Below, piece after piece: positions 1 through 64,000 of a DNA stretch of 64,000 bases. Both the position numbers and the translations under genes were made by a program. Positions within the stretch are counted from its first letter, which is position 1. Each line of letters starts with the position of its first letter. Where the stretch lies: positions 806,001 to 870,000 of the forward strand of contig NZ_JAENHP010000002.1 in NCBI RefSeq assembly GCF_016834655.1, given 5' to 3'. Below the pieces are notes generated by a model that was given only the letters and a program-made list of their open reading frames with translations, did not search any database and was not told the origin of the DNA. This DNA comes from Paractinoplanes ovalisporus. Lineage in GTDB: Bacteria > Actinomycetota > Actinomycetes > Mycobacteriales > Micromonosporaceae.

Positions 1-18
1 CGCGCCCATCTTAGGTCT

Positions 19-66
19 TGCATCGTTGCAGAGCGAGGTGCACGATGTCTGCATCGTTGCAGAGCG
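19..66 (+). promoter_or_regulatory. Tandem LacI-type operator
   Basis: The 17-mer TGCATCGTTGCAGAGCG occurs twice, at 19-35 and 50-66, with a 31-bp period (about three helical turns). Each copy contains TGCATCGTTGCA, a near-palindrome around a central CG, which is the typical form of LacI-family operators. The second copy ends about 40 bp before the start of the sugar-importer gene. Control by a LacI-type sugar repressor is inferred; no such repressor gene lies in the window. Confidence 0.55.
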
Positions 67-106
67 GTTAAGACTCCGGGCAAACGAGAGCTCGAAGGAG
101 CAGATA

Positions 107-1450
107 ATGACAACCCGCCGTACCCTCCTGGCCGGTGCCGCCGGCGCCGGTGCCCTGACCGCCCTCGCCGCGTGCGGCGGCGGTTCGGACGACACCACCT
201 CCTCCCAGCCGCTGACCGCGAGCAGCAGCAGCGGCCCGCTCACCGGCTCCCTGACGATCTGGAGCCGATCCGGCGACCTGTTCAAGGTCTTCGACGCCGC
301 CATCAAGAAGTTCACCGCCGCCAACCCGGGCGTCACCGTCGACCACCAGGCCGTCGACATCGACGCCAAGCTGGCCAACACGCTGATCTCCGGCGCCGGG
401 GTGCCGGACGGCTCGTTCTGGGACGACGCCAAGATCGCCGGCCAGGCCGAGCACCTCTACGACCTGACCTCGCTGATCGCGCCCTACCGCGACCAGATCG
501 CCCCGCAGAAGCTGAGCGTGAACACCGTCGACGGCAAGGTCTACGGCGTCCCGTGGGACCTCAACCCGGGCCTGCTCTACTACCGCGAGGACCTGCTGCA
601 GGACGCGAGCATCGACCCGGCCGGGCTGGCCACGTACGACGATCTGCTCACCGCCGGCCGCAAGCTGCAGGAACGCAACGCCAAGGCCAAACCCATCCAC
701 CTCGACGCCGACCCGTTCCTGGGCCAGCTGTGGCTCGAGATGCTGGCCAACCAGCAGGGCACCAGCCTCAGCGACGACCAGGGCAAGCTGCGCCTCGACT
801 CCGAGGAGTACCGCCGCATCTTCACCTGGATCAAATCGGCGGTCGACGACAAGCTGGTCACCCACACGCCGTACCTCAAGCCGGCCGACATCGCCGCCCT
901 CGAGGACGGCACCCAGGCGTTCGTGCCGTGGGCGATCTGGTTCGACTTCGCACCGCAGACGCTGCTCAGCAAGACCAAGGGCAAGTGGCGCGCGGCCCCG
1001 CTGCCGGCCTGGACCGCGGGCGGCGCGCGCAGCGGCGCGATGGGCGGCTCCAGCTTCGTCATCCCGGCCAAGGCGAAGAACCCCGAACTGGCCTGGCGTC
1101 TGTACGAGTTCCTGACCGTCAAGGACGAGGGCATCCAGGCCGTGTACGGCCCGAGCGACACCTACCCGGGTGGCCTCAACACCTCGGTCCCGGCCTTCCT
1201 GCCCGCTCTCGACGCCGCCAAGCCCCTGTTCCAGCCGGTCGAGGCGCTGGGCGGCCAGGACCTGTGGAAGGTCGCGGTCGACGCCAGCAAGACCATCCCG
1301 GCCGCCGCCCCGATCCCGGCCTGGTGGGCCAAGTCGGTCGACTACCTCGGCAACAACGTGCAGCGCCTCATCCAGGGCCAGATGTCGGTCGACGACGTGA
1401 TCGGCGAGTCGACCAAGCAGATCCAGCGGAACCTGGTGGACCGCGCCTGA
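107..1450 (+). CDS. Sugar ABC transporter substrate-binding lipoprotein
   Basis: This is a family 1 (MalE/UgpB-like) solute-binding protein of 447 aa that captures a sugar or oligosaccharide outside the membrane for the two permeases that follow. The ATG at 107 has GAAGGAG at 94-100 and gives the N-terminus MTTRRTLLAG, with a twin-arginine pair and a lipobox L20-A-A-C23, so a Tat-exported lipoprotein is likely. An upstream in-frame ATG at 26 would bury the signal peptide and lies inside the operator. The stop overlaps the next start. The ATPase of the importer is not encoded here and is probably a shared MsiK-type protein (inference). The sugar is unknown. Confidence 0.93.
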   Translation: MTTRRTLLAGAAGAGALTALAACGGGSDDTTSSQPLTASSSSGPLTGSLTIWSRSGDLFKVFDAAIKKFTAANPGVTVDHQAVDIDAKLANTLISGAGVPDGSFWDDAKIAGQAEHLYDLTSLIAPYRDQIAPQKLSVNTVDGKVYGVPWDLNPGLLYYREDLLQDASIDPAGLATYDDLLTAGRKLQERNAKAKPIHLDADPFLGQLWLEMLANQQGTSLSDDQGKLRLDSEEYRRIFTWIKSAVDDKLVTHTPYLKPADIAALEDGTQAFVPWAIWFDFAPQTLLSKTKGKWRAAPLPAWTAGGARSGAMGGSSFVIPAKAKNPELAWRLYEFLTVKDEGIQAVYGPSDTYPGGLNTSVPAFLPALDAAKPLFQPVEALGGQDLWKVAVDASKTIPAAAPIPAWWAKSVDYLGNNVQRLIQGQMSVDDVIGESTKQIQRNLVDRA

Positions 1451-2319
1451 TGTCCGCGCTCCTGCAGAAGAGGGCGGCGCCGTACGTCTTCGTGCTGCCC
1501 TTCTTCCTGGTGTTCGCCGCCTTCGGGGCCTACCCCCTGGCGTACGCCCTGAGGCTGAGCTTCACCAAGTGGACCGGGGCCGGCGAGGCCCGCTGGATCG
1601 GCCTCGACAACTACACCTACCTGCTGACCAGCCCCGAGTTCTGGGCGTCGCTGGGCAACAGCTCGATCATGTGGCTGCTGGTGGTCCCGATCCAGCTCGT
1701 CGCCGGCCTCGGCGCCGCGGTGCTGCTCTCCAACGCGAAACTGCGGCTGCGCGGGCTGTTCCGGGTCGCCTTCATCGCGCCGTTCGTCACCCCGCTGGTG
1801 GCGATGGCGCAGGTCTGGATCGTCGTCTTCGACCGCGACTACGGCCTGGTCAACCACGCGCTCAACCTGATCGGTCTGCCCGATGTGGGCTGGCTGACCA
1901 GCACCGCCTGGTCGAAGCCGACGCTGGCGCTGCTGTTCCTGTGGAAGACCACCGGATTCGCCATCATCATCCTGCTGGCCGGGCTGCAGTCGGTTCCCAC
2001 CCACGTGTACGAGGCGGCCGACCTCGACGGTGCGTCCCGCTGGCGCCAGTTCTGGTCGATGACCGTGCCGTTGATGCGGCGCAGCCTGTCGTTCCTGCTG
2101 GTCATCCAGACGCTGGCGGTGTTCCAGATGTTCGCCGAGCCGTTCGTGGTGACCCAGGGCGGCCCGTACGGCTCCACGACCACCGCCGGCCTCTATCTCT
2201 ACGACCACATCACGGCCTCCGACCTCGGCACCGGGGCGGCCAACTCGTTCCTCCTGGTGATTCTCGTGTTCGCACTGTCGCTCATTTCCGTCCGGTTCCT
2301 GCGAGCCCGCGATGAATGA
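1450..2319 (+). CDS. Sugar ABC transporter permease (MalF/UgpA type)
   Basis: This is a 289-aa integral membrane subunit of the importer with about six membrane segments; the first is near residues 10-35. The EAA loop appears as EAADLDGASRWRQFWSMTVP, the contact site for the cytoplasmic ATPase. The ATG at 1450 shares its A with the TGA of the lipoprotein gene, indicating translational coupling. It forms a heterodimer with the next gene product (family knowledge). Confidence 0.93.
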   Translation: MSALLQKRAAPYVFVLPFFLVFAAFGAYPLAYALRLSFTKWTGAGEARWIGLDNYTYLLTSPEFWASLGNSSIMWLLVVPIQLVAGLGAAVLLSNAKLRLRGLFRVAFIAPFVTPLVAMAQVWIVVFDRDYGLVNHALNLIGLPDVGWLTSTAWSKPTLALLFLWKTTGFAIIILLAGLQSVPTHVYEAADLDGASRWRQFWSMTVPLMRRSLSFLLVIQTLAVFQMFAEPFVVTQGGPYGSTTTAGLYLYDHITASDLGTGAANSFLLVILVFALSLISVRFLRARDE

Positions 2320-3160
2320 CAAACGGCCAGGCATTCCCACGTACGCGTTACTGGCCGTCCTCGCGGTGCTCTTCCTCTACCCGATCTGGTGGGCGATCAG
2401 CTCCTCGATCAAGCCGGCCGCGGAAATCATCAGCGACCCGCTCAGCTTCAACCCGCTCGACGCCACCCTCGACGGCTACCGGGCGATGTTCGCCGACGTG
2501 CCGATCGGGACCGGCTTCGCCAACACGGCGCTGGTCCTGGTGGTCAAGGGCGCGATGACGCTGTTCTTCTGCCCGCTGGCCGGATACGCGTTCGCCAAAT
2601 ACCGGTTCGCCGGCAAGAACGTGCTCTTCGGGATCGTGCTGCTCACCCTGATGCTCCCCACGCTCGTGCTCATCATTCCGCTGCTGCTCGAAATGAGCGC
2701 GCTGGGCTGGGTGAACACGTACAAGGCGCTGATCCTGCCGGGCAGCATCGACGCGTTCAGCATCTTCTGGATGCGGCAGGTCATCGCCGCCATTCCGGAC
2801 GAGCTGCTGGACGCCGGAAGAGTCGACGGAGCCTCGGAATTCGGGCTGTTCCGCCGGATCGTCGTGCCGGTCATCCGTCCCGGTCTGGCCGGGCTGGCCG
2901 TGCTCACCATGATGAACATCTACAACGACTTCGTCTGGCCGGTCGTCGCCGTCAACGACGAGAAGCATCAGACGTTGCAGGTGGTGCTCTCGACGCTCGC
3001 GCAGAACATCACCGGCAACCGGATCGGCGCCGATTTCGCCACCGTCTGGAGCGAGCTCCTGGCGGCCAGCAGCATCGCGATGATCCCGCTGCTGCTCGTC
3101 TTCATCTTCCTGCAACGCCACTTCATCAACGGCATCCTCGCCGGCAGCGTCAAAGGCTGA
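2312..3160 (+). CDS. Sugar ABC transporter permease (MalG/UgpE type)
   Basis: This is a 282-aa second permease with about six membrane segments and the EAA-type loop DAGRVDGASEFGLFRRIVVP. Its ATG at 2312 lies 8 bp inside the preceding permease gene. It completes the membrane channel of the importer. The glycosidase gene begins 22 bp downstream, so the imported sugar is probably hydrolysed in the cytoplasm. Confidence 0.93.
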   Translation: MNDKRPGIPTYALLAVLAVLFLYPIWWAISSSIKPAAEIISDPLSFNPLDATLDGYRAMFADVPIGTGFANTALVLVVKGAMTLFFCPLAGYAFAKYRFAGKNVLFGIVLLTLMLPTLVLIIPLLLEMSALGWVNTYKALILPGSIDAFSIFWMRQVIAAIPDELLDAGRVDGASEFGLFRRIVVPVIRPGLAGLAVLTMMNIYNDFVWPVVAVNDEKHQTLQVVLSTLAQNITGNRIGADFATVWSELLAASSIAMIPLLLVFIFLQRHFINGILAGSVKG

Positions 3161-3182
3161 AACCCGTTTAGGAGCAACAACA

Positions 3183-5195
3183 ATGGCAGAGTATCCGCGG
3201 CCGCACTTCGACCGCTCGCACAGCTGGCTCAGCCTCGACGGGGAATGGGACTTCTCGTTCACCGAGCCCGTCTACGACCGGCGCATCACCGTCCCGTACG
3301 CGTGGGAGACCCGTGCCTCCGGCATCGCCGAGTTCTGGCAGCCGGTCGGCTGGTACCGGCGCCCGCTCGACGTGCCGTCGGAGTGGAACGGGCAGCGGGT
3401 CGTCCTGCATTTCGGCGCCGCCCATCATCTGACCACCGTGTGGGTCAACGGCATCGAGGTCGTGAGGCACGAGGGCGGCTATACGCCGTTCGAGGCCGAC
3501 ATCACCGACGCGCTCGCATCCGGAAACGGGGCGGAACTCGTCGTGCGGGTGGACGCACCGGCCGACAAGCGCGAGATCGCCCACGGCAAACAGAGAAGCG
3601 TTCCCCGTACGGACTACGACGGCGTCTGCTTCACCCCGAGCTCGGGAATCTGGCAGTCGGTCTGGCTCGAATCGCGTCCGGCCACGCACATCGGGTCGCT
3701 GTCGTTGCGCCCGACCGAAAATCTCGACGGCATTTCCGTACGGGTGAAGGTCGCCGGTCCGAATGCGGCCGGCGCGACGCTGAAGGTCGACGGAATCGCG
3801 GCCACGGCCGATCCGACGGGCGCCGCCGAGATCGAGCTGCCGATCGCCGAACCGCGGCTGTGGAGCCCGTCCGACCCGCACCTCTACTCCGTGCGCGTCG
3901 AGCTGGAAACCGCCGACGGCGTCGACCGGGTCAGCGGCTACACCGGGCTGCGCAAGGTCGAGGTCCGCGGCGAGGAGATCCTGCTCAACGGCGAACGCCT
4001 CTACGTCAAGGGCGTGCTCGACCAGGGCTACTGGCCGGAAACCGGCATCACCCCGCCCGGCGACGAGGCCATGATCCGCGACCTGGAACTGGCCCGGGAA
4101 CTGGGCTACACCCTCGTACGCAAGCACCTGAAGCTCGAAGACCCGCGCTTCATCCACCATGCCGACCGGCTGGGCATGCTGCTGTGGTGCGAACCGGCCT
4201 CGACCGGCACGTTCACCGAGGCGTCGACGGCCGCGTTCGAGGCGCAGATCGAGCCGATGGTCCGGCGTGACGGCAACTCCCCGGCGATCGTGATCTGGGG
4301 GCTCTACAACGAGGAGTGGGGCCTCGACTGGGACATCCCGGGTGACGCGGCCAAGCAGGAGGCGGTCGTCACGGCGTACGGGAAACTCGCCTCTCTCGAC
4401 CGGAGCCGGCCGATCGTCGACAACTCGGGATGGACCCACGTCCGCACCGACCTGCTCGACTGGCACTACTACGACGAGAGCGCGATCGGCTGGGCCCGCA
4501 CCCTGCGCGCCCTGGTCGAGGGGGAGCGCGACGACTTCCCGGTCAAGCTCGGGCCGGATTTTGTGGTGCACAAGGCGCTCGCCGTGCCGTCGCAACCGCT
4601 GCGCGGACTGCCCAACCTCAATTCCGAGTACGGCGGAGGTTTCACCAGTGTCGAGCGGGGCTGGCACCTGCGCTGGCAGACCCAGGAGTTGCGCCGCCAC
4701 GACCGGCTCTCCGGCTACGTCTACACCGAGCTGTACGACATCGAGCACGAGTCCGCGGGCCTGCTGACGTTCGACCGGCAGCCCAAGGACCTGGGCGGCG
4801 CCTCCCCGGTCGACGCCAACGCGACCACCACCCTGGTGCTGGACGTCGAGCCGGTGGCTCCCGGCCGCGACATCCTCGGCCCGGACGCGCAGTTCGGCGT
4901 GCACGTCTCGCACCACGGCCCCGAGCTGTTCGCCGGCACCCTGACGTGGGCGTGGGGTCCGATCTATTCGACGGCCCCGCTTCTGGGCGCCGTCGACGGT
5001 CCCGCGGTCGAGGCCAAGCCGTACGAACTCAGCGCGGCCGTTGCCGTGGCGGCGGTCCTGCCCGACGGCTGGTCATCTGGCCGTCTCCACCTGACCGCCG
5101 TCACCGCCGACGGCCGGGTCGCCGCCCGGGCCACCGTGGACGTGGACCGCAGCACCACTCCGCACATCGGCGACGACAAACTCGTCTCAAGGTGA
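3183..5195 (+). CDS. Glycoside hydrolase family 2 (beta-galactosidase/glucuronidase-like)
   Basis: This is a 670-aa retaining glycosidase. The order is an N-terminal jelly-roll sugar-binding domain (about 15-170), an immunoglobulin-like domain (about 170-265) and a TIM barrel. The acid/base is E377 in GLYNEEWG and the nucleophile is E482 in NSEYGGG, both fitting GH2. No signal peptide is present, so it acts in the cytoplasm on sugar delivered by the upstream importer. AGGAG at 3171-3175 precedes the start. Whether it acts on galactosides, glucuronides or mannosides cannot be read from the motifs. A GTCTCA-AGG-TGAGAC palindrome overlaps its stop codon (5184-5198). Confidence 0.9.
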   Translation: MAEYPRPHFDRSHSWLSLDGEWDFSFTEPVYDRRITVPYAWETRASGIAEFWQPVGWYRRPLDVPSEWNGQRVVLHFGAAHHLTTVWVNGIEVVRHEGGYTPFEADITDALASGNGAELVVRVDAPADKREIAHGKQRSVPRTDYDGVCFTPSSGIWQSVWLESRPATHIGSLSLRPTENLDGISVRVKVAGPNAAGATLKVDGIAATADPTGAAEIELPIAEPRLWSPSDPHLYSVRVELETADGVDRVSGYTGLRKVEVRGEEILLNGERLYVKGVLDQGYWPETGITPPGDEAMIRDLELARELGYTLVRKHLKLEDPRFIHHADRLGMLLWCEPASTGTFTEASTAAFEAQIEPMVRRDGNSPAIVIWGLYNEEWGLDWDIPGDAAKQEAVVTAYGKLASLDRSRPIVDNSGWTHVRTDLLDWHYYDESAIGWARTLRALVEGERDDFPVKLGPDFVVHKALAVPSQPLRGLPNLNSEYGGGFTSVERGWHLRWQTQELRRHDRLSGYVYTELYDIEHESAGLLTFDRQPKDLGGASPVDANATTTLVLDVEPVAPGRDILGPDAQFGVHVSHHGPELFAGTLTWAWGPIYSTAPLLGAVDGPAVEAKPYELSAAVAVAAVLPDGWSSGRLHLTAVTADGRVAARATVDVDRSTTPHIGDDKLVSR

Positions 5196-5232
5196 GACAC
5201 CTCCCGTCCCGGGTGCGCGGTCTGATGGCGAC

Positions 5233-5442
5233 ATGGAGTTCGCCGGGCTGGTGACCTGGTTCGGGGTGCTCGGCATGGTCGTGGCCGGGCTGGCCCTGAT
5301 CGCGGTCAAGGTTGTGCGCGTGGACGACGTTCCGGCGTACGTGGTGGGCCGGATCCGGTGGTGGACCGCGCACAACCTGGCCTTCATGCTGACCAGCCTG
5401 GCCGTCGCCGTGGCCGGGCTGCTGGTCCTCGCCGTCGCCTAG
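5233..5442 (+). CDS. Small two-helix membrane protein
   Basis: This 69-aa protein has two hydrophobic segments, about residues 5-27 and 48-68, separated by a basic loop with VGRIRWWTAHN. I do not recognise the family. The start at 5233 lies 37 bp after the glycosidase stop, so it may be the tail of that operon. Its TAG stop sits inside the CTAG target site of the MITE that follows; the same stop would remain if the element were removed. Confidence 0.6.
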   Translation: MEFAGLVTWFGVLGMVVAGLALIAVKVVRVDDVPAYVVGRIRWWTAHNLAFMLTSLAVAVAGLLVLAVA

Positions 5443-5603
5443 GGCCTGTCCTGCCGATCACGAGGGGCTGCGACGTGGCCCAGGCGGCGCCTGACGGCGT
5501 CCGCGAAGCGCCCACATACAACACCGGTATGCGGCCGCTTCGCGGCCGACGCCAGCCACCACCTGGACCTCGTCTCACTCCCGCGTGATCGGCAGGACAG
5601 GCC
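5443..5603. mobile_element. 161-bp MITE with CTAG target duplication
   Basis: There are perfect 20-bp terminal inverted repeats: GGCCTGTCCTGCCGATCACG at 5443-5462 and its complement at 5584-5603. They are flanked on both sides by CTAG (5439-5442 and 5604-5607). The interior has further partial self-complementarity (GGCGTCCGCGAAGCG against CGCTTCGCGG...GACGCC) and no transposase. The ends resemble IS5-like actinomycete elements; the IS427 group of IS5 is known to duplicate TA or CTAG. It sits between two convergent genes and could form a bidirectional terminator hairpin. Confidence 0.8.
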
Positions 5604-5616
5604 CTAGCCGGTCCGG

Positions 5617-6564
5617 TCAGCCGTAGCGCTGGACGAGCGCCCGCCCGATCGCGGCCAGATGATCCCGTACGCCCGGAGGGCCGGTCACCTCGATCCACTC
5701 GCCCAGCCCGGCCAGTTCGCCCGCGAGCGTGTATTCGTCGTAGCCACGGATCACGACCTCGATGCGGCCGTCACCCGTGGCACCGCCCACCTCGAGCCGG
5801 TCGCCGAACGCCATCCGGAGCAGGGCCGTCCCGTGGGACACGCACACCGCCCGGGCCTCCAGGGGCGTCCGCCTGCGGTCGACCTCGCCGGCGATCTCGC
5901 GCCAGCTCGCGGCCAGGTCGAAGTCTTCGGGCCGGTGCACGGGATCGCCGGTCGGCCGGACGGACGTCACGCGGTCGACCCGGAAGGTCCGGCGGCCGGC
6001 CTCGGTGTCGCCGACCAGGTACCACGACGGGCCCTTGGCGACGATGCCCAGCGGGTGGACGGTCCGCTCGGTCACGGCCCCCGTGCTGTCGGCGTAGCCC
6101 AGCCGCACCTGGACCCCACGGATCACCGCGTCCTGCAGGTCGTCGAGGAAACGCGGCGGCGGGTGCACGACGCGGCTCGACCCCCACCGCTGCGGGTCCC
6201 GGATCAGGGACGCGGCCGCCGCCTCGGCCTGCACCCGGAACGGCTCCGGCAGGGCCCGGACGAGCTTGCGGAGGGCCGCTTTCAGGGCCGGGGCCGCCGC
6301 CGAGGCCGGGCCGGCGGCCAGGAACAGGGCGCGGGCCTCGCCCTCGGTCAGCCCGGACAGGTCGGTGCGGGCGCCGCCGACCAGGCGCCAGCCACCGCCC
6401 CGGCCCTGTAGGGAATAGATGGGCACCCCGGCCGTGGACAGGGCGTCGAGGTCGCGCCGGGCGGTGCGCTCGGAGATCTCCAGCTCGCGGGCGACCTCGG
6501 CCGCGGTCAGCTGTTCGCGCTGTTGCAGCAGCAGGAGGATGGCCATCAGGCGGTCGGCTCGCAC
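5617..6564 (-). CDS. WYL-domain transcriptional regulator (YafY/DeoR-like HTH)
   Basis: This is a 315-aa regulator. The N-terminus has a winged helix (about 1-60, VRADRLMAILLLLQQ, then LEISERTARRDLDAL). A WYL sensor domain follows, with PSWYLVGD and FRVDRV, and a C-terminal WCX region. I chose the GTG at 6564 because the family begins at the RADRL helix; further upstream the reading frame runs into the divergent gene. A perfect palindrome 19-45 bp upstream of the start is its probable operator. It likely controls itself and the divergent epoxide hydrolase. Confidence 0.88.
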   Translation of the reverse strand: MRADRLMAILLLLQQREQLTAAEVARELEISERTARRDLDALSTAGVPIYSLQGRGGGWRLVGGARTDLSGLTEGEARALFLAAGPASAAAPALKAALRKLVRALPEPFRVQAEAAAASLIRDPQRWGSSRVVHPPPRFLDDLQDAVIRGVQVRLGYADSTGAVTERTVHPLGIVAKGPSWYLVGDTEAGRRTFRVDRVTSVRPTGDPVHRPEDFDLAASWREIAGEVDRRRTPLEARAVCVSHGTALLRMAFGDRLEVGGATGDGRIEVVIRGYDEYTLAGELAGLGEWIEVTGPPGVRDHLAAIGRALVQRYG

Positions 6565-6582
6565 ACCGCAGATCTTTCCCCG

Positions 6583-6609
6583 GAAACCGGTCAGAGGATG
6601 ACCGGTTTC
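6583..6609. promoter_or_regulatory. Palindromic operator between divergent genes
   Basis: GAAACCGGTCA (6583-6593) and TGACCGGTTTC (6599-6609) form perfect 11-bp arms around a 5-bp spacer, GAGGA. The spacer also supplies the ribosome-binding region of the rightward gene. It lies exactly between the WYL regulator and the hydrolase, which suggests the regulator binding site (inference). Confidence 0.65.
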
Positions 6610-6628
6610 GCCCCGCAGGATGGCGTCC

Positions 6629-7558
6629 ATGACCTCACCGACGGATTTTCCCGAGCCCACCCTTGTCGCCGTCAACGGCGTGGAACTTGAAGTCTTCGAA
6701 GCCGGCCGCGGGAACGCCGGACGGCCCATCGTGCTCTGCCACGGCTGGCCCGAGCTCGCCTATTCCTGGCGCTACCAGATGCCGGCCCTGGCCGCCGCCG
6801 GCTACCACGTCATCGCGCCCAACCAGCGCGGCTACGGCAACTCGTCACGTCCGGCCGAGGTGACCGACTACGACATCGAGCACCTGACCGGTGACCTCGT
6901 CGCCCTCCTCGACCACTACGGATACGCCGACGCCACCTTTGTCGGCCACGACTGGGGAGCCATGGTCGTCTGGGGCCTGGCCCTGTTGCGTCCGGACCGC
7001 GTCACCAAGGTGATCAACCTGAGCGTGCCCTACCAGGAGCGCGGCGAGAAGCCCTGGATCGAGTTCCTGGAGGAGCTGCTGGGCGGCGACTCCTATTTCG
7101 TCCACTTCAACCGGCAGCCGGGCGTCGCCGACGCCGTGTTCGACGAGAACGCCGCCCGGTTCCTCCGCAACCTGTACCGCAGGAACGTGCCCCCGACCGA
7201 GCCCGAGCCGGGCATGGCGTTCATCAACCTGGCCCGGGCCGGGACGCCGCTCGGCGAGCCCGTGATGAGCGACAGCGAACTGGCCGTCTACGTCTCGGCT
7301 TTCGCGTCGAGCGGGTTCACCGGCGGCATCAACTGGTATCGGAACCTCGACCGCAACTGGCGCCGGCTGGCCGACGTGGACCCGATCATCCGCCGGCCCG
7401 CCCTCATGATCTACGGCGACCGTGATCTGGTCGCGAGGTCCGAACGGCTGACCCATTTTGTGCCCGACGTGGAGGTGATGAGCCTGGACTGCGGTCACTG
7501 GATCCAGCAGGAGCTGCCGGAGGAGACCAACCAGGCCATCCTCAAGTGGCTGTCGTAG
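6629..7558 (+). CDS. Epoxide hydrolase-type alpha/beta hydrolase
   Basis: This 309-aa cytosolic enzyme opens epoxides to diols through a covalent ester intermediate. Visible are the oxyanion-hole motif HGWP (39-42), the nucleophile D108 in GHDWGA, a cap region rich in Y/F, and the C-terminal catalytic His in DCGHWIQQE. ATG 6629 is chosen over 6620 because an AGGA lies 8 bp before it. Its 3' end overlaps the convergent MFS gene by 17 bp. A haloalkane dehalogenase is less likely. The substrate is unknown. Confidence 0.88.
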   Translation: MTSPTDFPEPTLVAVNGVELEVFEAGRGNAGRPIVLCHGWPELAYSWRYQMPALAAAGYHVIAPNQRGYGNSSRPAEVTDYDIEHLTGDLVALLDHYGYADATFVGHDWGAMVVWGLALLRPDRVTKVINLSVPYQERGEKPWIEFLEELLGGDSYFVHFNRQPGVADAVFDENAARFLRNLYRRNVPPTEPEPGMAFINLARAGTPLGEPVMSDSELAVYVSAFASSGFTGGINWYRNLDRNWRRLADVDPIIRRPALMIYGDRDLVARSERLTHFVPDVEVMSLDCGHWIQQELPEETNQAILKWLS

Positions 7559-8849
7559 CCCGGCTCCGGGTCAGGTCGTTCAGGACCTCGGAGGCGGCCA
7601 GCTCGTCGCGGGCGGCCAGCTGATCGAACCCGCGGACGGGCGGATAGGCGTACGGGCCGAGGGTGGCGATGAGGACAGCGCCGATGACCAGCGCTCCCAT
7701 CAGCACCGGCATGACCGGATCGTACGAGCCCAGGTTGTCGTAGGCCAGGCCGAGCAGCAGCGGGCCGGCCGCGGTGCCCAGCAGGAACGCCGCCTGCACC
7801 GGGCCCAGGATCCGGCCGAAGTGGCGGGTGCCCAGATAGCGGGTGATGAGCACCGCGAGCAGGTCGCCCTCGATGCCGAACGCGACGCCGATGAAGGCGA
7901 CCGCGACGGCCGCGCTGCTGAACGGCGGGTGCAGGAAGAACATGCCGGCGATGGGCGCCAGCATCACGACCGGTCCGACGATCGGGCCGTGCACCCGGTC
8001 GATGATGAAGCCGCCCGCGACCCGGCCCACCAGCGAGGCCAGGCCGAACACGACGAGGAGCGTGCCGGCCTGGCCGTCGCTGAGCCCACGGTCGGTCATC
8101 ATCGGCACCAGGTGCACCTGCAGGCCGACCACGACGACACCGACCAGGCCGAGCCCGAGCGCTATCCCCCAGAACTGCCTCGTCCGTACGGCTTCGGTGA
8201 ACGTGCGGCCGGGCAGTTCGAGGCTGACGTCGCGGCCGTGCTCCCGGGTCTGCTGAACGAGCCGGCCGCGCACGTGGCGTTCGGCTCGGGCCCGCACGAA
8301 CAGCGTGACCATCGTGATCGACACGAGGGCGGCGATCACGGCCATTCCCCCGTACGCGGAACGCCAGCCGACGCTGGAGATGAGCGCGTCGGCCAGCACC
8401 GGCGCCAGAGCCACGCCCAGGCTGATGATGCCGGTCACGATGCCGATGGCGAGGGCACGGTTGTTGTCGAACCAGCTCACCACCGCGCGGGTGGCCGGCA
8501 CGACCGTTCCGGCCCCGAAGAAGCCGACGAAGAAGCAGGGGATGAGGTAGATCGCGGCGACCGACGGCACCAGGCCGATCATCGCCATGGACGCCGCGAA
8601 CAGCGCGAACGACGGCACGAGCAGATAGCGGGCGGCGAAGCGGTCAACGAGCTGGGCCACGATGACCAGGCCGATCGCCATCCCGACGGCACCGACCGAA
8701 TAGGCGGCGGTGACCGTGGTGCGGCTGAACCCGGTCTCCTCGGCGATCGGCAGCACGAACAGGCCGATGGTGGCCAGATACATCTGGGGGCCGACGGCGT
8801 TGGCGGTGCCGGCGCCGACGACCACCCACCAGGGGCTGCTGGTACGCAC
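7542..8849 (-). CDS. MFS transporter (OFA/monocarboxylate-like)
   Basis: This is a 435-aa transporter with 12 predicted membrane helices and a central cytoplasmic loop of about 40 residues. Overall it is most like the oxalate/formate antiporter (OFA) and monocarboxylate porters, which favours a small organic acid, but I cannot assign the substrate. The GTG at 8849 has GGAG 5 bp upstream and lies 8 bp after the SDR stop, so the two form an operon. The longer upstream frame is the shadow of the SDR gene. Confidence 0.87.
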   Translation of the reverse strand: MRTSSPWWVVVGAGTANAVGPQMYLATIGLFVLPIAEETGFSRTTVTAAYSVGAVGMAIGLVIVAQLVDRFAARYLLVPSFALFAASMAMIGLVPSVAAIYLIPCFFVGFFGAGTVVPATRAVVSWFDNNRALAIGIVTGIISLGVALAPVLADALISSVGWRSAYGGMAVIAALVSITMVTLFVRARAERHVRGRLVQQTREHGRDVSLELPGRTFTEAVRTRQFWGIALGLGLVGVVVVGLQVHLVPMMTDRGLSDGQAGTLLVVFGLASLVGRVAGGFIIDRVHGPIVGPVVMLAPIAGMFFLHPPFSSAAVAVAFIGVAFGIEGDLLAVLITRYLGTRHFGRILGPVQAAFLLGTAAGPLLLGLAYDNLGSYDPVMPVLMGALVIGAVLIATLGPYAYPPVRGFDQLAARDELAASEVLNDLTRSRATTAT

Positions 8850-8857
8850 GAGACTCC

Positions 8858-9802
8858 TCAGGCCGTGACGAACGCGGTCTTGGTGAGCCGTTCCGAGATC
8901 TCCCAGGCCCGGGCGGCGTCGTCGGCGCTGCGCAGCGGCGGATAGAGGCGCTGCTCGGCCGGCGCCCCGCCGAGGTTTCCGGGGCCGCTGGGACCGTAGA
9001 GGGCACCGGCCTTGGCGCCGGGGTCGGTCGCGGCCATCAGCGCCGGCAGCCCGGCCGTCTCGACCGTGCCGAGCAGGATGCCCCGCGACGACAGCGCCTG
9101 GATCAGCCGGTATTGGGGGACGTTGCCGCCCCGGCCGATCTCGGGCCGGGCCGCCAGCAGGCTGGTCGGCGCCACCCCCGGGTGCGACAGGTTGCTGGTG
9201 ATGCCCCACCCGTGGGCCCGGCTGCGCCGCTCCAGCTCCAGCCCGAACAACCCGAACGCGATCTTCGACTGGCTGTAGGCGCGCATGCCGTTGTACGACC
9301 GCTCCCAGTTCGGGTCGTCCCAGTTGATCTTTCCGCTGCGCGCGGCGACGCTGATCTGCGAGGTCACCCGGGCCCGGCCCGCGCTCAGCAGCGGCAGCAG
9401 CTGGGCGACCAGCGCGAAGTGCCCCAGGTGGTTGGTGCCGAACTGCAGCTCGAACCCGTCGGCCGTGCTCTGCCGGTTCGGCGGCCGCATCACCCCGGCG
9501 TTGTTGATCAGAAGGTGGATCGGGCGGCCTTCGTCGCGCAGGGTGCCGCCGAGCGCCGCGACCGACCGCAGCGACGACAGGTCGAGCGTGCGCAGCGAGA
9601 CGGTGGCGTGCGGGTGGCTGCGCCGGATCCCGGAGATCGCGGCCTCGCCCTTGGCCGGGTTGCGCACCGGCATGATCACCTCAGCCCCGGCCGCGGCCAG
9701 CCGGGTGGCGATGCGCAGCCCCATGCCGTCACTGGCGCCGGTGACGACGGCCCGCTTGCCGGTGAGGTCGGGAATCGTGATGTCGATCTGTCTACGTGGC
9801 AT
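8858..9802 (-). CDS. Short-chain dehydrogenase/reductase
   Basis: This is a 314-aa NAD(P)-dependent oxidoreductase of the extended, retinol-dehydrogenase-like SDR group. Seen are the cofactor motif TGASDGMG, the structural motif NNAG and the catalytic pair Y-S-Q-S-K ([11 protein letters not shown]). The start at 9802 (MPRRQID) has only a weak ribosome site; an upstream in-frame ATG at 9853 is possible. It is followed at 8 bp by the MFS gene, so both may act on the same compound. Confidence 0.87.
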
Positions 9803-9906
9803 GCCATCGATGGTCAGCGGCCCCCGCGCACCTATCCAGGGCCTGCCGATCACAGGCTCGCCGGGCCGTGGCCCCCTCTCGCCCGATTACCGCGGGTGAT
9901 GGCGGT

Positions 9907-10149
9907 TCATCGGCGCGCAGAAGCTGCACTGAGCCGCGCCGCGGTGCGTTCCCGGCCGCCGGTGGTGATCATGTCGGACAGGTTGCACATCGCGTTGTAG
10001 AGCCGGGTCCGGGCCACCTCCGGCGCCAGACCGAGCTGCTGAGCCGCTTCGCGCGTCGTGCGGCGGCGGAAGAACGTCGCGACGAGGATCTCCCGCTGCT
10101 GGGGCGGGAGGTCGCGCAGCATCTGCTCCACGGGCTGTCGGGTCGGCAT
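9907..10149 (-). CDS. Orphan sigma-70 region 4-like HTH protein
   Basis: This 80-aa protein consists almost entirely of a region 4-type helix-turn-helix: LRDLPPQQREILVATFF, then TTREAAQQLGLAPEVARTRL. No region 2 is encoded upstream on this strand; the space is the divergent acetyltransferase. It could be a remnant of an ECF sigma factor or a stand-alone regulator. Start ATG 10149; the ribosome site is weak. It is divergent from the GNAT gene with a 111-bp shared promoter region. Confidence 0.7.
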   Translation of the reverse strand: MPTRQPVEQMLRDLPPQQREILVATFFRRRTTREAAQQLGLAPEVARTRLYNAMCNLSDMITTGGRERTAARLSAASARR

Positions 10150-10260
10150 GCATGGCACTCTGGTCGCCGCAGGCCGGTCACTTCCAGTGAGCAGTTGCGG
10201 CGTAGTCGTCCGGTCACACCCCCGCGCCCGCCGCCCCTCGCTCGACGGTTGGATGGACCG

Positions 10261-10752
10261 GTGACCCTGACGACCTTCACGCTCCGTCCGGCCACCACCG
10301 GTGACGTCGAGGCCATAGCCGAGTTGCGGGCTGCCGTGCTGCGGGCCGATCTGGAACGGCTGGGACGTTTCGACGAGCATCGCGTGCGGCAGCGGCTGCG
10401 GGACGCGTACGAGCCGGAACACACCTGGATCCTCGAGGTGGACGCGGTTTTCGCCGGTTGCGTCGCGCTGCGGCCCGCCGCCGACGCGACCTGGCTGGAA
10501 CACTTCTATCTGGCCCCGCACCTGCAGGGCCGTGGCATCGGCGCCGCGGTGCTGCGGCGGCTGCTGGCCCGATGCGACCGCGACGGCGTCGTGGTCCGCC
10601 TCAACGTCCTGCGGGGCAGCCCCGCGAGGCGCCTGTACGAGCGGCACGGTTTCACGCTGGAGAGCGAGGACCCGGTCGACGTCTTCCTGGTGCGCGAGCC
10701 CGTACGGCAGCACAATGGACCACGTGCGCAGGAGTGCCGCCGCGACCGGTAG
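10261..10752 (+). CDS. GNAT family N-acetyltransferase
   Basis: This is a 163-aa acetyl-CoA-dependent acyltransferase. The acetyl-CoA binding motif appears as LQGRGIGAAVLRRLL, preceded by the strand LEHFYLAP and followed by the terminal motif ARRLYERHGF. The GTG at 10261 begins the fold immediately (TLTTFTLRPAT) with GGA 8-10 bp upstream. The next gene starts 38 bp inside this one. The acceptor substrate is unknown. Confidence 0.82.
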   Translation: MTLTTFTLRPATTGDVEAIAELRAAVLRADLERLGRFDEHRVRQRLRDAYEPEHTWILEVDAVFAGCVALRPAADATWLEHFYLAPHLQGRGIGAAVLRRLLARCDRDGVVVRLNVLRGSPARRLYERHGFTLESEDPVDVFLVREPVRQHNGPRAQECRRDR

Positions 10753-11233
10753 CGCGGTTTTCTTCGCTCTCGCCCCGGGCACCGTCGCCGGCTTGCTGCC
10801 CTGGGCCCTGACCGGTTGGCGCCCCGGTGCTCCCTTCGGCCACTGGCTGCCGGCCCGCCTGCTGGGCTTGCTGATCCTCGTCGCGGGGGCGGCCTTCCTG
10901 GTGCACGCGTTCGCCCGCTTCGTCATCGAGGGTTTCGGCACCCCGTCCCCGACCGCGCCGCCCAGCCACCTGGTCGTGGGCGGCATCTACCGTTACGTCC
11001 GCAACCCCATGTACATCGCGGTCGTCACCACGATCCTGGGCCAGTCCCTGCTGCTGTGGCGCCCGGTCCTGATCCCGTACGCCGTCGCGGTCGCGGCCGC
11101 CATGGTCACGTTCGTCCAGGCCTACGAGCAGCCCGTGCTGACCGAGAAGTTCGGCGCTGAATACACGACGTACCGCCGGGCCGTCCCCGGTTGGTGGCCC
11201 CGCCTGACCCCCTGGCACCCCGACGACGCCTAG
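10715..11233 (+). CDS. Isoprenylcysteine carboxyl methyltransferase-like membrane protein
   Basis: This 172-aa protein has three to four membrane segments and the family signature GIYRYVRNPMYIAV, the SAM-binding region of ICMT/PEMT-type methyltransferases, followed by EYTTYRRAVPGWWPR near the C-terminus. It probably methylates a lipid or isoprenoid-linked acid in the membrane. ATG 10715 and GTG 10724 are both possible starts; either overlaps the GNAT gene, suggesting co-translation. Confidence 0.8.
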   Translation: MDHVRRSAAATGSAVFFALAPGTVAGLLPWALTGWRPGAPFGHWLPARLLGLLILVAGAAFLVHAFARFVIEGFGTPSPTAPPSHLVVGGIYRYVRNPMYIAVVTTILGQSLLLWRPVLIPYAVAVAAAMVTFVQAYEQPVLTEKFGAEYTTYRRAVPGWWPRLTPWHPDDA

Positions 11234-11574
11234 CCCCGCAAGCGCCAGACGGGTGTCGGGTGGCGTCACCTTGTGTAGCTGATTGCGACACCGCCGGCGG
11301 ATGGTGTCCGGTTCGCGGTGGTGGGGCGGCCCGGGGGAGCGGGGCGGTAAGGGCCACCGTCTTTGTCCAAAAGGGCACGTAAAAACGGGCCCGTGCCCCC
11401 GTCGGCCGGCGCTGTCACCTCCTCATAACGGCAGCCAGAAGCGGGGACGTACCACAGTCTCTCCGGTTGCGCCCTCGGCCGCCGTCACCAACAGTGAAGA
11501 CTTGCGGTGCACGAACGACGGAGGTCTATGTTGGTTTTTGCTTAGGTTTGTCCCTCTCCCCCGGAGGATTCCCC
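11234..11574. other. Intergenic region upstream of the glucanase
   Basis: There is no supportable gene in 341 bp. It holds a weak inverted repeat GGGCACG/CGTGCCC (11373-11379 and 11392-11398), possibly terminating the methyltransferase transcript, and an AT-richer stretch (about 11528-11555) before the glucanase that is the likely promoter and 5' leader. GGAGG at 11563-11567 is the ribosome site. Confidence 0.5.
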
Positions 11575-12402
11575 ATGCGTAAGTCACGGTTTCTGATCTC
11601 GGCCACCGCCCTCGTGGTGACCCTGGGCGCCGGCCTCGCGGTCGGCTCCCGCAGTGACACGGCCGAGGCGGCCGTCGTCTGGAACGAGGACTTCAACGGC
11701 CCGGCCGGCAGCGGCGTCGACACGTCGAAGTGGAGCTACGACGTCGGCGGCCACGGCTGGGGGAACCAGGAGCTCCAGTACTACACCGAAGGCACCGGCA
11801 ACGTCGCCATGGATGGGCAGGGAAACCTGGTCATCACGGCCCGCAAGGGCAGCGGCGGGCACAACGACTGCTGGAACGGCGCCTGCCAGTTCACGTCGGG
11901 GCGCATTCAGACCTCGGGCAAGTTCACCCAGAAATATGGCCGGGTCGAGGCGCGGATCAAGGTGCCCGACGGTTCCGGTCTCTGGCCCGCGTTCTGGATG
12001 CTGGGCGGCAGCAACTGGCCGACCGACGGCGAGATCGACATCATGGAGGTCGTCGGCCGCGAGCCCAACCAGCTGTTCGGCACGCTGCACGGCCCGGGCT
12101 ACTCGGGCGGCGAGTCCTACGGCAACCAGATCGTCTCGGGCACGCCGTGGCACCAGGACTTCCACACGTACGCGGTGGACTGGTCACCCAATCTGATCGT
12201 CTGGACCGTGGACGGTCAGGAGTTCTTCCGTGCCACCCCGGATTCGCTGCGCGCGGCCAAGGGCAACGTCGACTGGGTGTTCGAGCACGAGTTCTTCGTC
12301 ATCCTCAACATGGCTGTCGGCGGGAACTTCGGCCAGGGCAACCCGGCCGGCCTGCCCGACGAGAGCAAGATGCTGATCGACTACGTGCACGTGAGCGCCT
12401 GA
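11575..12402 (+). CDS. Secreted GH16 endo-beta-glucanase (laminarinase-like)
   Basis: This 275-aa secreted enzyme cleaves beta-1,3 or mixed-linkage glucans. A Sec signal peptide (KSRF, hydrophobic 7-24, probable cleavage after AEA at about 32) precedes a single GH16 jelly roll. The catalytic motif DGEIDIMEVVG supplies E153 (nucleophile), D155 and E158 (acid/base). No carbohydrate-binding module is present. The last codons (IDYVHVSA and stop) are the first copy of a tandem repeat running into the intergenic region. Confidence 0.92.
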   Translation: MRKSRFLISATALVVTLGAGLAVGSRSDTAEAAVVWNEDFNGPAGSGVDTSKWSYDVGGHGWGNQELQYYTEGTGNVAMDGQGNLVITARKGSGGHNDCWNGACQFTSGRIQTSGKFTQKYGRVEARIKVPDGSGLWPAFWMLGGSNWPTDGEIDIMEVVGREPNQLFGTLHGPGYSGGESYGNQIVSGTPWHQDFHTYAVDWSPNLIVWTVDGQEFFRATPDSLRAAKGNVDWVFEHEFFVILNMAVGGNFGQGNPAGLPDESKMLIDYVHVSA

Positions 12403-12483
12403 AGCATCGACTACGTGCACGTGAGCGCCACTACGTGTACGTCAGCGCCTGAAGCATCGACTACGTGTACGTCAGCGCCTGAA
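12376..12483. repeat. 30-bp tandem repeat spanning two convergent stop codons
   Basis: The unit ATCGACTACGTGCACGTGAGCGCCTGAAGC occupies 12376-12405. It is followed by a copy truncated at 24 bp (12406-12429), a 26-bp copy lacking its first bases (12430-12455) and a 28-bp copy (12456-12483). The last two carry GTGTACGTC instead of GTGCACGTG. Forward, copy one encodes the C-terminus and TGA of the glucanase; in reverse, the last copy encodes VQALTYT and TAG of the GGDEF-EAL protein. The palindromic core ACGTGCACGT may help fold a terminator. Confidence 0.85.
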
Positions 12484-14386
12484 CCGACGACTCCAGGCGC
12501 GCGGTGAGGGCGTCGGCGGGCAGCGGCTTGGCGAAGTGGTACCCCTGAGCCGTGTCGCAGCCGATCTCCCGCAGCGCCGCCACCGCGGCCTCGTCCTCGA
12601 CGCCCTCGGCGACCACGGTCAGGCCCAGCTGGTGGCCCAGCTCGACGGTCGAGGCGACCAGGGCCCGGCTGCTGGTGTTCTCGGCCATGTCCATGACGAA
12701 GGAACGGTCGATCTTCAGTTCGGCGATCGGCAGGACCTTCAGGTACGTCATCGACGAGTAGCCGGTGCCGTAGTCGTCGATCGACGCCTTCACGCCGAGG
12801 GTCCGCAGGCGCTTCAGGGCCTCGATCGCGGTGTCCGGGTCGCTCATCAGGGCGTACTCGGTCACCTCGATCGAGAGCAGCTCGCCCGGCACGCCGGTCT
12901 CCTCCAGCAGGGCCGAGACCCGCTGCGGGAAGTCGGGGTCGAGCAGGCTGCGGGTCGACACGTTGACGGCGACCGGCACGCGGTGACCGGCGTCGAGCCA
13001 GGCCCGGGTCTGGCTCAGCGCGATCGTCAGCACCTGCTCGGTGAAGCGGTGCATGAGGTTGGTGACCTCGAGGACCGGGATGAAGTCGGCCGGTGAGATC
13101 GGGCCGCGGACCGGGTGCGTCCAGCGGGCGAGGGCTTCCACGCCGACCAGCGCGCCGGTGTCGACGGCGACCTTCGGCTGGTAGTTGAGGGTGAGCTGGC
13201 CGGGGTCGTCGAGGGCGCGGCGCAGGTCGCCGAGCAGGGACAGCCGGGCCGCGACGTCCTGCTTCTGCTCCTCCTGGAAGCGGTGGAAGCCGGCGTGGTG
13301 CTGCTTGGCCTCGTGCATGGCGGTGTCGGCGTGCCGCAGCATCGCGGCCACGTCCTCGCCGTCGCGCGCGGTGTGGGCGCCGATGCTCACCTCGAGGTCG
13401 ACCGTGACCTCGTCGAGCACGAACGAGCTGTCGAACGCCTCGGTGAGCCGGGCCGCGATGGTCTCGCCGATCCGCGGGTCGTCGTCGTTGAGGAGCACCG
13501 CGAACTCGTCGCCGCCGAGCCGGGCCACCGCGTCGTCGCCTGCACGGACCAGGGACGCCAACCGGCGGCCGGCCTCGACCAGCAGCAGGTCGCCGATGCG
13601 GTTGCCGAGCTGCTCGTTGACGTCGCGGAAGCCGTCCACGTTGATGACCAGCACGGTGGGGCGGCCGCCCTCCAGGGCCTGGGCCACGCGGGTGGTGAAG
13701 GCGGTGCGGTTGAGAAGGCCGGTCAGCGGGTCGGTGGCGGCCATCGCCTCGACCTGGCGGCGCAGCGCGCGGGTCGACAGGCCGAGGCCGGCCAGCACCA
13801 TGACACCGAACAGGAAGACGACGATGACGGCGACGACCGAGTTGCGGGAGTCGCGCAGGGAGTCGGCCTCCCGTTGCCCGTACTCGGCCAGGTGTGCGGT
13901 CTGCTCCTCCAGCAGGTGCTTCATCATGGCGGTGTACTCGGGTTCGAGCACCCCCTCGATGGTCACCTTGGCCGCGCCCATGTCGCCGCGGTTGATCTGG
14001 TCCAGGAAGCCGACGACCACCATGTGCAGGTTGCGGTGCTGTTCGGCCAGCCCGGCCGCGTGCGCCTCGTGCTCCTCGTCGATGGCGGCCATCCGGTCCA
14101 TCGCGTCACCGGTGTGCTGGTTGGCTTCGAGCAGCTCCTGGCTCTCCTCGCCCCGGGGTTCCAGCATGGCGCCCTGCAGCAGGGCCATTTCGGTGGTCAG
14201 CGCGAACGCCGCCTGCTGGTAGGCGTCGGTGTCGCTGCCGGCGGCGGCCACGTCGCGGACCCGCTTGGCCTGCTGCCAGTTCGCCACCACGCAGTAGACG
14301 GCGAGGCTCGCCAGGAGCAGGGCCAGCACCAGCGAGACGGCGCGGGGCGCACGCAGGAAACGCACCGGGGGCCTCCCGTCCGTCAT
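12461..14386 (-). CDS. Membrane GGDEF-EAL cyclic di-GMP enzyme
   Basis: This is a 641-aa bifunctional-type protein. Two membrane helices (about 17-35 and 184-205) enclose an extracytoplasmic helical sensor of about 150 residues. A GGDEF domain (intact GGDEF 291-295) and an EAL domain (EAL 417-419, DDYGTGYSS, LKIDRSFVMD) follow. Both catalytic motifs are intact, so it may synthesise and degrade c-di-GMP. An RAGD (281-284) sits six rather than five residues before GGDEF, so the inhibitory site may be altered. It converges on the glucanase gene. Confidence 0.93.
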   Translation of the reverse strand: MTDGRPPVRFLRAPRAVSLVLALLLASLAVYCVVANWQQAKRVRDVAAAGSDTDAYQQAAFALTTEMALLQGAMLEPRGEESQELLEANQHTGDAMDRMAAIDEEHEAHAAGLAEQHRNLHMVVVGFLDQINRGDMGAAKVTIEGVLEPEYTAMMKHLLEEQTAHLAEYGQREADSLRDSRNSVVAVIVVFLFGVMVLAGLGLSTRALRRQVEAMAATDPLTGLLNRTAFTTRVAQALEGGRPTVLVINVDGFRDVNEQLGNRIGDLLLVEAGRRLASLVRAGDDAVARLGGDEFAVLLNDDDPRIGETIAARLTEAFDSSFVLDEVTVDLEVSIGAHTARDGEDVAAMLRHADTAMHEAKQHHAGFHRFQEEQKQDVAARLSLLGDLRRALDDPGQLTLNYQPKVAVDTGALVGVEALARWTHPVRGPISPADFIPVLEVTNLMHRFTEQVLTIALSQTRAWLDAGHRVPVAVNVSTRSLLDPDFPQRVSALLEETGVPGELLSIEVTEYALMSDPDTAIEALKRLRTLGVKASIDDYGTGYSSMTYLKVLPIAELKIDRSFVMDMAENTSSRALVASTVELGHQLGLTVVAEGVEDEAAVAALREIGCDTAQGYHFAKPLPADALTARLESSVQALTYT

Positions 14387-14473
14387 CGCGGCGGGCCGGA
14401 CGACCCGCTAGATCGAGTTTCGGACGTCCAGGGTTGCGCATGACGGGAGTCTCGGTTGCGAAACGGGTGCAGG

Positions 14474-15778
14474 TCAGGCCAGGAACGTTTCGTACAGGAG
14501 AAACGCGTTCAAACCGATGATCATGGCCGCCGCCAGGCCGGCCGCCGCCGTGGTCAGGGGCCGGTTGACGAACACGCCCATGATGTCGCGGCGACGGGTC
14601 AGCAGCACCAGCGGCACCAGCGCGAACGGGATGCCGAAGGAGAGCACCACCTGCGAGATGACCAGGCTGTCGGTCGGTGGCAGCCCCAGCGCCAGCACGA
14701 TCAGCGCGGGCGCCATCGTCACCGCGCGCCGCAGGAAGAGCGGGATGCGCCGGCGGATGAAACCCTGCATGACGACCTGGCCCGCGTACGTCCCCACGCT
14801 CGACGACGACAGTCCCGACGCCAGCAGCGCGACCGCGAAGGCCAGGGCCGCCCCGCCGCCGACCAGCCGCCCGAGCCCGTCGTGGGCCGACTGGATCGCG
14901 TCCGCGTCCGAGAAGCCGGTGCCGTGGAACAGCGACGCCGCGATCACCAGCATGGAGAGGTTGATCAGCCCGGCCGCCCCCAGCCCGATCATCACGTCGA
15001 GCCGCTGGAACCTCAGGAGTTCCCTCTTCTCCCCGTCGTCCCGGCAGGCCACCCGCGACTTGGTCAGCGCCGAGTGCAGATAGACGACGTGGGGCATCAC
15101 CGTGGCGCCGATGATGCCGCAGACCAGCAGCAGGCTCTCACTGCCGGCGAGCCGCGGGATCAGCCCCGAGGCCACCCCGCCCGGATCGGCGCCGACGACC
15201 AGCAGGTCGTACAGGAAACCGAGGAACACGATGCCGAGCAGGCCCGCGATGGCGAGCTCGAAGCGCCGGTAGCCCCGCTGTTCGAGGGCGAGGATGCCGA
15301 ACGCGACGACCGCGGTGATCAGCCCGGCCGGGAACAGGGGCACGTGGAACAGCAGGTAGAGGCCGACCGCGGCGCCCAGGAACTCGGCCAGGTCGGTGGC
15401 CATCGCGATGATCTCGGCCTGGACCCAGAGGCCCCGGGACACCGTACGGGGGAAGTGTTCGCGGCACAGCTCGGGCAGGTCACGTCCGGTGGCCACGCCG
15501 GCCTTGGCCGACAGATACTGCACGAGCATCGCGGTCAGGTTGGCGACGACGATGACCCAGGCCAGGGTGTATCCGAACTTGGCGCCGGCGGTGAAGTTGG
15601 TCGCGAAGTTGCCGGGGTCGATGTACGCGACGGCGGCGACAAAAGCCGGACCAAGAAGAGCAACAGTTCCCCGTACGCGTCCTCGTGCCCGCAATTGCCG
15701 CAAAACGGACGAGGACGGGTCGGTGACGGCGGGGGCGACGACGGGGCGTACCTCGTCGTCGCCCATCACAGGGCCCAT
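14474..15778 (-). CDS. mntH: NRAMP family divalent metal transporter (MntH-like)
   Basis: This 434-aa proton-coupled importer of Mn2+/Fe2+ has 11 predicted helices, the TM1 metal-site motif DPGN (54-57) and the TM6 motif MPH (228-230). The start is 15778 (or 15766, also ATG); the ribosome site is poor. It begins only 4 bp after the stop of the GroEL gene, so it is very probably transcribed as the last gene of the monooxygenase operon. A role in supplying iron to the di-iron enzyme is inference from position. Confidence 0.9.
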   Translation of the reverse strand: MGPVMGDDEVRPVVAPAVTDPSSSVLRQLRARGRVRGTVALLGPAFVAAVAYIDPGNFATNFTAGAKFGYTLAWVIVVANLTAMLVQYLSAKAGVATGRDLPELCREHFPRTVSRGLWVQAEIIAMATDLAEFLGAAVGLYLLFHVPLFPAGLITAVVAFGILALEQRGYRRFELAIAGLLGIVFLGFLYDLLVVGADPGGVASGLIPRLAGSESLLLVCGIIGATVMPHVVYLHSALTKSRVACRDDGEKRELLRFQRLDVMIGLGAAGLINLSMLVIAASLFHGTGFSDADAIQSAHDGLGRLVGGGAALAFAVALLASGLSSSSVGTYAGQVVMQGFIRRRIPLFLRRAVTMAPALIVLALGLPPTDSLVISQVVLSFGIPFALVPLVLLTRRRDIMGVFVNRPLTTAAAGLAAAMIIGLNAFLLYETFLA

Positions 15779-15782
15779 ATGA

Positions 15783-18176
<2,394 letters not shown>

Positions 18177-18177
<1 letters not shown>

Positions 18178-19244
18178 CAGAGCGAGGCCGCCGGTGACCC
18201 GGAACTGACGCCGACCGCGTCGTCCCGGGCCGCCGGTGCCCCCTCGCCCGCGTCGAGCTGGAACTCCTTCGGAACCTCGATGCCGTAGAGCTTGGCGGCG
18301 TTGAGGCCGAGGATCTTCTTCTTGGTCGCGGTCGTCACCCGCGGGTAGTCGGAGAACTCGTCACTGGGGTAGTCCCAGTCGACGAAGCCTTCGATCTGCC
18401 ACTTCGGCTCCCAGATGCCGTAGTCGCTGCCGAAGGTCATCTTGTCCTCGCCGACCCAGAACAGCAGCTCGCCCATGACCTTGGCGAAGAACTTCGGACG
18501 GGCGTGCATCAGGCCGCCGATGACCACGGACAGGCCCGCGTACACGTTGGGTTCCTGCGTCGCCATGAAGCAGAAGTCCTCGATGCGGGGCAGACCGACG
18601 TGCTCGACGATGAAGTTGAGCTCGGGGAAGTCGGTCGCGGCGTGGTCCACGTCGGAGACGTCGAACGCGTCCTTGTCCAGCGGCCAGATCGTCGGGCCCT
18701 TGTGCACGTGGATGTTCCTGATGCCGAGCTCCTGGCACTTCTCCAGGTAGCGGTAGGCGCCGGGGTCCTTCAGCGTCCAGCCCCGCGAGCCGTTGTTCCA
18801 CTCGGCCGTGTAGAGCTTCACGCCGATGCTGCCGAACCGGTCGACGTTCTCGGCCAGGCGCTTGAGCCCGTCGTCGCCGTCGCGGGGGTCCCAGCGGGTG
18901 TTGGCGATGAACTTGCCCGGGTGCTTGGCGCCCAGCGCGGCGTTGCGCTCGGTCGTGTTGAACCCTTCCCGGTACCACTCGGTCAGGTACGTCGGCTGGA
19001 AGACCGCGACGTCGACGTAGCCGTTGTCGAAGACGTCCTTCATCAGGTCGTCCTCGGTGTAGGACATGAACTTCTCGATCGGCCAGTGCGTCTCGGGCGG
19101 CCCGAGGCCCTGGTAGGCGTGGAAGCACTCGATCCAGCCCTTGGCGTACTGCTCGGCGCCCTTGACCCAGTTGTCCGGGCCGGCGCTCCAGTAGTGCATG
19201 TGGCTGTCGACGACGAAGTACTTCTCGCCATCCTTCTCGTACAT
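18177..19244 (-). CDS. Amidohydrolase 2 family protein
   Basis: This is a 355-aa metal-dependent hydrolase or decarboxylase-type TIM barrel (PF04909 family). The first metal motif is DSHMHYW near the N-terminus. IHVHKGP, then FIVEHVG, and finally FGSDYGIWEP provide further ligands and the catalytic Asp. This gene is a standard member of prm/mim-type clusters, where its reaction is not well defined. GAGGTAACGC precedes the start, 3 bp after the coupling protein gene. Confidence 0.85.
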
Positions 19245-19247
19245 GCG

Positions 19248-19628
19248 TTACCTCGATTCAGCTTTGAGGTCGAAGCCGATGTACTCCGCGGCGTCCTCGG
19301 GGTTGGCGAACATGATCGTGCGGTCGTCCTCGTGGATCATGCGGCCGTAGTGGGTCGACATGCTCTCCTCGAACTGGGCCGAGTCGAAGAAGCCCGGCTC
19401 CTCGCCCAGCGCCTCGGACACCTCGTCGTAGACGACGTCCATCCGGTTGGTCGCGTCGACCCGGATCATCGAGGGCAGGGGCGTCACCCGTACGCCGGGC
19501 TTGCCCTTCATCACGTCCGCCACCACCACGCCGACCTGGCTGTTCATCAGCGTGAAGCCGCACATGTTGGAGGCGGTGTTGTCCGCTTTGAAGGGGCTCT
19601 CGGCCGTCTTGAACTTCTGCTGTGTCAT
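19248..19628 (-). CDS. prmD: Di-iron monooxygenase coupling/effector protein
   Basis: This 126-aa MmoB/DmpM-type effector has no cofactor. It binds the hydroxylase and gates electron and oxygen access (family knowledge). Conserved stretches seen are NSQVGVVVADVM and PSMIRVDATNRM. It overlaps the small-subunit gene by ATGA (19625-19628). Gene order A-B-C-D matches the propane monooxygenase operon of Gordonia and Rhodococcus and mimABCD of mycobacteria. Confidence 0.9.
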   Translation of the reverse strand: MTQQKFKTAESPFKADNTASNMCGFTLMNSQVGVVVADVMKGKPGVRVTPLPSMIRVDATNRMDVVYDEVSEALGEEPGFFDSAQFEESMSTHYGRMIHEDDRTIMFANPEDAAEYIGFDLKAESR

Positions 19629-20794
19629 CGCTCGAGCTCCTTGGGGGTGTCCAGGCTGAGCTCCTCGACGATGCCGGCGAAGCGGCTCTTCACCCGGTCC
19701 AGCGCGTCCTCGAAGCGGATCGGCTTGGCGTCGGGCTGCGACCACAGCGGCTGCATGGCGCGGGCCGCGGCGACGGCCTGCCCGGTCCAGTCGGCCAGCC
19801 AGGTGTTCATGATCCGGCTGTTGTGCTCGGCGAACTCCCGGTCGTTGGAGAGCAGCTCGAAGATCGCCTTCGTGTAGCGCAGATCGCGCTCGCTGAAGTC
19901 GAACTCCTCGGCGCCGACCACGGTCGGGGTGACGAAGTCGCCGTTGCGCGGCGCCACCTGCATGACCAGCTGGCTGCGGAACAGCTCGCCCACGAGCGGC
20001 TGGAAGACCACGTTGGCCGCGAAGACCGCCTCGGCCCAGTCGTCGGTCGCGGTCAGGCGCTCCGCGATCTCCCGTACGCCCTGCCAGGCCGGATCCGAGT
20101 TCCACGTCTCCAGGTGGGCGCTGCCGTCGAAGCCCTCCACCTCCTCGCTCAGGGTGAGCTGATAGAGCGCGAGGTCCTGGGCCGCGCGGATCAGGTGCAT
20201 GCTGTTCACGGCGATGGCCGTGTTGTGCATGTTGGTCGGGCCGCGCCGGTTGGCGTTCGCGAACAGATACAGGCCCAGGCCGTGATCGACGTGCATCCAC
20301 GCGCCCACGTTCTGCTGCACGAACCGCACCCAGTTCGGGTTCCACTGGCCGAACGACTTGGCCTGTTTGGCCGCGTCCACGTTGGCCTGCAACTGCCGGA
20401 CCACGTTGGCGTTGTAGCGGTAGAGGGAAAGTTCCCACTCCTCGTTCGGGTCACGGAACTCGTGCCAGCCGTGCGCCGGCCACTCGTAGCCCTGGCCGCC
20501 GGTTCCGGGCCCGCGCTCGGGTTCCGGCCGGTCGCTGCCCCACGCCTTGAGCACGGTCCAGTCGAGCGGGTAGCCGCCCTTGCCGTCGGAGAACCCGTAC
20601 AGCCAGCCCTGCGCGAGGTAGTGCCGCGGGTCCGGTTGCACCTCGACGGTGACGTCCTCGTAGTGGGTCTGCTTGCGCTTCTGCGGGGTGAAGTAGTTGA
20701 ACCGGCGCGCCTTGGAGTCCGGGAACTCCTTGGCGCCGGCCTCGGCGTCGGTGAAGACGGGCTTGGGAACGCTGCGTTCCGTCGCGGTCGTCAT
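19625..20794 (-). CDS. prmC: Di-iron monooxygenase hydroxylase small (beta) subunit
   Basis: This 389-aa non-catalytic ferritin-fold subunit pairs with the large subunit in an (alpha-beta)2 hydroxylase. It starts FNYFTPQKRKQTHYEDVTVE, typical of propane and phenol monooxygenase beta chains, and lacks the ExxH ligand pairs. The ATG at 20794 overlaps the reductase stop (ATGA), and its own stop overlaps the coupling gene. Confidence 0.92.
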   Translation of the reverse strand: MTTATERSVPKPVFTDAEAGAKEFPDSKARRFNYFTPQKRKQTHYEDVTVEVQPDPRHYLAQGWLYGFSDGKGGYPLDWTVLKAWGSDRPEPERGPGTGGQGYEWPAHGWHEFRDPNEEWELSLYRYNANVVRQLQANVDAAKQAKSFGQWNPNWVRFVQQNVGAWMHVDHGLGLYLFANANRRGPTNMHNTAIAVNSMHLIRAAQDLALYQLTLSEEVEGFDGSAHLETWNSDPAWQGVREIAERLTATDDWAEAVFAANVVFQPLVGELFRSQLVMQVAPRNGDFVTPTVVGAEEFDFSERDLRYTKAIFELLSNDREFAEHNSRIMNTWLADWTGQAVAAARAMQPLWSQPDAKPIRFEDALDRVKSRFAGIVEELSLDTPKELER

Positions 20795-21837
20795 CAGTCC
20801 TCCCCACCTGTCGTGGTGAACTTGTCGTAATAGATGTGTTTCTCGGGCGTCCCCAGCTGCGCCAGCAGCGGCATGGCCGCCTCGACCATCGGCGGCGGTC
20901 CGCACAGATACGCGTGCGCGCCCTTCAGATCGACCTCGTAACGTTTGAGCACGTCGGTGATGAAGCCGACCTCGCCGGCCCAGTCCCCGCCCTCCGCCGG
21001 TTCGGAGAGCGCCGGCACGAACTGGAAGTCCGGCAGCTTCTCGCGCAGGGCCTCGATCTCGGCGACGAAACAGAGATCCTTCGCCGTACGGGCTCCGTAG
21101 TAGAAGACGGCCTTGCGCTCGATGCCACGCTCCGCCATGGACCGCAGCAGCGACAGGATCGGCGCCAGCCCCGCCCCGCCACCGACGAAGATCAGGTCCT
21201 TGTCGGGGGCGTCGCGCAACGTGAACACGCCGAACGGGCCGGTCAGGTCGAGCCGGTCACCGACTCCGAGCGTGGTGTCGAGGAACGACGAGAACAACCC
21301 GTCCGGATAGACCTTGATGACGAACTCGAGCCGTCCGTCCTCCTTGCTCGACGTGTTCGCCATCGAGAACGAGCGCGTCTCGTCCGTACCGGGAACCTTG
21401 ATGTCCATGTACTGCCCCGGGAAGAACATGATCTCGGCCGGCTCGATCAGCCGCAGGACGAGGTGCCGGAGGTCGTGCGTGACGTGGTCGATCGACACCA
21501 CCTCCGCCACCGCTTCCTGGATGGGCAGCCCCGAGCGGATCATCTCCTCGTCGAAGTTGAGCAGCTCGATCGTCACGTCCTCGTACACGTGGGCCCGGCA
21601 CAGGAGCGTGAACCCCTCCTCCTTCTCGTAGTCGGGCAACGCGAACGTGGAGTAGCGGTCGAGTTCGATGTCGTCACCGTCGAGGACGAACGACTTGCAG
21701 GCGGCGCACTGGCCTTCCTTGCACCCGTGCATGAGCATCAGCCCCTGCTCGGACGCGGACCGCAGCACGGTCTGCTCCTCGTCGACCTCGATCTCGATCC
21801 CGACGGGCTCGAACCTCACCCGGTGCTTGTCGCCCAT
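20794..21837 (-). CDS. prmB: Monooxygenase NADH reductase (2Fe-2S, FAD)
   Basis: This 347-aa electron-transfer component has an N-terminal plant-type ferredoxin domain with cluster cysteines C39, C44, C47 and C80. An FAD domain (RSFSMANTS) and an NAD-binding domain (FVGGGAGLAPILSLL, AYLCGPPPM) follow. It passes electrons from NADH to the di-iron hydroxylase. It begins 12 bp after the large-subunit gene. Confidence 0.94.
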   Translation of the reverse strand: MGDKHRVRFEPVGIEIEVDEEQTVLRSASEQGLMLMHGCKEGQCAACKSFVLDGDDIELDRYSTFALPDYEKEEGFTLLCRAHVYEDVTIELLNFDEEMIRSGLPIQEAVAEVVSIDHVTHDLRHLVLRLIEPAEIMFFPGQYMDIKVPGTDETRSFSMANTSSKEDGRLEFVIKVYPDGLFSSFLDTTLGVGDRLDLTGPFGVFTLRDAPDKDLIFVGGGAGLAPILSLLRSMAERGIERKAVFYYGARTAKDLCFVAEIEALREKLPDFQFVPALSEPAEGGDWAGEVGFITDVLKRYEVDLKGAHAYLCGPPPMVEAAMPLLAQLGTPEKHIYYDKFTTTGGED

Positions 21838-21849
21838 GTCCGCGTTTTC

Positions 21850-23502
21850 TCACTCACCGCGGTACGGGCGCCCGGCCGGGCCGCCGCGGATGTAGTCGGC
21901 GTGGAACTTGGCCCGTTCCTCGTCGGTCATCTGGTTGAGCAGCACGTTCGGGCTCTGCAGGTTGGGCATGCGGCGCAGGTGGTCCAGCGTCCACAGCTTC
22001 TTCGGGTCGTCCAGGTTGAGGTGCGGCTGCGCCACCATGGTCTTGCCGTCGTCGCGCACGAAGCCCATGTCCTGCACCACGTCGGCCCAGTTCCAGCCGT
22101 GATAGAGCGTCTCCCACTCGCGGGCGCCGATCAGCTGACCCATGTTGGGGGTGTTGCGGCCCTGGAAGGTCGGCCGGAACGCCTCGACGTCGGTCCAGCG
22201 GCAGGCCTCGTGGCAGTAGGTGCGCCACTGGCCGTCGACCTCGGCCATCACCATGTCCTCACGCACCAGGCACGGCACCATGCAGGTCCAGCAGCGGTGC
22301 GGGTACTGGTAGTCGACGTCCTCGGCGACGATCGGGTGATGCCCGTTCGGCGTGGACAGGCGGTTGTACTGCTCCCACCACTTGCCATAGCGGTCGTACC
22401 AGCCCGGGTACTTGTACTCGAACCACTCGAAGTCCTTGTCGGTCATCGGGTCGATCCGCCAGTAGTTGGCCAGCCAGCCGGTCGCGAAGAACTGCGCCAC
22501 CTCGTGCACGTAGCCCTTGTGCCAGATCTGGTTCCACGCCTCCTCGATCAGGTCGTGCGGGATGACCAGGCCGTACTTCTCCAACGGCACCAGGTACGAG
22601 CGGTAGTAGTCGTCGTAGATCCAGCGGCGCCACATCTCGGCGTACGACTCCCGGTCCTTGCGCCGGTCCTTCGTGCCGTACTCGATGAACGTGCCGATGG
22701 CGGCGTCGACCACGCGGTGGTTGTTCCACCAGGCGTAGCGCAGGTCGCGCTCGAGCAGCTGGTGGTTGCCCTCGTCGGCCAGCGCCATGAGCAGCGTCGC
22801 GTAGCCGTTGGAGATGTGCCGCGACTCGTCCGACTGCACCGAGTGGAACACCGTCGGCAGCAGGTAGTCGCCGTTCGCGGCGGCCTCGGCCGGCATCGCG
22901 ACGAACAGGGTGTTGGTGAACGCCGTCTCGGCCACGATGGTCAGATAGATGCTCGCTGCGGTGATCGCGTCACCGGTGATGAAACCCTCGGCGAACTGCC
23001 GGCCGATCGTGCCGCAGTAGTCGTTCTGGAAGTTGCGCAGGCTCGAGTTGAAGCCCGCCGGGTCGATGTAGTTGTTCATGTACAGGCGCTTGAGGTTCTG
23101 CTGGATCGTCGAGTGGCGGACCTCGTCGATCATCTGGATCGCCTGGCCGTTGTGCAGTTCCGGGTTGGGCACGTTGCGGAACAGCAGCGGCATGGCCCGG
23201 GCGGCCGAGATCTCCGGCAGCGGGATGATCGAGAGGAACAGCTTCTGCCACTCCAGCCAGCGCTCCTGCACCTGGCGGAACATGTTGCCGCGGATCGCGC
23301 CGTCCGACGCGCCGTACACCCGGTGGTCCTTCTCCTCCTGCATCGGGAAGTACGACCGCAGCACCTGCTTGAGCGGGTCCTTCTTCTGCGCCTTGCGGAA
23401 CGTGTAGTCCGTTCCGTACTGCGAGACCGGCTGGTGGTACATCGGTTCCCAGGCCAGCTCCTGGATCTTCTGATGAGCCTTGGCCACACTCTGGCGACTC
23501 AT
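21850..23502 (-). CDS. prmA: Soluble di-iron alkane/propane monooxygenase large subunit
   Basis: This 550-aa catalytic subunit has di-iron ligands E97, E127, H130, E192, E226 and H229. The intervals 30, 3, 62, 34 and 3 match those of methane monooxygenase MmoX exactly. The C-terminal part carries the YHS-like segment [10 protein letters not shown]...YCHEACRW found in phenol hydroxylase and Mim/Prm large chains. The overall sequence is closest to mycobacterial MimA and propane monooxygenases, which hydroxylate propane (often at C2), acetone or phenol. The true substrate here cannot be told from sequence. Confidence 0.95.
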
Positions 23503-23567
23503 GAGTGCTCCCTATCCTTGGCTGCGTCTTACTTGGCGCATCAGACCCCATGCCGTACGTGCAGGAG

Positions 23568-23582
23568 GTCTCACATTGAGTC
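23568..23582. promoter_or_regulatory. Imperfect GTCTCA-N3-TGAGTC site upstream of prmA
   Basis: GTCTCA-CAT-TGAGTC differs by one base from the perfect palindrome at 23851-23865. It lies about 66 bp upstream of the prmA start and overlaps the stop of the 81-aa gene. It may be a second binding site of the divergent activator (inference). Confidence 0.4.
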
Positions 23583-23816
23583 ATCCGTGTCGGGGAACAT
23601 GGCTGCCCGAATTTCCGCCAGGCGGCTTTTCACGTTTTCCCGCACCTGACGATCACCCTCGGCCGCCGGCTCGATGCCCAGGGCGCGCAGCAGCTCGGCC
23701 GCGGGCGCACCCGGATCGGCCCCGCCCAGCACCGGATGCAGGCCCTGAGCAGCCAAGTGGTGGAAAACCAGGTTGACCACGGTCCACGGGTTGAACGTCT
23801 CGGACGCCGGCTCCAT
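23571..23816 (-). CDS. Small protein at the head of the monooxygenase operon
   Basis: This 81-aa acidic, soluble protein (FNPWTVVNLVFHHLAAQGLHPVL, then a helical tail VRENVKSRLAEIRAAMFP) has high third-position GC. I do not recognise a described family. It is the first gene reading away from the shared operator and lies 68 bp before prmA. It could be an accessory or regulatory factor for the monooxygenase. No strong ribosome site is seen. Confidence 0.6.
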   Translation of the reverse strand: MEPASETFNPWTVVNLVFHHLAAQGLHPVLGGADPGAPAAELLRALGIEPAAEGDRQVRENVKSRLAEIRAAMFPDTDDSM

Positions 23817-23850
23817 CGCCCGAGTCCACCCCGGACGGGTGACGCTGCGG

Positions 23851-23865
23851 GTCTCAACATGAGAC
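23851..23865. promoter_or_regulatory. Palindromic operator GTCTCA-ACA-TGAGAC
   Basis: This is a perfect 6-bp dyad with a 3-bp centre, 34 bp from the start of the 81-aa gene and 66 bp from the activator start. It is well placed to serve both divergent promoters. An identical-arm palindrome occurs at 5184-5198. Binding by the GAF/Fis regulator is inferred. Confidence 0.5.
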
Positions 23866-23931
23866 GGGGGTCACGGGGTCGCGGCCTATGGTGAAACAGG
23901 CCCGTAACAACCCCTGCCGACAGGGGACCCC

Positions 23932-25704
23932 ATGCCGTTCGGTGAGAACGATCCATTAGCGAAGACGCGAGAACAGTTCCTCACGGCCGAAGAGGTCGAC
24001 CCCAACCAGGTGCGCGACGCGATCCTGGCCTCGTGGTGGCGTTCCCGCCACTGGAACGTGGCCGCCGACCGGGTCGACCTGACGTATCTGCGCGACCCCG
24101 ACCTGGACACCCCGCTCACCCGCAGCGCGCTGCCGGTGCTGCAGCATCTGCGCGAGCACCTCGACGGCCAGCCGATCAGCATCATCCTCACCGACCCGAC
24201 CGGGCTCGTGCTGACCCGTCTCGACGCCGGCCGCGACCTCGACGCCCACCTCGACCGGGTGAACCTGGCGCCGGGATTCAGCTACGCCGAGGAGTTCGTG
24301 GGCACCAACGGCATCGGCACCGCGCTCGAGGGCGGCCGGCCGATGCACGTGTTCGGCCACGAGCACTACGCCGAACACCTCGAGGACCTGGCCTGCGCCG
24401 GCGTGCCGATCCACCACCCGATCTCGGGCAAGACGGTGGGCGCGGTCGACCTCACCTGCTGGCGGCGGGACGCCGACCCGCTGCTGCTCGCGCTGGCCAA
24501 GACCACGGCGGGGCAGATCCAGCAGGCGTTGCTGGCCGACAGCGGCATCCGCGAACTCGAGCTGCTGCAGGAATACTTGCGGACCTGCCGCCGTACGGCG
24601 GGAATCGTCTTCGCTCTGAACAACGACGTCGTGATGATGAACGACAACGCGCGCCACGTGCTCGACCCGGCCGAACAGTCCATGTTGCTGGCCCAGGCGG
24701 CCGAGACGCTGGCCGGCCGCAACCCGACGGCGTCGCTCACGGTGGAGTTGCCGAGCGGGGTCAAGGCACGGATGTTCTGTCGTCCGGTGCGCGGCGAGGG
24801 CGGGCTCACCGGCGGCGTGGTGCACGTCAAACTCGCCGAGCAACGGACCGGCGTACGGCTGGAGTCCGCCCCCGCGCCCCGCATGTTCCTGCCCGGCCTG
24901 GTCGGCTCCGGCGGTCTCTGGCTGCGCGGCTGTCACCAGGTCAAATCCGCCTACGCGGCCGGGGAGTGGCTGGCCCTCGAAGGCGAGGCCGGGGTCGGCA
25001 AACTGGCCGTGGTCCGCGCCATCCACCAGCACGACAACCCCGCCGCCCACTTCGCCGTGGTCGACGCCGCCAGTCCCGGCCGGGGCTGGCTGATCGACGT
25101 CCGCCGCGAACTCGCGGCGGCCGGCGGTGCCCTGGTCATCCAGCACGCCGACCGCGCCGGCGACCACCTCGGAACCCTGTGCCGCCTGATCGAGACGGCC
25201 CGGGCCACCGAGGCCGCGCCGTGGGTCGCGGTGACGCTGAGCCAGCGCCACGACGGCAGCGACCTGGCCGACCTGCTGCGCTTCTTCCCCAGCACGGTCG
25301 AACTGCCGCCGCTGCGCTACCACCTGGAGGACGTGCCGACGCTGGTCCCGTTCTTCCTGGCCAGGCTGGTCCCCGACGGCCGGCTGACCTGCTCACCCGA
25401 GGCGTTGCAGATGCTGAGCCGGTCGTCGTGGCCGGGCAACATCGAGCAGCTGTGGCAGGTGGTCCGCAACATCGTCCAGCACCGCCGAAGCGGCTCCATC
25501 CAGCCCCGCGACCTGCCCCCCGAGTGCCGAACCGTCTCGCGCCGCTTGCTGAGCCCGTTGGAGGCCATGGAACGCGACGCGATAGTCCGGAGCCTCCTCG
25601 ACTGGGACGGCAACAAGGTCAAGGCAGCGGCGGCCCTCGGCATGTCCCGAGCCACGATCTACCGCAAAATCCACGAGTACGGCATCGTCGCCCCCGCCAA
25701 ATAG
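23932..25704 (+). CDS. GAF-Fis activator of the monooxygenase operon (MimR/AcoR-like)
   Basis: This 590-aa regulator has an N-terminal GAF-type sensor (about 60-200, EEFVGTNGIGTALEGG). A central AAA-like domain follows with a degenerate Walker A (GEAGVGKLAV) and no GAFTGA motif. A C-terminal Fis helix-turn-helix, KVKAAAALGMSRATIYRKI, ends it. Lack of GAFTGA fits actinobacteria, which have no sigma-54. It is divergent from the prm-like operon, as mimR is in mycobacteria. CCCCTG-CCGA-CAGGGG (23911-23926) can fold over its ribosome site. Confidence 0.9.
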   Translation: MPFGENDPLAKTREQFLTAEEVDPNQVRDAILASWWRSRHWNVAADRVDLTYLRDPDLDTPLTRSALPVLQHLREHLDGQPISIILTDPTGLVLTRLDAGRDLDAHLDRVNLAPGFSYAEEFVGTNGIGTALEGGRPMHVFGHEHYAEHLEDLACAGVPIHHPISGKTVGAVDLTCWRRDADPLLLALAKTTAGQIQQALLADSGIRELELLQEYLRTCRRTAGIVFALNNDVVMMNDNARHVLDPAEQSMLLAQAAETLAGRNPTASLTVELPSGVKARMFCRPVRGEGGLTGGVVHVKLAEQRTGVRLESAPAPRMFLPGLVGSGGLWLRGCHQVKSAYAAGEWLALEGEAGVGKLAVVRAIHQHDNPAAHFAVVDAASPGRGWLIDVRRELAAAGGALVIQHADRAGDHLGTLCRLIETARATEAAPWVAVTLSQRHDGSDLADLLRFFPSTVELPPLRYHLEDVPTLVPFFLARLVPDGRLTCSPEALQMLSRSSWPGNIEQLWQVVRNIVQHRRSGSIQPRDLPPECRTVSRRLLSPLEAMERDAIVRSLLDWDGNKVKAAAALGMSRATIYRKIHEYGIVAPAK

Positions 25705-25831
25705 TCCGGCGGTTATCAGACAGCGAACCCGAATGCCAGATCTTTTCGGGGGCTCGCGCGATTACGGCGATGCGGCAATGATGCTTTTGCGGCACGCCGG
25801 CCCGCGCCCCCGACTCGGAAGATCCTTATTC

Positions 25832-26452
25832 ATGTCTGTCCTGAGCACGCCTGCCCGGCAGGCGTTGATCGCCTTGATGCTGCACGTCACCGAGGCGTCC
25901 AATCCTGATCTTCGCAGGCTCTATCACTTCACGGTCGAGAAGTCCGCCCGTGATCAATTGGCAGGCGAGAAACTGATCACCTTCCGGAAAGGGCTGCGGG
26001 GCGCGATCTTCCACGAGCTGACCGACGAGGGCTGGGCCCGCGGCCGGGAGGAGCTGACGCTGGCGCCGCCGGACGGCGTCGGCGCGGCCTGGCACCTGCT
26101 CTACGGGACCCTCCGGCACCTCGACCGCTTAATGATCAAAAACAGATATCAGCTGTCGGATGTGTTCGTCGTCGAGGATGCCGGTCCGCAGTCGGTCGAG
26201 ATGCGGATCCGGCAGGCCTACGACGTGCTTGCTCCCGAGCCCGGAGCCTTGGTGAGCCTGGTCCGGCTTCGCGATGAGCTTGCTGACATCCCTCGTGAGA
26301 AGCTCGATCAGGCCTTGGTCGAGCTGGATCGGCTTCGTGTTGTCCAGCTCGAGGCGGACCCGAACCGAAGCGCCCTGGCTGACGACGCGAGGCGCGCCGC
26401 CATCCCCCACGGCGGGGAGGACATGCATCTGATCATGATCGGTCCCTCGTGA
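25832..26452 (+). CDS. Double winged-helix protein of HerA-type operon
   Basis: This 206-aa protein appears to hold two winged-helix segments: one around ARQALIALML...FHELTDEGWARG, and one near residues 140-190, LVRLRDELADIPREKLDQAL followed by a beta wing. I do not recognise a named family; a DNA-binding or recruiter role is inferred. The start ATG 25832 has GGAAGA upstream; an in-frame ATG at 25733 is less likely. Its stop overlaps the next start (GTGA), so the two are translated together. Confidence 0.7.
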   Translation: MSVLSTPARQALIALMLHVTEASNPDLRRLYHFTVEKSARDQLAGEKLITFRKGLRGAIFHELTDEGWARGREELTLAPPDGVGAAWHLLYGTLRHLDRLMIKNRYQLSDVFVVEDAGPQSVEMRIRQAYDVLAPEPGALVSLVRLRDELADIPREKLDQALVELDRLRVVQLEADPNRSALADDARRAAIPHGGEDMHLIMIGPS

Positions 26453-29400
26453 TCGAATCAGCAGAGCGACGTGCGCTCGACGAGCTGCGCCGGCTCGACT
26501 GGGCGCCGACCCAGGACGATGTCTGGTCCCGGCTCGACTTTCACATCGACGGCCTGAACGGCGATGTCGGCGCCGCGGTCGTCCGGGCCTACGAAACGGC
26601 CGTCACCAGTAAGGGCCGCAGTCCGGTCGGACTGGTTGTGCACGGGCGGCACGGGATTGGAAAGACCCATCTGATCCGGTGGGCCCGCGAACAAGTCCAG
26701 CTCCGTGGGGGCTATTTCTTCCTGATGGGGATCGCGGACGGCAAGAGCTTCTGGCCGAATGTTGTCTCCGCTTTGCTGCGCGGTCTGCACCGGACCGGAT
26801 CTTATCGGCACCCCCAGCTTGCTGTACTGCTGGAACGGCTCTCGGAGATCGCCGGAATTCCCAATCAACTCCGGTTGCGAGTGCGGGGCGCCATCCCATT
26901 GACACCCGAAGCACTTGATCAATTTGTTGCCGCATTCCGGCGGGCCGAACCAGAGGTCGCCCGTGAATGCCGGCACACTCTCCGGGCTCTGGTCATGCTG
27001 GCCGCGGAGGAGGAGCACGCCAACGACCTGGCCGAGAACTGGCTGGTGTCGGCGCAGGAGGAGACCGCAGTCGGCCTCGAACGTTGGGGCGTGCCGAACA
27101 CGGTCAAACCTCCGCAGCAGGTGGCCACCGAGATCTCCCGGCTGATCGCCTGCACCGGGGCGTCACTGTTCGCCGTGGATCAGATTGACCCGGTGTTCGC
27201 GCAGGCACGCACGTCCGTAGTCGGTGGCGGATCCGGTTCGTCGGTTTACGAACCGGTCGCGCTGGCGGCCGACCTCGGCGGCGGTCTGATGCAGATGCGC
27301 GAGGTGCTGAGCCGGACGGTGACGGTTGTGGCCTGCCTGTGGACCTCCTGGACGCTGATCGAACGGAACTCTGTCGCATCGGTGAGCGGACGATTTCGCA
27401 CGGAGGCACACCTGTCCCGGATCCCCTCCGCCGCGATCGCCGCCGAGCTGGTGGCCGCGCGCTTCGAGCCGTTCTTGGAGATGGCCGACTTCAAGCCGCC
27501 CCTCCCGACCTGGCCGGTGGCCCCGGAGGCGTTCCGCCACGCGATGGACTTCACACCGCGCGGCCTGCTGCAACGGGTGGACCGGCACATCCAGGCGTGT
27601 CTGGCCGCAGACGAAGTGACGCTGCTCGACGACCTCGCTCAGGAGGAGCTGGACCCGAAGCCGATTGATCCCACGCCACCGCCGCCGGATCGCCTGACCG
27701 TGCTCGACGAGCGGCTGGCCCGTCTCCGCGCGGAGGCGGTGATCGATGCGGCGCTGGCGCCGGCCACCGAGGACCGGGAGATGTCCCGGCTACTGGTGGC
27801 GGGCCTCCAGGCCTGGACCATCGAGCAGGGCGAGCGCCGGGGCCGGTACAGCGTGAAACCCGGCGGCGAGGCGAGTCCGTCGATGCATGCGTGGCTGGTG
27901 GAGACGCTGGACGAGGAAACCGAGGACGAGGCCCACTGGTCGTTCCGGGCTCTGGCCCACACCAACGCCCTCGCCGTGCAGGCCCGGCTCCGGCGGCTCC
28001 TCGATTTCGTCAACCTCGACCCCGCGATCACCAAGCGCCGTGCCGTGCTGCTGCGTAACGGGAACTGGCCGAACGGCAAGGTCAGCCAGCGCATGAAACA
28101 GGACTATCTCGACCGCGGCGGGGTGCTGACCGGGGTGTCGGACGACGATCTGCGGACCTTCGCCGCCCTCGCAAAGCTGCTCGACGAGCGTGACCCGGCC
28201 CTGCCGGACTGGTTGCTCGCGCGGCGACCGGCCGGGAACACCGCCCTGTTCGCCCAGGTGTTCGGGCCACCGCCGAGCGGCGGATCGACCGCGACACCCG
28301 AGCCCGAAGAACCGAGCGGGCCGCCCGAGGCGACCGAACCCACAGCCGGTCCGGACGATCAGGTCGGTCCGAGCCTGGAGCTCGGGACCATGACGGAGAC
28401 CGGTGAGCCCGTACGGGCGCCTCTCGAATCGCTGCGGAAGCATGCGGTGATCTTCGCCGGATCCGGGTCGGGCAAGACCGTGCTGATCAAGCGGCTGATC
28501 GAGCAGTGCGCGCTCAACGGCGTCTCCGCGATCGTGCTGGACCCGAACAACGACCTGGCCCGGCTCGGCGACGAATGGCCCGAGGCGCCGAAGACGTGGC
28601 GGCCGGGCGACGCCGGACGGGCCGCCACCTATCTGGCCGGCACCGACGTCGTCGTGTGGACACCTCGACGCATGTCCGGGCGGCCGGTCAGCTTCCAGCC
28701 TCTGCCCGACTTCTCGACCGTGCTGGACGAGCCGGACGAGTTCGGTCTGGCCCTGGACTCGGCCGTCGCCGCGCTGGCGCCCCGGGCCCGGATGGCCGGG
28801 AACACCGCCAAGGCTGACCGCGGCCGGGCGATCCTCCGGCAGGCCCTGGACTATTTCGCGCGCACCCGCAACGGGGATCTGTCGCGCTTCGTCGACATGC
28901 TCAGCGATCTGCCGGAAGGGGCCGCCTCGCTCGGCCGGGCCCGGGAGCTGGCCGCCGACATGGCCGAGACGCTGCGGGCCGCGATGGTCAACGACCCGAT
29001 GTTCGGCGGGTCCGGGGAGACCTTGGACCCGGCCGTCCTGCTGACGCCGGCGCCGGGCAAGCGGGCCCGGATCTCGGTCATCAGCCTCATCGGCCTGTCC
29101 AACGACGAGCAGCGGCAGAGCTTCGTCAACCAGCTGCAGATGGCGCTGTTCGCCTGGATCAAACTGAATCCGGCCGGCGACCGGCCGCTGGGCGGGCTGT
29201 TCGTGATGGACGAGGCACAGACCTTCGTTCCCTCCGGACCCATGACCGCCTGCACCGAGAGCACCCTCGCGCTGGCCAGCCAGGCCCGGAAATACGGGCT
29301 GGGCCTGGTCTTCGCGACCCAGGCGCCCAAGGGCATCCACAACCGCATCATCGGCAATGCCGCGACCCAGTTCTACGGCTTCCTGAACAGCCCGGTCCAG

Positions 29401-29592
29401 ATCGCCGCGGCGCGCGAGGTCGCGGCGGCCAAGGGCAGCGCGGTCCTGGACATCTCGCGCCTGGAGGCGGGCCAGTTCTACACCGTCGGCGAAGGAACCC
29501 CCTTCCGGAGGGTGTCCGTCCCGATGAGCTTGTCGTACCACCCGAAGAGCGCGCTGAGCGCCGAGGAGGTCCTGGCTCGGGCCCGGGCTTGA
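26449..29592 (+). CDS. Large protein with two P-loops: AAA plus HerA/FtsK-like ATPase
   Basis: This 1047-aa protein has an N-terminal AAA-type domain with Walker A GRHGIGKT (66-73). A helical middle and an acidic/proline linker (about 610-640) follow. The C-terminal HerA/VirB4/DUF87-like ATPase has Walker A GSGSGKT (672-678) and Walker B LFVMDEAQ (D921-E922). HerA-type ATPases are hexameric DNA translocases. The pairing of an AAA domain with a HerA domain and a winged-helix partner resembles mobile or defence operons, but it matches no system I can name. GTG 26449 overlaps the preceding stop. Confidence 0.85.
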   Translation: MIESAERRALDELRRLDWAPTQDDVWSRLDFHIDGLNGDVGAAVVRAYETAVTSKGRSPVGLVVHGRHGIGKTHLIRWAREQVQLRGGYFFLMGIADGKSFWPNVVSALLRGLHRTGSYRHPQLAVLLERLSEIAGIPNQLRLRVRGAIPLTPEALDQFVAAFRRAEPEVARECRHTLRALVMLAAEEEHANDLAENWLVSAQEETAVGLERWGVPNTVKPPQQVATEISRLIACTGASLFAVDQIDPVFAQARTSVVGGGSGSSVYEPVALAADLGGGLMQMREVLSRTVTVVACLWTSWTLIERNSVASVSGRFRTEAHLSRIPSAAIAAELVAARFEPFLEMADFKPPLPTWPVAPEAFRHAMDFTPRGLLQRVDRHIQACLAADEVTLLDDLAQEELDPKPIDPTPPPPDRLTVLDERLARLRAEAVIDAALAPATEDREMSRLLVAGLQAWTIEQGERRGRYSVKPGGEASPSMHAWLVETLDEETEDEAHWSFRALAHTNALAVQARLRRLLDFVNLDPAITKRRAVLLRNGNWPNGKVSQRMKQDYLDRGGVLTGVSDDDLRTFAALAKLLDERDPALPDWLLARRPAGNTALFAQVFGPPPSGGSTATPEPEEPSGPPEATEPTAGPDDQVGPSLELGTMTETGEPVRAPLESLRKHAVIFAGSGSGKTVLIKRLIEQCALNGVSAIVLDPNNDLARLGDEWPEAPKTWRPGDAGRAATYLAGTDVVVWTPRRMSGRPVSFQPLPDFSTVLDEPDEFGLALDSAVAALAPRARMAGNTAKADRGRAILRQALDYFARTRNGDLSRFVDMLSDLPEGAASLGRARELAADMAETLRAAMVNDPMFGGSGETLDPAVLLTPAPGKRARISVISLIGLSNDEQRQSFVNQLQMALFAWIKLNPAGDRPLGGLFVMDEAQTFVPSGPMTACTESTLALASQARKYGLGLVFATQAPKGIHNRIIGNAATQFYGFLNSPVQIAAAREVAAAKGSAVLDISRLEAGQFYTVGEGTPFRRVSVPMSLSYHPKSALSAEEVLARARA

Positions 29593-29608
29593 GGAGCAGG
29601 GATGCAGG

Positions 29609-30003
29609 ATGGACATCGTCGTCGAAGGTCTTGTGAAGCAGTTCCAGGCCGACCGCGACCTGGATGCGCTCGCGCCCGATGAGGCGTTCGAGCCCTCAAC
29701 CTCACGCGCCGGATCGCGACGACGTTCCGGCCCATCCGCTACCACCTGATGGTGGCGCTGCGATGGCAGACGCTGGGCCCGGATCGGCTGTCCGCCCAAC
29801 CCGAACGTGCGGCCGAGCAGTGCCGCCGCATGATCGACCTGATCTGGGATCCCGGTGCGGCCGAGCGAGCCATCGTGAAACTCCTACCGGCCTTCACCCA
29901 GATCATGGCGGCCGAGGAGGCCGCCGGAGTGCCGCCGGGAGAGATGGTGCGCAACCGGCGGTTCGCCGAGGCGGTCCGCAGTGCTGTGGTGCCCGCGAGT
30001 TGA
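29609..30003 (+). pseudogene. Third gene of HerA-type operon, frameshifted
   Basis: The frame opening at ATG 29609 (MDIVVEGLVKQFQADRDL...DEAFEP) stops after about 46 residues. The continuation is in another frame from about 29695 (LNLTRRIATTFRPIRYHLMV) to the TGA at 30003, ending AVRSAVVPAS. Both halves have normal codon bias, so a single-base loss near the CCC at 29693-29695 broke a roughly 130-aa gene, unless it is a sequencing error. The gene starts 16 bp after the large ATPase. Function unknown. Confidence 0.7.
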
Positions 30004-30042
30004 CGCGCCGGGGGCACGGGGTCTGCGGTGTAGGTTTTCCGG

Positions 30043-30339
30043 GTGCGCGTTCCCACGGCGGTCATCACCGCAGGCTCTCTGATCGGCGGCTGGCAGCTGG
30101 CCCGCCGCACCGGAATCCGCCCTCTCGGCGGCGCTGTCCTGGCCGCGGGCGGCGTCGTGGCCGGCCGCGAGTGGGCCCGCCGCACCAGTCCGGCCGTGAC
30201 CACGGCGCTGGTCGCCACCTATGTGGGGGCCTTCGGCCTCTCCCACCCGCTGGCCAAGAAGATCGGCTCCTGGCCCGCGGTCCTGGCCGTCTCGGCCGTG
30301 ACCGCCGCCGTCTCCTACGCGGCCGCCGATCGCCGCTGA
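30043..30339 (+). CDS. Small hydrophobic protein
   Basis: This 98-aa protein has three to four predicted membrane segments separated by RRTGIRP and WARRTS loops. GTG start at 30043. It is widespread in actinomycetes as an uncharacterised membrane protein (recollection, not checked). The next gene follows after 3 bp. Confidence 0.65.
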   Translation: MRVPTAVITAGSLIGGWQLARRTGIRPLGGAVLAAGGVVAGREWARRTSPAVTTALVATYVGAFGLSHPLAKKIGSWPAVLAVSAVTAAVSYAAADRR

Positions 30340-30342
30340 GCT

Positions 30343-30954
30343 GTGCGCTGGAGCCGGCGCCTGCTCAGCCCGGCCGGTCTGGTTCTGGCCGGGCTCTGCC
30401 TGCTGCTGCCGTTCCTGAGCGCGTCCTGCGCGAGCGAAGGCCCGCCCCGCGTGCAGTGGCGTGTCACCTACACCGGCGCCGACATCGTGGCCGGTGGCCG
30501 GCCCGACGTGGCTTTCACCGGCGACGCCGACCGGGAACCGATCCACGATCTCGACGGCGGCGAGATGAAACGCGTGCTCGGCGGCCCGCCCGCCGCGCTC
30601 CCGGCCCAACCGGTCGCCTGGCTGGCCGCGGCGCTCATGGTGGCCGCGCTCGCTGCCACCGCGTTGCGGTCGCGGGCGTGGCGCACGTCGCTGACCGGTG
30701 GGCTGGCTCTGGCCGCGGCGGTCGTCCTGTGGGGAGCGGCCGTGCTGGCCCGGCGGGACGCGGTCGACGCGGTGACGGCGGTGCTCAGCCAGGTCACCGG
30801 ATCGCGGCCGCCGGACGAACGGGCCGGGGACACGTACGAGCAGGTCCGCGCTCTGTTCCACTTCACGTACGGGCTGTGGCTCGCCCTCTCGGTGCTGGCA
30901 ACGGTCGGTGTCGCCAGCACCGTCGCGGCGGTCGGCCGCGGTCGCGGTGGCTAG
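30343..30954 (+). CDS. Uncharacterised four-helix membrane protein
   Basis: This 203-aa protein has an N-terminal membrane helix (about 10-28, LVLAGLCLLLPFLSASC), an extracytoplasmic stretch to about residue 85, and three further helices. GTG start at 30343. The C at 29 is not in a clear lipobox. It is convergent with, and overlaps by 4 bp, the aldo/keto reductase gene. Function unknown. Confidence 0.65.
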   Translation: MRWSRRLLSPAGLVLAGLCLLLPFLSASCASEGPPRVQWRVTYTGADIVAGGRPDVAFTGDADREPIHDLDGGEMKRVLGGPPAALPAQPVAWLAAALMVAALAATALRSRAWRTSLTGGLALAAAVVLWGAAVLARRDAVDAVTAVLSQVTGSRPPDERAGDTYEQVRALFHFTYGLWLALSVLATVGVASTVAAVGRGRGG

Positions 30955-31949
30955 TTGCCGGCGCCGAGGGTGGTCATCATCGCGGTGGGGTAGCGGTCGC
31001 CGCGGGCGGCGCCCAGCGGGACCGCCTTCTCGATGTCGGCCAGGTCGTCGGCGGTCAGGGTGATGTCGAGTGCCGGCAACGCCTCCGACAAGCGTTCCCT
31101 CGTACGGGCACCGACCAGCGGCACGATGTCCGCGCCTTGGGCGGCCACCCACGCGATGGCCAGCTGGGCCACCGTGCAGCCCTTGGCCTCGGCCACCCGG
31201 CGCAGCGCCTCGACCAGGGACAGGTTGTGGTCGACGTTCTCGGCCGAGAACCGCGGGGTCATGCCCCGGAAGTCGCCGTCCGCGCCGGCCCGGGCCGTGG
31301 TCCAGTGGCCCGAGATCAGGCCGCGGCTCAGGACCCCGTACGCGGTCAGGCCGATGCCCAGCTCCCGCAGCGTCGGCAGGATCTCGTCCTCGACCGCGCG
31401 CGAGATCAGTGAGTACTCGATCTGCAGGTCGGCGATCGGGTGCACCGCGTTCGCCCGGCGGATCGTGGCCGCGTCGACCTCGGAGAGCCCGATGTGGCGT
31501 ACGAAACCGGCGTCGATCATCTCCTTGACGGCGCCGACCGTCTCCTCGATCGGGGTCGCCGGGTCGAGGCGCGCGGGGCGGTAGATGTCGATGTAGTCGG
31601 TGCCGAGCCGGTTCAGGGAGTAGGCCAGGAAGTTCTTCACCGCCTCGGGACGGCCGTCGTTGCCGCCCCACGAGTGGTCGGGGCCGCGCAGCGCGCCGAA
31701 CTTCACGCTCAGCTGGTAGCTGTCGCGGGGACGGCCGCGCAGCGCCTCGGCCAGCAGCATCTCGTTGTGGCCCATGCCGTAGAAGTCGCCCGTGTCGATC
31801 AGGGTGACGCCCGCGTCGAGGGCGGCGTGCACGGTGGCGATGCTCTCCGCGCGCTCGGAGTGGCCGTAGACGCCCTGCGACATGCCCATCGCGCCGAGGC
31901 CGAGGGCGGAGACGACAGGACCGTTGGTGCCAAGGTTTCGCTTCTGCAT
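30951..31949 (-). CDS. Aldo/keto reductase
   Basis: This 332-aa NADPH-dependent oxidoreductase is an (alpha/beta)8 barrel. The Asp and Tyr of the tetrad are in IDTGDFYGMG and the Lys in LSVKFG. The usual catalytic His of the DxxxxH motif is replaced: the segment reads IYRPARLDP. Such variants occur in the family and may change the preferred reaction. It is divergent from an XRE/MmyB-type regulator, an arrangement common for AKR genes in actinomycetes. Confidence 0.9.
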   Translation of the reverse strand: MQKRNLGTNGPVVSALGLGAMGMSQGVYGHSERAESIATVHAALDAGVTLIDTGDFYGMGHNEMLLAEALRGRPRDSYQLSVKFGALRGPDHSWGGNDGRPEAVKNFLAYSLNRLGTDYIDIYRPARLDPATPIEETVGAVKEMIDAGFVRHIGLSEVDAATIRRANAVHPIADLQIEYSLISRAVEDEILPTLRELGIGLTAYGVLSRGLISGHWTTARAGADGDFRGMTPRFSAENVDHNLSLVEALRRVAEAKGCTVAQLAIAWVAAQGADIVPLVGARTRERLSEALPALDITLTADDLADIEKAVPLGAARGDRYPTAMMTTLGAGN

Positions 31950-32052
31950 GGATCCCAGCCTGCGCCGCTTCCGGCCGCACCGGCAGCGGAGCGCTTATCG
32001 TGGGAGAGCCGCTCCCTGGATACTCCCCGCACGCGCGGGCAAGGATGAGTTC

Positions 32053-32901
32053 ATGCAGCGTGACGAGTTGGCCGACTTCCTGCGCCGCCGGCGTGAGGCG
32101 ATCCGCCCGGCCGAGGTCGGCCTGGCCGACGGCCCCCGCCGGCGCACCTCCGGGCTGCGCCGCGAAGAGGTGGCGATGCTCGCGGGCATGTCGTCGGACT
32201 ATGTCGTACGGCTCGAGCAGGGCCGCAGCAGCCAGCCGTCCACCCAGATGCTCGGGGCGCTGGCCCGGGCGCTGCGGCTCTCCGACGACGAACGCGACCA
32301 CCTGTTCCACCTGGCCGGCCACCAGCCCCCACCGGCCGACGGCACGGCCCGGCTGGCCCGGGCCGGTCTGCTGCGCATCCTCGACCTGCTCAGCGAGGCG
32401 GCCGCCGCCGTGCTCTCCGACCTGGGCGAGACTCTGGCCCAGAACCGCGGGTCGACGCTGCTGATGGGTGACCAGACGAGCTACACCGGCGACCGCCGCT
32501 ACCACGCGTACCGCTGGTTCACCGACCCCGCCATTTCCGCCTTCCACCCGCCGGAGGAGCGCGACCACCTCGCCCGGGCCATGGTCTCCGACATGCGCGC
32601 GGTGGCCGGCCGGCGGCACGACGACCCCACCCTCGTACGGCTGATCGCGCGCCTCACCGACGAGAGTGACGAATTCCGCCGTTTGTGGGCCGAGCACGAG
32701 GTCGGGGTGCGGCGGGCCGACCGCAAGACGATCATCCACCCGGCCGTCGGACCTGTGGTGATGAACTGCGAGACCCTGATGACGCCCGATCAGCGGCAGT
32801 TCCTGCTCGTGCTCACCCCGGCCGACGCGGAGTCACGGGAGCGCTACGAGCTGCTCAGGGTGGTCGGTCTGCAGGAGTTTGCGTCGGAGGTGCGCGGGTA
32901 G
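32053..32901 (+). CDS. XRE-family regulator with MmyB-like ligand domain
   Basis: This 282-aa regulator has an N-terminal helix-turn-helix (RRTSGLRREEVAMLAGMSSDYV, about 30-70) and a C-terminal PAS-like MmyB domain (AYRWFTDPA, VVMNCETLMTPD). MmyB domains bind fatty-acid-like ligands in structural studies. ATG 32053 has AAGGATGAG upstream. It probably controls the divergent aldo/keto reductase. GGGAG-AGCCG-CTCCC in the 103-bp gap is a possible site. Confidence 0.88.
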   Translation: MQRDELADFLRRRREAIRPAEVGLADGPRRRTSGLRREEVAMLAGMSSDYVVRLEQGRSSQPSTQMLGALARALRLSDDERDHLFHLAGHQPPPADGTARLARAGLLRILDLLSEAAAAVLSDLGETLAQNRGSTLLMGDQTSYTGDRRYHAYRWFTDPAISAFHPPEERDHLARAMVSDMRAVAGRRHDDPTLVRLIARLTDESDEFRRLWAEHEVGVRRADRKTIIHPAVGPVVMNCETLMTPDQRQFLLVLTPADAESRERYELLRVVGLQEFASEVRG

Positions 32902-32914
32902 GCTTCGCCGGGCC

Positions 32915-33649
32915 ATGCCTTCCGACACCCTCCCGCATCCGTCCCGCCGCCGCCTGTTCCTGCTCCTCGGCGCGGTCGTCCTGATCCTGGTCGCGGTCAA
33001 CATCGCCGACAAGTACGGCCCGCACCACACCGGCCTGGTCGCCGGTCCCGTGGTCGCGCTGGTGCTGGTGCTGCTGGCACGCAGAGCCGGGCTCACCTGG
33101 CACGATCTCGGGCTTTCCCGCCGTACGCTCGTCCCCGGCCTCAAATACGCGATCGGCGCGATCCTGGCCGTCGCGGTCGTCTACGCCATCGGTGTCGCCC
33201 TGCCCTGGACCCGCCCGGCCTTCCACGACGTGCGCTACCACCTGCACCCGGGCGCGGCCCTGATGGCGGCCTTCATCATCGTCCCGCTGGGCACCGTGCT
33301 GCTCGAAGAGATCGCCTTCCGCGGCGTGCTGATGGGCCTGGTCCACCGTCACCGGGGCGCGGTCTGGGCCAGCATCACCTCGTCGGTGCTGTTCGGCCTG
33401 TGGCACATCCTGCCGTCGTTGCGCCTGAGCTCCGCCAACCAGGCCGTCGGCTCGGCGGTCGGCTCCGGCCTGACCGGGCGTGTGCTGGCCGTGCTGGGCG
33501 CGGTGGCCTTCACCGCCGTGGCCGGCCTGTTGCTGTGCGAGCTGCGCCGCCGCAGCGGAAGCCTGCTGGCCGCCGCCGCGCTGCACTGGGCCACGAACGG
33601 CCTGGGCCTGCTGATCGCCGCCGCCCTGGCCACGACCAGTTTCGCCTGA
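32915..33649 (+). CDS. CPBP family intramembrane metalloprotease
   Basis: This 244-aa membrane protein has about eight helices. The CAAX-protease/bacteriocin-processing motifs are present: EEIAFRG (EExxxR), FGLWHILP and HWATNGLG. These place the zinc-type Glu-Glu and His residues within the membrane. ATG at 32915, 13 bp after the regulator stop. The substrate is unknown. The stop is followed by a tandem repeat shared with the convergent GGDEF gene. Confidence 0.85.
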   Translation: MPSDTLPHPSRRRLFLLLGAVVLILVAVNIADKYGPHHTGLVAGPVVALVLVLLARRAGLTWHDLGLSRRTLVPGLKYAIGAILAVAVVYAIGVALPWTRPAFHDVRYHLHPGAALMAAFIIVPLGTVLLEEIAFRGVLMGLVHRHRGAVWASITSSVLFGLWHILPSLRLSSANQAVGSAVGSGLTGRVLAVLGAVAFTAVAGLLLCELRRRSGSLLAAAALHWATNGLGLLIAAALATTSFA

Positions 33650-33650
33650 C

Positions 33651-33709
33651 GGGTCAGCGGCCCGCGCGAGGGTCAGGCGGCCCGCGCGGAGGTCAGGCGG
33701 CCCGGTCGT
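33651..33709. repeat. 20-bp tandem repeat at convergent gene ends
   Basis: GGGTCAGCGGCCCGCGCGA (33651-33669), GGGTCAGGCGGCCCGCGCGG (33670-33689) and a partial third copy (33690 onward) form about three units. The third copy encodes, in reverse, the last residues (DRAA) and TGA of the GGDEF protein. The repeat therefore multiplies that gene end and its stop codon, as at 12376-12483. Confidence 0.75.
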
Positions 33710-35141
33710 GGTGGATGCGGTTGCGGCCGTTGTTCTTGGCGGCGTACATCGCGGTGTCGGCCCGGCGCAGTTCGGCGTCGGGGTTGGCGCCCGAGTGCGC
33801 GGTGATCACGCCGATGCTGGCGCCGACGAAGACCGGGCGGGTCGGGGTGTCGAACGGCTCGGACAGCGCCTCGACGATGCGACCGGCGACCGCCTCGGCC
33901 GTCTCGTCGTCGGTCCAGGGCAGGATCACCGCGAACTCGTCGCCGCCGAGACGGGCCACCACATCTCCCGTACGCACGAGGCTGTTGATCCGGTGGGCGA
34001 CCGCGACCAGCACGGCGTCACCCGCCTCGTGGCCGAACGTGTCGTTGACCGGCTTGAAGCCGTCCAGGTCGATGTAGAGCAGCGCGGTCGGGCCGACCGA
34101 CTCGCCCAGCGCCGACGCCCACCGGTCGTGGAAGCGGCGGCGGTTGGCCAGGCCGGTCAGCTGGTCGGTGGTGGCCTGCTCCTCGACCGCGCGCAACGCC
34201 CCTGCCAGCAGCCGCACCAGGCCGTCCAGCCTCGCGATGACGAGCAGGAACAGCACCGTGCAGCCGGTCACGATCACCGGCACGTCGATCGGCATGCCGC
34301 GCACCCACTCGATCGCCAGCACGGCCGGGGCCATCAGGCTGGCCACGGCCAGGGCGGCCACGCGACGGCGGGGCGCGGCGCCCTGGGCGGCCGGCGGGGC
34401 CGGGGTGGACAGCGTGGACACCGACGGATGCAGCGCCGCCGCCCCGCCCAGCGCCTGCATGGCCAGCCAGCCCAGGTCGACGATGTTGCCGGCGCTGTAG
34501 CCGATGGTCAGTTCGAGCATCGCGTACCCGATGTCGGCGGCGAGCAGCGCCAGCACGCCCCCGACGAACAGCCGGTAGGCCGGCGGCCGGTCCCCCTTGC
34601 CGGTGACCAGGCGCGACAGGACCGCGAGGATCAGCAGGTCCGAGATGGGGTAGGCGAGGGAGACAGCCCGGGCGAGCGGGCTCAGGTCTTCGGCGCGTAC
34701 GTAGGGCACGATCAGGAACACCCACACCAGCATCGCCGCGCCGGTCGAGAGCACGAGCGCGTCGATCAGGCCGGGCACGTCACGTCCGGGGTGGCGGGCC
34801 CGCACCAGCCCGACGACCGCGATCGCGAGCATCGCCGCGAAACTCAGGTACAGCAGGTCCGCGTACGAGGGGAAGACGTCCCCGCCGGTGGCGAAGTGCT
34901 GGATCCAGTACGCCACCTCGGCGAGCGCGAAGCAGGCCCGCGCCGCCGCCATCAGATACCAGGGCCACCGTACGGCGGGCCGGTGGCGCCGCACGCCCGC
35001 CACGATCGCCACGGCGGCCGACATGCCGAGCGTGGCGACGGTGACCGCCTGCACCCACTCGGACGGGAACGCGTAGTAGACGACCGCCGCCACCGTGCAC
35101 AGGGCGAGGTAGATCTGCCAGGCAGCGAACCGCCACCGCAT
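33693..35141 (-). CDS. Polytopic membrane diguanylate cyclase
   Basis: This 482-aa protein has about nine to ten membrane helices (1-325) and a C-terminal GGDEF domain with an intact RLGGDEFAVIL. RTGD five residues before GGDEF forms a proper inhibitory I-site. No EAL domain is present. It should synthesise c-di-GMP in response to a membrane signal. ATG 35141 (MRWRFAAW) is chosen; the longer upstream frame crosses the terminator of the next gene. It is a paralogue of the GGDEF protein at 39.9-41.4 kb (same helix layout). Confidence 0.92.
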   Translation of the reverse strand: MRWRFAAWQIYLALCTVAAVVYYAFPSEWVQAVTVATLGMSAAVAIVAGVRRHRPAVRWPWYLMAAARACFALAEVAYWIQHFATGGDVFPSYADLLYLSFAAMLAIAVVGLVRARHPGRDVPGLIDALVLSTGAAMLVWVFLIVPYVRAEDLSPLARAVSLAYPISDLLILAVLSRLVTGKGDRPPAYRLFVGGVLALLAADIGYAMLELTIGYSAGNIVDLGWLAMQALGGAAALHPSVSTLSTPAPPAAQGAAPRRRVAALAVASLMAPAVLAIEWVRGMPIDVPVIVTGCTVLFLLVIARLDGLVRLLAGALRAVEEQATTDQLTGLANRRRFHDRWASALGESVGPTALLYIDLDGFKPVNDTFGHEAGDAVLVAVAHRINSLVRTGDVVARLGGDEFAVILPWTDDETAEAVAGRIVEALSEPFDTPTRPVFVGASIGVITAHSGANPDAELRRADTAMYAAKNNGRNRIHHDRAA

Positions 35142-35149
35142 CACCGCGA

Positions 35150-35197
35150 ACCCCCTGCCGGTTGTCGTGACCAGCCCATGATCGACCGGCAGGGGGT
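35150..35197 (-). terminator. Hairpin after the DUF1996 gene
   Basis: ACCCCCTGCCGGT (35150-35162) and ACCGGCAGGGGGT (35185-35197) form a perfect 13-bp stem with a 22-nt loop, 15 nt beyond the stop of the minus-strand DUF1996 gene. No U-tract follows, which is usual for actinomycete terminators. Confidence 0.65.
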
Positions 35198-35212
35198 GTG
35201 CTTGAGCGGAAC

Positions 35213-36580
35213 TCAGAAGTTGCCGTCGGTGTTGCACTTCGCCTTCTGGGTCAGGCAGTTCTTCACGCGTTCGCCGAGGGCGCGGTTGTCCCAGGCCATG
35301 AACGCGTCGCCGTGCATCGAGGAGGCCATGCCGGAGGCCAGACGGAAGCCGGCCGGGGTGCCGCTCGTCGGGTAGGAGATGAGGAAGGACAGGTTGGGGA
35401 TGGCGACCGGGTAGTCACCGCGGCAGGTGCCGTCGTAGCTGTACGAGACGTGCGCCTTGTGGGTCGGGCTGTCCAGGTTGCGGCCGTCCCAGCAGTCCTG
35501 GAAGACCAGGTGGAACGTCAGCACCGCGGTCGGCGCGCAGACCGGCCAGTTGCCGTCGGCGCTGCGGCCGATCTCGCCGCCGGGGCCGGCGCAGTAGAAC
35601 GCGTTGACCGAGCCCGCCGGGGTGGGGGTCTGCAGGCGGGCGTCCCCGGCGATCATGCGGAAGCCCTGCGGGAAGGGCACCGTCACCGAGGGGTCGGTCA
35701 GCCGGGAGCCGTAGTAGACGACCACGTCCTTGGGCTCGATCACCCGGTCGCCCTGATAGAGCGTGGGGATCCAGTACGCGGACAGGTCGGGCGCCGGACG
35801 GCAGGTCGTGCCGGCGTTGGCAAGAAGCGTCTGCGTGGTCGTGTTGGCGTTGGTGCTGGTGTTGCCGAGGAACGAGTGCATGTGCGAGGCGCCGGGCATG
35901 GCCGGGAAGACGATCGGGTCGTCCGGCTTGGAGTGGCTGTAGGCGCAGGTCGCGTTGAACTCGGGCACGCGCACCGAGTTCGCCGGCACCGGCCGCGGGG
36001 TCAGCGCCCGGAACTCGGTCAGCTGGGCGTTCCAGGCCGCGGTGTCGACCGGCACCCAGCCCTCGCCGCCGCCGGTGCCTCCTGTGCCTCCGGTGCCGAA
36101 CGAGAACCAGTTGAGGTTGACGAAGTCGCCGCCGGTGCTGGTGCGCAGCACCGCGAACACGGTCTGGGCGCCGGTCGGGTGCGAGGCGACGGAGGTGCTC
36201 AGCGTCGTCCAGGCCTGCCAGCCGCCGGTCGGGGTGATCGCGAACTGGGTCAGCAGCGGGCCGGTGGCCGAGCCGGTCCGCAGCTCGACACGCCCGGAGC
36301 CGACGGCCGACGCCACCCGCGCCGAGACGGTGAGCGTGCCCGCGGGGCCGAGGTCGACGCCGTCGTAGCGCAGCCAGTCGCCCTCGGTGAGGTAGGCGAC
36401 GTTCTGCCCGCCGCCGGTATCGGCGGTCGGTTCGACCTGGGCGCCGGACTGCGCGGCGTACGCCTCGGCCTGCACCGTCACGGTGGCGGCGCTCGCCGGG
36501 CCGGCCGTGACGGCGACCAGGGTCGCGGCGAGCAGCACCACCGCCGAGGACAGGACGCGGATACGTGGGGATGAACGCAT
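35213..36580 (-). CDS. Secreted CBM6-like plus DUF1996 protein
   Basis: This 455-aa secreted protein has a Sec signal peptide (1-31, ending ASA-A). A CBM6-type beta-sandwich follows (about 32-165; VQAEAYAAQSG, YLTEGDWLRYDGVDLG, GGDFVNLNWFSF), then a GTGGTGGTGGG linker and a DUF1996 domain (about 180-455; FNATCAYSHSKPDDPIVFP, HMHSFLGN). DUF1996 is found in secreted fungal and actinobacterial proteins of unclear activity, often with sugar-binding modules, so a role on plant or fungal polysaccharide is inferred. Confidence 0.9.
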   Translation of the reverse strand: MRSSPRIRVLSSAVVLLAATLVAVTAGPASAATVTVQAEAYAAQSGAQVEPTADTGGGQNVAYLTEGDWLRYDGVDLGPAGTLTVSARVASAVGSGRVELRTGSATGPLLTQFAITPTGGWQAWTTLSTSVASHPTGAQTVFAVLRTSTGGDFVNLNWFSFGTGGTGGTGGGEGWVPVDTAAWNAQLTEFRALTPRPVPANSVRVPEFNATCAYSHSKPDDPIVFPAMPGASHMHSFLGNTSTNANTTTQTLLANAGTTCRPAPDLSAYWIPTLYQGDRVIEPKDVVVYYGSRLTDPSVTVPFPQGFRMIAGDARLQTPTPAGSVNAFYCAGPGGEIGRSADGNWPVCAPTAVLTFHLVFQDCWDGRNLDSPTHKAHVSYSYDGTCRGDYPVAIPNLSFLISYPTSGTPAGFRLASGMASSMHGDAFMAWDNRALGERVKNCLTQKAKCNTDGNF

Positions 36581-36901
36581 GACGCTCCCTTCGAGGGGAG
36601 AGGGGGATCGGGTGCCCCGGAGTATCGGACCCGGGGAAGCGCTCTCTCAAGATTGACGGATGGCGATCCGCGCCATATGCGGAAACGAGCACGGATGGAC
36701 GGGAAGCGCTTTCTTTGAGCGGCGCTACGGAGGTTGCCGCGCGACCGCTCAGATCCGGTGGGTAATATCGGCATCCTGCGGTCGGCCTCGCTTCGAGGGC
36801 CGGCCGTCCTGCGTCAAGCAGCGGCGCGGAACACAGGCACTTCAGGCCGGACCTGGGTCCTGTCCACCCGCCCCGACCGCTGCAAGGACTCTTCGACATC
36901 C
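36581..36901. other. Divergent promoter region
   Basis: These 321 bp separate the DUF1996 gene from the GAF-ANTAR gene. They hold the two AAGCGCT operators listed separately. The half nearer the GAF-ANTAR gene shows no motif I can support. Longer open frames here extend real genes and lack codon bias. Confidence 0.6.
36635..36716. promoter_or_regulatory. Pair of LacI-type operators (GAAGCGCTTTC)
   Basis: GGAAGCGCTCTC (36635-36646) and GGGAAGCGCTTTCTTT (36701-36716) share the palindromic AAGCGCT(T) core with central CG typical of LacI-family operators of polysaccharide genes. They lie 55-136 bp upstream of the secreted CBM-DUF1996 gene. The repressor is not in the window. Confidence 0.5.
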
Positions 36902-37594
36902 ATGACGCACGACCCGACTGCCTTCGCGCCGCTGGGCCTTCTCCGTTTCTCCGAGACGACCTTCGACGCCTTCCTCGACCGGGTGGCCGTGCTCGCCTGC
37001 CAGGCCGTGCCCGGCACCGAGGCGGTCTCGATCACCCTGGTCGGTGAGTCCGGCGCCCACATTGCGGCCGCCGTCGGCGACATCGCCCGCCGTCTCGACG
37101 AGCACCAGCGCGGCCCGGGTCTGGAGGCGGCCGCGAGTCTGTCGACCGTCTCGGTCCCGGACACCGGCGCCGACTCCCGGTGGGGGCATTGGGCGGCCGC
37201 CGGGGTGGGCAGCATGCTGTCCGTCGGGCTGCCGGTCTCGGCCGCAACGACCGGCGCGCTCACCCTCTACGGTGGCCCGCCGCACGCGTTCGACGGCGAT
37301 TCCACCGTACGGGCGGAGGCCTTTGCGGGGTATGCGGCCGTCGCCGTGGCGAACGCGCACATGTTCTACGGCGCCACCCTGCTCGCCTCGCAGATGCAGG
37401 CGGCCATGCACAGCCGGGCCGTGATCGAGCAGGCCAAGGGCGTGATCATGGCGCAGCGGCGGTGCGGGCCGGACGAGGCGTTCGCCCGCCTGACCAAGGC
37501 CTCGCAGGCCTCCAACCGCAAGGTCCGCGACGTGGCCGCAGCCCTGATCGGCGATCTGGCGCGCAACCCGATTGGAACGCCGGACAAGGGGTAG
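36902..37594 (+). CDS. GAF-ANTAR RNA-binding antiterminator
   Basis: This 230-aa protein has an N-terminal GAF sensor (about 10-160) and a C-terminal ANTAR domain (about 170-225; HSRAVIEQAKGVIMAQRRCGPDEAF). ANTAR domains bind tandem RNA hairpins and prevent termination (family knowledge). ATG 36902 (MTHDPTAF) is chosen, as residues upstream lack bias. It is paralogous to the gene at 38567 and flanks a stress-type sigma factor, suggesting one signalling module. Confidence 0.9.
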   Translation: MTHDPTAFAPLGLLRFSETTFDAFLDRVAVLACQAVPGTEAVSITLVGESGAHIAAAVGDIARRLDEHQRGPGLEAAASLSTVSVPDTGADSRWGHWAAAGVGSMLSVGLPVSAATTGALTLYGGPPHAFDGDSTVRAEAFAGYAAVAVANAHMFYGATLLASQMQAAMHSRAVIEQAKGVIMAQRRCGPDEAFARLTKASQASNRKVRDVAAALIGDLARNPIGTPDKG

Positions 37595-37761
37595 TAGTGG
37601 TTTCGGCCGCCGGGACCCCGCAGTTCGGGTACCGTCCGGCCTATCGGTCAAGAAGGCGCCGAGTCCGACGTGCGGTTTACGCCGTCGCGGTTCGACGCGC
37701 CTCCGCCGGGTGTCCGCCGCACGGTGCGTTCCGCTCACGATGCACTGTGAGGGAGTCCCCG

Positions 37762-38544
37762 GTGACCACAGTTACCCGGCGCAAGTTCGAGGTCACGGAC
37801 GAAGACCGGCGGGCTACCGCGCTTCTGGAGGCCTTGGCGGAGCTGCCGCCCGGCCACCCGGACCGGCCGGCCGTGCGGCGTCAGGCGATCGAGGCCTGGC
37901 TGCCGATGGCGGCCCGCCTCACCCGCCGCTACGCCGGTCGCGGCGAGGCCTACGACGACCTGTTCCAGACGGCCTCGGTCGGTCTGATCAAGGCCATCGA
38001 CGGCTTCGATCCCGGCCGCGGCGTCGACTTCACCGGGTACGCCATCCCGACCGTCCTCGGCGAGATCAAGCGCTACTTCCGCGACCGCAGCTGGACGTTG
38101 CGCATTCCGCGCCGGCTCCAGGAGCTGCGGATGGCCATCGGGGGCGCCCGCACCGAGCTCGAGCAGACCCTGACCCGGGCCGCCACCGTCGCCGACATCT
38201 CGGCCCACCTCGGTGTGAGCGAGGAGGAGGTCCTGGAGGCCCTCGAAGCCGGGCACGCCTACCGTCCCGACTCGCTGAGCACCCCCGTCCGCCAGGGGGA
38301 GGATCTGCAGCTGGGCGACACGCTCGGCGGGGAGGACAACGGGTTCGCCCGGGCCGAGTTCGGCGTCTCGCTGCCACCCGCCATGGCCACCCTCACCGAG
38401 CGCGAGCGCACCATCGTGGTCCTGCGCTTCTACGGCGAGCTCACGCAGTCCGCGATCGCCGAGCGGGTCGGGATCTCCCAGATGCACGTGTCCCGGGTCC
38501 TCAGTCAGGCGCTCGCCAAGCTCCGCGACCAGATGGACGGATAA
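37762..38544 (+). CDS. SigB/SigF-type alternative sigma factor
   Basis: This 260-aa sigma-70 group 3 factor has region 2 (YDDLFQTASVGLIKAIDGFD), region 3 (AHLGVSEEEVLEALEA) and region 4 (LTQSAIAERVGISQMHVSRVL). The length and the sequence RYFRDRSWTLRIPRRLQEL match the stress/sporulation SigB/F family of actinomycetes. No anti-sigma gene is adjacent. GTG 37762 has GGGAG 8 bp upstream. The second GAF-ANTAR gene follows by 22 bp. Confidence 0.92.
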   Translation: MTTVTRRKFEVTDEDRRATALLEALAELPPGHPDRPAVRRQAIEAWLPMAARLTRRYAGRGEAYDDLFQTASVGLIKAIDGFDPGRGVDFTGYAIPTVLGEIKRYFRDRSWTLRIPRRLQELRMAIGGARTELEQTLTRAATVADISAHLGVSEEEVLEALEAGHAYRPDSLSTPVRQGEDLQLGDTLGGEDNGFARAEFGVSLPPAMATLTERERTIVVLRFYGELTQSAIAERVGISQMHVSRVLSQALAKLRDQMDG

Positions 38545-38566
38545 GACACAGGCGTAGTTTGGGGAC

Positions 38567-39262
38567 ATGGCCGATTCCCCGGGAGCCCTGGCCGAGCTCG
38601 GCCGCATCCGGCTGAGCGAGGTTCCGCTCGACGACGTGCTGCTGCGCGTGGCAACCGTGGCCCGCGACGCGGTCGCCGGTGCCGACGAGGCGTCGGTGAC
38701 CCTGGTCGGCGTCAGAAAGGCGGGCAGCGCCGCCTTCACCGGTGAACTGGCTCGGTCGCTCGACGAATGGCAGTACGAGAACGAGGGCGGCCCCTGCCTC
38801 GAAGCGGCGGCTTCGACCGCCGTCATCTCGGTGGCCGACACCATCACCGACCCGCGCTGGCCCCGTTACCTGCGCCGGGCGAGCGCGGCCGGGGCCCGCA
38901 GCCAGCTCGCCGTCGGCCTGCCGGTGCAGGAGGCGGTGACCGGCGCGCTCAACCTTTATGCGCTGCGGCCCGATGCCTTCGACGACCACGCGGTGACGGT
39001 CGCGCAGAGCTTCGCCGGCTACGCGGCGGTCGCCCTGGCCAACGCCCAGTCCTATGACTCGACGGCCACCCTGGCCCGCCAGATGCGCGAGGCGATGGCC
39101 CACCGCGCCACGATCGAGCAGGCCAAGGGCATCATCATGGCCGAACAGCACTGCTCGCCGGAGGAGGCGTTCGCCCGCCTGAGCAGGCTCTCGCAGCACG
39201 CCAACCGCAAGCTGCGCGAGGTCGCGGCCGCCCTGGTCGAGCAGGCCTCCCGCCCCCGGTAG
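38567..39262 (+). CDS. GAF-ANTAR RNA-binding antiterminator (second copy)
   Basis: This 231-aa protein has a GAF domain (about 15-165, including NEGGPCLEAAAS) and an ANTAR domain (HRATIEQAKGIIMAEQHCSPEEAF). It is very similar in layout to the gene at 36902, probably by an old duplication around the sigma gene. It begins 22 bp after the sigma factor and is likely co-transcribed with it. Confidence 0.9.
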   Translation: MADSPGALAELGRIRLSEVPLDDVLLRVATVARDAVAGADEASVTLVGVRKAGSAAFTGELARSLDEWQYENEGGPCLEAAASTAVISVADTITDPRWPRYLRRASAAGARSQLAVGLPVQEAVTGALNLYALRPDAFDDHAVTVAQSFAGYAAVALANAQSYDSTATLARQMREAMAHRATIEQAKGIIMAEQHCSPEEAFARLSRLSQHANRKLREVAAALVEQASRPR

Positions 39263-39315
39263 CGTGCGCGGCGCGCCTGCGTGACCTGGGCCCTGGCATC
39301 CGGCAAGATCACTGG

Positions 39316-39957
39316 GTGCTGACGGATGAGGACTACTACGACACGTCGGCGCTGACCGACCGGCAACGGCAGATCCTCGCCGTCGTTCAGGAGTGGGCCC
39401 AGCGCCACGGCTACTCGCCGTCCACCCGCGAGCTGGCCGACGCGCTCGGCCTCGCCTCCACCTCGACCGTGAGCCGGCACCTGCGCGTGCTGGAGGATCT
39501 GGGTTTCCTGCGCCGGGGGCGGGCGACCCGGCCCATCGACGTACGGATGTTCCTGCAGCCCGTGCCGAGGCCGCGCGCCGAGTCGACGATCGGCGTGCCG
39601 GTGCTCGGCGACATCGCGGCCGGCTCGCCCATCCTGGCCGAGCAGAACTCCGACGAGGTGCTGCCGCTGCCCCGCGACCTGGTGGGCCGGGGCAACCTGT
39701 TCGGCCTGCGGGTGCGGGGCGACTCGATGATCGACGCCGCGATCTGCGACGGCGACATCGTCGTGGTCAAGCAGCAGCATGAGGCCTACAACGGCGACAT
39801 CGTGGCCGCGATGATCGACGACGAGGCGACCGTCAAGGTGTTCCGCCGCCGGGGCGGCCACGTTGTGCTCGAGCCGCGCAACCCGGCGTACGAGAACATC
39901 GACGGCGACCGGGCCGTGGTGCTGGGCAAGGTCGTCTCAGTCCTGCGCCGCACTTAA
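39316..39957 (+). CDS. lexA: LexA-type repressor
   Basis: This 213-aa protein has an N-terminal winged helix (about 14-72, YSPSTRELADALGLASTSTV) and a C-terminal S24 autoprotease. Cleavage bond A102-G103, Ser137 (RGDSMID) and Lys174 keep the 34- and 37-residue intervals of E. coli LexA. It should repress DNA-damage genes and self-cleave on RecA filaments. GTG start at 39316; no SOS box (CGAAC-N4-GTTCG) is seen in the 53 bp upstream. Overlaps the convergent GGDEF gene by 21 bp. It could be a second LexA-like paralogue. Confidence 0.88.
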   Translation: MLTDEDYYDTSALTDRQRQILAVVQEWAQRHGYSPSTRELADALGLASTSTVSRHLRVLEDLGFLRRGRATRPIDVRMFLQPVPRPRAESTIGVPVLGDIAAGSPILAEQNSDEVLPLPRDLVGRGNLFGLRVRGDSMIDAAICDGDIVVVKQQHEAYNGDIVAAMIDDEATVKVFRRRGGHVVLEPRNPAYENIDGDRAVVLGKVVSVLRRT

Positions 39958-41397
39958 CAGGCTGCCGGCCGTGCAGACCCGGTCGCGGCCCGAGTTCTTC
40001 GCGGCGTAGAGCGCCTTGTCGGCCCGGGCGACCAGGTCGTCCGCGGGCTCCTCGAAATCCCACTCGGCCAGCCCGGCCGAGAACGTCTGGTCCAGCGGGG
40101 TCACCGCGCGCAGCCGCTCGACCGCGGTGACCGCCTCGGTCAGCGACAGGCCGGTGAGCAGCACGATGAACTCCTCGCCGCCGTAGCGCGCCAGCACGTC
40201 GTACGCGCGCAGCTCGCCGGTCCAGGCCTGCGCGGCGCTCCGGAGCAGCTGGTCGCCGGCCGGATGCCCGTACGTGTCGTTGAAGTGCTTGAAGTGATCG
40301 AGGTCGATCATGCCGACGACGACCGGGATGTTCTCGGCGCGGGCCCGGGCCAGGAACATGGGGAACTCGTCGTTCCAGCTCCGGCGGTTGTGCAGCCCGG
40401 TCAGCTCGTCGCGCCGGGACAGCTCCCGCACCAGGGCGGACTGCCGCTCGGCCTGCTTGAGCAGCTGGGTGAAGCGGACCATCACGAGCAGGAACATGAT
40501 CGCCGAGCCGATCCCGATGGCCAGGCCGTCGACGATGCCGCCGGTGAGCTCCTGGGTGATCAGCAGGGTGGGCGACATCAGCATGGCCAGGGTGAGCGTG
40601 GCCAGCTGCAGACGGGTCAGGTGCGACACCGCGCCGGCGCCACCGCCGTCCCCGCGCACCCGCGGCCAGACGATCGCCAGGGTCAGCACGAGCAGCGAGA
40701 GCAGATAGACACAGTTGACCAGGCGGGCCGTCCACCAGAAATCGGCCCAGCCCTCGTTCACGTGCGGCAGCACCACCCAGATGCAGTCACCGGCGAGGTA
40801 GCCGACGACCGCGACGGCGACCAGCAGAGGCGCCCGCCGGCCCTCACGGCCGTTGCTGCGGACCAGCAGGATCGTCATCGCGAGCAGCACCAGGTCGGCG
40901 ATCGGGTAGGCGATCGTCACGAGCCGCGTGGCCAGGGCGGTGGTGTCGTCGCGCAGGGCCGGCTCGATCGAGTAGGCCCAGGCCAGCAGGCCGATGCCGC
41001 AGGCGACGGTCAGGGCGTCGACCAGCGCCGCCCGGTCGAGCCGACGTCGCGACTGCCGGATCATCAGGGCCAGGCCGGTCGCCACCGACGGATAGAACGC
41101 GAGGTAGAGCAGGTCGGAGAGGTCGGGGCCGTCGACGGCCAGCCAGTCGCCGCCCACCTGCACCGGCAGCGAGGCGGCGGCCGTGCACAGCAGGCCCAGC
41201 CCGAAGAACAGCCACGGCGCCCGGTCACCCTCCGGCACCCGGCGCACGCCCACGAGCACGGCGGCCGCGAAGGACGACTGGATGGCCACCGAGAACGCGG
41301 ACTCCCAGCCCGGGGCGGCCGGCACGGCGAGGTACACGACAATGGCGGCCAGCGCCGTTGCCGTGTAGGCCTGCCAGCCACGCCGGTGCGTCGTCAC
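39937..41397 (-). CDS. Polytopic membrane diguanylate cyclase (second copy)
   Basis: This 486-aa protein has about nine to ten membrane helices and a C-terminal GGDEF-type domain with the active motif RYGGEEF. RAYD five residues before it forms an I-site for product inhibition. It shares its helix plan with the protein at 33693. The GTG at 41397 overlaps the stop of the upstream small membrane gene (GTGA), so the two form an operon. Confidence 0.92.
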   Translation of the reverse strand: MTTHRRGWQAYTATALAAIVVYLAVPAAPGWESAFSVAIQSSFAAAVLVGVRRVPEGDRAPWLFFGLGLLCTAAASLPVQVGGDWLAVDGPDLSDLLYLAFYPSVATGLALMIRQSRRRLDRAALVDALTVACGIGLLAWAYSIEPALRDDTTALATRLVTIAYPIADLVLLAMTILLVRSNGREGRRAPLLVAVAVVGYLAGDCIWVVLPHVNEGWADFWWTARLVNCVYLLSLLVLTLAIVWPRVRGDGGGAGAVSHLTRLQLATLTLAMLMSPTLLITQELTGGIVDGLAIGIGSAIMFLLVMVRFTQLLKQAERQSALVRELSRRDELTGLHNRRSWNDEFPMFLARARAENIPVVVGMIDLDHFKHFNDTYGHPAGDQLLRSAAQAWTGELRAYDVLARYGGEEFIVLLTGLSLTEAVTAVERLRAVTPLDQTFSAGLAEWDFEEPADDLVARADKALYAAKNSGRDRVCTAGSLLSAAQD

Positions 41398-41840
41398 AGC
41401 GAGGCGAGCCCCACCAGCATGCCGCCGACGGCGTAGAGCGCGCAGCCGAGAGCGAAGCTGGCCGCGGTGGTGATGCCGAAGGCCATCCAGTAGGAGGTGC
41501 CCGGCAGCCCCATCTTGGCGGCCTTGTTGGCCCGGTTGGCCGCCGAGATGACGGCGAGCGGGCCAAAGATGACGGTGAGGACGACAACCGGCCAGACCGT
41601 GGGCGGCAGCGCACCCACCGCCGCGAACACCTGACTCGGCTGGGGCGGCCGCCCCGGCGGGTAGGCCGACACCGGCGCTGCCCCGAACGGTCGCTGGACG
41701 GGCCGTTCAGCCGCCTGGTACCGCGCCGCCAGACCCTTGTCGCCGCTCTGCAGGGGCGCCTGGTGCACCTGCCGGGCCGCGGCCGGCGTGGAGGGGCTGA
41801 GCCAGGCTTGGCTGGTACGGGGTTCGGCGGTCACCGTCAT
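41394..41840 (-). CDS. DUF4190-like small membrane protein
   Basis: This 148-aa protein has a proline/alanine-rich cytoplasmic N-terminus (about 1-75) and two membrane helices (about 78-100 and 118-142; VWPVVVLTVIFGPLAVISAANRANKAA between them). This fits DUF4190-type proteins. ATG 41840 is chosen for the GGATGGAG directly upstream. Translationally coupled to the diguanylate cyclase; a link to its signalling is inferred only from that. Confidence 0.75.
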   Translation of the reverse strand: MTVTAEPRTSQAWLSPSTPAAARQVHQAPLQSGDKGLAARYQAAERPVQRPFGAAPVSAYPPGRPPQPSQVFAAVGALPPTVWPVVVLTVIFGPLAVISAANRANKAAKMGLPGTSYWMAFGITTAASFALGCALYAVGGMLVGLASL

Positions 41841-41912
41841 CTCCATCCGTGGAAGTGCTCGCAAAGCTTGTTCGCGGGTCACTTCGGCAGGAGAGCCGGA
41901 TCTTTGAGGTTT

Positions 41913-41957
41913 CGGTCACCCTCCGGAATGGTTTGGCAACTCTCCGGAGGGTGACCG
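41913..41957 (-). terminator. Strong hairpin after the penicillin-binding protein gene
   Basis: CGGTCACCCTCCGGA (41913-41927) and TCCGGAGGGTGACCG (41943-41957) form a perfect 15-bp stem with a 15-nt loop, 3 nt past the stop of the minus-strand PBP gene. No U-tract is present. It probably ends that transcript before the DUF4190 gene. Confidence 0.75.
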
Positions 41958-41960
41958 GTG

Positions 41961-44579
41961 CTATCGGGGGTTGCCCCCGCCGCCCTGGTTCTCGCCGGCG
42001 CCCGTTCCGGGCTGGCCCGTGCCGGGGTTGTTGACGATCGGCGGGGTGACCGTGCCGCCGGGGTTGTTCGGGTCGACGCCGGGCGGGCAGACGGTGCCGC
42101 CCAGGATGCAGCCGTTGCTCGGCGGCTCGGGCAGCGGGTCGAGGCCGTTGCCCTTCTTGTTCGGGTCGCCGACCTTCACGTCCGGCGGGAACGAGCTCTT
42201 CTCGGCGTCCAGGGCCTTGTTGGCCAGGTCCATGAAGACCTTCCAGGTGTCGCCCGGGGTGGAACCGCCGGTCATGCCCTTCTTGCCGCCGCCCGGCTTG
42301 TAGATCGGCAGCAGCTGCATCTGCTTCTTGACCTCTTTTTCGCGGCCGATCCAGACCGAGGCGGCGAGGTGCGGCGTGCCGCCCACCCACCAGGCGTCAC
42401 CGTTCTCGCCGGTCTTGCCGTCCTTGTACTCCCAGGTGCCGGACTTGCCGATGGCGTCGTAGCCGTTGCGCAGGTTCTGGCCGTTCTTGCCGGGGATCTT
42501 CTGCAGCACGGTGTCGATCGCCGCGACGACGCCCGGGTCGAAGGCCGGGGTCGCCTTGATCCGCTCGGTGTGGATCGTCTTGAACTTGCCGGTCTTCTCG
42601 TCGCGCTGCTGCACCGACTTCACGAAGTGGGCCTTGATGTAGTTGCCCTCGTTGGCCAGCGTCGCCACACCGTTGGCGTGGTCGAGCGCGGTCACCGCGT
42701 ACTGACCGTAGCCGATCTCGTTGCCGTACTGCTTGAGCTCGGACTCCTTGGCCTTGTTGAGGTCGACCCGGGCACCGATCTTGGTGGGGGACGAGATGTA
42801 CTGGATTCCGGCCTTGTGCGCCGCCTCGGCCACCTTGTCCGGTCCGAGCGCCGCGGCCAGGTGGTAGAAGGGGAAGTTGTACGACTGGATGGTCGCCTCG
42901 GCCAGCGGGCAGCGCCGCTTGTCACAGGTGAAGTTCGTACGGCTGGAGTTGTTGATCGCGTCGCCGCCGACCTTCTTGGCCTCGGAGTCCCACGTGGTGT
43001 CGAGGCCGTAGCCGTCGCTCAGCGCGGCCAGCAGCGTGTAGACCTTGAACGACGAGCCGGGCGGGCGGCCGCCGCCGATGAAGTCGCCGTCGTCGTTGTA
43101 GTTCGGGCCGGCGTAGTCCCAGCCCACGCCGTCCGGGCCGCCGTAGTAGGCCATCACGTGCCCGGTCTGGGGGTCGACGGCGACCAGAGCGGTCTTGTAC
43201 GTCGCGTCGAGCTTGCGCAGCGGCGACTTGTCGCTGGTGCGCATCGCGGCGGTCTCGGCCGCCTTCTGCACGCCCGGGTTGATCGTGGTGGTGATCCGCA
43301 GACCACCCTTCTTCTGCTGCTCGTCGGTGATGCCCATCGCGCGCAGTTCCTGCTTGACGTACTTCACGATCTTGCCGGAGGCCTTGTCGTTGCCGCAGGA
43401 GGTGCGGCACGCGTCCGGGTCGAACTTGGCGACGGTCGGATACTTCGGCGGCACCGTCTTGATCCAGCCCTTTTCGAGCATGTTGTTGATCGTGTACTGC
43501 CAGCGGATCTTGGCGTCGGTGAGGTTGTTCTGCGGGTCGTAGCCGCGGTGGGTGGCCGAGGGCTCGGGCTGCTTGATCACCGAGGCGATGACGGCGGCCT
43601 CGGCCGCGGTGATCGCGCCCTTGGTGCCGGGCGGGGTCAGCGACGAGCGGCTGGGGCCGAAGTACGCCTTCACGGCGGCCTCGATGCCGTACGCGCCCCG
43701 GCCGAAGTACACCGAGTTGAGGTAGCGCCCGAGGATCTCGCCCTTGGAGTAGTGGTCCTCCATCTTGCGGGCGATGACGGCCTCGCGCAGCTTGCGGTTG
43801 TAGCTGATCTCCTTCAGCTCGGCGGCGTGCCGCGCGTACTGCTGGGTGATCGTCGAGGCGCCCTGCTGGTCGCCGCCGGTGAAGTTGTTCCAGGCGGCGC
43901 GGGCGATGCCCTTCATGTCGATGCCGTTGTGGTCGAGGAAGTTCTTGTCCTCGGCCGCCATGACCGCCTGCCCGATGACCGGGTTGATGCTGGCGAACGG
44001 CACCTGCTGACGGGTCGAGCTGCCGATGGTCGCGATCTGCGTCTTGTTGTCGGCCGCGTAGATCTGGGTGACCTGGTCCTCGGCCTTGGGCTCGGTGAAC
44101 TGCACGTCGTCGAAGAAGTAGGCCCCGCCGACCACGCCGGCGCCGAGCACGATCACCAGCACCGCCGCGGCCACCGTCAGCAGGTTGGTGCGGCGGCGCT
44201 TCTTGGCCGCCTTGGCCTGGTCCTTCAGGCGCTTGGGGGAGGGGGGCTCACCGGCCGCCTTGGGCCGGACCGCGGCCCGGGCGACGGCGCCGCTCGGACC
44301 GGCCGGGCTGACCGAGGCGCGGCCGCCGACGCTCGCGCGACCCCCGGCACCGGCCGAGCCCACGCTCGCCGAGCCCACACTGGCCGAGCCCACGGATGCG
44401 GAACCCACGGATGCCGAGCCGACGCTCGCGGAACCCACCGACGCGGAACCCACCGATGCCCGTCCGCTCGAGGCGCCACCTGCGGGAACAGGGCTGCTGC
44501 TACCTCGCACCGGGGCCGAGCCGGATCCGGGCACGCTGGCCCGGGCGCTCGCGGACTGCGGATCTCCGTAGGGGTTCAT
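41961..44579 (-). CDS. Class A penicillin-binding protein (GT51 plus transpeptidase)
   Basis: This 872-aa bifunctional peptidoglycan synthase has a long cytoplasmic tail (1-130) with seven ASVGS repeats (41-75). One membrane helix (about 132-155) is followed by a GT51 glycosyltransferase (catalytic E210 in AAEDKNFLDHNGID, GASTITQQYAR). The transpeptidase has S509-x-x-K512 (PPGSSFKV), SYN and KSGT motifs. A Pro/Gly/Asn-rich tail (about 820-872) ends it. It polymerises and cross-links glycan strands outside the membrane. The unusually repetitive cytoplasmic tail may recruit partners. Confidence 0.95.
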   Translation of the reverse strand: MNPYGDPQSASARASVPGSGSAPVRGSSSPVPAGGASSGRASVGSASVGSASVGSASVGSASVGSASVGSASVGSAGAGGRASVGGRASVSPAGPSGAVARAAVRPKAAGEPPSPKRLKDQAKAAKKRRRTNLLTVAAAVLVIVLGAGVVGGAYFFDDVQFTEPKAEDQVTQIYAADNKTQIATIGSSTRQQVPFASINPVIGQAVMAAEDKNFLDHNGIDMKGIARAAWNNFTGGDQQGASTITQQYARHAAELKEISYNRKLREAVIARKMEDHYSKGEILGRYLNSVYFGRGAYGIEAAVKAYFGPSRSSLTPPGTKGAITAAEAAVIASVIKQPEPSATHRGYDPQNNLTDAKIRWQYTINNMLEKGWIKTVPPKYPTVAKFDPDACRTSCGNDKASGKIVKYVKQELRAMGITDEQQKKGGLRITTTINPGVQKAAETAAMRTSDKSPLRKLDATYKTALVAVDPQTGHVMAYYGGPDGVGWDYAGPNYNDDGDFIGGGRPPGSSFKVYTLLAALSDGYGLDTTWDSEAKKVGGDAINNSSRTNFTCDKRRCPLAEATIQSYNFPFYHLAAALGPDKVAEAAHKAGIQYISSPTKIGARVDLNKAKESELKQYGNEIGYGQYAVTALDHANGVATLANEGNYIKAHFVKSVQQRDEKTGKFKTIHTERIKATPAFDPGVVAAIDTVLQKIPGKNGQNLRNGYDAIGKSGTWEYKDGKTGENGDAWWVGGTPHLAASVWIGREKEVKKQMQLLPIYKPGGGKKGMTGGSTPGDTWKVFMDLANKALDAEKSSFPPDVKVGDPNKKGNGLDPLPEPPSNGCILGGTVCPPGVDPNNPGGTVTPPIVNNPGTGQPGTGAGENQGGGGNPR
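44355..44459. repeat. 15-bp repeat array coding ASVGS x7 in the PBP tail
   Basis: Seven in-frame 15-bp units encode perfect ASVGS pentapeptides (residues 41-75 of the PBP). The DNA copies differ mainly at third positions, so the peptide is conserved while the DNA has drifted. This argues for selection on the peptide repeat. Confidence 0.8.
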
Positions 44580-45569
44580 CTGTCCTCGTCGTCGCCGAAG
44601 TGGATCTCTTTACTACACGACCGAGGCAAGACCGGACAATGCGTCTCTCAGGGTCGCGCGCGTGCCTCGGGGGCGCGCGCGTGCCTCAGAGGCGCGTGCT
44701 CGGTGATGCCGTGCTCCGGGAAGCCATGGTAAGGGTGAGCGCGCGCTGTCCGGACCCGGAGATTCATCCTCACCGTTGTCCGCGCGCCCGGTGCGCCGTG
44801 GCGCCGAGCCGCGTTTGCGCTTCGTGCGGGCCTCGTCCGCACCCTCGGGAGGTCTCGGAGACGGTCGATGGGCGCGGCCGCCTCCGGCGACCCGGGCAAC
44901 CCGGTCCTGGCCTCGGCAATCGTCCCTTCCGGCCGGGAAACCGGTCTCGACTCCGGAGTGGCAAGCAACACACACGGACGGTCGAGATTCGGGCCCGCCC
45001 AAGCCCGCCCAAAAGTAGCTAAACGGACCATTCACTCAAACCGCTTCGGTGGCCCGGGTTGTCCGTACGCTTCGGCGCGTCGCCCCGGCCGCGAGCTCCG
45101 GCTGCGTCAGAATCTCGAGAGCCCGGACGGGGCCGGGGGCGCCGCTCGACCGGCCCGTTCCCCCGGGGCGCCGCGCCGATCCGTGAAAAAGGAAGTAGCA
45201 GGCGTTGGTCTCTTAAGGTGCGTACGTCGCAGATCGCTCCGGCCCGTTCCGCACCCCGTGGGTTGTGGCCGCACATGGGCCGATCGACGTCACCGGCGCT
45301 CCTGAAGTACCTCAGCAACGGTCCGTTCGGCCGATCCACTGTGGCCGGATGGTGCTCAGAATTGGCCGTTCAGGGCTGGCTGTCACTCGTCCCGGGATTT
45401 GCTCACGCCATCGATGTCCGTCATACGGAGGATGGGGTTCTCACTCATCTTCATGGCACTCTGAGAAACTAGGTGGTCGCGTTCCGTACGCGTAACGTAT
45501 CTCAACCGGAGGGTCGACCCACGGCCGCAGCGGGAGGGGCGGGGCGAGTTGGGGGAACCACGGCGAAAC
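44580..45569. other. About 1 kb without a convincing gene
   Basis: Open frames in both directions lack the third-position GC bias of neighbours and recognisable domains. Near the PBP start a direct repeat CGCGCGCGTGCCTC occurs at 44655-44668 and 44674-44687, with a partial third copy at about 44691-44701. The right half should hold the promoter of the operon starting at 45570, but no sigma motif is clear. A regulatory RNA cannot be excluded. Confidence 0.5.
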
Positions 45570-46562
45570 ATGGCCGTTCCGCACAGGCGGATGGCGGGGG
45601 ATGCCTTATCCGAAACAGATCCCGTACGACCGAACTGCACCTCGTATTTCGAGCACGGCCACCGTCGGCCCCTGATCGACGGCATCGCCGACGGGCGGGT
45701 CCCGCTGAAGTTCGCGTACGCGGGGAGCGCCGCCTTCACCCACGACCAGTACGCCAGCACCACCGGCTACGCCGACATGATGACCTCGGCCCAGCGCGAG
45801 TCGGACGTGCTGTTCGCCTCCGGCGCCTGCGCCCCGGCCCTGTCCGGGGTCGTCGAGGTCGGGCCCGGCAACGGCCGGCACAGTGTCGCGTTGCTCGACC
45901 GGTTGCGCGCCGGCGGCCTCGGCATACGGCGTTACCTGGGCCTCGACTTCAGTGCCACCCTCCTGGGGATCTCGTCCGACCGGCTGCGCCGCTGCCTTCC
46001 GCCCGAGCTGCGGGTCGACACCGCGGTCTGGGACATGGAGGGCGCGCCGACCGCGGTGGTCGAGAACTGGCGGCCGGACGGCCGTCCCGTGCTGGCCTGC
46101 CTGGTCGGGCACACGGTCGGCAACTTCGAGGATCCCGTGCAGGCGATGCGCAACCTGGCCGGCCTGCTGCGCCCCTCCGACGTGCTCCTGGCCAGCGTGC
46201 TGCTGCGGCCGATGCCGGTCGCGGCCGGCCTGTCGATGTCGGCCTACCGCACCGAGGAATTCCGGCAGGCCGCTCTCGAACCGATGTTCGCGGCCGGCAT
46301 GAAAGCCGGCGAATTGGAATTCACCGTCGATTATCGCGACGGCGCCTTTGTCGGTGAGGTCACGCTGTTGCGGAGTGCCCGCCTCGACGGTGTGAATCTT
46401 CCGAGCGGTTATCGCTTTCGATGTTTCATGTCCCGCCGCTTCGAGAGCGCGGACGTTGTTCATCTGTTCGAATCCGCGGGCTGGGCGATCTGCTCCGCAT
46501 TTGTTGACCAGGACAGCGATCATATGACTGTCGTCGCTTCCCGGGCCGAGGAGTTGAGATGA
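45570..46562 (+). CDS. EgtD-like (Methyltransf_33) SAM methyltransferase
   Basis: This 330-aa protein has SAM motif I VVEVGPGNGRHS, then GLDFSATLL, and the late motif LVGHTVGNFEDP resembling the EgtD histidine N-alpha-methyltransferase fold (GSTIGNF in EgtD). The ergothioneine partner egtB is absent, so a different amine or amino-acid substrate is likely. The start is uncertain: ATG 45570 is used (GGGGGA 13 bp upstream), with ATG 45591 or TTG 45549 as alternatives. The stop overlaps the next start (ATGA). First gene of the six-gene accessory operon. Confidence 0.78.
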   Translation: MAVPHRRMAGDALSETDPVRPNCTSYFEHGHRRPLIDGIADGRVPLKFAYAGSAAFTHDQYASTTGYADMMTSAQRESDVLFASGACAPALSGVVEVGPGNGRHSVALLDRLRAGGLGIRRYLGLDFSATLLGISSDRLRRCLPPELRVDTAVWDMEGAPTAVVENWRPDGRPVLACLVGHTVGNFEDPVQAMRNLAGLLRPSDVLLASVLLRPMPVAAGLSMSAYRTEEFRQAALEPMFAAGMKAGELEFTVDYRDGAFVGEVTLLRSARLDGVNLPSGYRFRCFMSRRFESADVVHLFESAGWAICSAFVDQDSDHMTVVASRAEELR

Positions 46563-48100
46563 CCATAGATTCGCGAAATCCGGCCGGATTCGCCGGTAAC
46601 GCATTGATCGAACGCGCCCGGCGGGCGTGCTCGCTGCACCGGGTGGCGTTCGAGGGAACCGACCCCTACAGCGTCCGGGTCCCGTCGGCCGCGGTCGACG
46701 AACTCGTGCAGAGCCTCAGCAGCACGGTCCGCAACCGGGTGGCCCAGATCGTGCCGTTCGCCCCGCAGGCCCGCTCGGCCAGCGCCTTCTCCGGCCGGCT
46801 GTGGCGGCACGTCGCGCAGAGCTTCCCCGTGGAGCGCTATTACCTCTTCCCCTCGGGCGAGGAGAACCGCCGGCAGGCCCAGCTCCAGGTCGACGAGGAC
46901 CAGCGTTACGACCTCTACTCGGCGCATCTGCCGGTCACCTCGGGCGGGTGGAGCGCATCGCCGCCGGTCCCCATGAACACCCTCTGGCTGATCGACGACG
47001 AGGTGGTGGTCCGTCAGGAGGCGAGCGGGCGTGGCGCCGGCTCGTGGCTGGTCACCGTCCGCCCGTCCGAGGTGCAGCGCGCCCGTGATCTGGTGCAGAC
47101 GCTGCGCGATCAGGTCGGCATGCCGGCGGCCGGGGGACTGTCCGGCCCGGACATCACCCAGTGGCTGCTGGAGTCGGCCGAGAAGGTGTTCAACGCGGCT
47201 CAGCTCTCCTGCACGGGCAGCGAATACATCGACGACAAGGACTGCGAGTGGTATCACGGCGCCTGGCAGTACCTCCGGTTGCTCGACATGGTCAGCAGCC
47301 CGACCTGGCACCCCGACTTCTACGCACGTGAGCTGCGCGCGGCCATCCATGAGCGCGGCGCCCGGCGGATCCTGATCAGCGGCGCCGCCGACTGGACCAC
47401 CCTGGCCTTCGTGCTCGATGCCGCGAAGCTGCCGTCCGGCGACCCCGTGCCCGGGCTGGATGTGCACGTCGTCGACCTCTGCCCGACACCTCTGATGTCG
47501 TGCTCCTGGTTCACCCGGCGATGGGGGGACGGGCGCTTCCCGGTCACCACGCACCAGGCGAACGTCCTTCGAACGGGTGATCTCCGGAAGCAGGGCGTTC
47601 CGCCGGAGGGGTCGTTCGACCTCGTCGTGGCCGACGCCTTCCTGACGCGATTCGCACCGGTCGATGCGCGGCGGGTGCTGCGGAAATGGTACAAATTGCT
47701 GCGTCCGGGCGGCAGTGTGGTGACGACGGTGCGCCTGCACGCGCGAAACCGCTACCCCGACCGGGACGGCGCCGATCCGGAATTCGACGGCTTGCGGCGC
47801 GTGACCAACCAGGTGGACGATTTCGAGTTGCGTCTGCGAGATCGCGCAGGCGTTTGGCAGGATATGCTTTCGATCGATCTGGAGGATCTTTCGCGCGCCG
47901 GTCGGCGATATGCGAAACGGATAATTAGCCACGACCTGGGCGACGCCGACCACATCGCCACCGCATTTAAAGATCAACGATTCCACGAGATTTGTATGGA
48001 CAGTGCGCGGGTACAAGGCGAACTCGTCGGAACCGAGTACGCCCGGATCACCGCTGTGCGTCCGGGCTCGCGAGCCGCTGCAAGGGCCGATAAGGACTGA
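46559..48100 (+). CDS. Two-part SAM methyltransferase with N-terminal sensor-like domain
   Basis: This 513-aa protein has N-terminal residues about 1-190 forming an alpha/beta region (PVERYYLFPSGEENRR, NTLWLIDDEVVVRQ) that resembles PLD-like ligand domains of some regulators. The C-terminal half is a class I methyltransferase: motif I ILISGAADWTTLA, acidic strand end VHVVDLCP, motif IV SFDLVVADAFLTRF and LLRPGGSVVTTVRL. The substrate is unknown. Translationally coupled to the EgtD-like gene, so the two enzymes probably act on one molecule. Confidence 0.75.
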   Translation: MTIDSRNPAGFAGNALIERARRACSLHRVAFEGTDPYSVRVPSAAVDELVQSLSSTVRNRVAQIVPFAPQARSASAFSGRLWRHVAQSFPVERYYLFPSGEENRRQAQLQVDEDQRYDLYSAHLPVTSGGWSASPPVPMNTLWLIDDEVVVRQEASGRGAGSWLVTVRPSEVQRARDLVQTLRDQVGMPAAGGLSGPDITQWLLESAEKVFNAAQLSCTGSEYIDDKDCEWYHGAWQYLRLLDMVSSPTWHPDFYARELRAAIHERGARRILISGAADWTTLAFVLDAAKLPSGDPVPGLDVHVVDLCPTPLMSCSWFTRRWGDGRFPVTTHQANVLRTGDLRKQGVPPEGSFDLVVADAFLTRFAPVDARRVLRKWYKLLRPGGSVVTTVRLHARNRYPDRDGADPEFDGLRRVTNQVDDFELRLRDRAGVWQDMLSIDLEDLSRAGRRYAKRIISHDLGDADHIATAFKDQRFHEICMDSARVQGELVGTEYARITAVRPGSRAAARADKD

Positions 48101-48150
48101 CCCGGGCGTTCCCGCGGTGCCGTCCACCGCCGGAAGGGAGCGCACCGCAC

Positions 48151-50913
48151 GTGACCTCCGACGCTTCCGGATGGGACGAGCTCGAACGGGTCGGAGCAGA
48201 CTCCGACCCGTCGGCGATCCTGGAGGCGGCCCGCACCGACCTGAAGGCTCTCGCCGACCGGGTCGAGGAGCGGCTCAGCGCCGACCCGGCCCTGCGTCTG
48301 CTGGTGTCGATCGACTACGGCGGTCCGATCGGCCCGCACCTGCTGGTCCGGGTGGGCGACCGGCCCGAGCCCGTCATGATCACGGACCGGGTGCTGGTGC
48401 GTGCCCTGGAGCGCGGGGTCCGTCCGCTGGAGCTGCTGGCCTATGCGATCGCCGCGCCACTGCCGCTCGACCCCGGCTGGCGCCCGCGGCGGATCGGACA
48501 CGCCACTCCGCCCAACGAGGAGCAGGCGCGCAACCATCAGCGGATCTTCCGCAACACCGGCGCCTACGAGCAGGTCGACCGTGCCCTGACCCGGGGGCGG
48601 GACGTCCTGGTGGTCGGCCCGCACGGCTCCGGGCGCTCGGCGTTGATCGGCACCATCGCCCGCCGGCTCGGCAACCTTCCCTACCAGCAGCGGCGGGGGA
48701 TCATCTGGCTGAACCTGACCGACCCGGCCGACGGTCCCGAGTCGATCGTCATGGCCCTGCTCGAGGCCGAACGCCACGAGGGCTACGTCGTGGTCGTCGA
48801 GGGGCTGCAGGCCAACCTTCCCGTGCTCGACGCGCTGTTCCAGTTCATCACCCGTCTGCGCGCCGAGTTCGGCCTGCGGGTCCAGGTGCTGGCCTCGGGG
48901 TGGCGGTCGGTGGCCGACCTGCTCGGCCGCGACGGCAGCTTCGCGCTGACCCAGATCCGGGTCGACGCCCGCGCGACGATCGACGTGATGCTGAGGGAGA
49001 GCATCCCGTCCGCCGTCGAACGCGCCAAGATCCGTCCGCTCCTGGTGGACGACGTCCACCTGGCGGCCCGGGCCATCGACATCTACAAGCGCACCGGCAA
49101 GGTGCCCACCGAGGTGCAGCTGGGTGTCGAGTTCACCAAGCCGGACGCGTCGGGCGAGGAGCGGCACGCGCTGTACTTCCTCGCCTGCCTGGGCTATTTC
49201 GGTCTCGCGTTGCCGGAGAAGGAGGCGGCGCGCTTCGGCGACGGCGTCGTGGAGCGGTTGCACAAGGACGATCTCGTGCATCGCACCGACGGCGCCTACG
49301 CCATCGCGCCCCGGCGCCGGGCCAAGATCGTGCTGCGGCACGCGCTGAACAACTGGAGCGGCGACCTGCGCGACGAGGACGCGCCCGAGTCGATCGTCTG
49401 GCAGCACCTGCAGGAGGGTGGCGAACGGCTGATCCGGGCCACCCTGAGCCAGATCGAGCTGGTCGTCTCGCCCGAGGAGCTGCGCCCCGAGAGCCTGTCC
49501 CTGCTGGCCGCGTGGGAGCGGTCCGAGCAGCTGGGCGACTGGCTCGAGCGACGCACCCGCGACGATCCGCGGTGGGGCAACAACCTGGGGTCGGCGGTCT
49601 TCGCCGCGATCGCCCTGACCCGGCTCAACCGGGAGAGCCAGTGGCTGTCCATCGCCGAGCCGATCCGGGGCCACTGGCGATACGACGACCCGGAGAAGCG
49701 GGTGCTCGACTACGTCGGCGAGCACACCACCGACTTCGCCGACTTCGACGAGATCGCCGTCCGGATGCGCATCGAGGACGAGCTGTCGGGCCGGGCCGGG
49801 CACCCGACCGGCATCCCGTGGGACAAGTTCGACCGGGAGCACGCCTACCGGAACTGGGCTCTGGGCCTGCTGCTCTGCCTGGAGGGGACGGCCCCTTCCG
49901 AGTCCCGCGACGAGCAGCGGATCGAGCAGCTCCTCAAGCTGGCCGAGCGGGCGGCCGAGCCGGACGGGAGTTTCTATCCGGCCCGGGTGCCGTGGGTGAC
50001 CGCCCGCATCGTGATCGGCCTGCTGCACGCCGAACTGTCCCCGCAGGACAACCCGACGATCATGAAGGCCTGCAAGTGGCTGCTGAGCCTGGTCACCAAG
50101 AAGGAGCGGCCGGCCGAGGGGGAGCCGCCGGAGACGTCGTCCTGGTGGCGTGGTGGCACCGGATCGTGGAACCGCGACGAGGCCACCACCGCGATGTGCC
50201 TCACCGCGCTGATCCTGGCCGGGTTCGGCGAGCGGGAGCAGGTCGCGACCGCCCTGACCTGGCTGCGCGGCCGCGAGCCGCAGTGGTGCAAGACCGACCA
50301 CGAGATCGACCTCGCCCAGGTCGTGGAGACGCTCGCCGCCGCCGACGAGCCGTTCGACTCGTACCTGCGTGAGCTGCTGGACCGCACCCTGCAGGAACTC
50401 GATTCCGAACCGGCCGAACGCCCCGAGGAGCAGCTGCGGACGGCGTTCCTCGCCGCCCAGCTCTCCGAGATCGTGCGGCAGACCGTCCACAACGAGTTCC
50501 TACGGCTGCTGCGCGACGTGATGAAGCCCGGCGTTGCCACGCCCGAGACGCCGGCTGCGGAGCCGGTCGTCGAGAGTCCGAGCACCGGCCCCGTCGCCGA
50601 GCCGGTGGCCGAGGGCCCCTGCGGCCTGCTCCCGGCACAGCTGGAGAGCTGGCAGGAGGCGTGCCTGATGCTGTCCCAGAAGCTCACGGAGCAGATCAGC
50701 GGCCGCCAGTCCGTCGACGCGCCCACGGTGCAGCGCGGGCTGAAGGAGAAGCTTGCTCAGCGCGACCGCTACTTCCGGCTGCGCGAGAGGCTGACGGCCC
50801 GGGCGCCCGCCACGGTGCTGGTCGAGCTCAACCAGCTCGGCCTGCTGGTCTGCGGGCAGACGTGGCCGCCCTTGCCCTTCCCCGACCGCTACTGCGACGA
50901 TGATGCGCCGTGA
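48151..50913 (+). CDS. STAND-like NTPase with degenerate P-loop and alpha-toroid repeats
   Basis: This 920-aa protein has an N-terminal domain of unknown type (about 25-110). A nucleoside-triphosphatase module (about 130-330) has Walker A GPHGSGRS (156-163), where the usual Lys is Arg162. A Walker B-like VVVVEG ends in Glu217. A helical middle follows, then repeats of alpha-toroid type near 600-720 (SWWRGGTGSWNRDEATTAMC, ALTWLRGREPQW), a Pro/Glu linker and a helical C-terminus. STAND proteins act as signal-triggered switches in defence and cell death; that role is inferred. GTG 48151 has AAGGGAG upstream; the stop overlaps the next start. Confidence 0.75.
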   Translation: MTSDASGWDELERVGADSDPSAILEAARTDLKALADRVEERLSADPALRLLVSIDYGGPIGPHLLVRVGDRPEPVMITDRVLVRALERGVRPLELLAYAIAAPLPLDPGWRPRRIGHATPPNEEQARNHQRIFRNTGAYEQVDRALTRGRDVLVVGPHGSGRSALIGTIARRLGNLPYQQRRGIIWLNLTDPADGPESIVMALLEAERHEGYVVVVEGLQANLPVLDALFQFITRLRAEFGLRVQVLASGWRSVADLLGRDGSFALTQIRVDARATIDVMLRESIPSAVERAKIRPLLVDDVHLAARAIDIYKRTGKVPTEVQLGVEFTKPDASGEERHALYFLACLGYFGLALPEKEAARFGDGVVERLHKDDLVHRTDGAYAIAPRRRAKIVLRHALNNWSGDLRDEDAPESIVWQHLQEGGERLIRATLSQIELVVSPEELRPESLSLLAAWERSEQLGDWLERRTRDDPRWGNNLGSAVFAAIALTRLNRESQWLSIAEPIRGHWRYDDPEKRVLDYVGEHTTDFADFDEIAVRMRIEDELSGRAGHPTGIPWDKFDREHAYRNWALGLLLCLEGTAPSESRDEQRIEQLLKLAERAAEPDGSFYPARVPWVTARIVIGLLHAELSPQDNPTIMKACKWLLSLVTKKERPAEGEPPETSSWWRGGTGSWNRDEATTAMCLTALILAGFGEREQVATALTWLRGREPQWCKTDHEIDLAQVVETLAAADEPFDSYLRELLDRTLQELDSEPAERPEEQLRTAFLAAQLSEIVRQTVHNEFLRLLRDVMKPGVATPETPAAEPVVESPSTGPVAEPVAEGPCGLLPAQLESWQEACLMLSQKLTEQISGRQSVDAPTVQRGLKEKLAQRDRYFRLRERLTARAPATVLVELNQLGLLVCGQTWPPLPFPDRYCDDDAP

Positions 50914-51290
50914 TCCAGTGGCTACCGGCCTCCTCCTCGCTGAACTTCCTCGCCGGCATCTTCGCCGGCGCGGGCATCAACCTGATCACCTCGGTGGCGA
51001 CCGGCCCCGAGGGCGGTGTCTCATCGGGCAAACTGGCCCTCGACTCGGTGTTCTGGGTGCTGGCGGCCGCGTTCCTGACCTGGGCGGCCCAGGTGATCCA
51101 GCGGGGCGAACGCGAAGCCGACCGGACGATCGCGCCCGACTTCTCGGACGACGAGGAACGCGAAGTCAGGCAGGTGCTCCAGCGTCGATCGGTGCGCCGC
51201 GCGCGCTGGCCGCTGGTGTACACCGCGGTGTCGCTGGCCGGTGCGATCGCGCTGCTGCCCCGGTTCATCCATTGGAGTGCTCTGTTCTGA
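50910..51290 (+). CDS. Three-helix membrane protein coupled to the NTPase
   Basis: This 126-aa protein has predicted membrane helices at about 11-31, 43-63 and 98-120, with a charged cytoplasmic loop (EREADRTIAPDFSDDEEREV) between the second and third. It starts by GTG inside the NTPase stop (GTGA), so the two are made in fixed ratio. In conflict operons such small membrane proteins are often the killing effector or the anchor; which applies here is unknown. Confidence 0.72.
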   Translation: MIQWLPASSSLNFLAGIFAGAGINLITSVATGPEGGVSSGKLALDSVFWVLAAAFLTWAAQVIQRGEREADRTIAPDFSDDEEREVRQVLQRRSVRRARWPLVYTAVSLAGAIALLPRFIHWSALF

Positions 51291-51356
51291 CCCCCGGCCC
51301 CGCCCGTCGTTGCTCTCGGCAGACTGCTGGTCTGCCATTCGTAAGGGAGAAGATTC

Positions 51357-51965
51357 ATGGCCGTGCCGACTGAGCGGGGAGCTCGCCGGTTCCTCATCCT
51401 GCACGGCTGGCAGAACCGGCAACCGGAGGAGCACTGGCAGCATCGGCTCTGCAAACGGCTGACCGAACGCGGCCACGACGTCAGCTATCCCGCGCTGCCC
51501 GAGCCCGACTTCCCGGCGCTGAAGGAGTGGACCGGCGCGATCGAGGAGGAACTGGTCCGCGGCCGCGGCGACGAGCTGGTCGTGATCGCGCACAGCCTGG
51601 CCTGCATCGCCTGGATCCACCTGCCGCAACTGGCCCGGCGTTTCCACCCGCCGGTCAGCCGTCTGCTGTTCGTCGCGCCACCCAGCCCGGCGTTTCTCGC
51701 CAAGACTCCCGAACTGCGCGAGTTTCAGTTCGCCGAGGGCGCCGACCGGCTGGTCAAGGACACCACGGTGGCGCCGCCCCGGCTGGCCTGCTCGACCGGC
51801 GACCCGTACTGCGAGCCGCCGGCGAACCAGCTCTACGACGCGGTGTTCGATGTGGATCTCATTGACGGCGCCGGCCACTTCGATCTGGAGGGTGCCGGGT
51901 ATGGCGAGTGGCCGTCCGTGCTGGCCTGGTGCGAGAACGGAACGGTGCGCCTGACCGGGCGGTGA
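51357..51965 (+). CDS. RBBP9/YdeN-type serine alpha/beta hydrolase
   Basis: This 202-aa compact hydrolase has the nucleophile in VIAHSLACIAW (AHSLA in place of GxSxG), the acid Asp in STGDPYCEP and the His in GAGHFDLEG. RFLILHGWQNR near the N-terminus gives the oxyanion region. The family includes serine hydrolases of unsettled substrate. It lies 66 bp after the membrane gene and 28 bp before the glycosyltransferase, in the same operon. Confidence 0.85.
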   Translation: MAVPTERGARRFLILHGWQNRQPEEHWQHRLCKRLTERGHDVSYPALPEPDFPALKEWTGAIEEELVRGRGDELVVIAHSLACIAWIHLPQLARRFHPPVSRLLFVAPPSPAFLAKTPELREFQFAEGADRLVKDTTVAPPRLACSTGDPYCEPPANQLYDAVFDVDLIDGAGHFDLEGAGYGEWPSVLAWCENGTVRLTGR

Positions 51966-51993
51966 CCTTGCCCGGGCCGACTAACATCCGGCC

Positions 51994-53796
51994 ATGGACG
52001 ACAAGCTCGTGCAGCTCGCGGAGGCGTTCCGCGAGACGGCCGGGAAGCGGATTCCCGAGGCTCGCGTGGCCGACCTGGCCAACAGTGTGGCCGCCCGGCT
52101 CGCTGGCAAGATCGTCTTCCCCGAGGAGACCGGCCGGCGCCTGCCCGAGGTCCGGGTCGCGCCTCCGGCCGGCGAGACCAGGCCGTGGCTCGTCGCCTTC
52201 GCCGTGTGGCCCGGCGCGGGGCTCGGCGAGACCCTCGACACCCGCGTCGCCGACCAGCTGCACGAGTCGGTGCGCCTGCGCAACGAGTTCCCGGCGGGCG
52301 TGCGCCTCGGTCTGATGATCGTCGTGGTCGGCCCGGGCGGCGGGTTGCCTCCGGTCGACCTCGAACGGGTCACCCGGCTCGCCGTCGCCTTCGACAGCGT
52401 GGTCGTCGGGCGCGTCGGCGACGAGGACGACTGGGTGCGGGTCACCCGGCACGGCTCGACGGAACTGGGCGGCCTGCCCGACGCGACCTATCAGCTCACC
52501 CTGGAGCCACCGGCTCCGGTGCCGGCCCCGGCTCCGGTTCCTCCCGCGGAGCCGCCCGCCGTTGCGCCGCTGCGGTTCCTCCTGGTCGGCAGCGAGTGGG
52601 AATCGGAGAACGGCGGCGTCTCGACCCTCAACCGGCACCTGGCGATCGCCCTCGCTGCGGCCGGGGTCGAGGTGCACGTGGCTGTCCCGGAGGCGAGCAC
52701 GGCCGCACGTGAGGCGGCGGCCCGGGCCGGTCGGCCCGGGATGCCGGTCATCCGTCTTGCGGCACCCGCGCCGGTCCCCGGCATCACGGGCCTGAGCATC
52801 CTGCTGACCAGGCCCGAGTTCGACGACGAGGACTACTGGCCCGACGTGATCGTCGGGCACGGCCGGATCCTCGGCCCCTACGCGTACGCCCTGCAGAGGT
52901 CCTTCTTCCCGGGGGCCAAGCGCCTGCACATCGTGCACACCGACGCCGCGCGGCTGGAAGCCACCAAGGAGGAGCCCGACGGCGAGTCCCGCATGATGAC
53001 GGCGCAGGAGCGGAGCCAGATCGAGATGGCCCTGGCCGAGTCGGCCGACGTGGTGGCGGGAGTCGGGCCGCTGCTGGCCGAGTCGATCGAGCACCGTCTG
53101 CACCGCCGGGGCAAGAAGGCGGTCACTCTCCTGCCCGGGTTGCCCGACGACTACGAGGTCGACCCCTCCAACTGGCCGGCGCCGCGACAGGTGCTGCTGA
53201 TCGCCCGGGCCGAGGACGTACGGGTCAAGGGCATCGACATCGCCGTCCGCGCGGTCCGGTCGGCCGCCGAGAAGCTCGGCCCCGGCCCGCAGAATCGACC
53301 CTGGCTGGTGATCCGAGGGCTCCCCCTGGATCACGACGACGAGGAGCGGAACCGTCTCAAGAAGCTGGCCGGCCCGGTCGACCTCGAGTTCCGGCCCCGC
53401 ATCACTTCGCGGAAGGCGCTGCTCGACGACCTGGGGGAGTCGCGTGTCGTCATCATGCCGTCCCGGCACGAGGGCTTCGGCCTGGCCGGCTATGAGGCGA
53501 TCGCGGCCGGCATCCCGGTGCTGATCAGCGAGGAGAGCGGCCTCGCCCGGATGCTGACCCGGCTGACCAAGGACGAAGACCTCCCACAGCCGCGGGAGAT
53601 CATCGCTGTCCGCGGGGAGGAGGAGTCCGAGGACGACGTGGTCGAGGCGTGGGCCGGGGCTCTCACCACCGTGCTCAGCACGCCGCGGCAGTCCTTCGCC
53701 CGGGCGGCCGAGTTGCGGGCCGAGTTGCGGGAGCAGATCAGCTGGCCGCGCACCGTGGCCGAGTTGCTGCACAGCCTGGGTTACGCCGAACGCTGA
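51994..53796 (+). CDS. GT4 glycosyltransferase with unknown N-terminal domain
   Basis: This 600-aa protein has residues about 1-172 forming an alpha/beta domain I do not recognise (two helices, then strands with LVAFAVWPG, LMIVVVGPGGG and a DDWVRVTRHG end). A Pro/Ala linker (about 173-190) precedes a GT-B glycosyltransferase (FLLVGSEWESENGGVSTL; E493-x7-E501 in HEGFGLAGYEAIAAG binding the nucleotide sugar). No membrane helix. The extra domain may connect the enzyme to other members of the operon. Target unknown. Confidence 0.82.
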   Translation: MDDKLVQLAEAFRETAGKRIPEARVADLANSVAARLAGKIVFPEETGRRLPEVRVAPPAGETRPWLVAFAVWPGAGLGETLDTRVADQLHESVRLRNEFPAGVRLGLMIVVVGPGGGLPPVDLERVTRLAVAFDSVVVGRVGDEDDWVRVTRHGSTELGGLPDATYQLTLEPPAPVPAPAPVPPAEPPAVAPLRFLLVGSEWESENGGVSTLNRHLAIALAAAGVEVHVAVPEASTAAREAAARAGRPGMPVIRLAAPAPVPGITGLSILLTRPEFDDEDYWPDVIVGHGRILGPYAYALQRSFFPGAKRLHIVHTDAARLEATKEEPDGESRMMTAQERSQIEMALAESADVVAGVGPLLAESIEHRLHRRGKKAVTLLPGLPDDYEVDPSNWPAPRQVLLIARAEDVRVKGIDIAVRAVRSAAEKLGPGPQNRPWLVIRGLPLDHDDEERNRLKKLAGPVDLEFRPRITSRKALLDDLGESRVVIMPSRHEGFGLAGYEAIAAGIPVLISEESGLARMLTRLTKDEDLPQPREIIAVRGEEESEDDVVEAWAGALTTVLSTPRQSFARAAELRAELREQISWPRTVAELLHSLGYAER

Positions 53797-53854
53797 GGTC
53801 CCGAACGGGAGCGACCGCATCCGATTGATCGATAAACGTCGATGGGAGGGTGCC

Positions 53855-53986
53855 GTGAGCGGGGTTGCTGCGCTTCTGGCCGGGGTTCTGGGGCTGGCGC
53901 CGGTGGTGGCCACCGAAGGGACGTCGGTGATCGTGGAACCGGATGCACCCGACGTGGTGACCCTGGCGCAGGTCGACAACGACTGA
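53855..53986 (+). CDS. 43-aa predicted secreted peptide
   Basis: GTG at 53855 is preceded by GGGAGGG at optimal spacing. The peptide is VSGVAALLAGVLGLAPVVAT followed by an acidic tail ending LAQVDND. The first 20 residues are a short hydrophobic signal-like helix; cleavage near PVVA would free about 24 acidic residues. Third positions are GC-rich. It lies 58 bp after the glycosyltransferase and may be the last gene of that operon. No homologue is recognised. Confidence 0.5.
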   Translation: MSGVAALLAGVLGLAPVVATEGTSVIVEPDAPDVVTLAQVDND

Positions 53987-54055
53987 CCGGATCGTTGCGT
54001 TACGAAACCGGCGCCGAGCGTTGTCCACGGATCGGCCGATGACCCGGATCCGGGC

Positions 54056-54792
<737 letters not shown>

Positions 54793-54796
<4 letters not shown>

Positions 54797-55944
54797 CGGC
54801 TCCTCCAAAGCCGCCGGGAGACCCGGAGCGGCCGGGAGACTCGAAGCGGCCGGGAGACTCGAAGCGGCCGGGAGACTCGAAGCGGCCGGGAGGCTCGAAG
54901 CGGCCGGGAGACCCGGAGCGGCCGGGAGAAGAGAGCGGGCCTGCGGAGGAACTGCCGGGGCGCGGGCGAACGGAAGAGCAGAGCGAACACGGGGACGCCC
55001 AGCAACGCAGTGACCACGCCGACCGGAAGCTCCTGCGGGGCGAACACCGTACGGGCGGCAGTGTCGGCCCACACCAGCAGCGTCGCGCCGGCCAGGGCGC
55101 TCACGGGGAGCAGGCGGCGGTGGCGGGAACCGGTGAGACGGCGTACGAGGTGGGGGACCGTCAGGCCGACGAAACCGATCGCCCCGCTCGCCGCGACCAG
55201 CACGGCGGCCAGCACGGCGGTCGCGGTGAAGAGAACGGCCCGCAGGCGGGTGGGCGAGAATCCCAGCGACTGCGCGACGTCGGCGCCGAACGAGAAGGCG
55301 TCCAGGGCCGGCGCCGTCGCCCAGCAGGTCAGCAGCACCACGGCGCACGCGGTGCCGCACAGCGCGACCGACGACCAGGTGGCCGCGGTCAGCGAGCCCA
55401 GCAACCAGAACAGCGTGGAGCGGGTGCTGTCGGCGCTGGCCGCCGCGACCATGACCAGGCTGGTGACGGCGCTGAACAGCTGGGCCGTGGCCACCCCGGC
55501 CAGGAGGATGCGGGACGGCTGGGTCCAGCGACGGCCGGCCAGCAGCAGCGTGACCGCGAAGGCGGCGACGCTGCCGGCGAACGCGCCCGCCGACAGCGCC
55601 ACGGCCCCGGCGCCGAGACCCAGCACCAGAACGGCCACCGCACCCGTGGAGGCGCCGGCCGAGATGCCGAGCAGGTAGGGGTCGGCCAGCGGGTTGCGGG
55701 TCAGCGCCTGTAACGCGGCCCCGCACACGGCCAGGCCCGCACCCACCAGAGCGGCCAGCAGCACCCGCGGCATACGCAGGTCCCACACGATGCTGTCGGC
55801 GAGTGCGGGCAGGGGGCGTACGGGGAAACCGGTGTGGAAAGCCACCGACCGCAGCACCTCACCCACCGACAGGTCGGCCACGCCGATCGTCACTGCCACG
55901 GCGATGCTGACCAGCAGAACCGTCAGCGCCGCGAAAGCCTTCAC
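54793..55944 (-). CDS. FecCD/BtuC-type ABC permease with repeat tail
   Basis: This 383-aa permease has about ten helices (LGISAGASTGAVAV; GFVGLTVPHLVRRL, the ATPase contact). The normal family end falls near LLFRSPAP. It is followed by an extra 40-residue basic tail of about six SRPLRV-type hexapeptides encoded by an 18-bp tandem repeat. Its ATG overlaps the stop of the upstream methyltransferase (ATGA). Confidence 0.92.
54811..54936. repeat. 18-bp tandem repeat coding the permease C-tail
   Basis: There are about seven units of CGGCCGGGAGACTCGAAG and variants (54811-54828, 54829-54846, and so on to 54936); units two to four are identical. The length is a multiple of three, so gain or loss of units keeps the frame. 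Near-identity suggests recent expansion. Confidence 0.85.
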
Positions 55945-56687
55945 TTGCGGGCGAAGACTACGTAGTCGTCCAGGTACTGCCAGACGGTGCCGGTCTCGCG
56001 GAACCCGGCCGCGCGCAGGGCCGCCAGATGGAACTCCAAGGGTGCGAGGGGCTGCGGCGGGCGGTCGGCGAACCGCTTCTCGCGTACGGGCATCAGGGCG
56101 GCCAGCTCCGGTTCGGCGGCGGCCAGCTCGTACCAGCCGGCGTAGTCGAGCGCCCCGGCCGCGAAGTCGTCGGCCTGGGTGCGGGCGTCGTGGCGCTCCG
56201 AGACGGCCCGCAGCGCCGGTGAGCGGTCGTCGTAGCGCAGGTGGTCGGCGTTCATCAGCAGGCCACCGGGCGGGAGCAGCGACGCGGCGTCCCGATAGAC
56301 GGCGAGCAGGTCGGCCGGGGACAACCAGTGCAGCGCGGTCGAGCTGAGCACCGCGTCCACCGGGCCCACCAGCGACGGCCAGCCGGGCGCCGCCAGATCA
56401 ACATCGATTGCCCGTACGCCCGTAGCCAGCGCGGCGATCCGCAGGAGTACCGGGTCGTAGTCCACGGCGGTCACGGTCGCGCCCGGGAACGCGGCCAGCA
56501 CCCGTTGCGAGATGGCGCCGGGGCCGCACGCGAGGTCGAGCACCCGCGGCGTGGGTGAGTCGAGATGCAGTTCGAGTACGTCCAGCATGACCGTGAACCG
56601 GTTCTCGCGGTGGGCGACGTACGCGGTCTGCTGCCGGTCCCACTGCCGCAGGAGCCGCCGGGCGGATTCGGAAGTCAGGGTGGTCAC
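55941..56687 (-). CDS. SAM methyltransferase inside the ABC transporter operon
   Basis: This 248-aa class I methyltransferase is of trans-aconitate or ubiquinone-type fold, with motif I VLDLACGPGAIS, the acidic residue in VTAVDYDP, and SSTALHWLSPADLL. It overlaps both the binding-protein gene (GTGA) and the permease gene (ATGA), so it is firmly part of the importer operon. It might modify the imported ligand (for example a metallophore); this is inference. Confidence 0.85.
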   Translation of the reverse strand: MTTLTSESARRLLRQWDRQQTAYVAHRENRFTVMLDVLELHLDSPTPRVLDLACGPGAISQRVLAAFPGATVTAVDYDPVLLRIAALATGVRAIDVDLAAPGWPSLVGPVDAVLSSTALHWLSPADLLAVYRDAASLLPPGGLLMNADHLRYDDRSPALRAVSERHDARTQADDFAAGALDYAGWYELAAAEPELAALMPVREKRFADRPPQPLAPLEFHLAALRAAGFRETGTVWQYLDDYVVFARK

Positions 56688-57616
56688 AGCCCGGCCCCCA
56701 CCAGCTCGACCGCGCTGACGCTACGGATCGACGGGTCGAGCGACGAGCCCGGCACGGTGATGAACCGCCCGGCCTTCACCGCGTCCAGCTTCGACGTGAC
56801 CGGGTTCGTCCGCAGGAATTCGATCTTCGACTGGGCGCTGTCGCCGTCGCCGCCGCGGGTCAGGTCGGCGACCACGATGTACTTCGGGTCGCGGGCCGCG
56901 ATCTGTTCCCAGTTGCCGGCCGGCCAGGTCTCGCTCGCGTCGGCGTAGACGTTGCTCAGCCCGAGCCGGTCGCTGATCGCGGCGGGCACCCCGCCCTTCC
57001 CGGCCACGTAGGGCGTGCTCGTTCCCGAGTAGTACCAGAGCACCGACGCCCCGGCTCCGCTCGAGGGGGCCGCCGCCAGCCGTGCCTTCTGGTCGTCGAC
57101 GAGCGCGACGCCCCGGTCCTTCACGCCGAAGACCGACGCCACCTCCTCGATCTCGGCGAAGATCCCGTCGAAGGTGAAGCTCTGCGGCTGCGACTCACAG
57201 GCGAAGCGCGACAGGTACGCCGGAACCCCGAGCCCGGCCAGGTCGGCGCGCGGACCGGCCGCGTCGGGGGCGTAGGCCGAGGTGAAGGTCGAGTAGACGA
57301 AGTCGGGCCGGGTCTCCAGCACCTTCTCGCGCGACGGATACAGCTTGGCCAGCACGGGCACACCGTCGTACGCACTCTGCAAAGCCGGAAGCACGGGGTC
57401 GGTCTGGTAGCTCGTGCCCGCCATCCGGCCGGCCAGCCCGAGGCTCAGCAGGATCTCGGTGGCGTTCTGTTCCATCGAGATGGCCCGCTCGGGCGGTGCC
57501 GTGATGGAGAGCTGACGACCGCAGTTGGTGATCGTCGTGGCGGCGGCCGGGGTGGCCGGGGCCGCCGCCGACGAGCAACCCGCGACCAGGAGAACTGAAA
57601 TGAAAGCCATTTTCAC
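56684..57616 (-). CDS. Periplasmic-binding lipoprotein for the Fec/Btu-type importer
   Basis: This 310-aa class III substrate-binding protein has a short signal peptide and lipobox LVAGC (Cys at about 14). RAISMEQNATEILLSLGLAGRMAG and the helical backbone between two lobes are typical. Ligands of such proteins are siderophores, heme, cobalamin or metals; none can be chosen here. GTG 57616 or ATG 57610 start. No iron box or cobalamin riboswitch fits in the 64 bp upstream. Confidence 0.9.
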   Translation of the reverse strand: MKMAFISVLLVAGCSSAAAPATPAAATTITNCGRQLSITAPPERAISMEQNATEILLSLGLAGRMAGTSYQTDPVLPALQSAYDGVPVLAKLYPSREKVLETRPDFVYSTFTSAYAPDAAGPRADLAGLGVPAYLSRFACESQPQSFTFDGIFAEIEEVASVFGVKDRGVALVDDQKARLAAAPSSGAGASVLWYYSGTSTPYVAGKGGVPAAISDRLGLSNVYADASETWPAGNWEQIAARDPKYIVVADLTRGGDGDSAQSKIEFLRTNPVTSKLDAVKAGRFITVPGSSLDPSIRSVSAVELVGAGL

Positions 57617-57680
57617 AAGGGCGAACCCTAGGCAGGCGGTCGCGGCGGGGTCAAAGCGTCAGCTGCGCATATGAGCAGAC

Positions 57681-58298
57681 CTATCGCGGCAGTTCGGCGC
57701 CGGACTGCTCCTTGACCATGTAGTCGGCGTACCAGTCGGGCCAGTTGGCGTCCTCCTGCCCGGTGCGGGCCTCGTGCTCACCGTGGGCGGCCGCGGCCCG
57801 GCGCAACGCCGCCGCGAGGTCGGCGCCGCCCGAATACGTGGTGACCGACGGGTCGAGGCGGCCGGGCAGACGGTTGGTGATCTCCTGCAGGATCCAGCCG
57901 TTGCCGTCGGGATCGCTGAACGACAGGAACGAGCCGTAGCTGCTGCGCTTCGGGTCCGGCCCCGGCACCCGCCCGTCGGTGCCGCCGTGGTGGAACACGC
58001 CGCCGGCGTCGTGGAAGACGTCGCTCGGGTCGGCGCCGGCGCGCTTCAGCTCGTCACGGGCGGCCTCGATGTCGCTGACGATCAGGTGCAGGCCCTGCGC
58101 CGTACCCGGGGCCTGGGCCGTGACCAGATGGCCGAAGATGACCGAGGCCGGGGAGCCGGGCGGGGTCACCTGCACCACGCGCAGGCCCTCGTCGGTGCTG
58201 AAGTCGGCGTCGAGCCGCCAGCCCAGGCCCGTGTAGTAGGTCTTCGCCCGATCCACGTCCGTGACCGGGACGACGACCACTTCGAGCTTCATGTCCAT
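57681..58298 (-). CDS. VOC (glyoxalase/dioxygenase-fold) protein
   Basis: This 205-aa protein has a single VOC domain in residues 1-135 (VVVPVTDVDRAKTYYTGLGW, then FSFSDPDGNGWILQEI), the pattern of glyoxalase/bleomycin-resistance proteins. A helical extension of about 65 residues (ALRRAAAAHGEHEA, WPDWYADYMVKEQ) follows, seen in some actinobacterial members. GGAGG lies 10 bp before the ATG. Substrate unknown. Confidence 0.87.
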   Translation of the reverse strand: MDMKLEVVVVPVTDVDRAKTYYTGLGWRLDADFSTDEGLRVVQVTPPGSPASVIFGHLVTAQAPGTAQGLHLIVSDIEAARDELKRAGADPSDVFHDAGGVFHHGGTDGRVPGPDPKRSSYGSFLSFSDPDGNGWILQEITNRLPGRLDPSVTTYSGGADLAAALRRAAAAHGEHEARTGQEDANWPDWYADYMVKEQSGAELPR

Positions 58299-58360
58299 GA
58301 CGGTGCCTCCTGCGCTCGTACGGGAAAATGCCGACCCGTCGAGCCTCGCGCCCGGCCACG

Positions 58361-58375
58361 CCTGATCACATCAGG
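58361..58375. promoter_or_regulatory. Palindrome CCTGAT-CAC-ATCAGG
   Basis: A 6-bp dyad with a 3-bp centre, about 62 bp upstream of the VOC gene start. The position suits an operator. The surrounding 207 bp (58299-58505) hold no other supportable feature. Confidence 0.35.
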
Positions 58376-58505
58376 GATTGGCACTGGTGCGAACTCGGGC
58401 CCGGCCGGTCGAGGCTGGGGGCATGACAGCGGATCTCGCGTTGCGCTCCCGGGGCGGGACGGCTCCGATCGCCGCTGCGCATCCGGACCCACGCCCAGGG
58501 TGCGC

Positions 58506-58886
58506 TCATCCGCTGACGAGCCGCGTGAGCGCGAACCGGGCCACCGGCAGATAGAGGAGAACAACCGGGGCGGGACCTTCCACCGCGAGAAGGGTGCGCG
58601 TCCCGCCCGCGACCGCCTCCACGGTGTGCCACAGAGTCAACTGCACACCACCGGCCCGCACCACCCACGACCACGCCCGGGGCGCGTCGACACGAAGAAC
58701 ACGAAAGCGCGCCCGTACGCCCGCAGGCCCGTGCACCACGCCCTCGAGCCCGGCCCGGAGGGTCGCCTCGGGAAACTCGACCGACCTGATCTGGGGCGAC
58801 CATTCGGCCCAGCGGTCCGGCCGCACATACCGTTCCCACACTTCGCCGGCATCCCGCTTCCCCACCACCTCCAGAGCGCGTCGCAT
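58506..58886 (-). CDS. SRPBCC (polyketide cyclase-like) protein
   Basis: This 126-aa START/SRPBCC fold protein begins with GKRDAGEVWERYVRPDRWAEWSPQI and ends with the long helix LYLPVARFALTRL. Such proteins bind hydrophobic ligands. ATG 58886 has GAGG 5-8 bp upstream, just beyond the stop of the decayed ATPase gene. Substrate unknown. Confidence 0.82.
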   Translation of the reverse strand: MRRALEVVGKRDAGEVWERYVRPDRWAEWSPQIRSVEFPEATLRAGLEGVVHGPAGVRARFRVLRVDAPRAWSWVVRAGGVQLTLWHTVEAVAGGTRTLLAVEGPAPVVLLYLPVARFALTRLVSG

Positions 58887-58890
58887 CACC

Positions 58891-60253
58891 TCAGCCTAGG
58901 GCCGTTTCCAGCTCGTGGAGGGCCGTCACGACCTCGACGGGCAGATCTCCCACGGTCGCCGCCTTGGCCACAGTCGACGGCGACAGGGGTGCGGTAGCCG
59001 TTCGGCGTGAGCCAGGCGTTGAGGTGCTCGAGCACGATCGCGGGCAGAACGTCATGCGCGGTGACGTCGCGCCGCTCACCGCCGAAACGCGCGGCTTGCG
59101 ATTCGATCGTGTCAGCGGCTTCCGGGGTCGCGGCCTCGACCGCCTCAGCGAGGTGACGCGCCATCACGTCGGGGTCGGCGCCGCTCGCGCCAGCACGGCC
59201 GGCCGCGATCACCATCCGGCTGCGGGTCGCCTTGACCAGGGCGAGGTTGTAGTTGGACCCGAGCCCGTCCGCGATCCCGGCCAGCTTCGAGGGCGTGCTG
59301 ACCCGCTTGCCGCTGCGCTGCCCCCGGTCGATCCACACCACCGACTCGGGCGGCGCCTCGGTCAGCACCTCCGACGAGTGGGTGGCCAGGATGACCTGGG
59401 CGTCGCATTCGTCGAGCAGGCGCACCAGCCGGCGCTGCAGATCGGGGTGCAGATAGACCTCGGGCTCGTCGAGCACGATCGTCGGCGCGTCCCGGGCCTG
59501 GTAGATGTGCCAGAGCAACTGCAGCCAGATCTGCATGCCGTCGCCGGCCCAGGCGATCTCCTTGGGGACGCGACTGCGCCGTTCGCCGTAGAAGACGCCG
59601 AGCCGGTCCGCGGCCGCGTCCAGAATGACCTCCCGGAGTTCGATCTCGGGGATCCAGGGAGCGGCGAAGGCGAGGAAGTCCGGGAGCGTCCCCTCGTTCT
59701 TCATGATGAGCAGGTGATTGCGGAAGTGGCGGCTCGTCAGGCGGGTGCCCATCTTCTGCAGCACGTAGGTGGTGTTCTTCAGGTCTTCGACCGGGTCCAG
59801 CGGGGTGACCACCGGGACGATGGTCGGGGGCGGGAAATACGCCGGGATCTGTTTGAGCCGGGGCTGCCACTCGTCGGCGTGGTCGAGCCAGAAGAAACCC
59901 TCGTGGTCGCTGTAGTCCTCGTCGCCGGGCCAGACGATGTGCACCCGGGCGCCGGTCGTCCAGGTCACCGTCACGCGTGTTCCCTCGCGGGAGAAGTCGT
60001 AATAGACAGGGTCGACGCCGGCGGTCTCGGGACGGGGCAGGGCGTACGCCTTCACCGGGCGGCCCAGATCCCGGGCGGTCATCGTCGGGGCCTTGCGCCG
60101 GGCCGTGCGCAGGCATTTCCCGGCCAGCGCGACGGCCTCGACGATGGTTGACTTGCCGGCGCTGTTCGCGCCGACCAGGAAGGCGCTCGGCGCGAGCTTG
60201 ACCTGGAAGTTCTCGAACCCGCGGTAACGCCTGAACTTCACACCCTCGATCAC
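58891..60253 (-). pseudogene. OLD-type AAA ATPase, frameshifted near the 3' end
   Basis: The GTG at 60253 opens an ABC-type ATPase: Walker A VGANSAGKST, Walker B PTIVLDEPEVYLHPDLQ and H-loop ILATHSSEVL. From about 58988 the open frame loses codon bias, while the alternate frame reads LSPSTVAKAATVGDLPVEVV to a TGA at 58891. One base was therefore gained or lost near ACCCCTG. In addition, the Toprim nuclease region expected after LALVKATRSRMVI is missing (about 100 residues or more). The gene looks like a decaying OLD-family nuclease, a family known in phage defence. Confidence 0.72.
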
Positions 60254-60383
60254 CGTCCCAGCATCGCCGGCGGTCGTGCGCGCCGGGTGGCCGGGCCCGG
60301 GGATACGGTGCCTGAGTGCTGGTCGGTGGTGGCGTGGCTCCTGTGGGTTCCGATGTGGCTGAGGTTCAACGGAGGGGGATCGC

Positions 60384-60953
60384 ATGGCGACGTTGATGGT
60401 GGACTACATCATTTCGCTGGACGGCTATGGGGCCGGTGAGGGCTGGCCCGGCTTCTGGGGCATGGAAGGGCCGGAATATCTCGCCTGGCTGGAGGAGGAG
60501 GGCCGGCAGGAGGTCGTGCAGCTCATGGGCGCGACGACCTACCGGCTGATGGAGGGCTTCGCCGGTCAGGCCGACGACGCCGGGTCGCAGGCCCTCAACG
60601 CGGCTCGCAAAGTGGTGTTCTCGTCGACGATCACCGAGCCGTTGTCGTGGGCCAACTCCGAACTGGTCCGTGGGGACGCGGTCGACGTGGTGCGTGACAT
60701 GAAGAAGAACGAGTCGCGGCCGCTGCGTACGCTCGGCAGCCTCAGTCTGAGCCGGTCGCTGATCGCGGCCGGGCTGGTGGACCGGTTCCGGGTCGTCGTG
60801 TTCCCGGTCATCACCGGGATCACCGGGCGCGAGCGCATCTTCGACGGCTATCCGGATCTCTCGCTCGAACTGGTCGCCAGTCGTACCTTCGACGGCCGGC
60901 TGCAATTGCTCGAGTACGTTCCCACGGTGCTCGACGGCCCACCTGGCACATGA
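60384..60953 (+). CDS. Dihydrofolate reductase-like protein (RibD C-terminal type)
   Basis: This 189-aa DHFR/RibD-fold oxidoreductase has SLDGYGAGEGW, LMGATTYRLM and LGSLSLSRSLIAAGLVDRFR. Members are NADPH-dependent reductases of mostly unknown substrate, common in actinomycetes. It is divergent from the ATPase pseudogene with 130 bp between. Confidence 0.86.
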   Translation: MATLMVDYIISLDGYGAGEGWPGFWGMEGPEYLAWLEEEGRQEVVQLMGATTYRLMEGFAGQADDAGSQALNAARKVVFSSTITEPLSWANSELVRGDAVDVVRDMKKNESRPLRTLGSLSLSRSLIAAGLVDRFRVVVFPVITGITGRERIFDGYPDLSLELVASRTFDGRLQLLEYVPTVLDGPPGT

Positions 60954-61016
60954 GCCAGGGCGACACCAGGGCGTTCGACCGGTGCCAAAACGCGCGGCGA
61001 GGCGCAGGGTGGAGGC

Positions 61017-62330
61017 ATGAGCAACGACTTCGACGTGATTGTGGTGGGTGGCGGGTCACCGGGGGAACACTGCGCGGGGGCCCTGGTCGAACACGGCCTA
61101 CGGGTCGCGCTGGTCGAGCGGGAACTGGTGGGCGGCGAGTGTTCCTACTACGCGTGCATCCCGTCCAAGAGCCTGCTGCGGCCGGGCGAGGCCGTGCACG
61201 GCGCGCGGGAAGCGGCGGCCACGGCCGAGGTCGACGTCAAGGCGGCGCTGGCCTGGCGTGACTTCATGGTGTCGAACTATTCGGACGCGGGGCAGCAGAG
61301 GTGGCTCGACGACAACGGGATCACGCTGCTGCGGGGGAGCGGGAAACTCGCGGGTCCGGGCCGTGTCGACGTGAACGGTGTCGTGCACACCGCCGATCAC
61401 GTGGTGCTCGCGACCGGGGCCGACCCGATCATCCCGGACATCCCGGGGCTGCGCGAGCTCGACGGGGTGTGGACCAATCGCGAGGCCACCGGCATGAAAG
61501 AGGTGCCCCGCCGTCTCCTCGTGCTCGGTGCCGGGCCCGTCGGGGTCGAGATGGCCCAGGCCGTAAGGCGTCTGGGTGGTGAAGCCGTTCTGACCGGGCG
61601 CGGTGACCGTGTGCTGCCGCGGGAGGCGCCCCAACTCGGGCAGCAGCTCGGGGTCGCGTTGCGGCGCGACGGAGTGGAGCTGGTGCTCGGTCCGGGCGCG
61701 ATCGCGGCCCGGCGCGACGGCGAGGACTATGTGCTCACCCTCGAGGGCGGGCGTGAGCTGCGCGGCGACCGGCTTCTCGTGGCGACGGGGCGGGCTCCCC
61801 GCGTACGGGAAATCGGTCTGGAAACCGTGGGCGTGAAAGCCGGTGACCGTGGCATTCCGGTTGATTCGAGGCTGCGGGCGGCCGACCGGCTGTGGGTCGT
61901 GGGCGACGCGACCGGGCTGTGGATGCTGACGCACGTGGGCAAATATCAGGGCGAGGTCGTCGCCGACAACATCGCGGGGCTCGATCGCCAGGCCGATTAC
62001 CGGGCGGTGCCGCGGGTCGTGTTCACCGATCCGCAGGCGGCGGCGGTCGGCGACATCGAGGCGCCGGTGAGCATGACGGTCGACCTGTCCGGCGTGGCCA
62101 AGACCGCGACCTACACCCACGCGTACGCGGAATCGCCGGGTTTCCTCACGCTGCTCAGTGACGGTGAGGTGCTGGTGGGGGCCTACGCGCTGGGGCCGGA
62201 GGCCGGGGAATGGTTGCAGCAGGCCACTTTGGCGATCCGCGCGCGCGTTCCGATCGAGGTGCTGCGCGACACCATCCAGCCGTTCCCGACGTTCTCCGAG
62301 ATCTTCGTGGCGGCGCTCAAGAGGCTGTGA
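61017..62330 (+). CDS. Pyridine nucleotide-disulfide oxidoreductase (Lpd/mercuric reductase family)
   Basis: This 437-aa flavoprotein has an FAD motif [10 protein letters not shown], the redox pair in [13 protein letters not shown] (C-x4-C kept), an NAD(P) motif [12 protein letters not shown] and the second FAD motif LWVVGDATG. In place of the C-terminal His-Glu dyad (HPTxxE) it has QPFPTFSE, so the catalytic base is missing. It may be a quinone or small-molecule reductase rather than true dihydrolipoamide dehydrogenase. No partner acyltransferase genes are nearby. Confidence 0.88.
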
Positions 62331-62679
62331 TGCCGGCCTTCGCGTCCAGTTCCTGGAGCAGGTCGTGGGCGGCGAGCTCGATGTCCTTGTGCCGCCACTC
62401 GGAGGCGCGGTAGACGCAGGCGATCAGCCCGGTGCGGTGCAGGCGGCGCAGGTCGCCGTAGACGAACGCGTACCGGGCCTTGGTCTCGTCGGCGGCGCCG
62501 TCGGTGAGGCCGAGGTGCCAGTCGGCGTAATCGTCCCAGGAATGCTTGTCGAGGAACGCGTTCTCGGCGTCGGCGCGGGGTTGCACGCTGCCCCAGTCGC
62601 TGTCCAGCACGTACTGCTTGGACTCGATGAGCTGGCGCGCCCGGCGTACGGCGGATGGGTTGACCTCGTACTTGGCCAT
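62317..62679 (-). CDS. Conserved hypothetical actinobacterial protein
   Basis: This 120-aa hydrophilic, helical protein ([47 protein letters not shown]) has high third-position GC. I believe close homologues of unknown role are common in actinomycetes, but I cannot confirm this. Overlaps the convergent oxidoreductase gene by 14 bp. Confidence 0.75.
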
Positions 62680-62722
62680 GTTCCCCTTCTACCCCGCCGG
62701 GCGCGCCTCTCACCCTTTCCGG

Positions 62723-63217
62723 CTATTCGTTGATCGCCGTGGCCACGATGGTGGCCCGGCCGAGGATGTGGCCGGCCATCGTGAAGCCGAGGATCGCCGG
62801 GGTGGCGTCCGCGGGCACGCCGATGTCCTCGACGTCGAGCGCGTGCACGGTGATGAAGTAGCGGTGCTCGCCGTGGCCGGCCGGCGGGGCGGCCCCGACG
62901 AACTGGGCCAGCCGGGCGTCGTTGGGGATTGTGTAAGCCGGGGCCGGGAGGGTGTCGACGCCCTCGGGCAGTGAGGTGACGGTGGCCGGGATGTTGGCGA
63001 CCGCCCAGTGCCAGAAACCGGAGCCGGTGGGGGCGTCCGGGTCGTAGACCGTCACGGCGTAGCTCTTCGTGCCCTCCGGGGCGCCGTTCCAGCTGAGCTG
63101 GGGTGACCTGTCCTGTCCGGAGCGCTGGGCGTCGGGCAGGGGCCCGCCGTCCTTCACCGATGTGCTGGTGACGGTGAAGGCAGGGACCTCGGGCAGGCGT
63201 GCGAACGGGTTGTTCAT
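62723..63217 (-). CDS. YbhB/YbcL family (PEBP-like) protein
   Basis: This 164-aa phosphatidylethanolamine-binding/Raf-kinase-inhibitor-like protein has SPQLSWNGAPEGTKSYAVTV (the DPDxPxxxxxxHW-type motif follows as DPDAPTGSGFWHW) and HRYFITVHALDV. It is cytosolic with an anion-binding pocket. It is divergent from the GntR regulator across an AT-rich palindrome, so it is a likely target of that regulator. Confidence 0.9.
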   Translation of the reverse strand: MNNPFARLPEVPAFTVTSTSVKDGGPLPDAQRSGQDRSPQLSWNGAPEGTKSYAVTVYDPDAPTGSGFWHWAVANIPATVTSLPEGVDTLPAPAYTIPNDARLAQFVGAAPPAGHGEHRYFITVHALDVEDIGVPADATPAILGFTMAGHILGRATIVATAINE

Positions 63218-63276
63218 GGTTTTGCTCCCTGGTTAACGCTTGGACTGTCTCGTTCTCTCCGTCGATTAACTTACAT

Positions 63277-63288
63277 ATAATCGATTAT
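63277..63288. promoter_or_regulatory. Operator ATAATCGATTAT
   Basis: A perfect 12-bp palindrome in an AT-rich stretch that stands out in this high-GC sequence, 20 bp upstream of the GntR start and 60 bp upstream of the PEBP gene. FCD-type GntR operators are commonly AT-rich palindromes. A half-site TCGATTAA lies at 63262-63269. Confidence 0.6.
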
Positions 63289-63307
63289 CTGCGGTAGGGT
63301 GATCAGC

Positions 63308-63949
63308 GTGACACCGTCCGAGAAGGTCTACGCGTCGCTGCGGTCGGCGGTGCTGCGGGGCGAGTTCGCGCCGCGGCAGGCGCTGAAGCCGCAGGAGCTC
63401 GCCACGCGGCACGGGGTGAGCCTGGCCGTGGCCCGCGAGGCGTTGCTGCGCCTGGTCGGGGAGGGGCTGGCCGACCGTCTGCCCAACCGGGGTTTCGCCG
63501 TTCCCGCCACCGGCGCCGAACGCTGGCAGCAGATCGCCGAGACCCGCTCGATCCTCGAGCCGGCCGCGTTGCGCCTGGCCATCGACCGGGGCGACCTGGA
63601 GTGGGAGGCCGCGGTGCGGGCGGCCCACCACCGTCTGGCCGGCACGCCCCACTTCGACCGCGAGGGCGACACCCACCTGAGCGACGCGTGGTCCGAGGCG
63701 CACCGCCTCTTCCACCGGACGCTGCTCTCGGCCTGCGGCAACACGATCCTGCTGGAGACTTTCGACCGTTTGTGGACGGCCGGCGAGCTGGCGCGTCGCT
63801 GGTCGGTGCTGGGCGACCCGTCCCGCGACGCCGCGGCCGAGCACCAGGCCCTGGAGGATGCGGCGCTGTCCCGCGACCCCGACCGGGCGGCCGATTTGTT
63901 GCGCCGCCACGTGTTGCGGACGGCCGAGGGCGTACGGGCCTTGTCTTAG
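63308..63949 (+). CDS. GntR-family regulator (FCD-type)
   Basis: This 213-aa regulator has an N-terminal winged helix (KVYASLRSAVLRGEFAPRQAL, then HGVSLAVAREALLRLVGEG) and an all-helical FCD ligand domain (ETRSILEPAALRLAI, EAHRLFHRTLLSACGN), where Asp/His residues usually hold a metal. GTG 63308 has AGGGTGA upstream; GTG 63299 is an alternative. Probably controls itself and the divergent PEBP gene. Confidence 0.87.
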   Translation: MTPSEKVYASLRSAVLRGEFAPRQALKPQELATRHGVSLAVAREALLRLVGEGLADRLPNRGFAVPATGAERWQQIAETRSILEPAALRLAIDRGDLEWEAAVRAAHHRLAGTPHFDREGDTHLSDAWSEAHRLFHRTLLSACGNTILLETFDRLWTAGELARRWSVLGDPSRDAAAEHQALEDAALSRDPDRAADLLRRHVLRTAEGVRALS

Positions 63950-64000
63950 CCTTCCGCGGCGCCGACCGTTCGCGCGTCGGCGTCTCGGTCGCCCGCCCGC

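Follow-up and report, generated by a model that had tools for sequence, protein, structure and literature searches.

Does a run of six genes in a 64,000-nucleotide stretch of the Paractinoplanes ovalisporus genome (hereafter the window) form a conflict-type operon of an undescribed kind? The initial annotation proposed this for two methyltransferases, a STAND-like NTPase, a small membrane protein, a hydrolase and a glycosyltransferase encoded in series. ORF listing and gene calling placed the operon at 45549/45570–53796 and agreed with most of the proposed gene structure (Table 1). All six ORFs were found, co-oriented on the plus strand, with 4-bp overlaps at 46559 (MT1/MT2) and 50910 (NTPase/3-TM). 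The other gaps, predicted to be 66 bp or less, are 50, 66 and 28 bp, and no gene was called in the roughly 1 kb upstream that had been described as gene-poor. The end of the operon, put at 53986 in the initial annotation, is corrected here to the stop codon of the last gene at 53796; the sole call between 53855 and 53986 was a low-scoring ORF of 43 aa.

Table 1. Genes of the operon, with positions in the window and domain limits in residues.
Feature	Position	Strand	Remark
MT1, EgtD-like SAM methyltransferase (Methyltransf_33)	45570..46562	+	ATG start; TTG at 45549 possible
MT2, DUF6879-like N-terminal module and class I SAM methyltransferase domain	46559..48100	+	
NTPase: likely STAND-like part ~120–440, predicted alpha/alpha toroid 445–795, helical C-terminal tail ~825–907	48151..50913	+	
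3-TM protein, 126 aa	50910..51290	+	strongly conserved first helix NFLAGxxAGxGIN
Alpha/beta hydrolase, PF06821 (YdeN-like), optional module	51357..51965	+	
Glycosyltransferase: N-terminal domain ~1–175 and GT4-conflict domain 196–591, optional module	51994..53796	+	

The first four genes recur as a unit. Profile searches found full-length MT2 and full-length NTPase in at least 16 of 354 Micromonosporaceae genomes each, and the 16 genomes were identical. MT1 and 3-TM homologues adjoined them at every one of these loci, which fall into about ten neighbourhoods, so the core genes are associated more than expected by chance. The start codon that yields the 4-bp NTPase/3-TM overlap was present at 14 of the 16 loci, and the proposed pairing of a small membrane protein with the NTPase holds throughout. 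The conserved unit is MT1, MT2, NTPase and 3-TM, with the hydrolase and glycosyltransferase optional. Among 396 sampled Actinomycetota genomes, at least three matched MT2: that of the window, G567 (with just the C-terminal domain) and G653 (in part). Neither the NTPase nor the MT2 relative P0077 matched plasmids, MT2 did not match phages, and viral contigs had no match to the MT2 or NTPase profiles. We note that few candidates were scored per genome (the best four in both MT2 searches, the best two in the NTPase search, the best nine in the search with the glycosyltransferase N-terminal domain and the best 14 in one search behind the tail count given below), so a gene not found is no proof of absence and these counts are lower bounds. 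Because the gene caller had missed low-scoring genes, tblastn or ORF lists served to complete several loci (L030/L056, L057, L064, L078 and L079).

The six-gene version, with the hydrolase and glycosyltransferase downstream of the core, occurred at three of the 16 loci. The two genes lay directly 3' of the 3-TM gene, in the same order and on the same strand, in two genera. The last four genes, which the initial annotation expected to recur together at unrelated sites, thus do so at three loci. Two of these (L020 and L057) share one small upstream gene (51%); the window locus has no flank gene in common with either. We considered that small gene as a core member and set it aside, as none of the remaining 14 loci, the window among them, had a match. 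No flank gene was shared across the roughly ten neighbourhoods, so the core has no constant partner among scaffold-building enzymes, carriers or transporters. Six Micromonospora-type genomes carry a penicillin-binding-protein gene in place of the hydrolase and glycosyltransferase, which hints at envelope work; these six loci have common flanks and were counted as one event, not six independent cases. A PPDK-like gene beside a lone MT1-MT2 pair (L065) encodes a full pyruvate-phosphate-dikinase and was taken as housekeeping, not as a partner.

Structure prediction and profile searches suggest that the front part of the NTPase is likely AAA+/STAND-like. Foldseek gave its AF2 model (mean pLDDT 84.3) no more than six matches at E ≤ 0.001, all of them to chains of Avs4, Orc, clamp loader or SIR2-STAND Avs5. 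The Avs4 match led the list (E 1.9e-5) and the Avs5 match came sixth (E 9.6e-4), with TM-scores of 0.11–0.18 and an rmsd above 25 Å over a long alignment. In the model, the AAA+ P-loop NTPase fold is supported by a match to RFC domains 1–2 (2chg; TM-score 0.58 on target, 4.3 Å, 193 columns). Matches to nSTAND3 among NTPase relatives fell below the cut-off (best 24.5 of 27.2 bits), and the window NTPase had no nSTAND3 match at E ≤ 1 in Pfam; with the low Avs TM-scores, this makes the STAND class likely, not proven. The window Walker A is GPHGSGRS, in which arginine takes the place of lysine. Across 23 NTPase rows the motif was intact in eight, changed from K to R in ten, including the window, and eroded in five. 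NTP-driven switching is thus doubtful in many copies. A plain P-loop loss typical of the whole family was rejected, given the eight intact copies.

The part of this protein that is conserved is the toroid, not the P-loop. Where a STAND protein would typically carry a C-terminal repeat sensor, the modelled residues 445–795 match squalene-cyclase-type toroids; this and the altered P-loop lysine depart from the plain STAND-like label of the initial annotation. At least 22 of the 23 proteins agree at 24 polar or aromatic positions of the toroid, against four such positions in the NTPase part. Identity to squalene-hopene cyclase and complement TE-type toroids is 12–13%; compared with these, the toroid lacks the squalene-hopene cyclase DxDD motif in 22 of 23 proteins and is fused to a STAND-like module. 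The first 120 residues had no Pfam match, and a check for an N-terminal effector domain found a small predicted alpha-beta-beta-beta-alpha region in the AF2 model. The C-terminal tail was present on 15 of the 16 NTPases and on at least one TIR protein among the 354 genomes.

The glycosyltransferase matched PF20706 (GT4-conflict) at 367.8 bits, above the gathering cut-off of 26. It ranked third of 20 PF20706 matches in the window genome, the fourth scoring 77.8 bits. We note that PF20706 was also matched in all 14 control genomes and that other GT4 enzymes pass its cut-off. The nucleotide-sugar motif E-x7-E is intact, with E493 and E501 invariant in all three glycosyltransferases. The extra N-terminal domain noted by the initial annotation does precede the GT4-conflict domain and is probably a degenerate restriction-endonuclease fold, of the PD-(D/E)xK kind whose core is alpha-beta-beta-beta-alpha-beta. 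The active site of that fold (D and E-x-K) is incomplete: E-x-K is broken in all three system-linked domains and present in both stand-alone relatives, the glycosyltransferases in G066 and G068 that carry this N-terminal domain too and were picked up when genomes were searched with a profile of three rows. When proteins were searched with the domain alone, none of the 8000 candidates scored gave a match at E ≤ 0.001; each of the three protein searches scored that many. In PHROGs there were only two matches, both to the glycosyltransferase region.

The two methyltransferases are unusual. MT1 resembles the histidine betaine methyltransferase EgtD in sequence family (PF10017, 50 bits), SAM motif and conserved Asn and Ser: the SAM-motif Gly and the EgtD-type Asn and Ser are kept in all 16 system copies. 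It differs in its score against the EgtD equivalog TIGR03438 (39.7 bits, cut-off 290.9), and the true EgtD of the window genome lies elsewhere (G000:C2:99209, 359.4 bits). The "EgtD-like" description therefore holds for family membership, and we rejected a role for MT1 as the EgtD of ergothioneine synthesis. The Glu that precedes the EgtD-type Ser and contacts imidazole is replaced by Phe in every one of the 16 system copies (17 of 17 in the alignment), and in that alignment all 17 have a gap at the column of EgtD's second substrate Tyr (AYDD). For MT2, comparison of the N-terminal module with three DUF6879 proteins of the same genome gave a probability of 84.7 with a nine-row profile, four rows of which came from known system loci, and 96.6 with all 14 rows. 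PF21806 was matched by three of 14 MT2 relatives but not by the window MT2, which also had no match among PDB sequences at E ≤ 0.1.

The 3-TM protein had no match at E ≤ 1 in Pfam, NCBIfam or PADLOC, and 15 of 16 homologues show three hydropathy peaks (L021 shows two). The hydrolase matched PF06821 at 94.6 bits.

Compared with known systems, the operon shares single features with several. According to PMC12931631, nSTAND3 is the NTPase class predicted in Avs5, which carries predicted repeats. The predicted AAA+/STAND-like part resembles that of Avs4 and Avs5, at low TM-scores, whereas the window protein has an alpha/alpha toroid instead of those repeats, an often altered P-loop and companion methyltransferases. 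Pfam found no N-terminal nuclease or Sir2 effector in it, and effectors, if any, would act in trans. PMC8195603 predicts an effector role for GT4-conflict, which is often found joined to STAND NTPases; the window likewise pairs a GT4 enzyme with a STAND-like NTPase but encodes it in trans, as a protein whose N-terminal domain is nuclease-like and probably degenerate, in an operon with two methyltransferases. That text uses the word methyltransferase three times, with histone methyltransferases among the matches listed, and terpene, squalene and prenyltransferase not at all. It also describes a short nSTAND2-GT4 operon of two genes, in which the GT4 is fused to the second STAND. A look-alike of that operon (L025) lies elsewhere in the window genome.

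The iSTAND/MoxR-vWA ternary systems, as described in PMC7159879, include alpha/beta hydrolase partners and effector-associated domains, where one small domain is common to a core component and an effector whose gene lies nearby or elsewhere in the genome. The window operon resembles them in its STAND-like component with decayed motifs, its hydrolase and its tail shared with a TIR protein, the latter from a genome in which no core was found. However, none of its six proteins matched MoxR, vWA, caspase or trypsin in Pfam, and it has methyltransferases, a word with zero occurrences in that text; we therefore rejected membership on the missing MoxR ATPase and vWA. From the MADS set mad1–8, only the methyltransferase part of mad2 was recovered (MT1, E 7.5e-6; MT2, E 2.7e-8), along with a partial match of the mad8 P-loop part to the NTPase (E 0.017, PADLOC). 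PADLOC gave only generic methyltransferase or ATPase matches on the operon, and the sigma-factor, ABC-type, methyltransferase and AAA matches on ten flanking proteins were not read as a defence island. No description of the four-gene core was found in the literature searched.

A STAND-gated conflict-type system, whether for defence, abortive response or stress, is in our estimate about an even bet. The idea of an undescribed conflict-type operon survives in so far as the core is recurrent, absent from the literature searched and linked to the GT4-conflict family; the hydrolase and glycosyltransferase proved optional, and an immune or cell-death function is something we infer. Several observations favour a conflict role: the shared genomes, the Foldseek Avs matches, the GT4-conflict domain, the TIR-linked tail, the 4-bp overlap and the conservation of the toroid. 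Others weigh against it. The toroid is the conserved part, whereas a sensor of invader proteins would be expected to vary; the glycosyltransferase and hydrolase are at three of 16 loci, and PF20706 occurs in every control genome. The genome with the TIR-tail protein had no core found, plasmid, phage and viral matches are lacking, and the window core shows no GC anomaly (70.5 versus 70.8).

Under the conflict reading, the two methyltransferases would produce a small, amino-acid-like compound or a peptide, or else modify one, and the conserved toroid pocket could bind or convert it, thereby switching the STAND part. The latter would then act on the probably co-translated 3-TM protein as a membrane effector and, perhaps via the helical tail, on the hydrolase and glycosyltransferase as an added payload. 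We consider it rather unlikely that all of this amounts to a categorically new type of signalling immunity, with a methylated amino-acid or peptide messenger, a STAND-built cyclase-fold toroid as receptor or last enzyme, a co-translated membrane effector, and a hydrolase and dead-nuclease-tethered glycosyltransferase as an exchangeable second payload.

The strongest competitor, less probable than a conflict system but with a real claim, is a small operon for metabolism or for modifying the cell envelope. In it, the toroid would be a cyclase-, transaldolase- or glycosidase-like enzyme, and the glycosyltransferase, the hydrolase and both methyltransferases would decorate its product; the 3-TM protein would anchor the complex, and the P-loop part would be a regulatory or vestigial scaffold. 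The missing common flank gene, the DxDD motif in a single toroid and the patchy presence argue against it, and GT4-conflict, STAND-like and TIR-linked parts are uncommon among biosynthesis genes. We regard it as improbable that the genes are not one system, with the core as a unit of its own beside which the hydrolase and glycosyltransferase merely happen to lie. Their rarity and the two stand-alone glycosyltransferases fit that view, but their fixed placement 3' of the 3-TM gene in two genera does not, nor do another alpha/beta hydrolase inside the L064 operon and a Ser_hydrolase domain fused to the MT2 relative P0056. Least probable, by a little, is a regulator akin to LAL/SARP, a STAND-type switch acting on developmental or antibiotic genes with methyltransferases tuning its ligand, which the DUF6879-like module and a sub-cut-off HTH_3 match at the N-terminus of P0131 (E 3.4e-4) would suit, but this was the only HTH match among six NTPase proteins scanned (window, P0128, P0122, L064, L028 and P0131), and 3-TM and GT4-conflict partners misfit a transcription factor.

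Should the operon prove to be a conflict system, it would connect STAND-like switches with a cyclase-type pocket and a pair of unusual methyltransferases, and would point to a STAND protein that senses a small molecule rather than a protein. It also presents a glycosyltransferase of the GT4-conflict family that is encoded in trans and has a nuclease-like, probably dead tether, making the question of what GT4 effectors modify testable within one operon. Experiments can draw on a concrete set: the four core genes, the 16 carriers and the optional tails.

The six co-oriented, tightly joined genes of the initial annotation are borne out by the ORFs of the window, with 4-bp overlaps at the MT1/MT2 and NTPase/3-TM junctions and gaps of 50, 66 and 28 bp at the others. 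The proposed operon end, at 53986, was too far downstream, and the final stop codon lies 190 bp earlier, at 53796. The host genome belongs to the Micromonosporaceae, and relatives include Paractinoplanes, Actinoplanes, Symbioplanes, Verrucosispora and Micromonospora. GC content hardly differed between the core in the window and its flanks (70.5 against 70.8).

The four core genes (MT1, MT2, NTPase and 3-TM) occur together in a small part of the family. Scoring only the best-looking candidates per genome (four for the MT2 profile, two for the NTPase profile), we found MT2 matches in 20 of 354 family genomes, 16 full length and four partial. The NTPase profile matched 17 of the 354, with the whole protein in 16 (six of them as two pieces) and a 75-residue fragment in the last. 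The 16 genomes with full-length MT2 are the same 16 that carry a whole NTPase, and MT1 and 3-TM homologues adjoin MT2 and NTPase at every one of these loci, the 3-TM gene lying upstream in one (L021). Comparison of flanking DNA, reaching as far as 8 kb on either side, resolved the 16 loci into about ten neighbourhoods: flanks are common to all six Micromonospora-type loci and to the pair L022 and L055, and other pairs have at most three flank protein matches in common. Because a start codon giving the 4-bp NTPase/3-TM overlap is present in 14 of 16 loci, the 3-TM protein is probably co-translated by coupling with the NTPase. Linkage of the core genes, their predicted folds and their motif states form the established part of this analysis. 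At a separate locus (L065), MT1 is paired with a C-terminal-only MT2 in a stretch with no NTPase or 3-TM match.

MT1 resembles the histidine methyltransferase EgtD. All six PDB sequence matches at E ≤ 0.001 are EgtD, the best being 4pip (43.5 bits), which we take to be a tryptophan-accepting double variant; its variant letters are visible in the alignment with MT1. EgtD variants are reportedly associated with a 2015 study by Vit et al. MT1 scored 39.7 bits on the EgtD model, against a cut-off of 290.9, and we rejected it as the genome's EgtD, since the true enzyme is encoded elsewhere (359.4 bits). The histidine preference of EgtD is set by the Glu of E-V-S and the Met of I-E-M. We aligned 17 MT1 sequences, one from each of the 16 core loci plus that of the lone pair, with the true EgtD. 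All 17 retain its TIGN Asn and its E-V-S Ser, and 16 retain the KWFY Tyr. The Glu preceding that Ser is replaced by Phe, the Met by Val or Ala, and the Tyr of AYDD is aligned to a gap, in every sequence. These residues suggest that MT1 methylates a non-histidine amino acid or N terminus, probably aromatic or hydrophobic.

The C-terminal half of MT2 is a class I methyltransferase with a conserved block of its own (CxWYHGxWQYLRL, DLCxTPL, DAFLTRF). PF21806 (DUF6879) matches three of 14 MT2 relatives and does not match the window's own MT2. The N-terminal half appears DUF6879-like: compared at profile level with three such proteins from the same genome, it reached probabilities from 84.7 with nine rows to 96.6 with all 14. 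One of the 14 relatives, presumably P0113, the row with an N-terminal extension, matches nucleoside deoxyribosyltransferase. MT2 domains are also found on their own in different gene contexts. Three loci (L068, L069, L081) hold an MT2-like domain within another recurring cluster, which in L081 includes GNAT, aldo-keto reductase, AdoHcyase-like and further methyltransferase genes. Two DUF6879 proteins of the window's genome, about 5 kb apart, look membrane-anchored by eye.

The C-terminal tail of the NTPase (residues 833-907) recurs in a 233-aa TIR protein of genome G067 (E 5.2e-9, profile built without TIR proteins). With this protein included in the profile, the tail was found in 16 of 354 genomes, as 15 NTPases and the G067 protein; the L064 NTPase is the only one of the system without a match. 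MT2 and NTPase profile searches did not find the core in G067. An adaptor role for effector-associated domains (EADs) is described in passages of PMC7159879. This one instance is at most suggestive of an EAD-type adaptor role for the tail. An NTPase relative, P0131, has an N-terminal HTH_3 match and apparently lacks the tail.

Genes next to the core vary. The hydrolase and the glycosyltransferase (GT) follow it in three of 16 loci: the window, L020 (Paractinoplanes toevensis) and L057. L020 and L057 share a small gene upstream of MT1 (51% identical), which has no match in the remaining 14 core loci and no clear Pfam family. In L064, a different alpha/beta hydrolase lies between MT2 and NTPase, the core has 58.2% GC versus 70.1% in its flanks, and nearby ORFs resemble transposase pieces by eye. 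In P0056, a relative of MT2, a Ser_hydrolase domain forms part of the same polypeptide; it shares 28% identity with the hydrolase of the window across 75 residues. In the six Micromonospora-type loci (L058-L063), a penicillin-binding protein (PBP) gene (Transgly and Transpeptidase) lies 65-75 bp behind the 3-TM gene, a placement that is a single event by descent. The window too has a PBP, about 1 kb upstream of the operon on the opposite strand (about 32% identity).

Further genes were also noticed. A two-gene operon in the same genome (L025) is like the published two-gene STAND-GT4 operon, and a single-protein fusion lies on another contig (L026). Two stand-alone glycosyltransferases with the nuclease-like N-terminal domain keep D and E-x-K intact, one (L079) near an integrase-like ORF, by eye. 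An ATPase gene lies about 5 kb past the operon.

Coordinates of the operon and of other features described in the text
Feature	Location	Coordinates	Strand	Remarks
Six-gene operon: MT1, MT2, NTPase, 3-TM protein (126 aa), hydrolase, GT	window	45549/45570 to 53796	+	ORFs in sequence
AAA_21/AAA_15 ATPase	window	58886-60253	minus	kind found in several defence systems
TIR protein with NTPase C-terminal tail	L086 (G067)	8588-9289		front is TIR_2 domain, E 6.9e-16
MT1 and C-terminal-only MT2	L065	9504-11324	minus	
Small gene upstream of MT1	L020	12978-13469		
Small gene upstream of MT1	L057	12239-12772		
Two DUF6879 proteins	L104, L105 (own genome)	C24:71114-76297		
NB-ARC/AAA (1309 aa) and AAA_16-GT4-conflict fusion (742 aa)	L025 (own genome, C20)	4986-8915 and 8945-11173		
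GT4-conflict - VMAP-M0 - NB-ARC - TPR fusion (1357 aa)	L026 (own genome, C22:690000-709900)	11260-15333		
Stand-alone glycosyltransferases	L078, L079	L078 8540-10447, L079 8647-10527 (minus strand)		

The conflict-system papers PMC7159879 and PMC8195603 do not seem, in the portions displayed, to mention such a gene set. The word "methyltransferase" is absent from the text of the former and occurs three times in the latter, where the places displayed concern histone methyltransferases; "terpene" and "prenyltransferase" occur in neither, nor "squalene" in PMC8195603. No paper was found for GT4-conflict, and among the matches listed for nSTAND3 and for STAND combined with a methyltransferase, a squalene cyclase or Actinoplanes, we saw no description of the core.

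The main rival explanation is a metabolic or envelope operon, and the PBP neighbour in the Micromonospora-type loci hints at envelope work. That neighbour also argues against a conflict mechanism, as do the decayed P-loops, a STAND class assignment that is likely at most, and the fact that we found no mobile-element record in the plasmid, phage and viral-contig searches. We place the operon tentatively with STAND conflict systems. We infer a scheme for such a system in which MT1 and MT2 would synthesise a small molecule or tag a peptide, the toroid would sense or convert their product, and the STAND-like part would then switch. The 3-TM protein would be the constant membrane effector, and the hydrolase and GT may be added payload.
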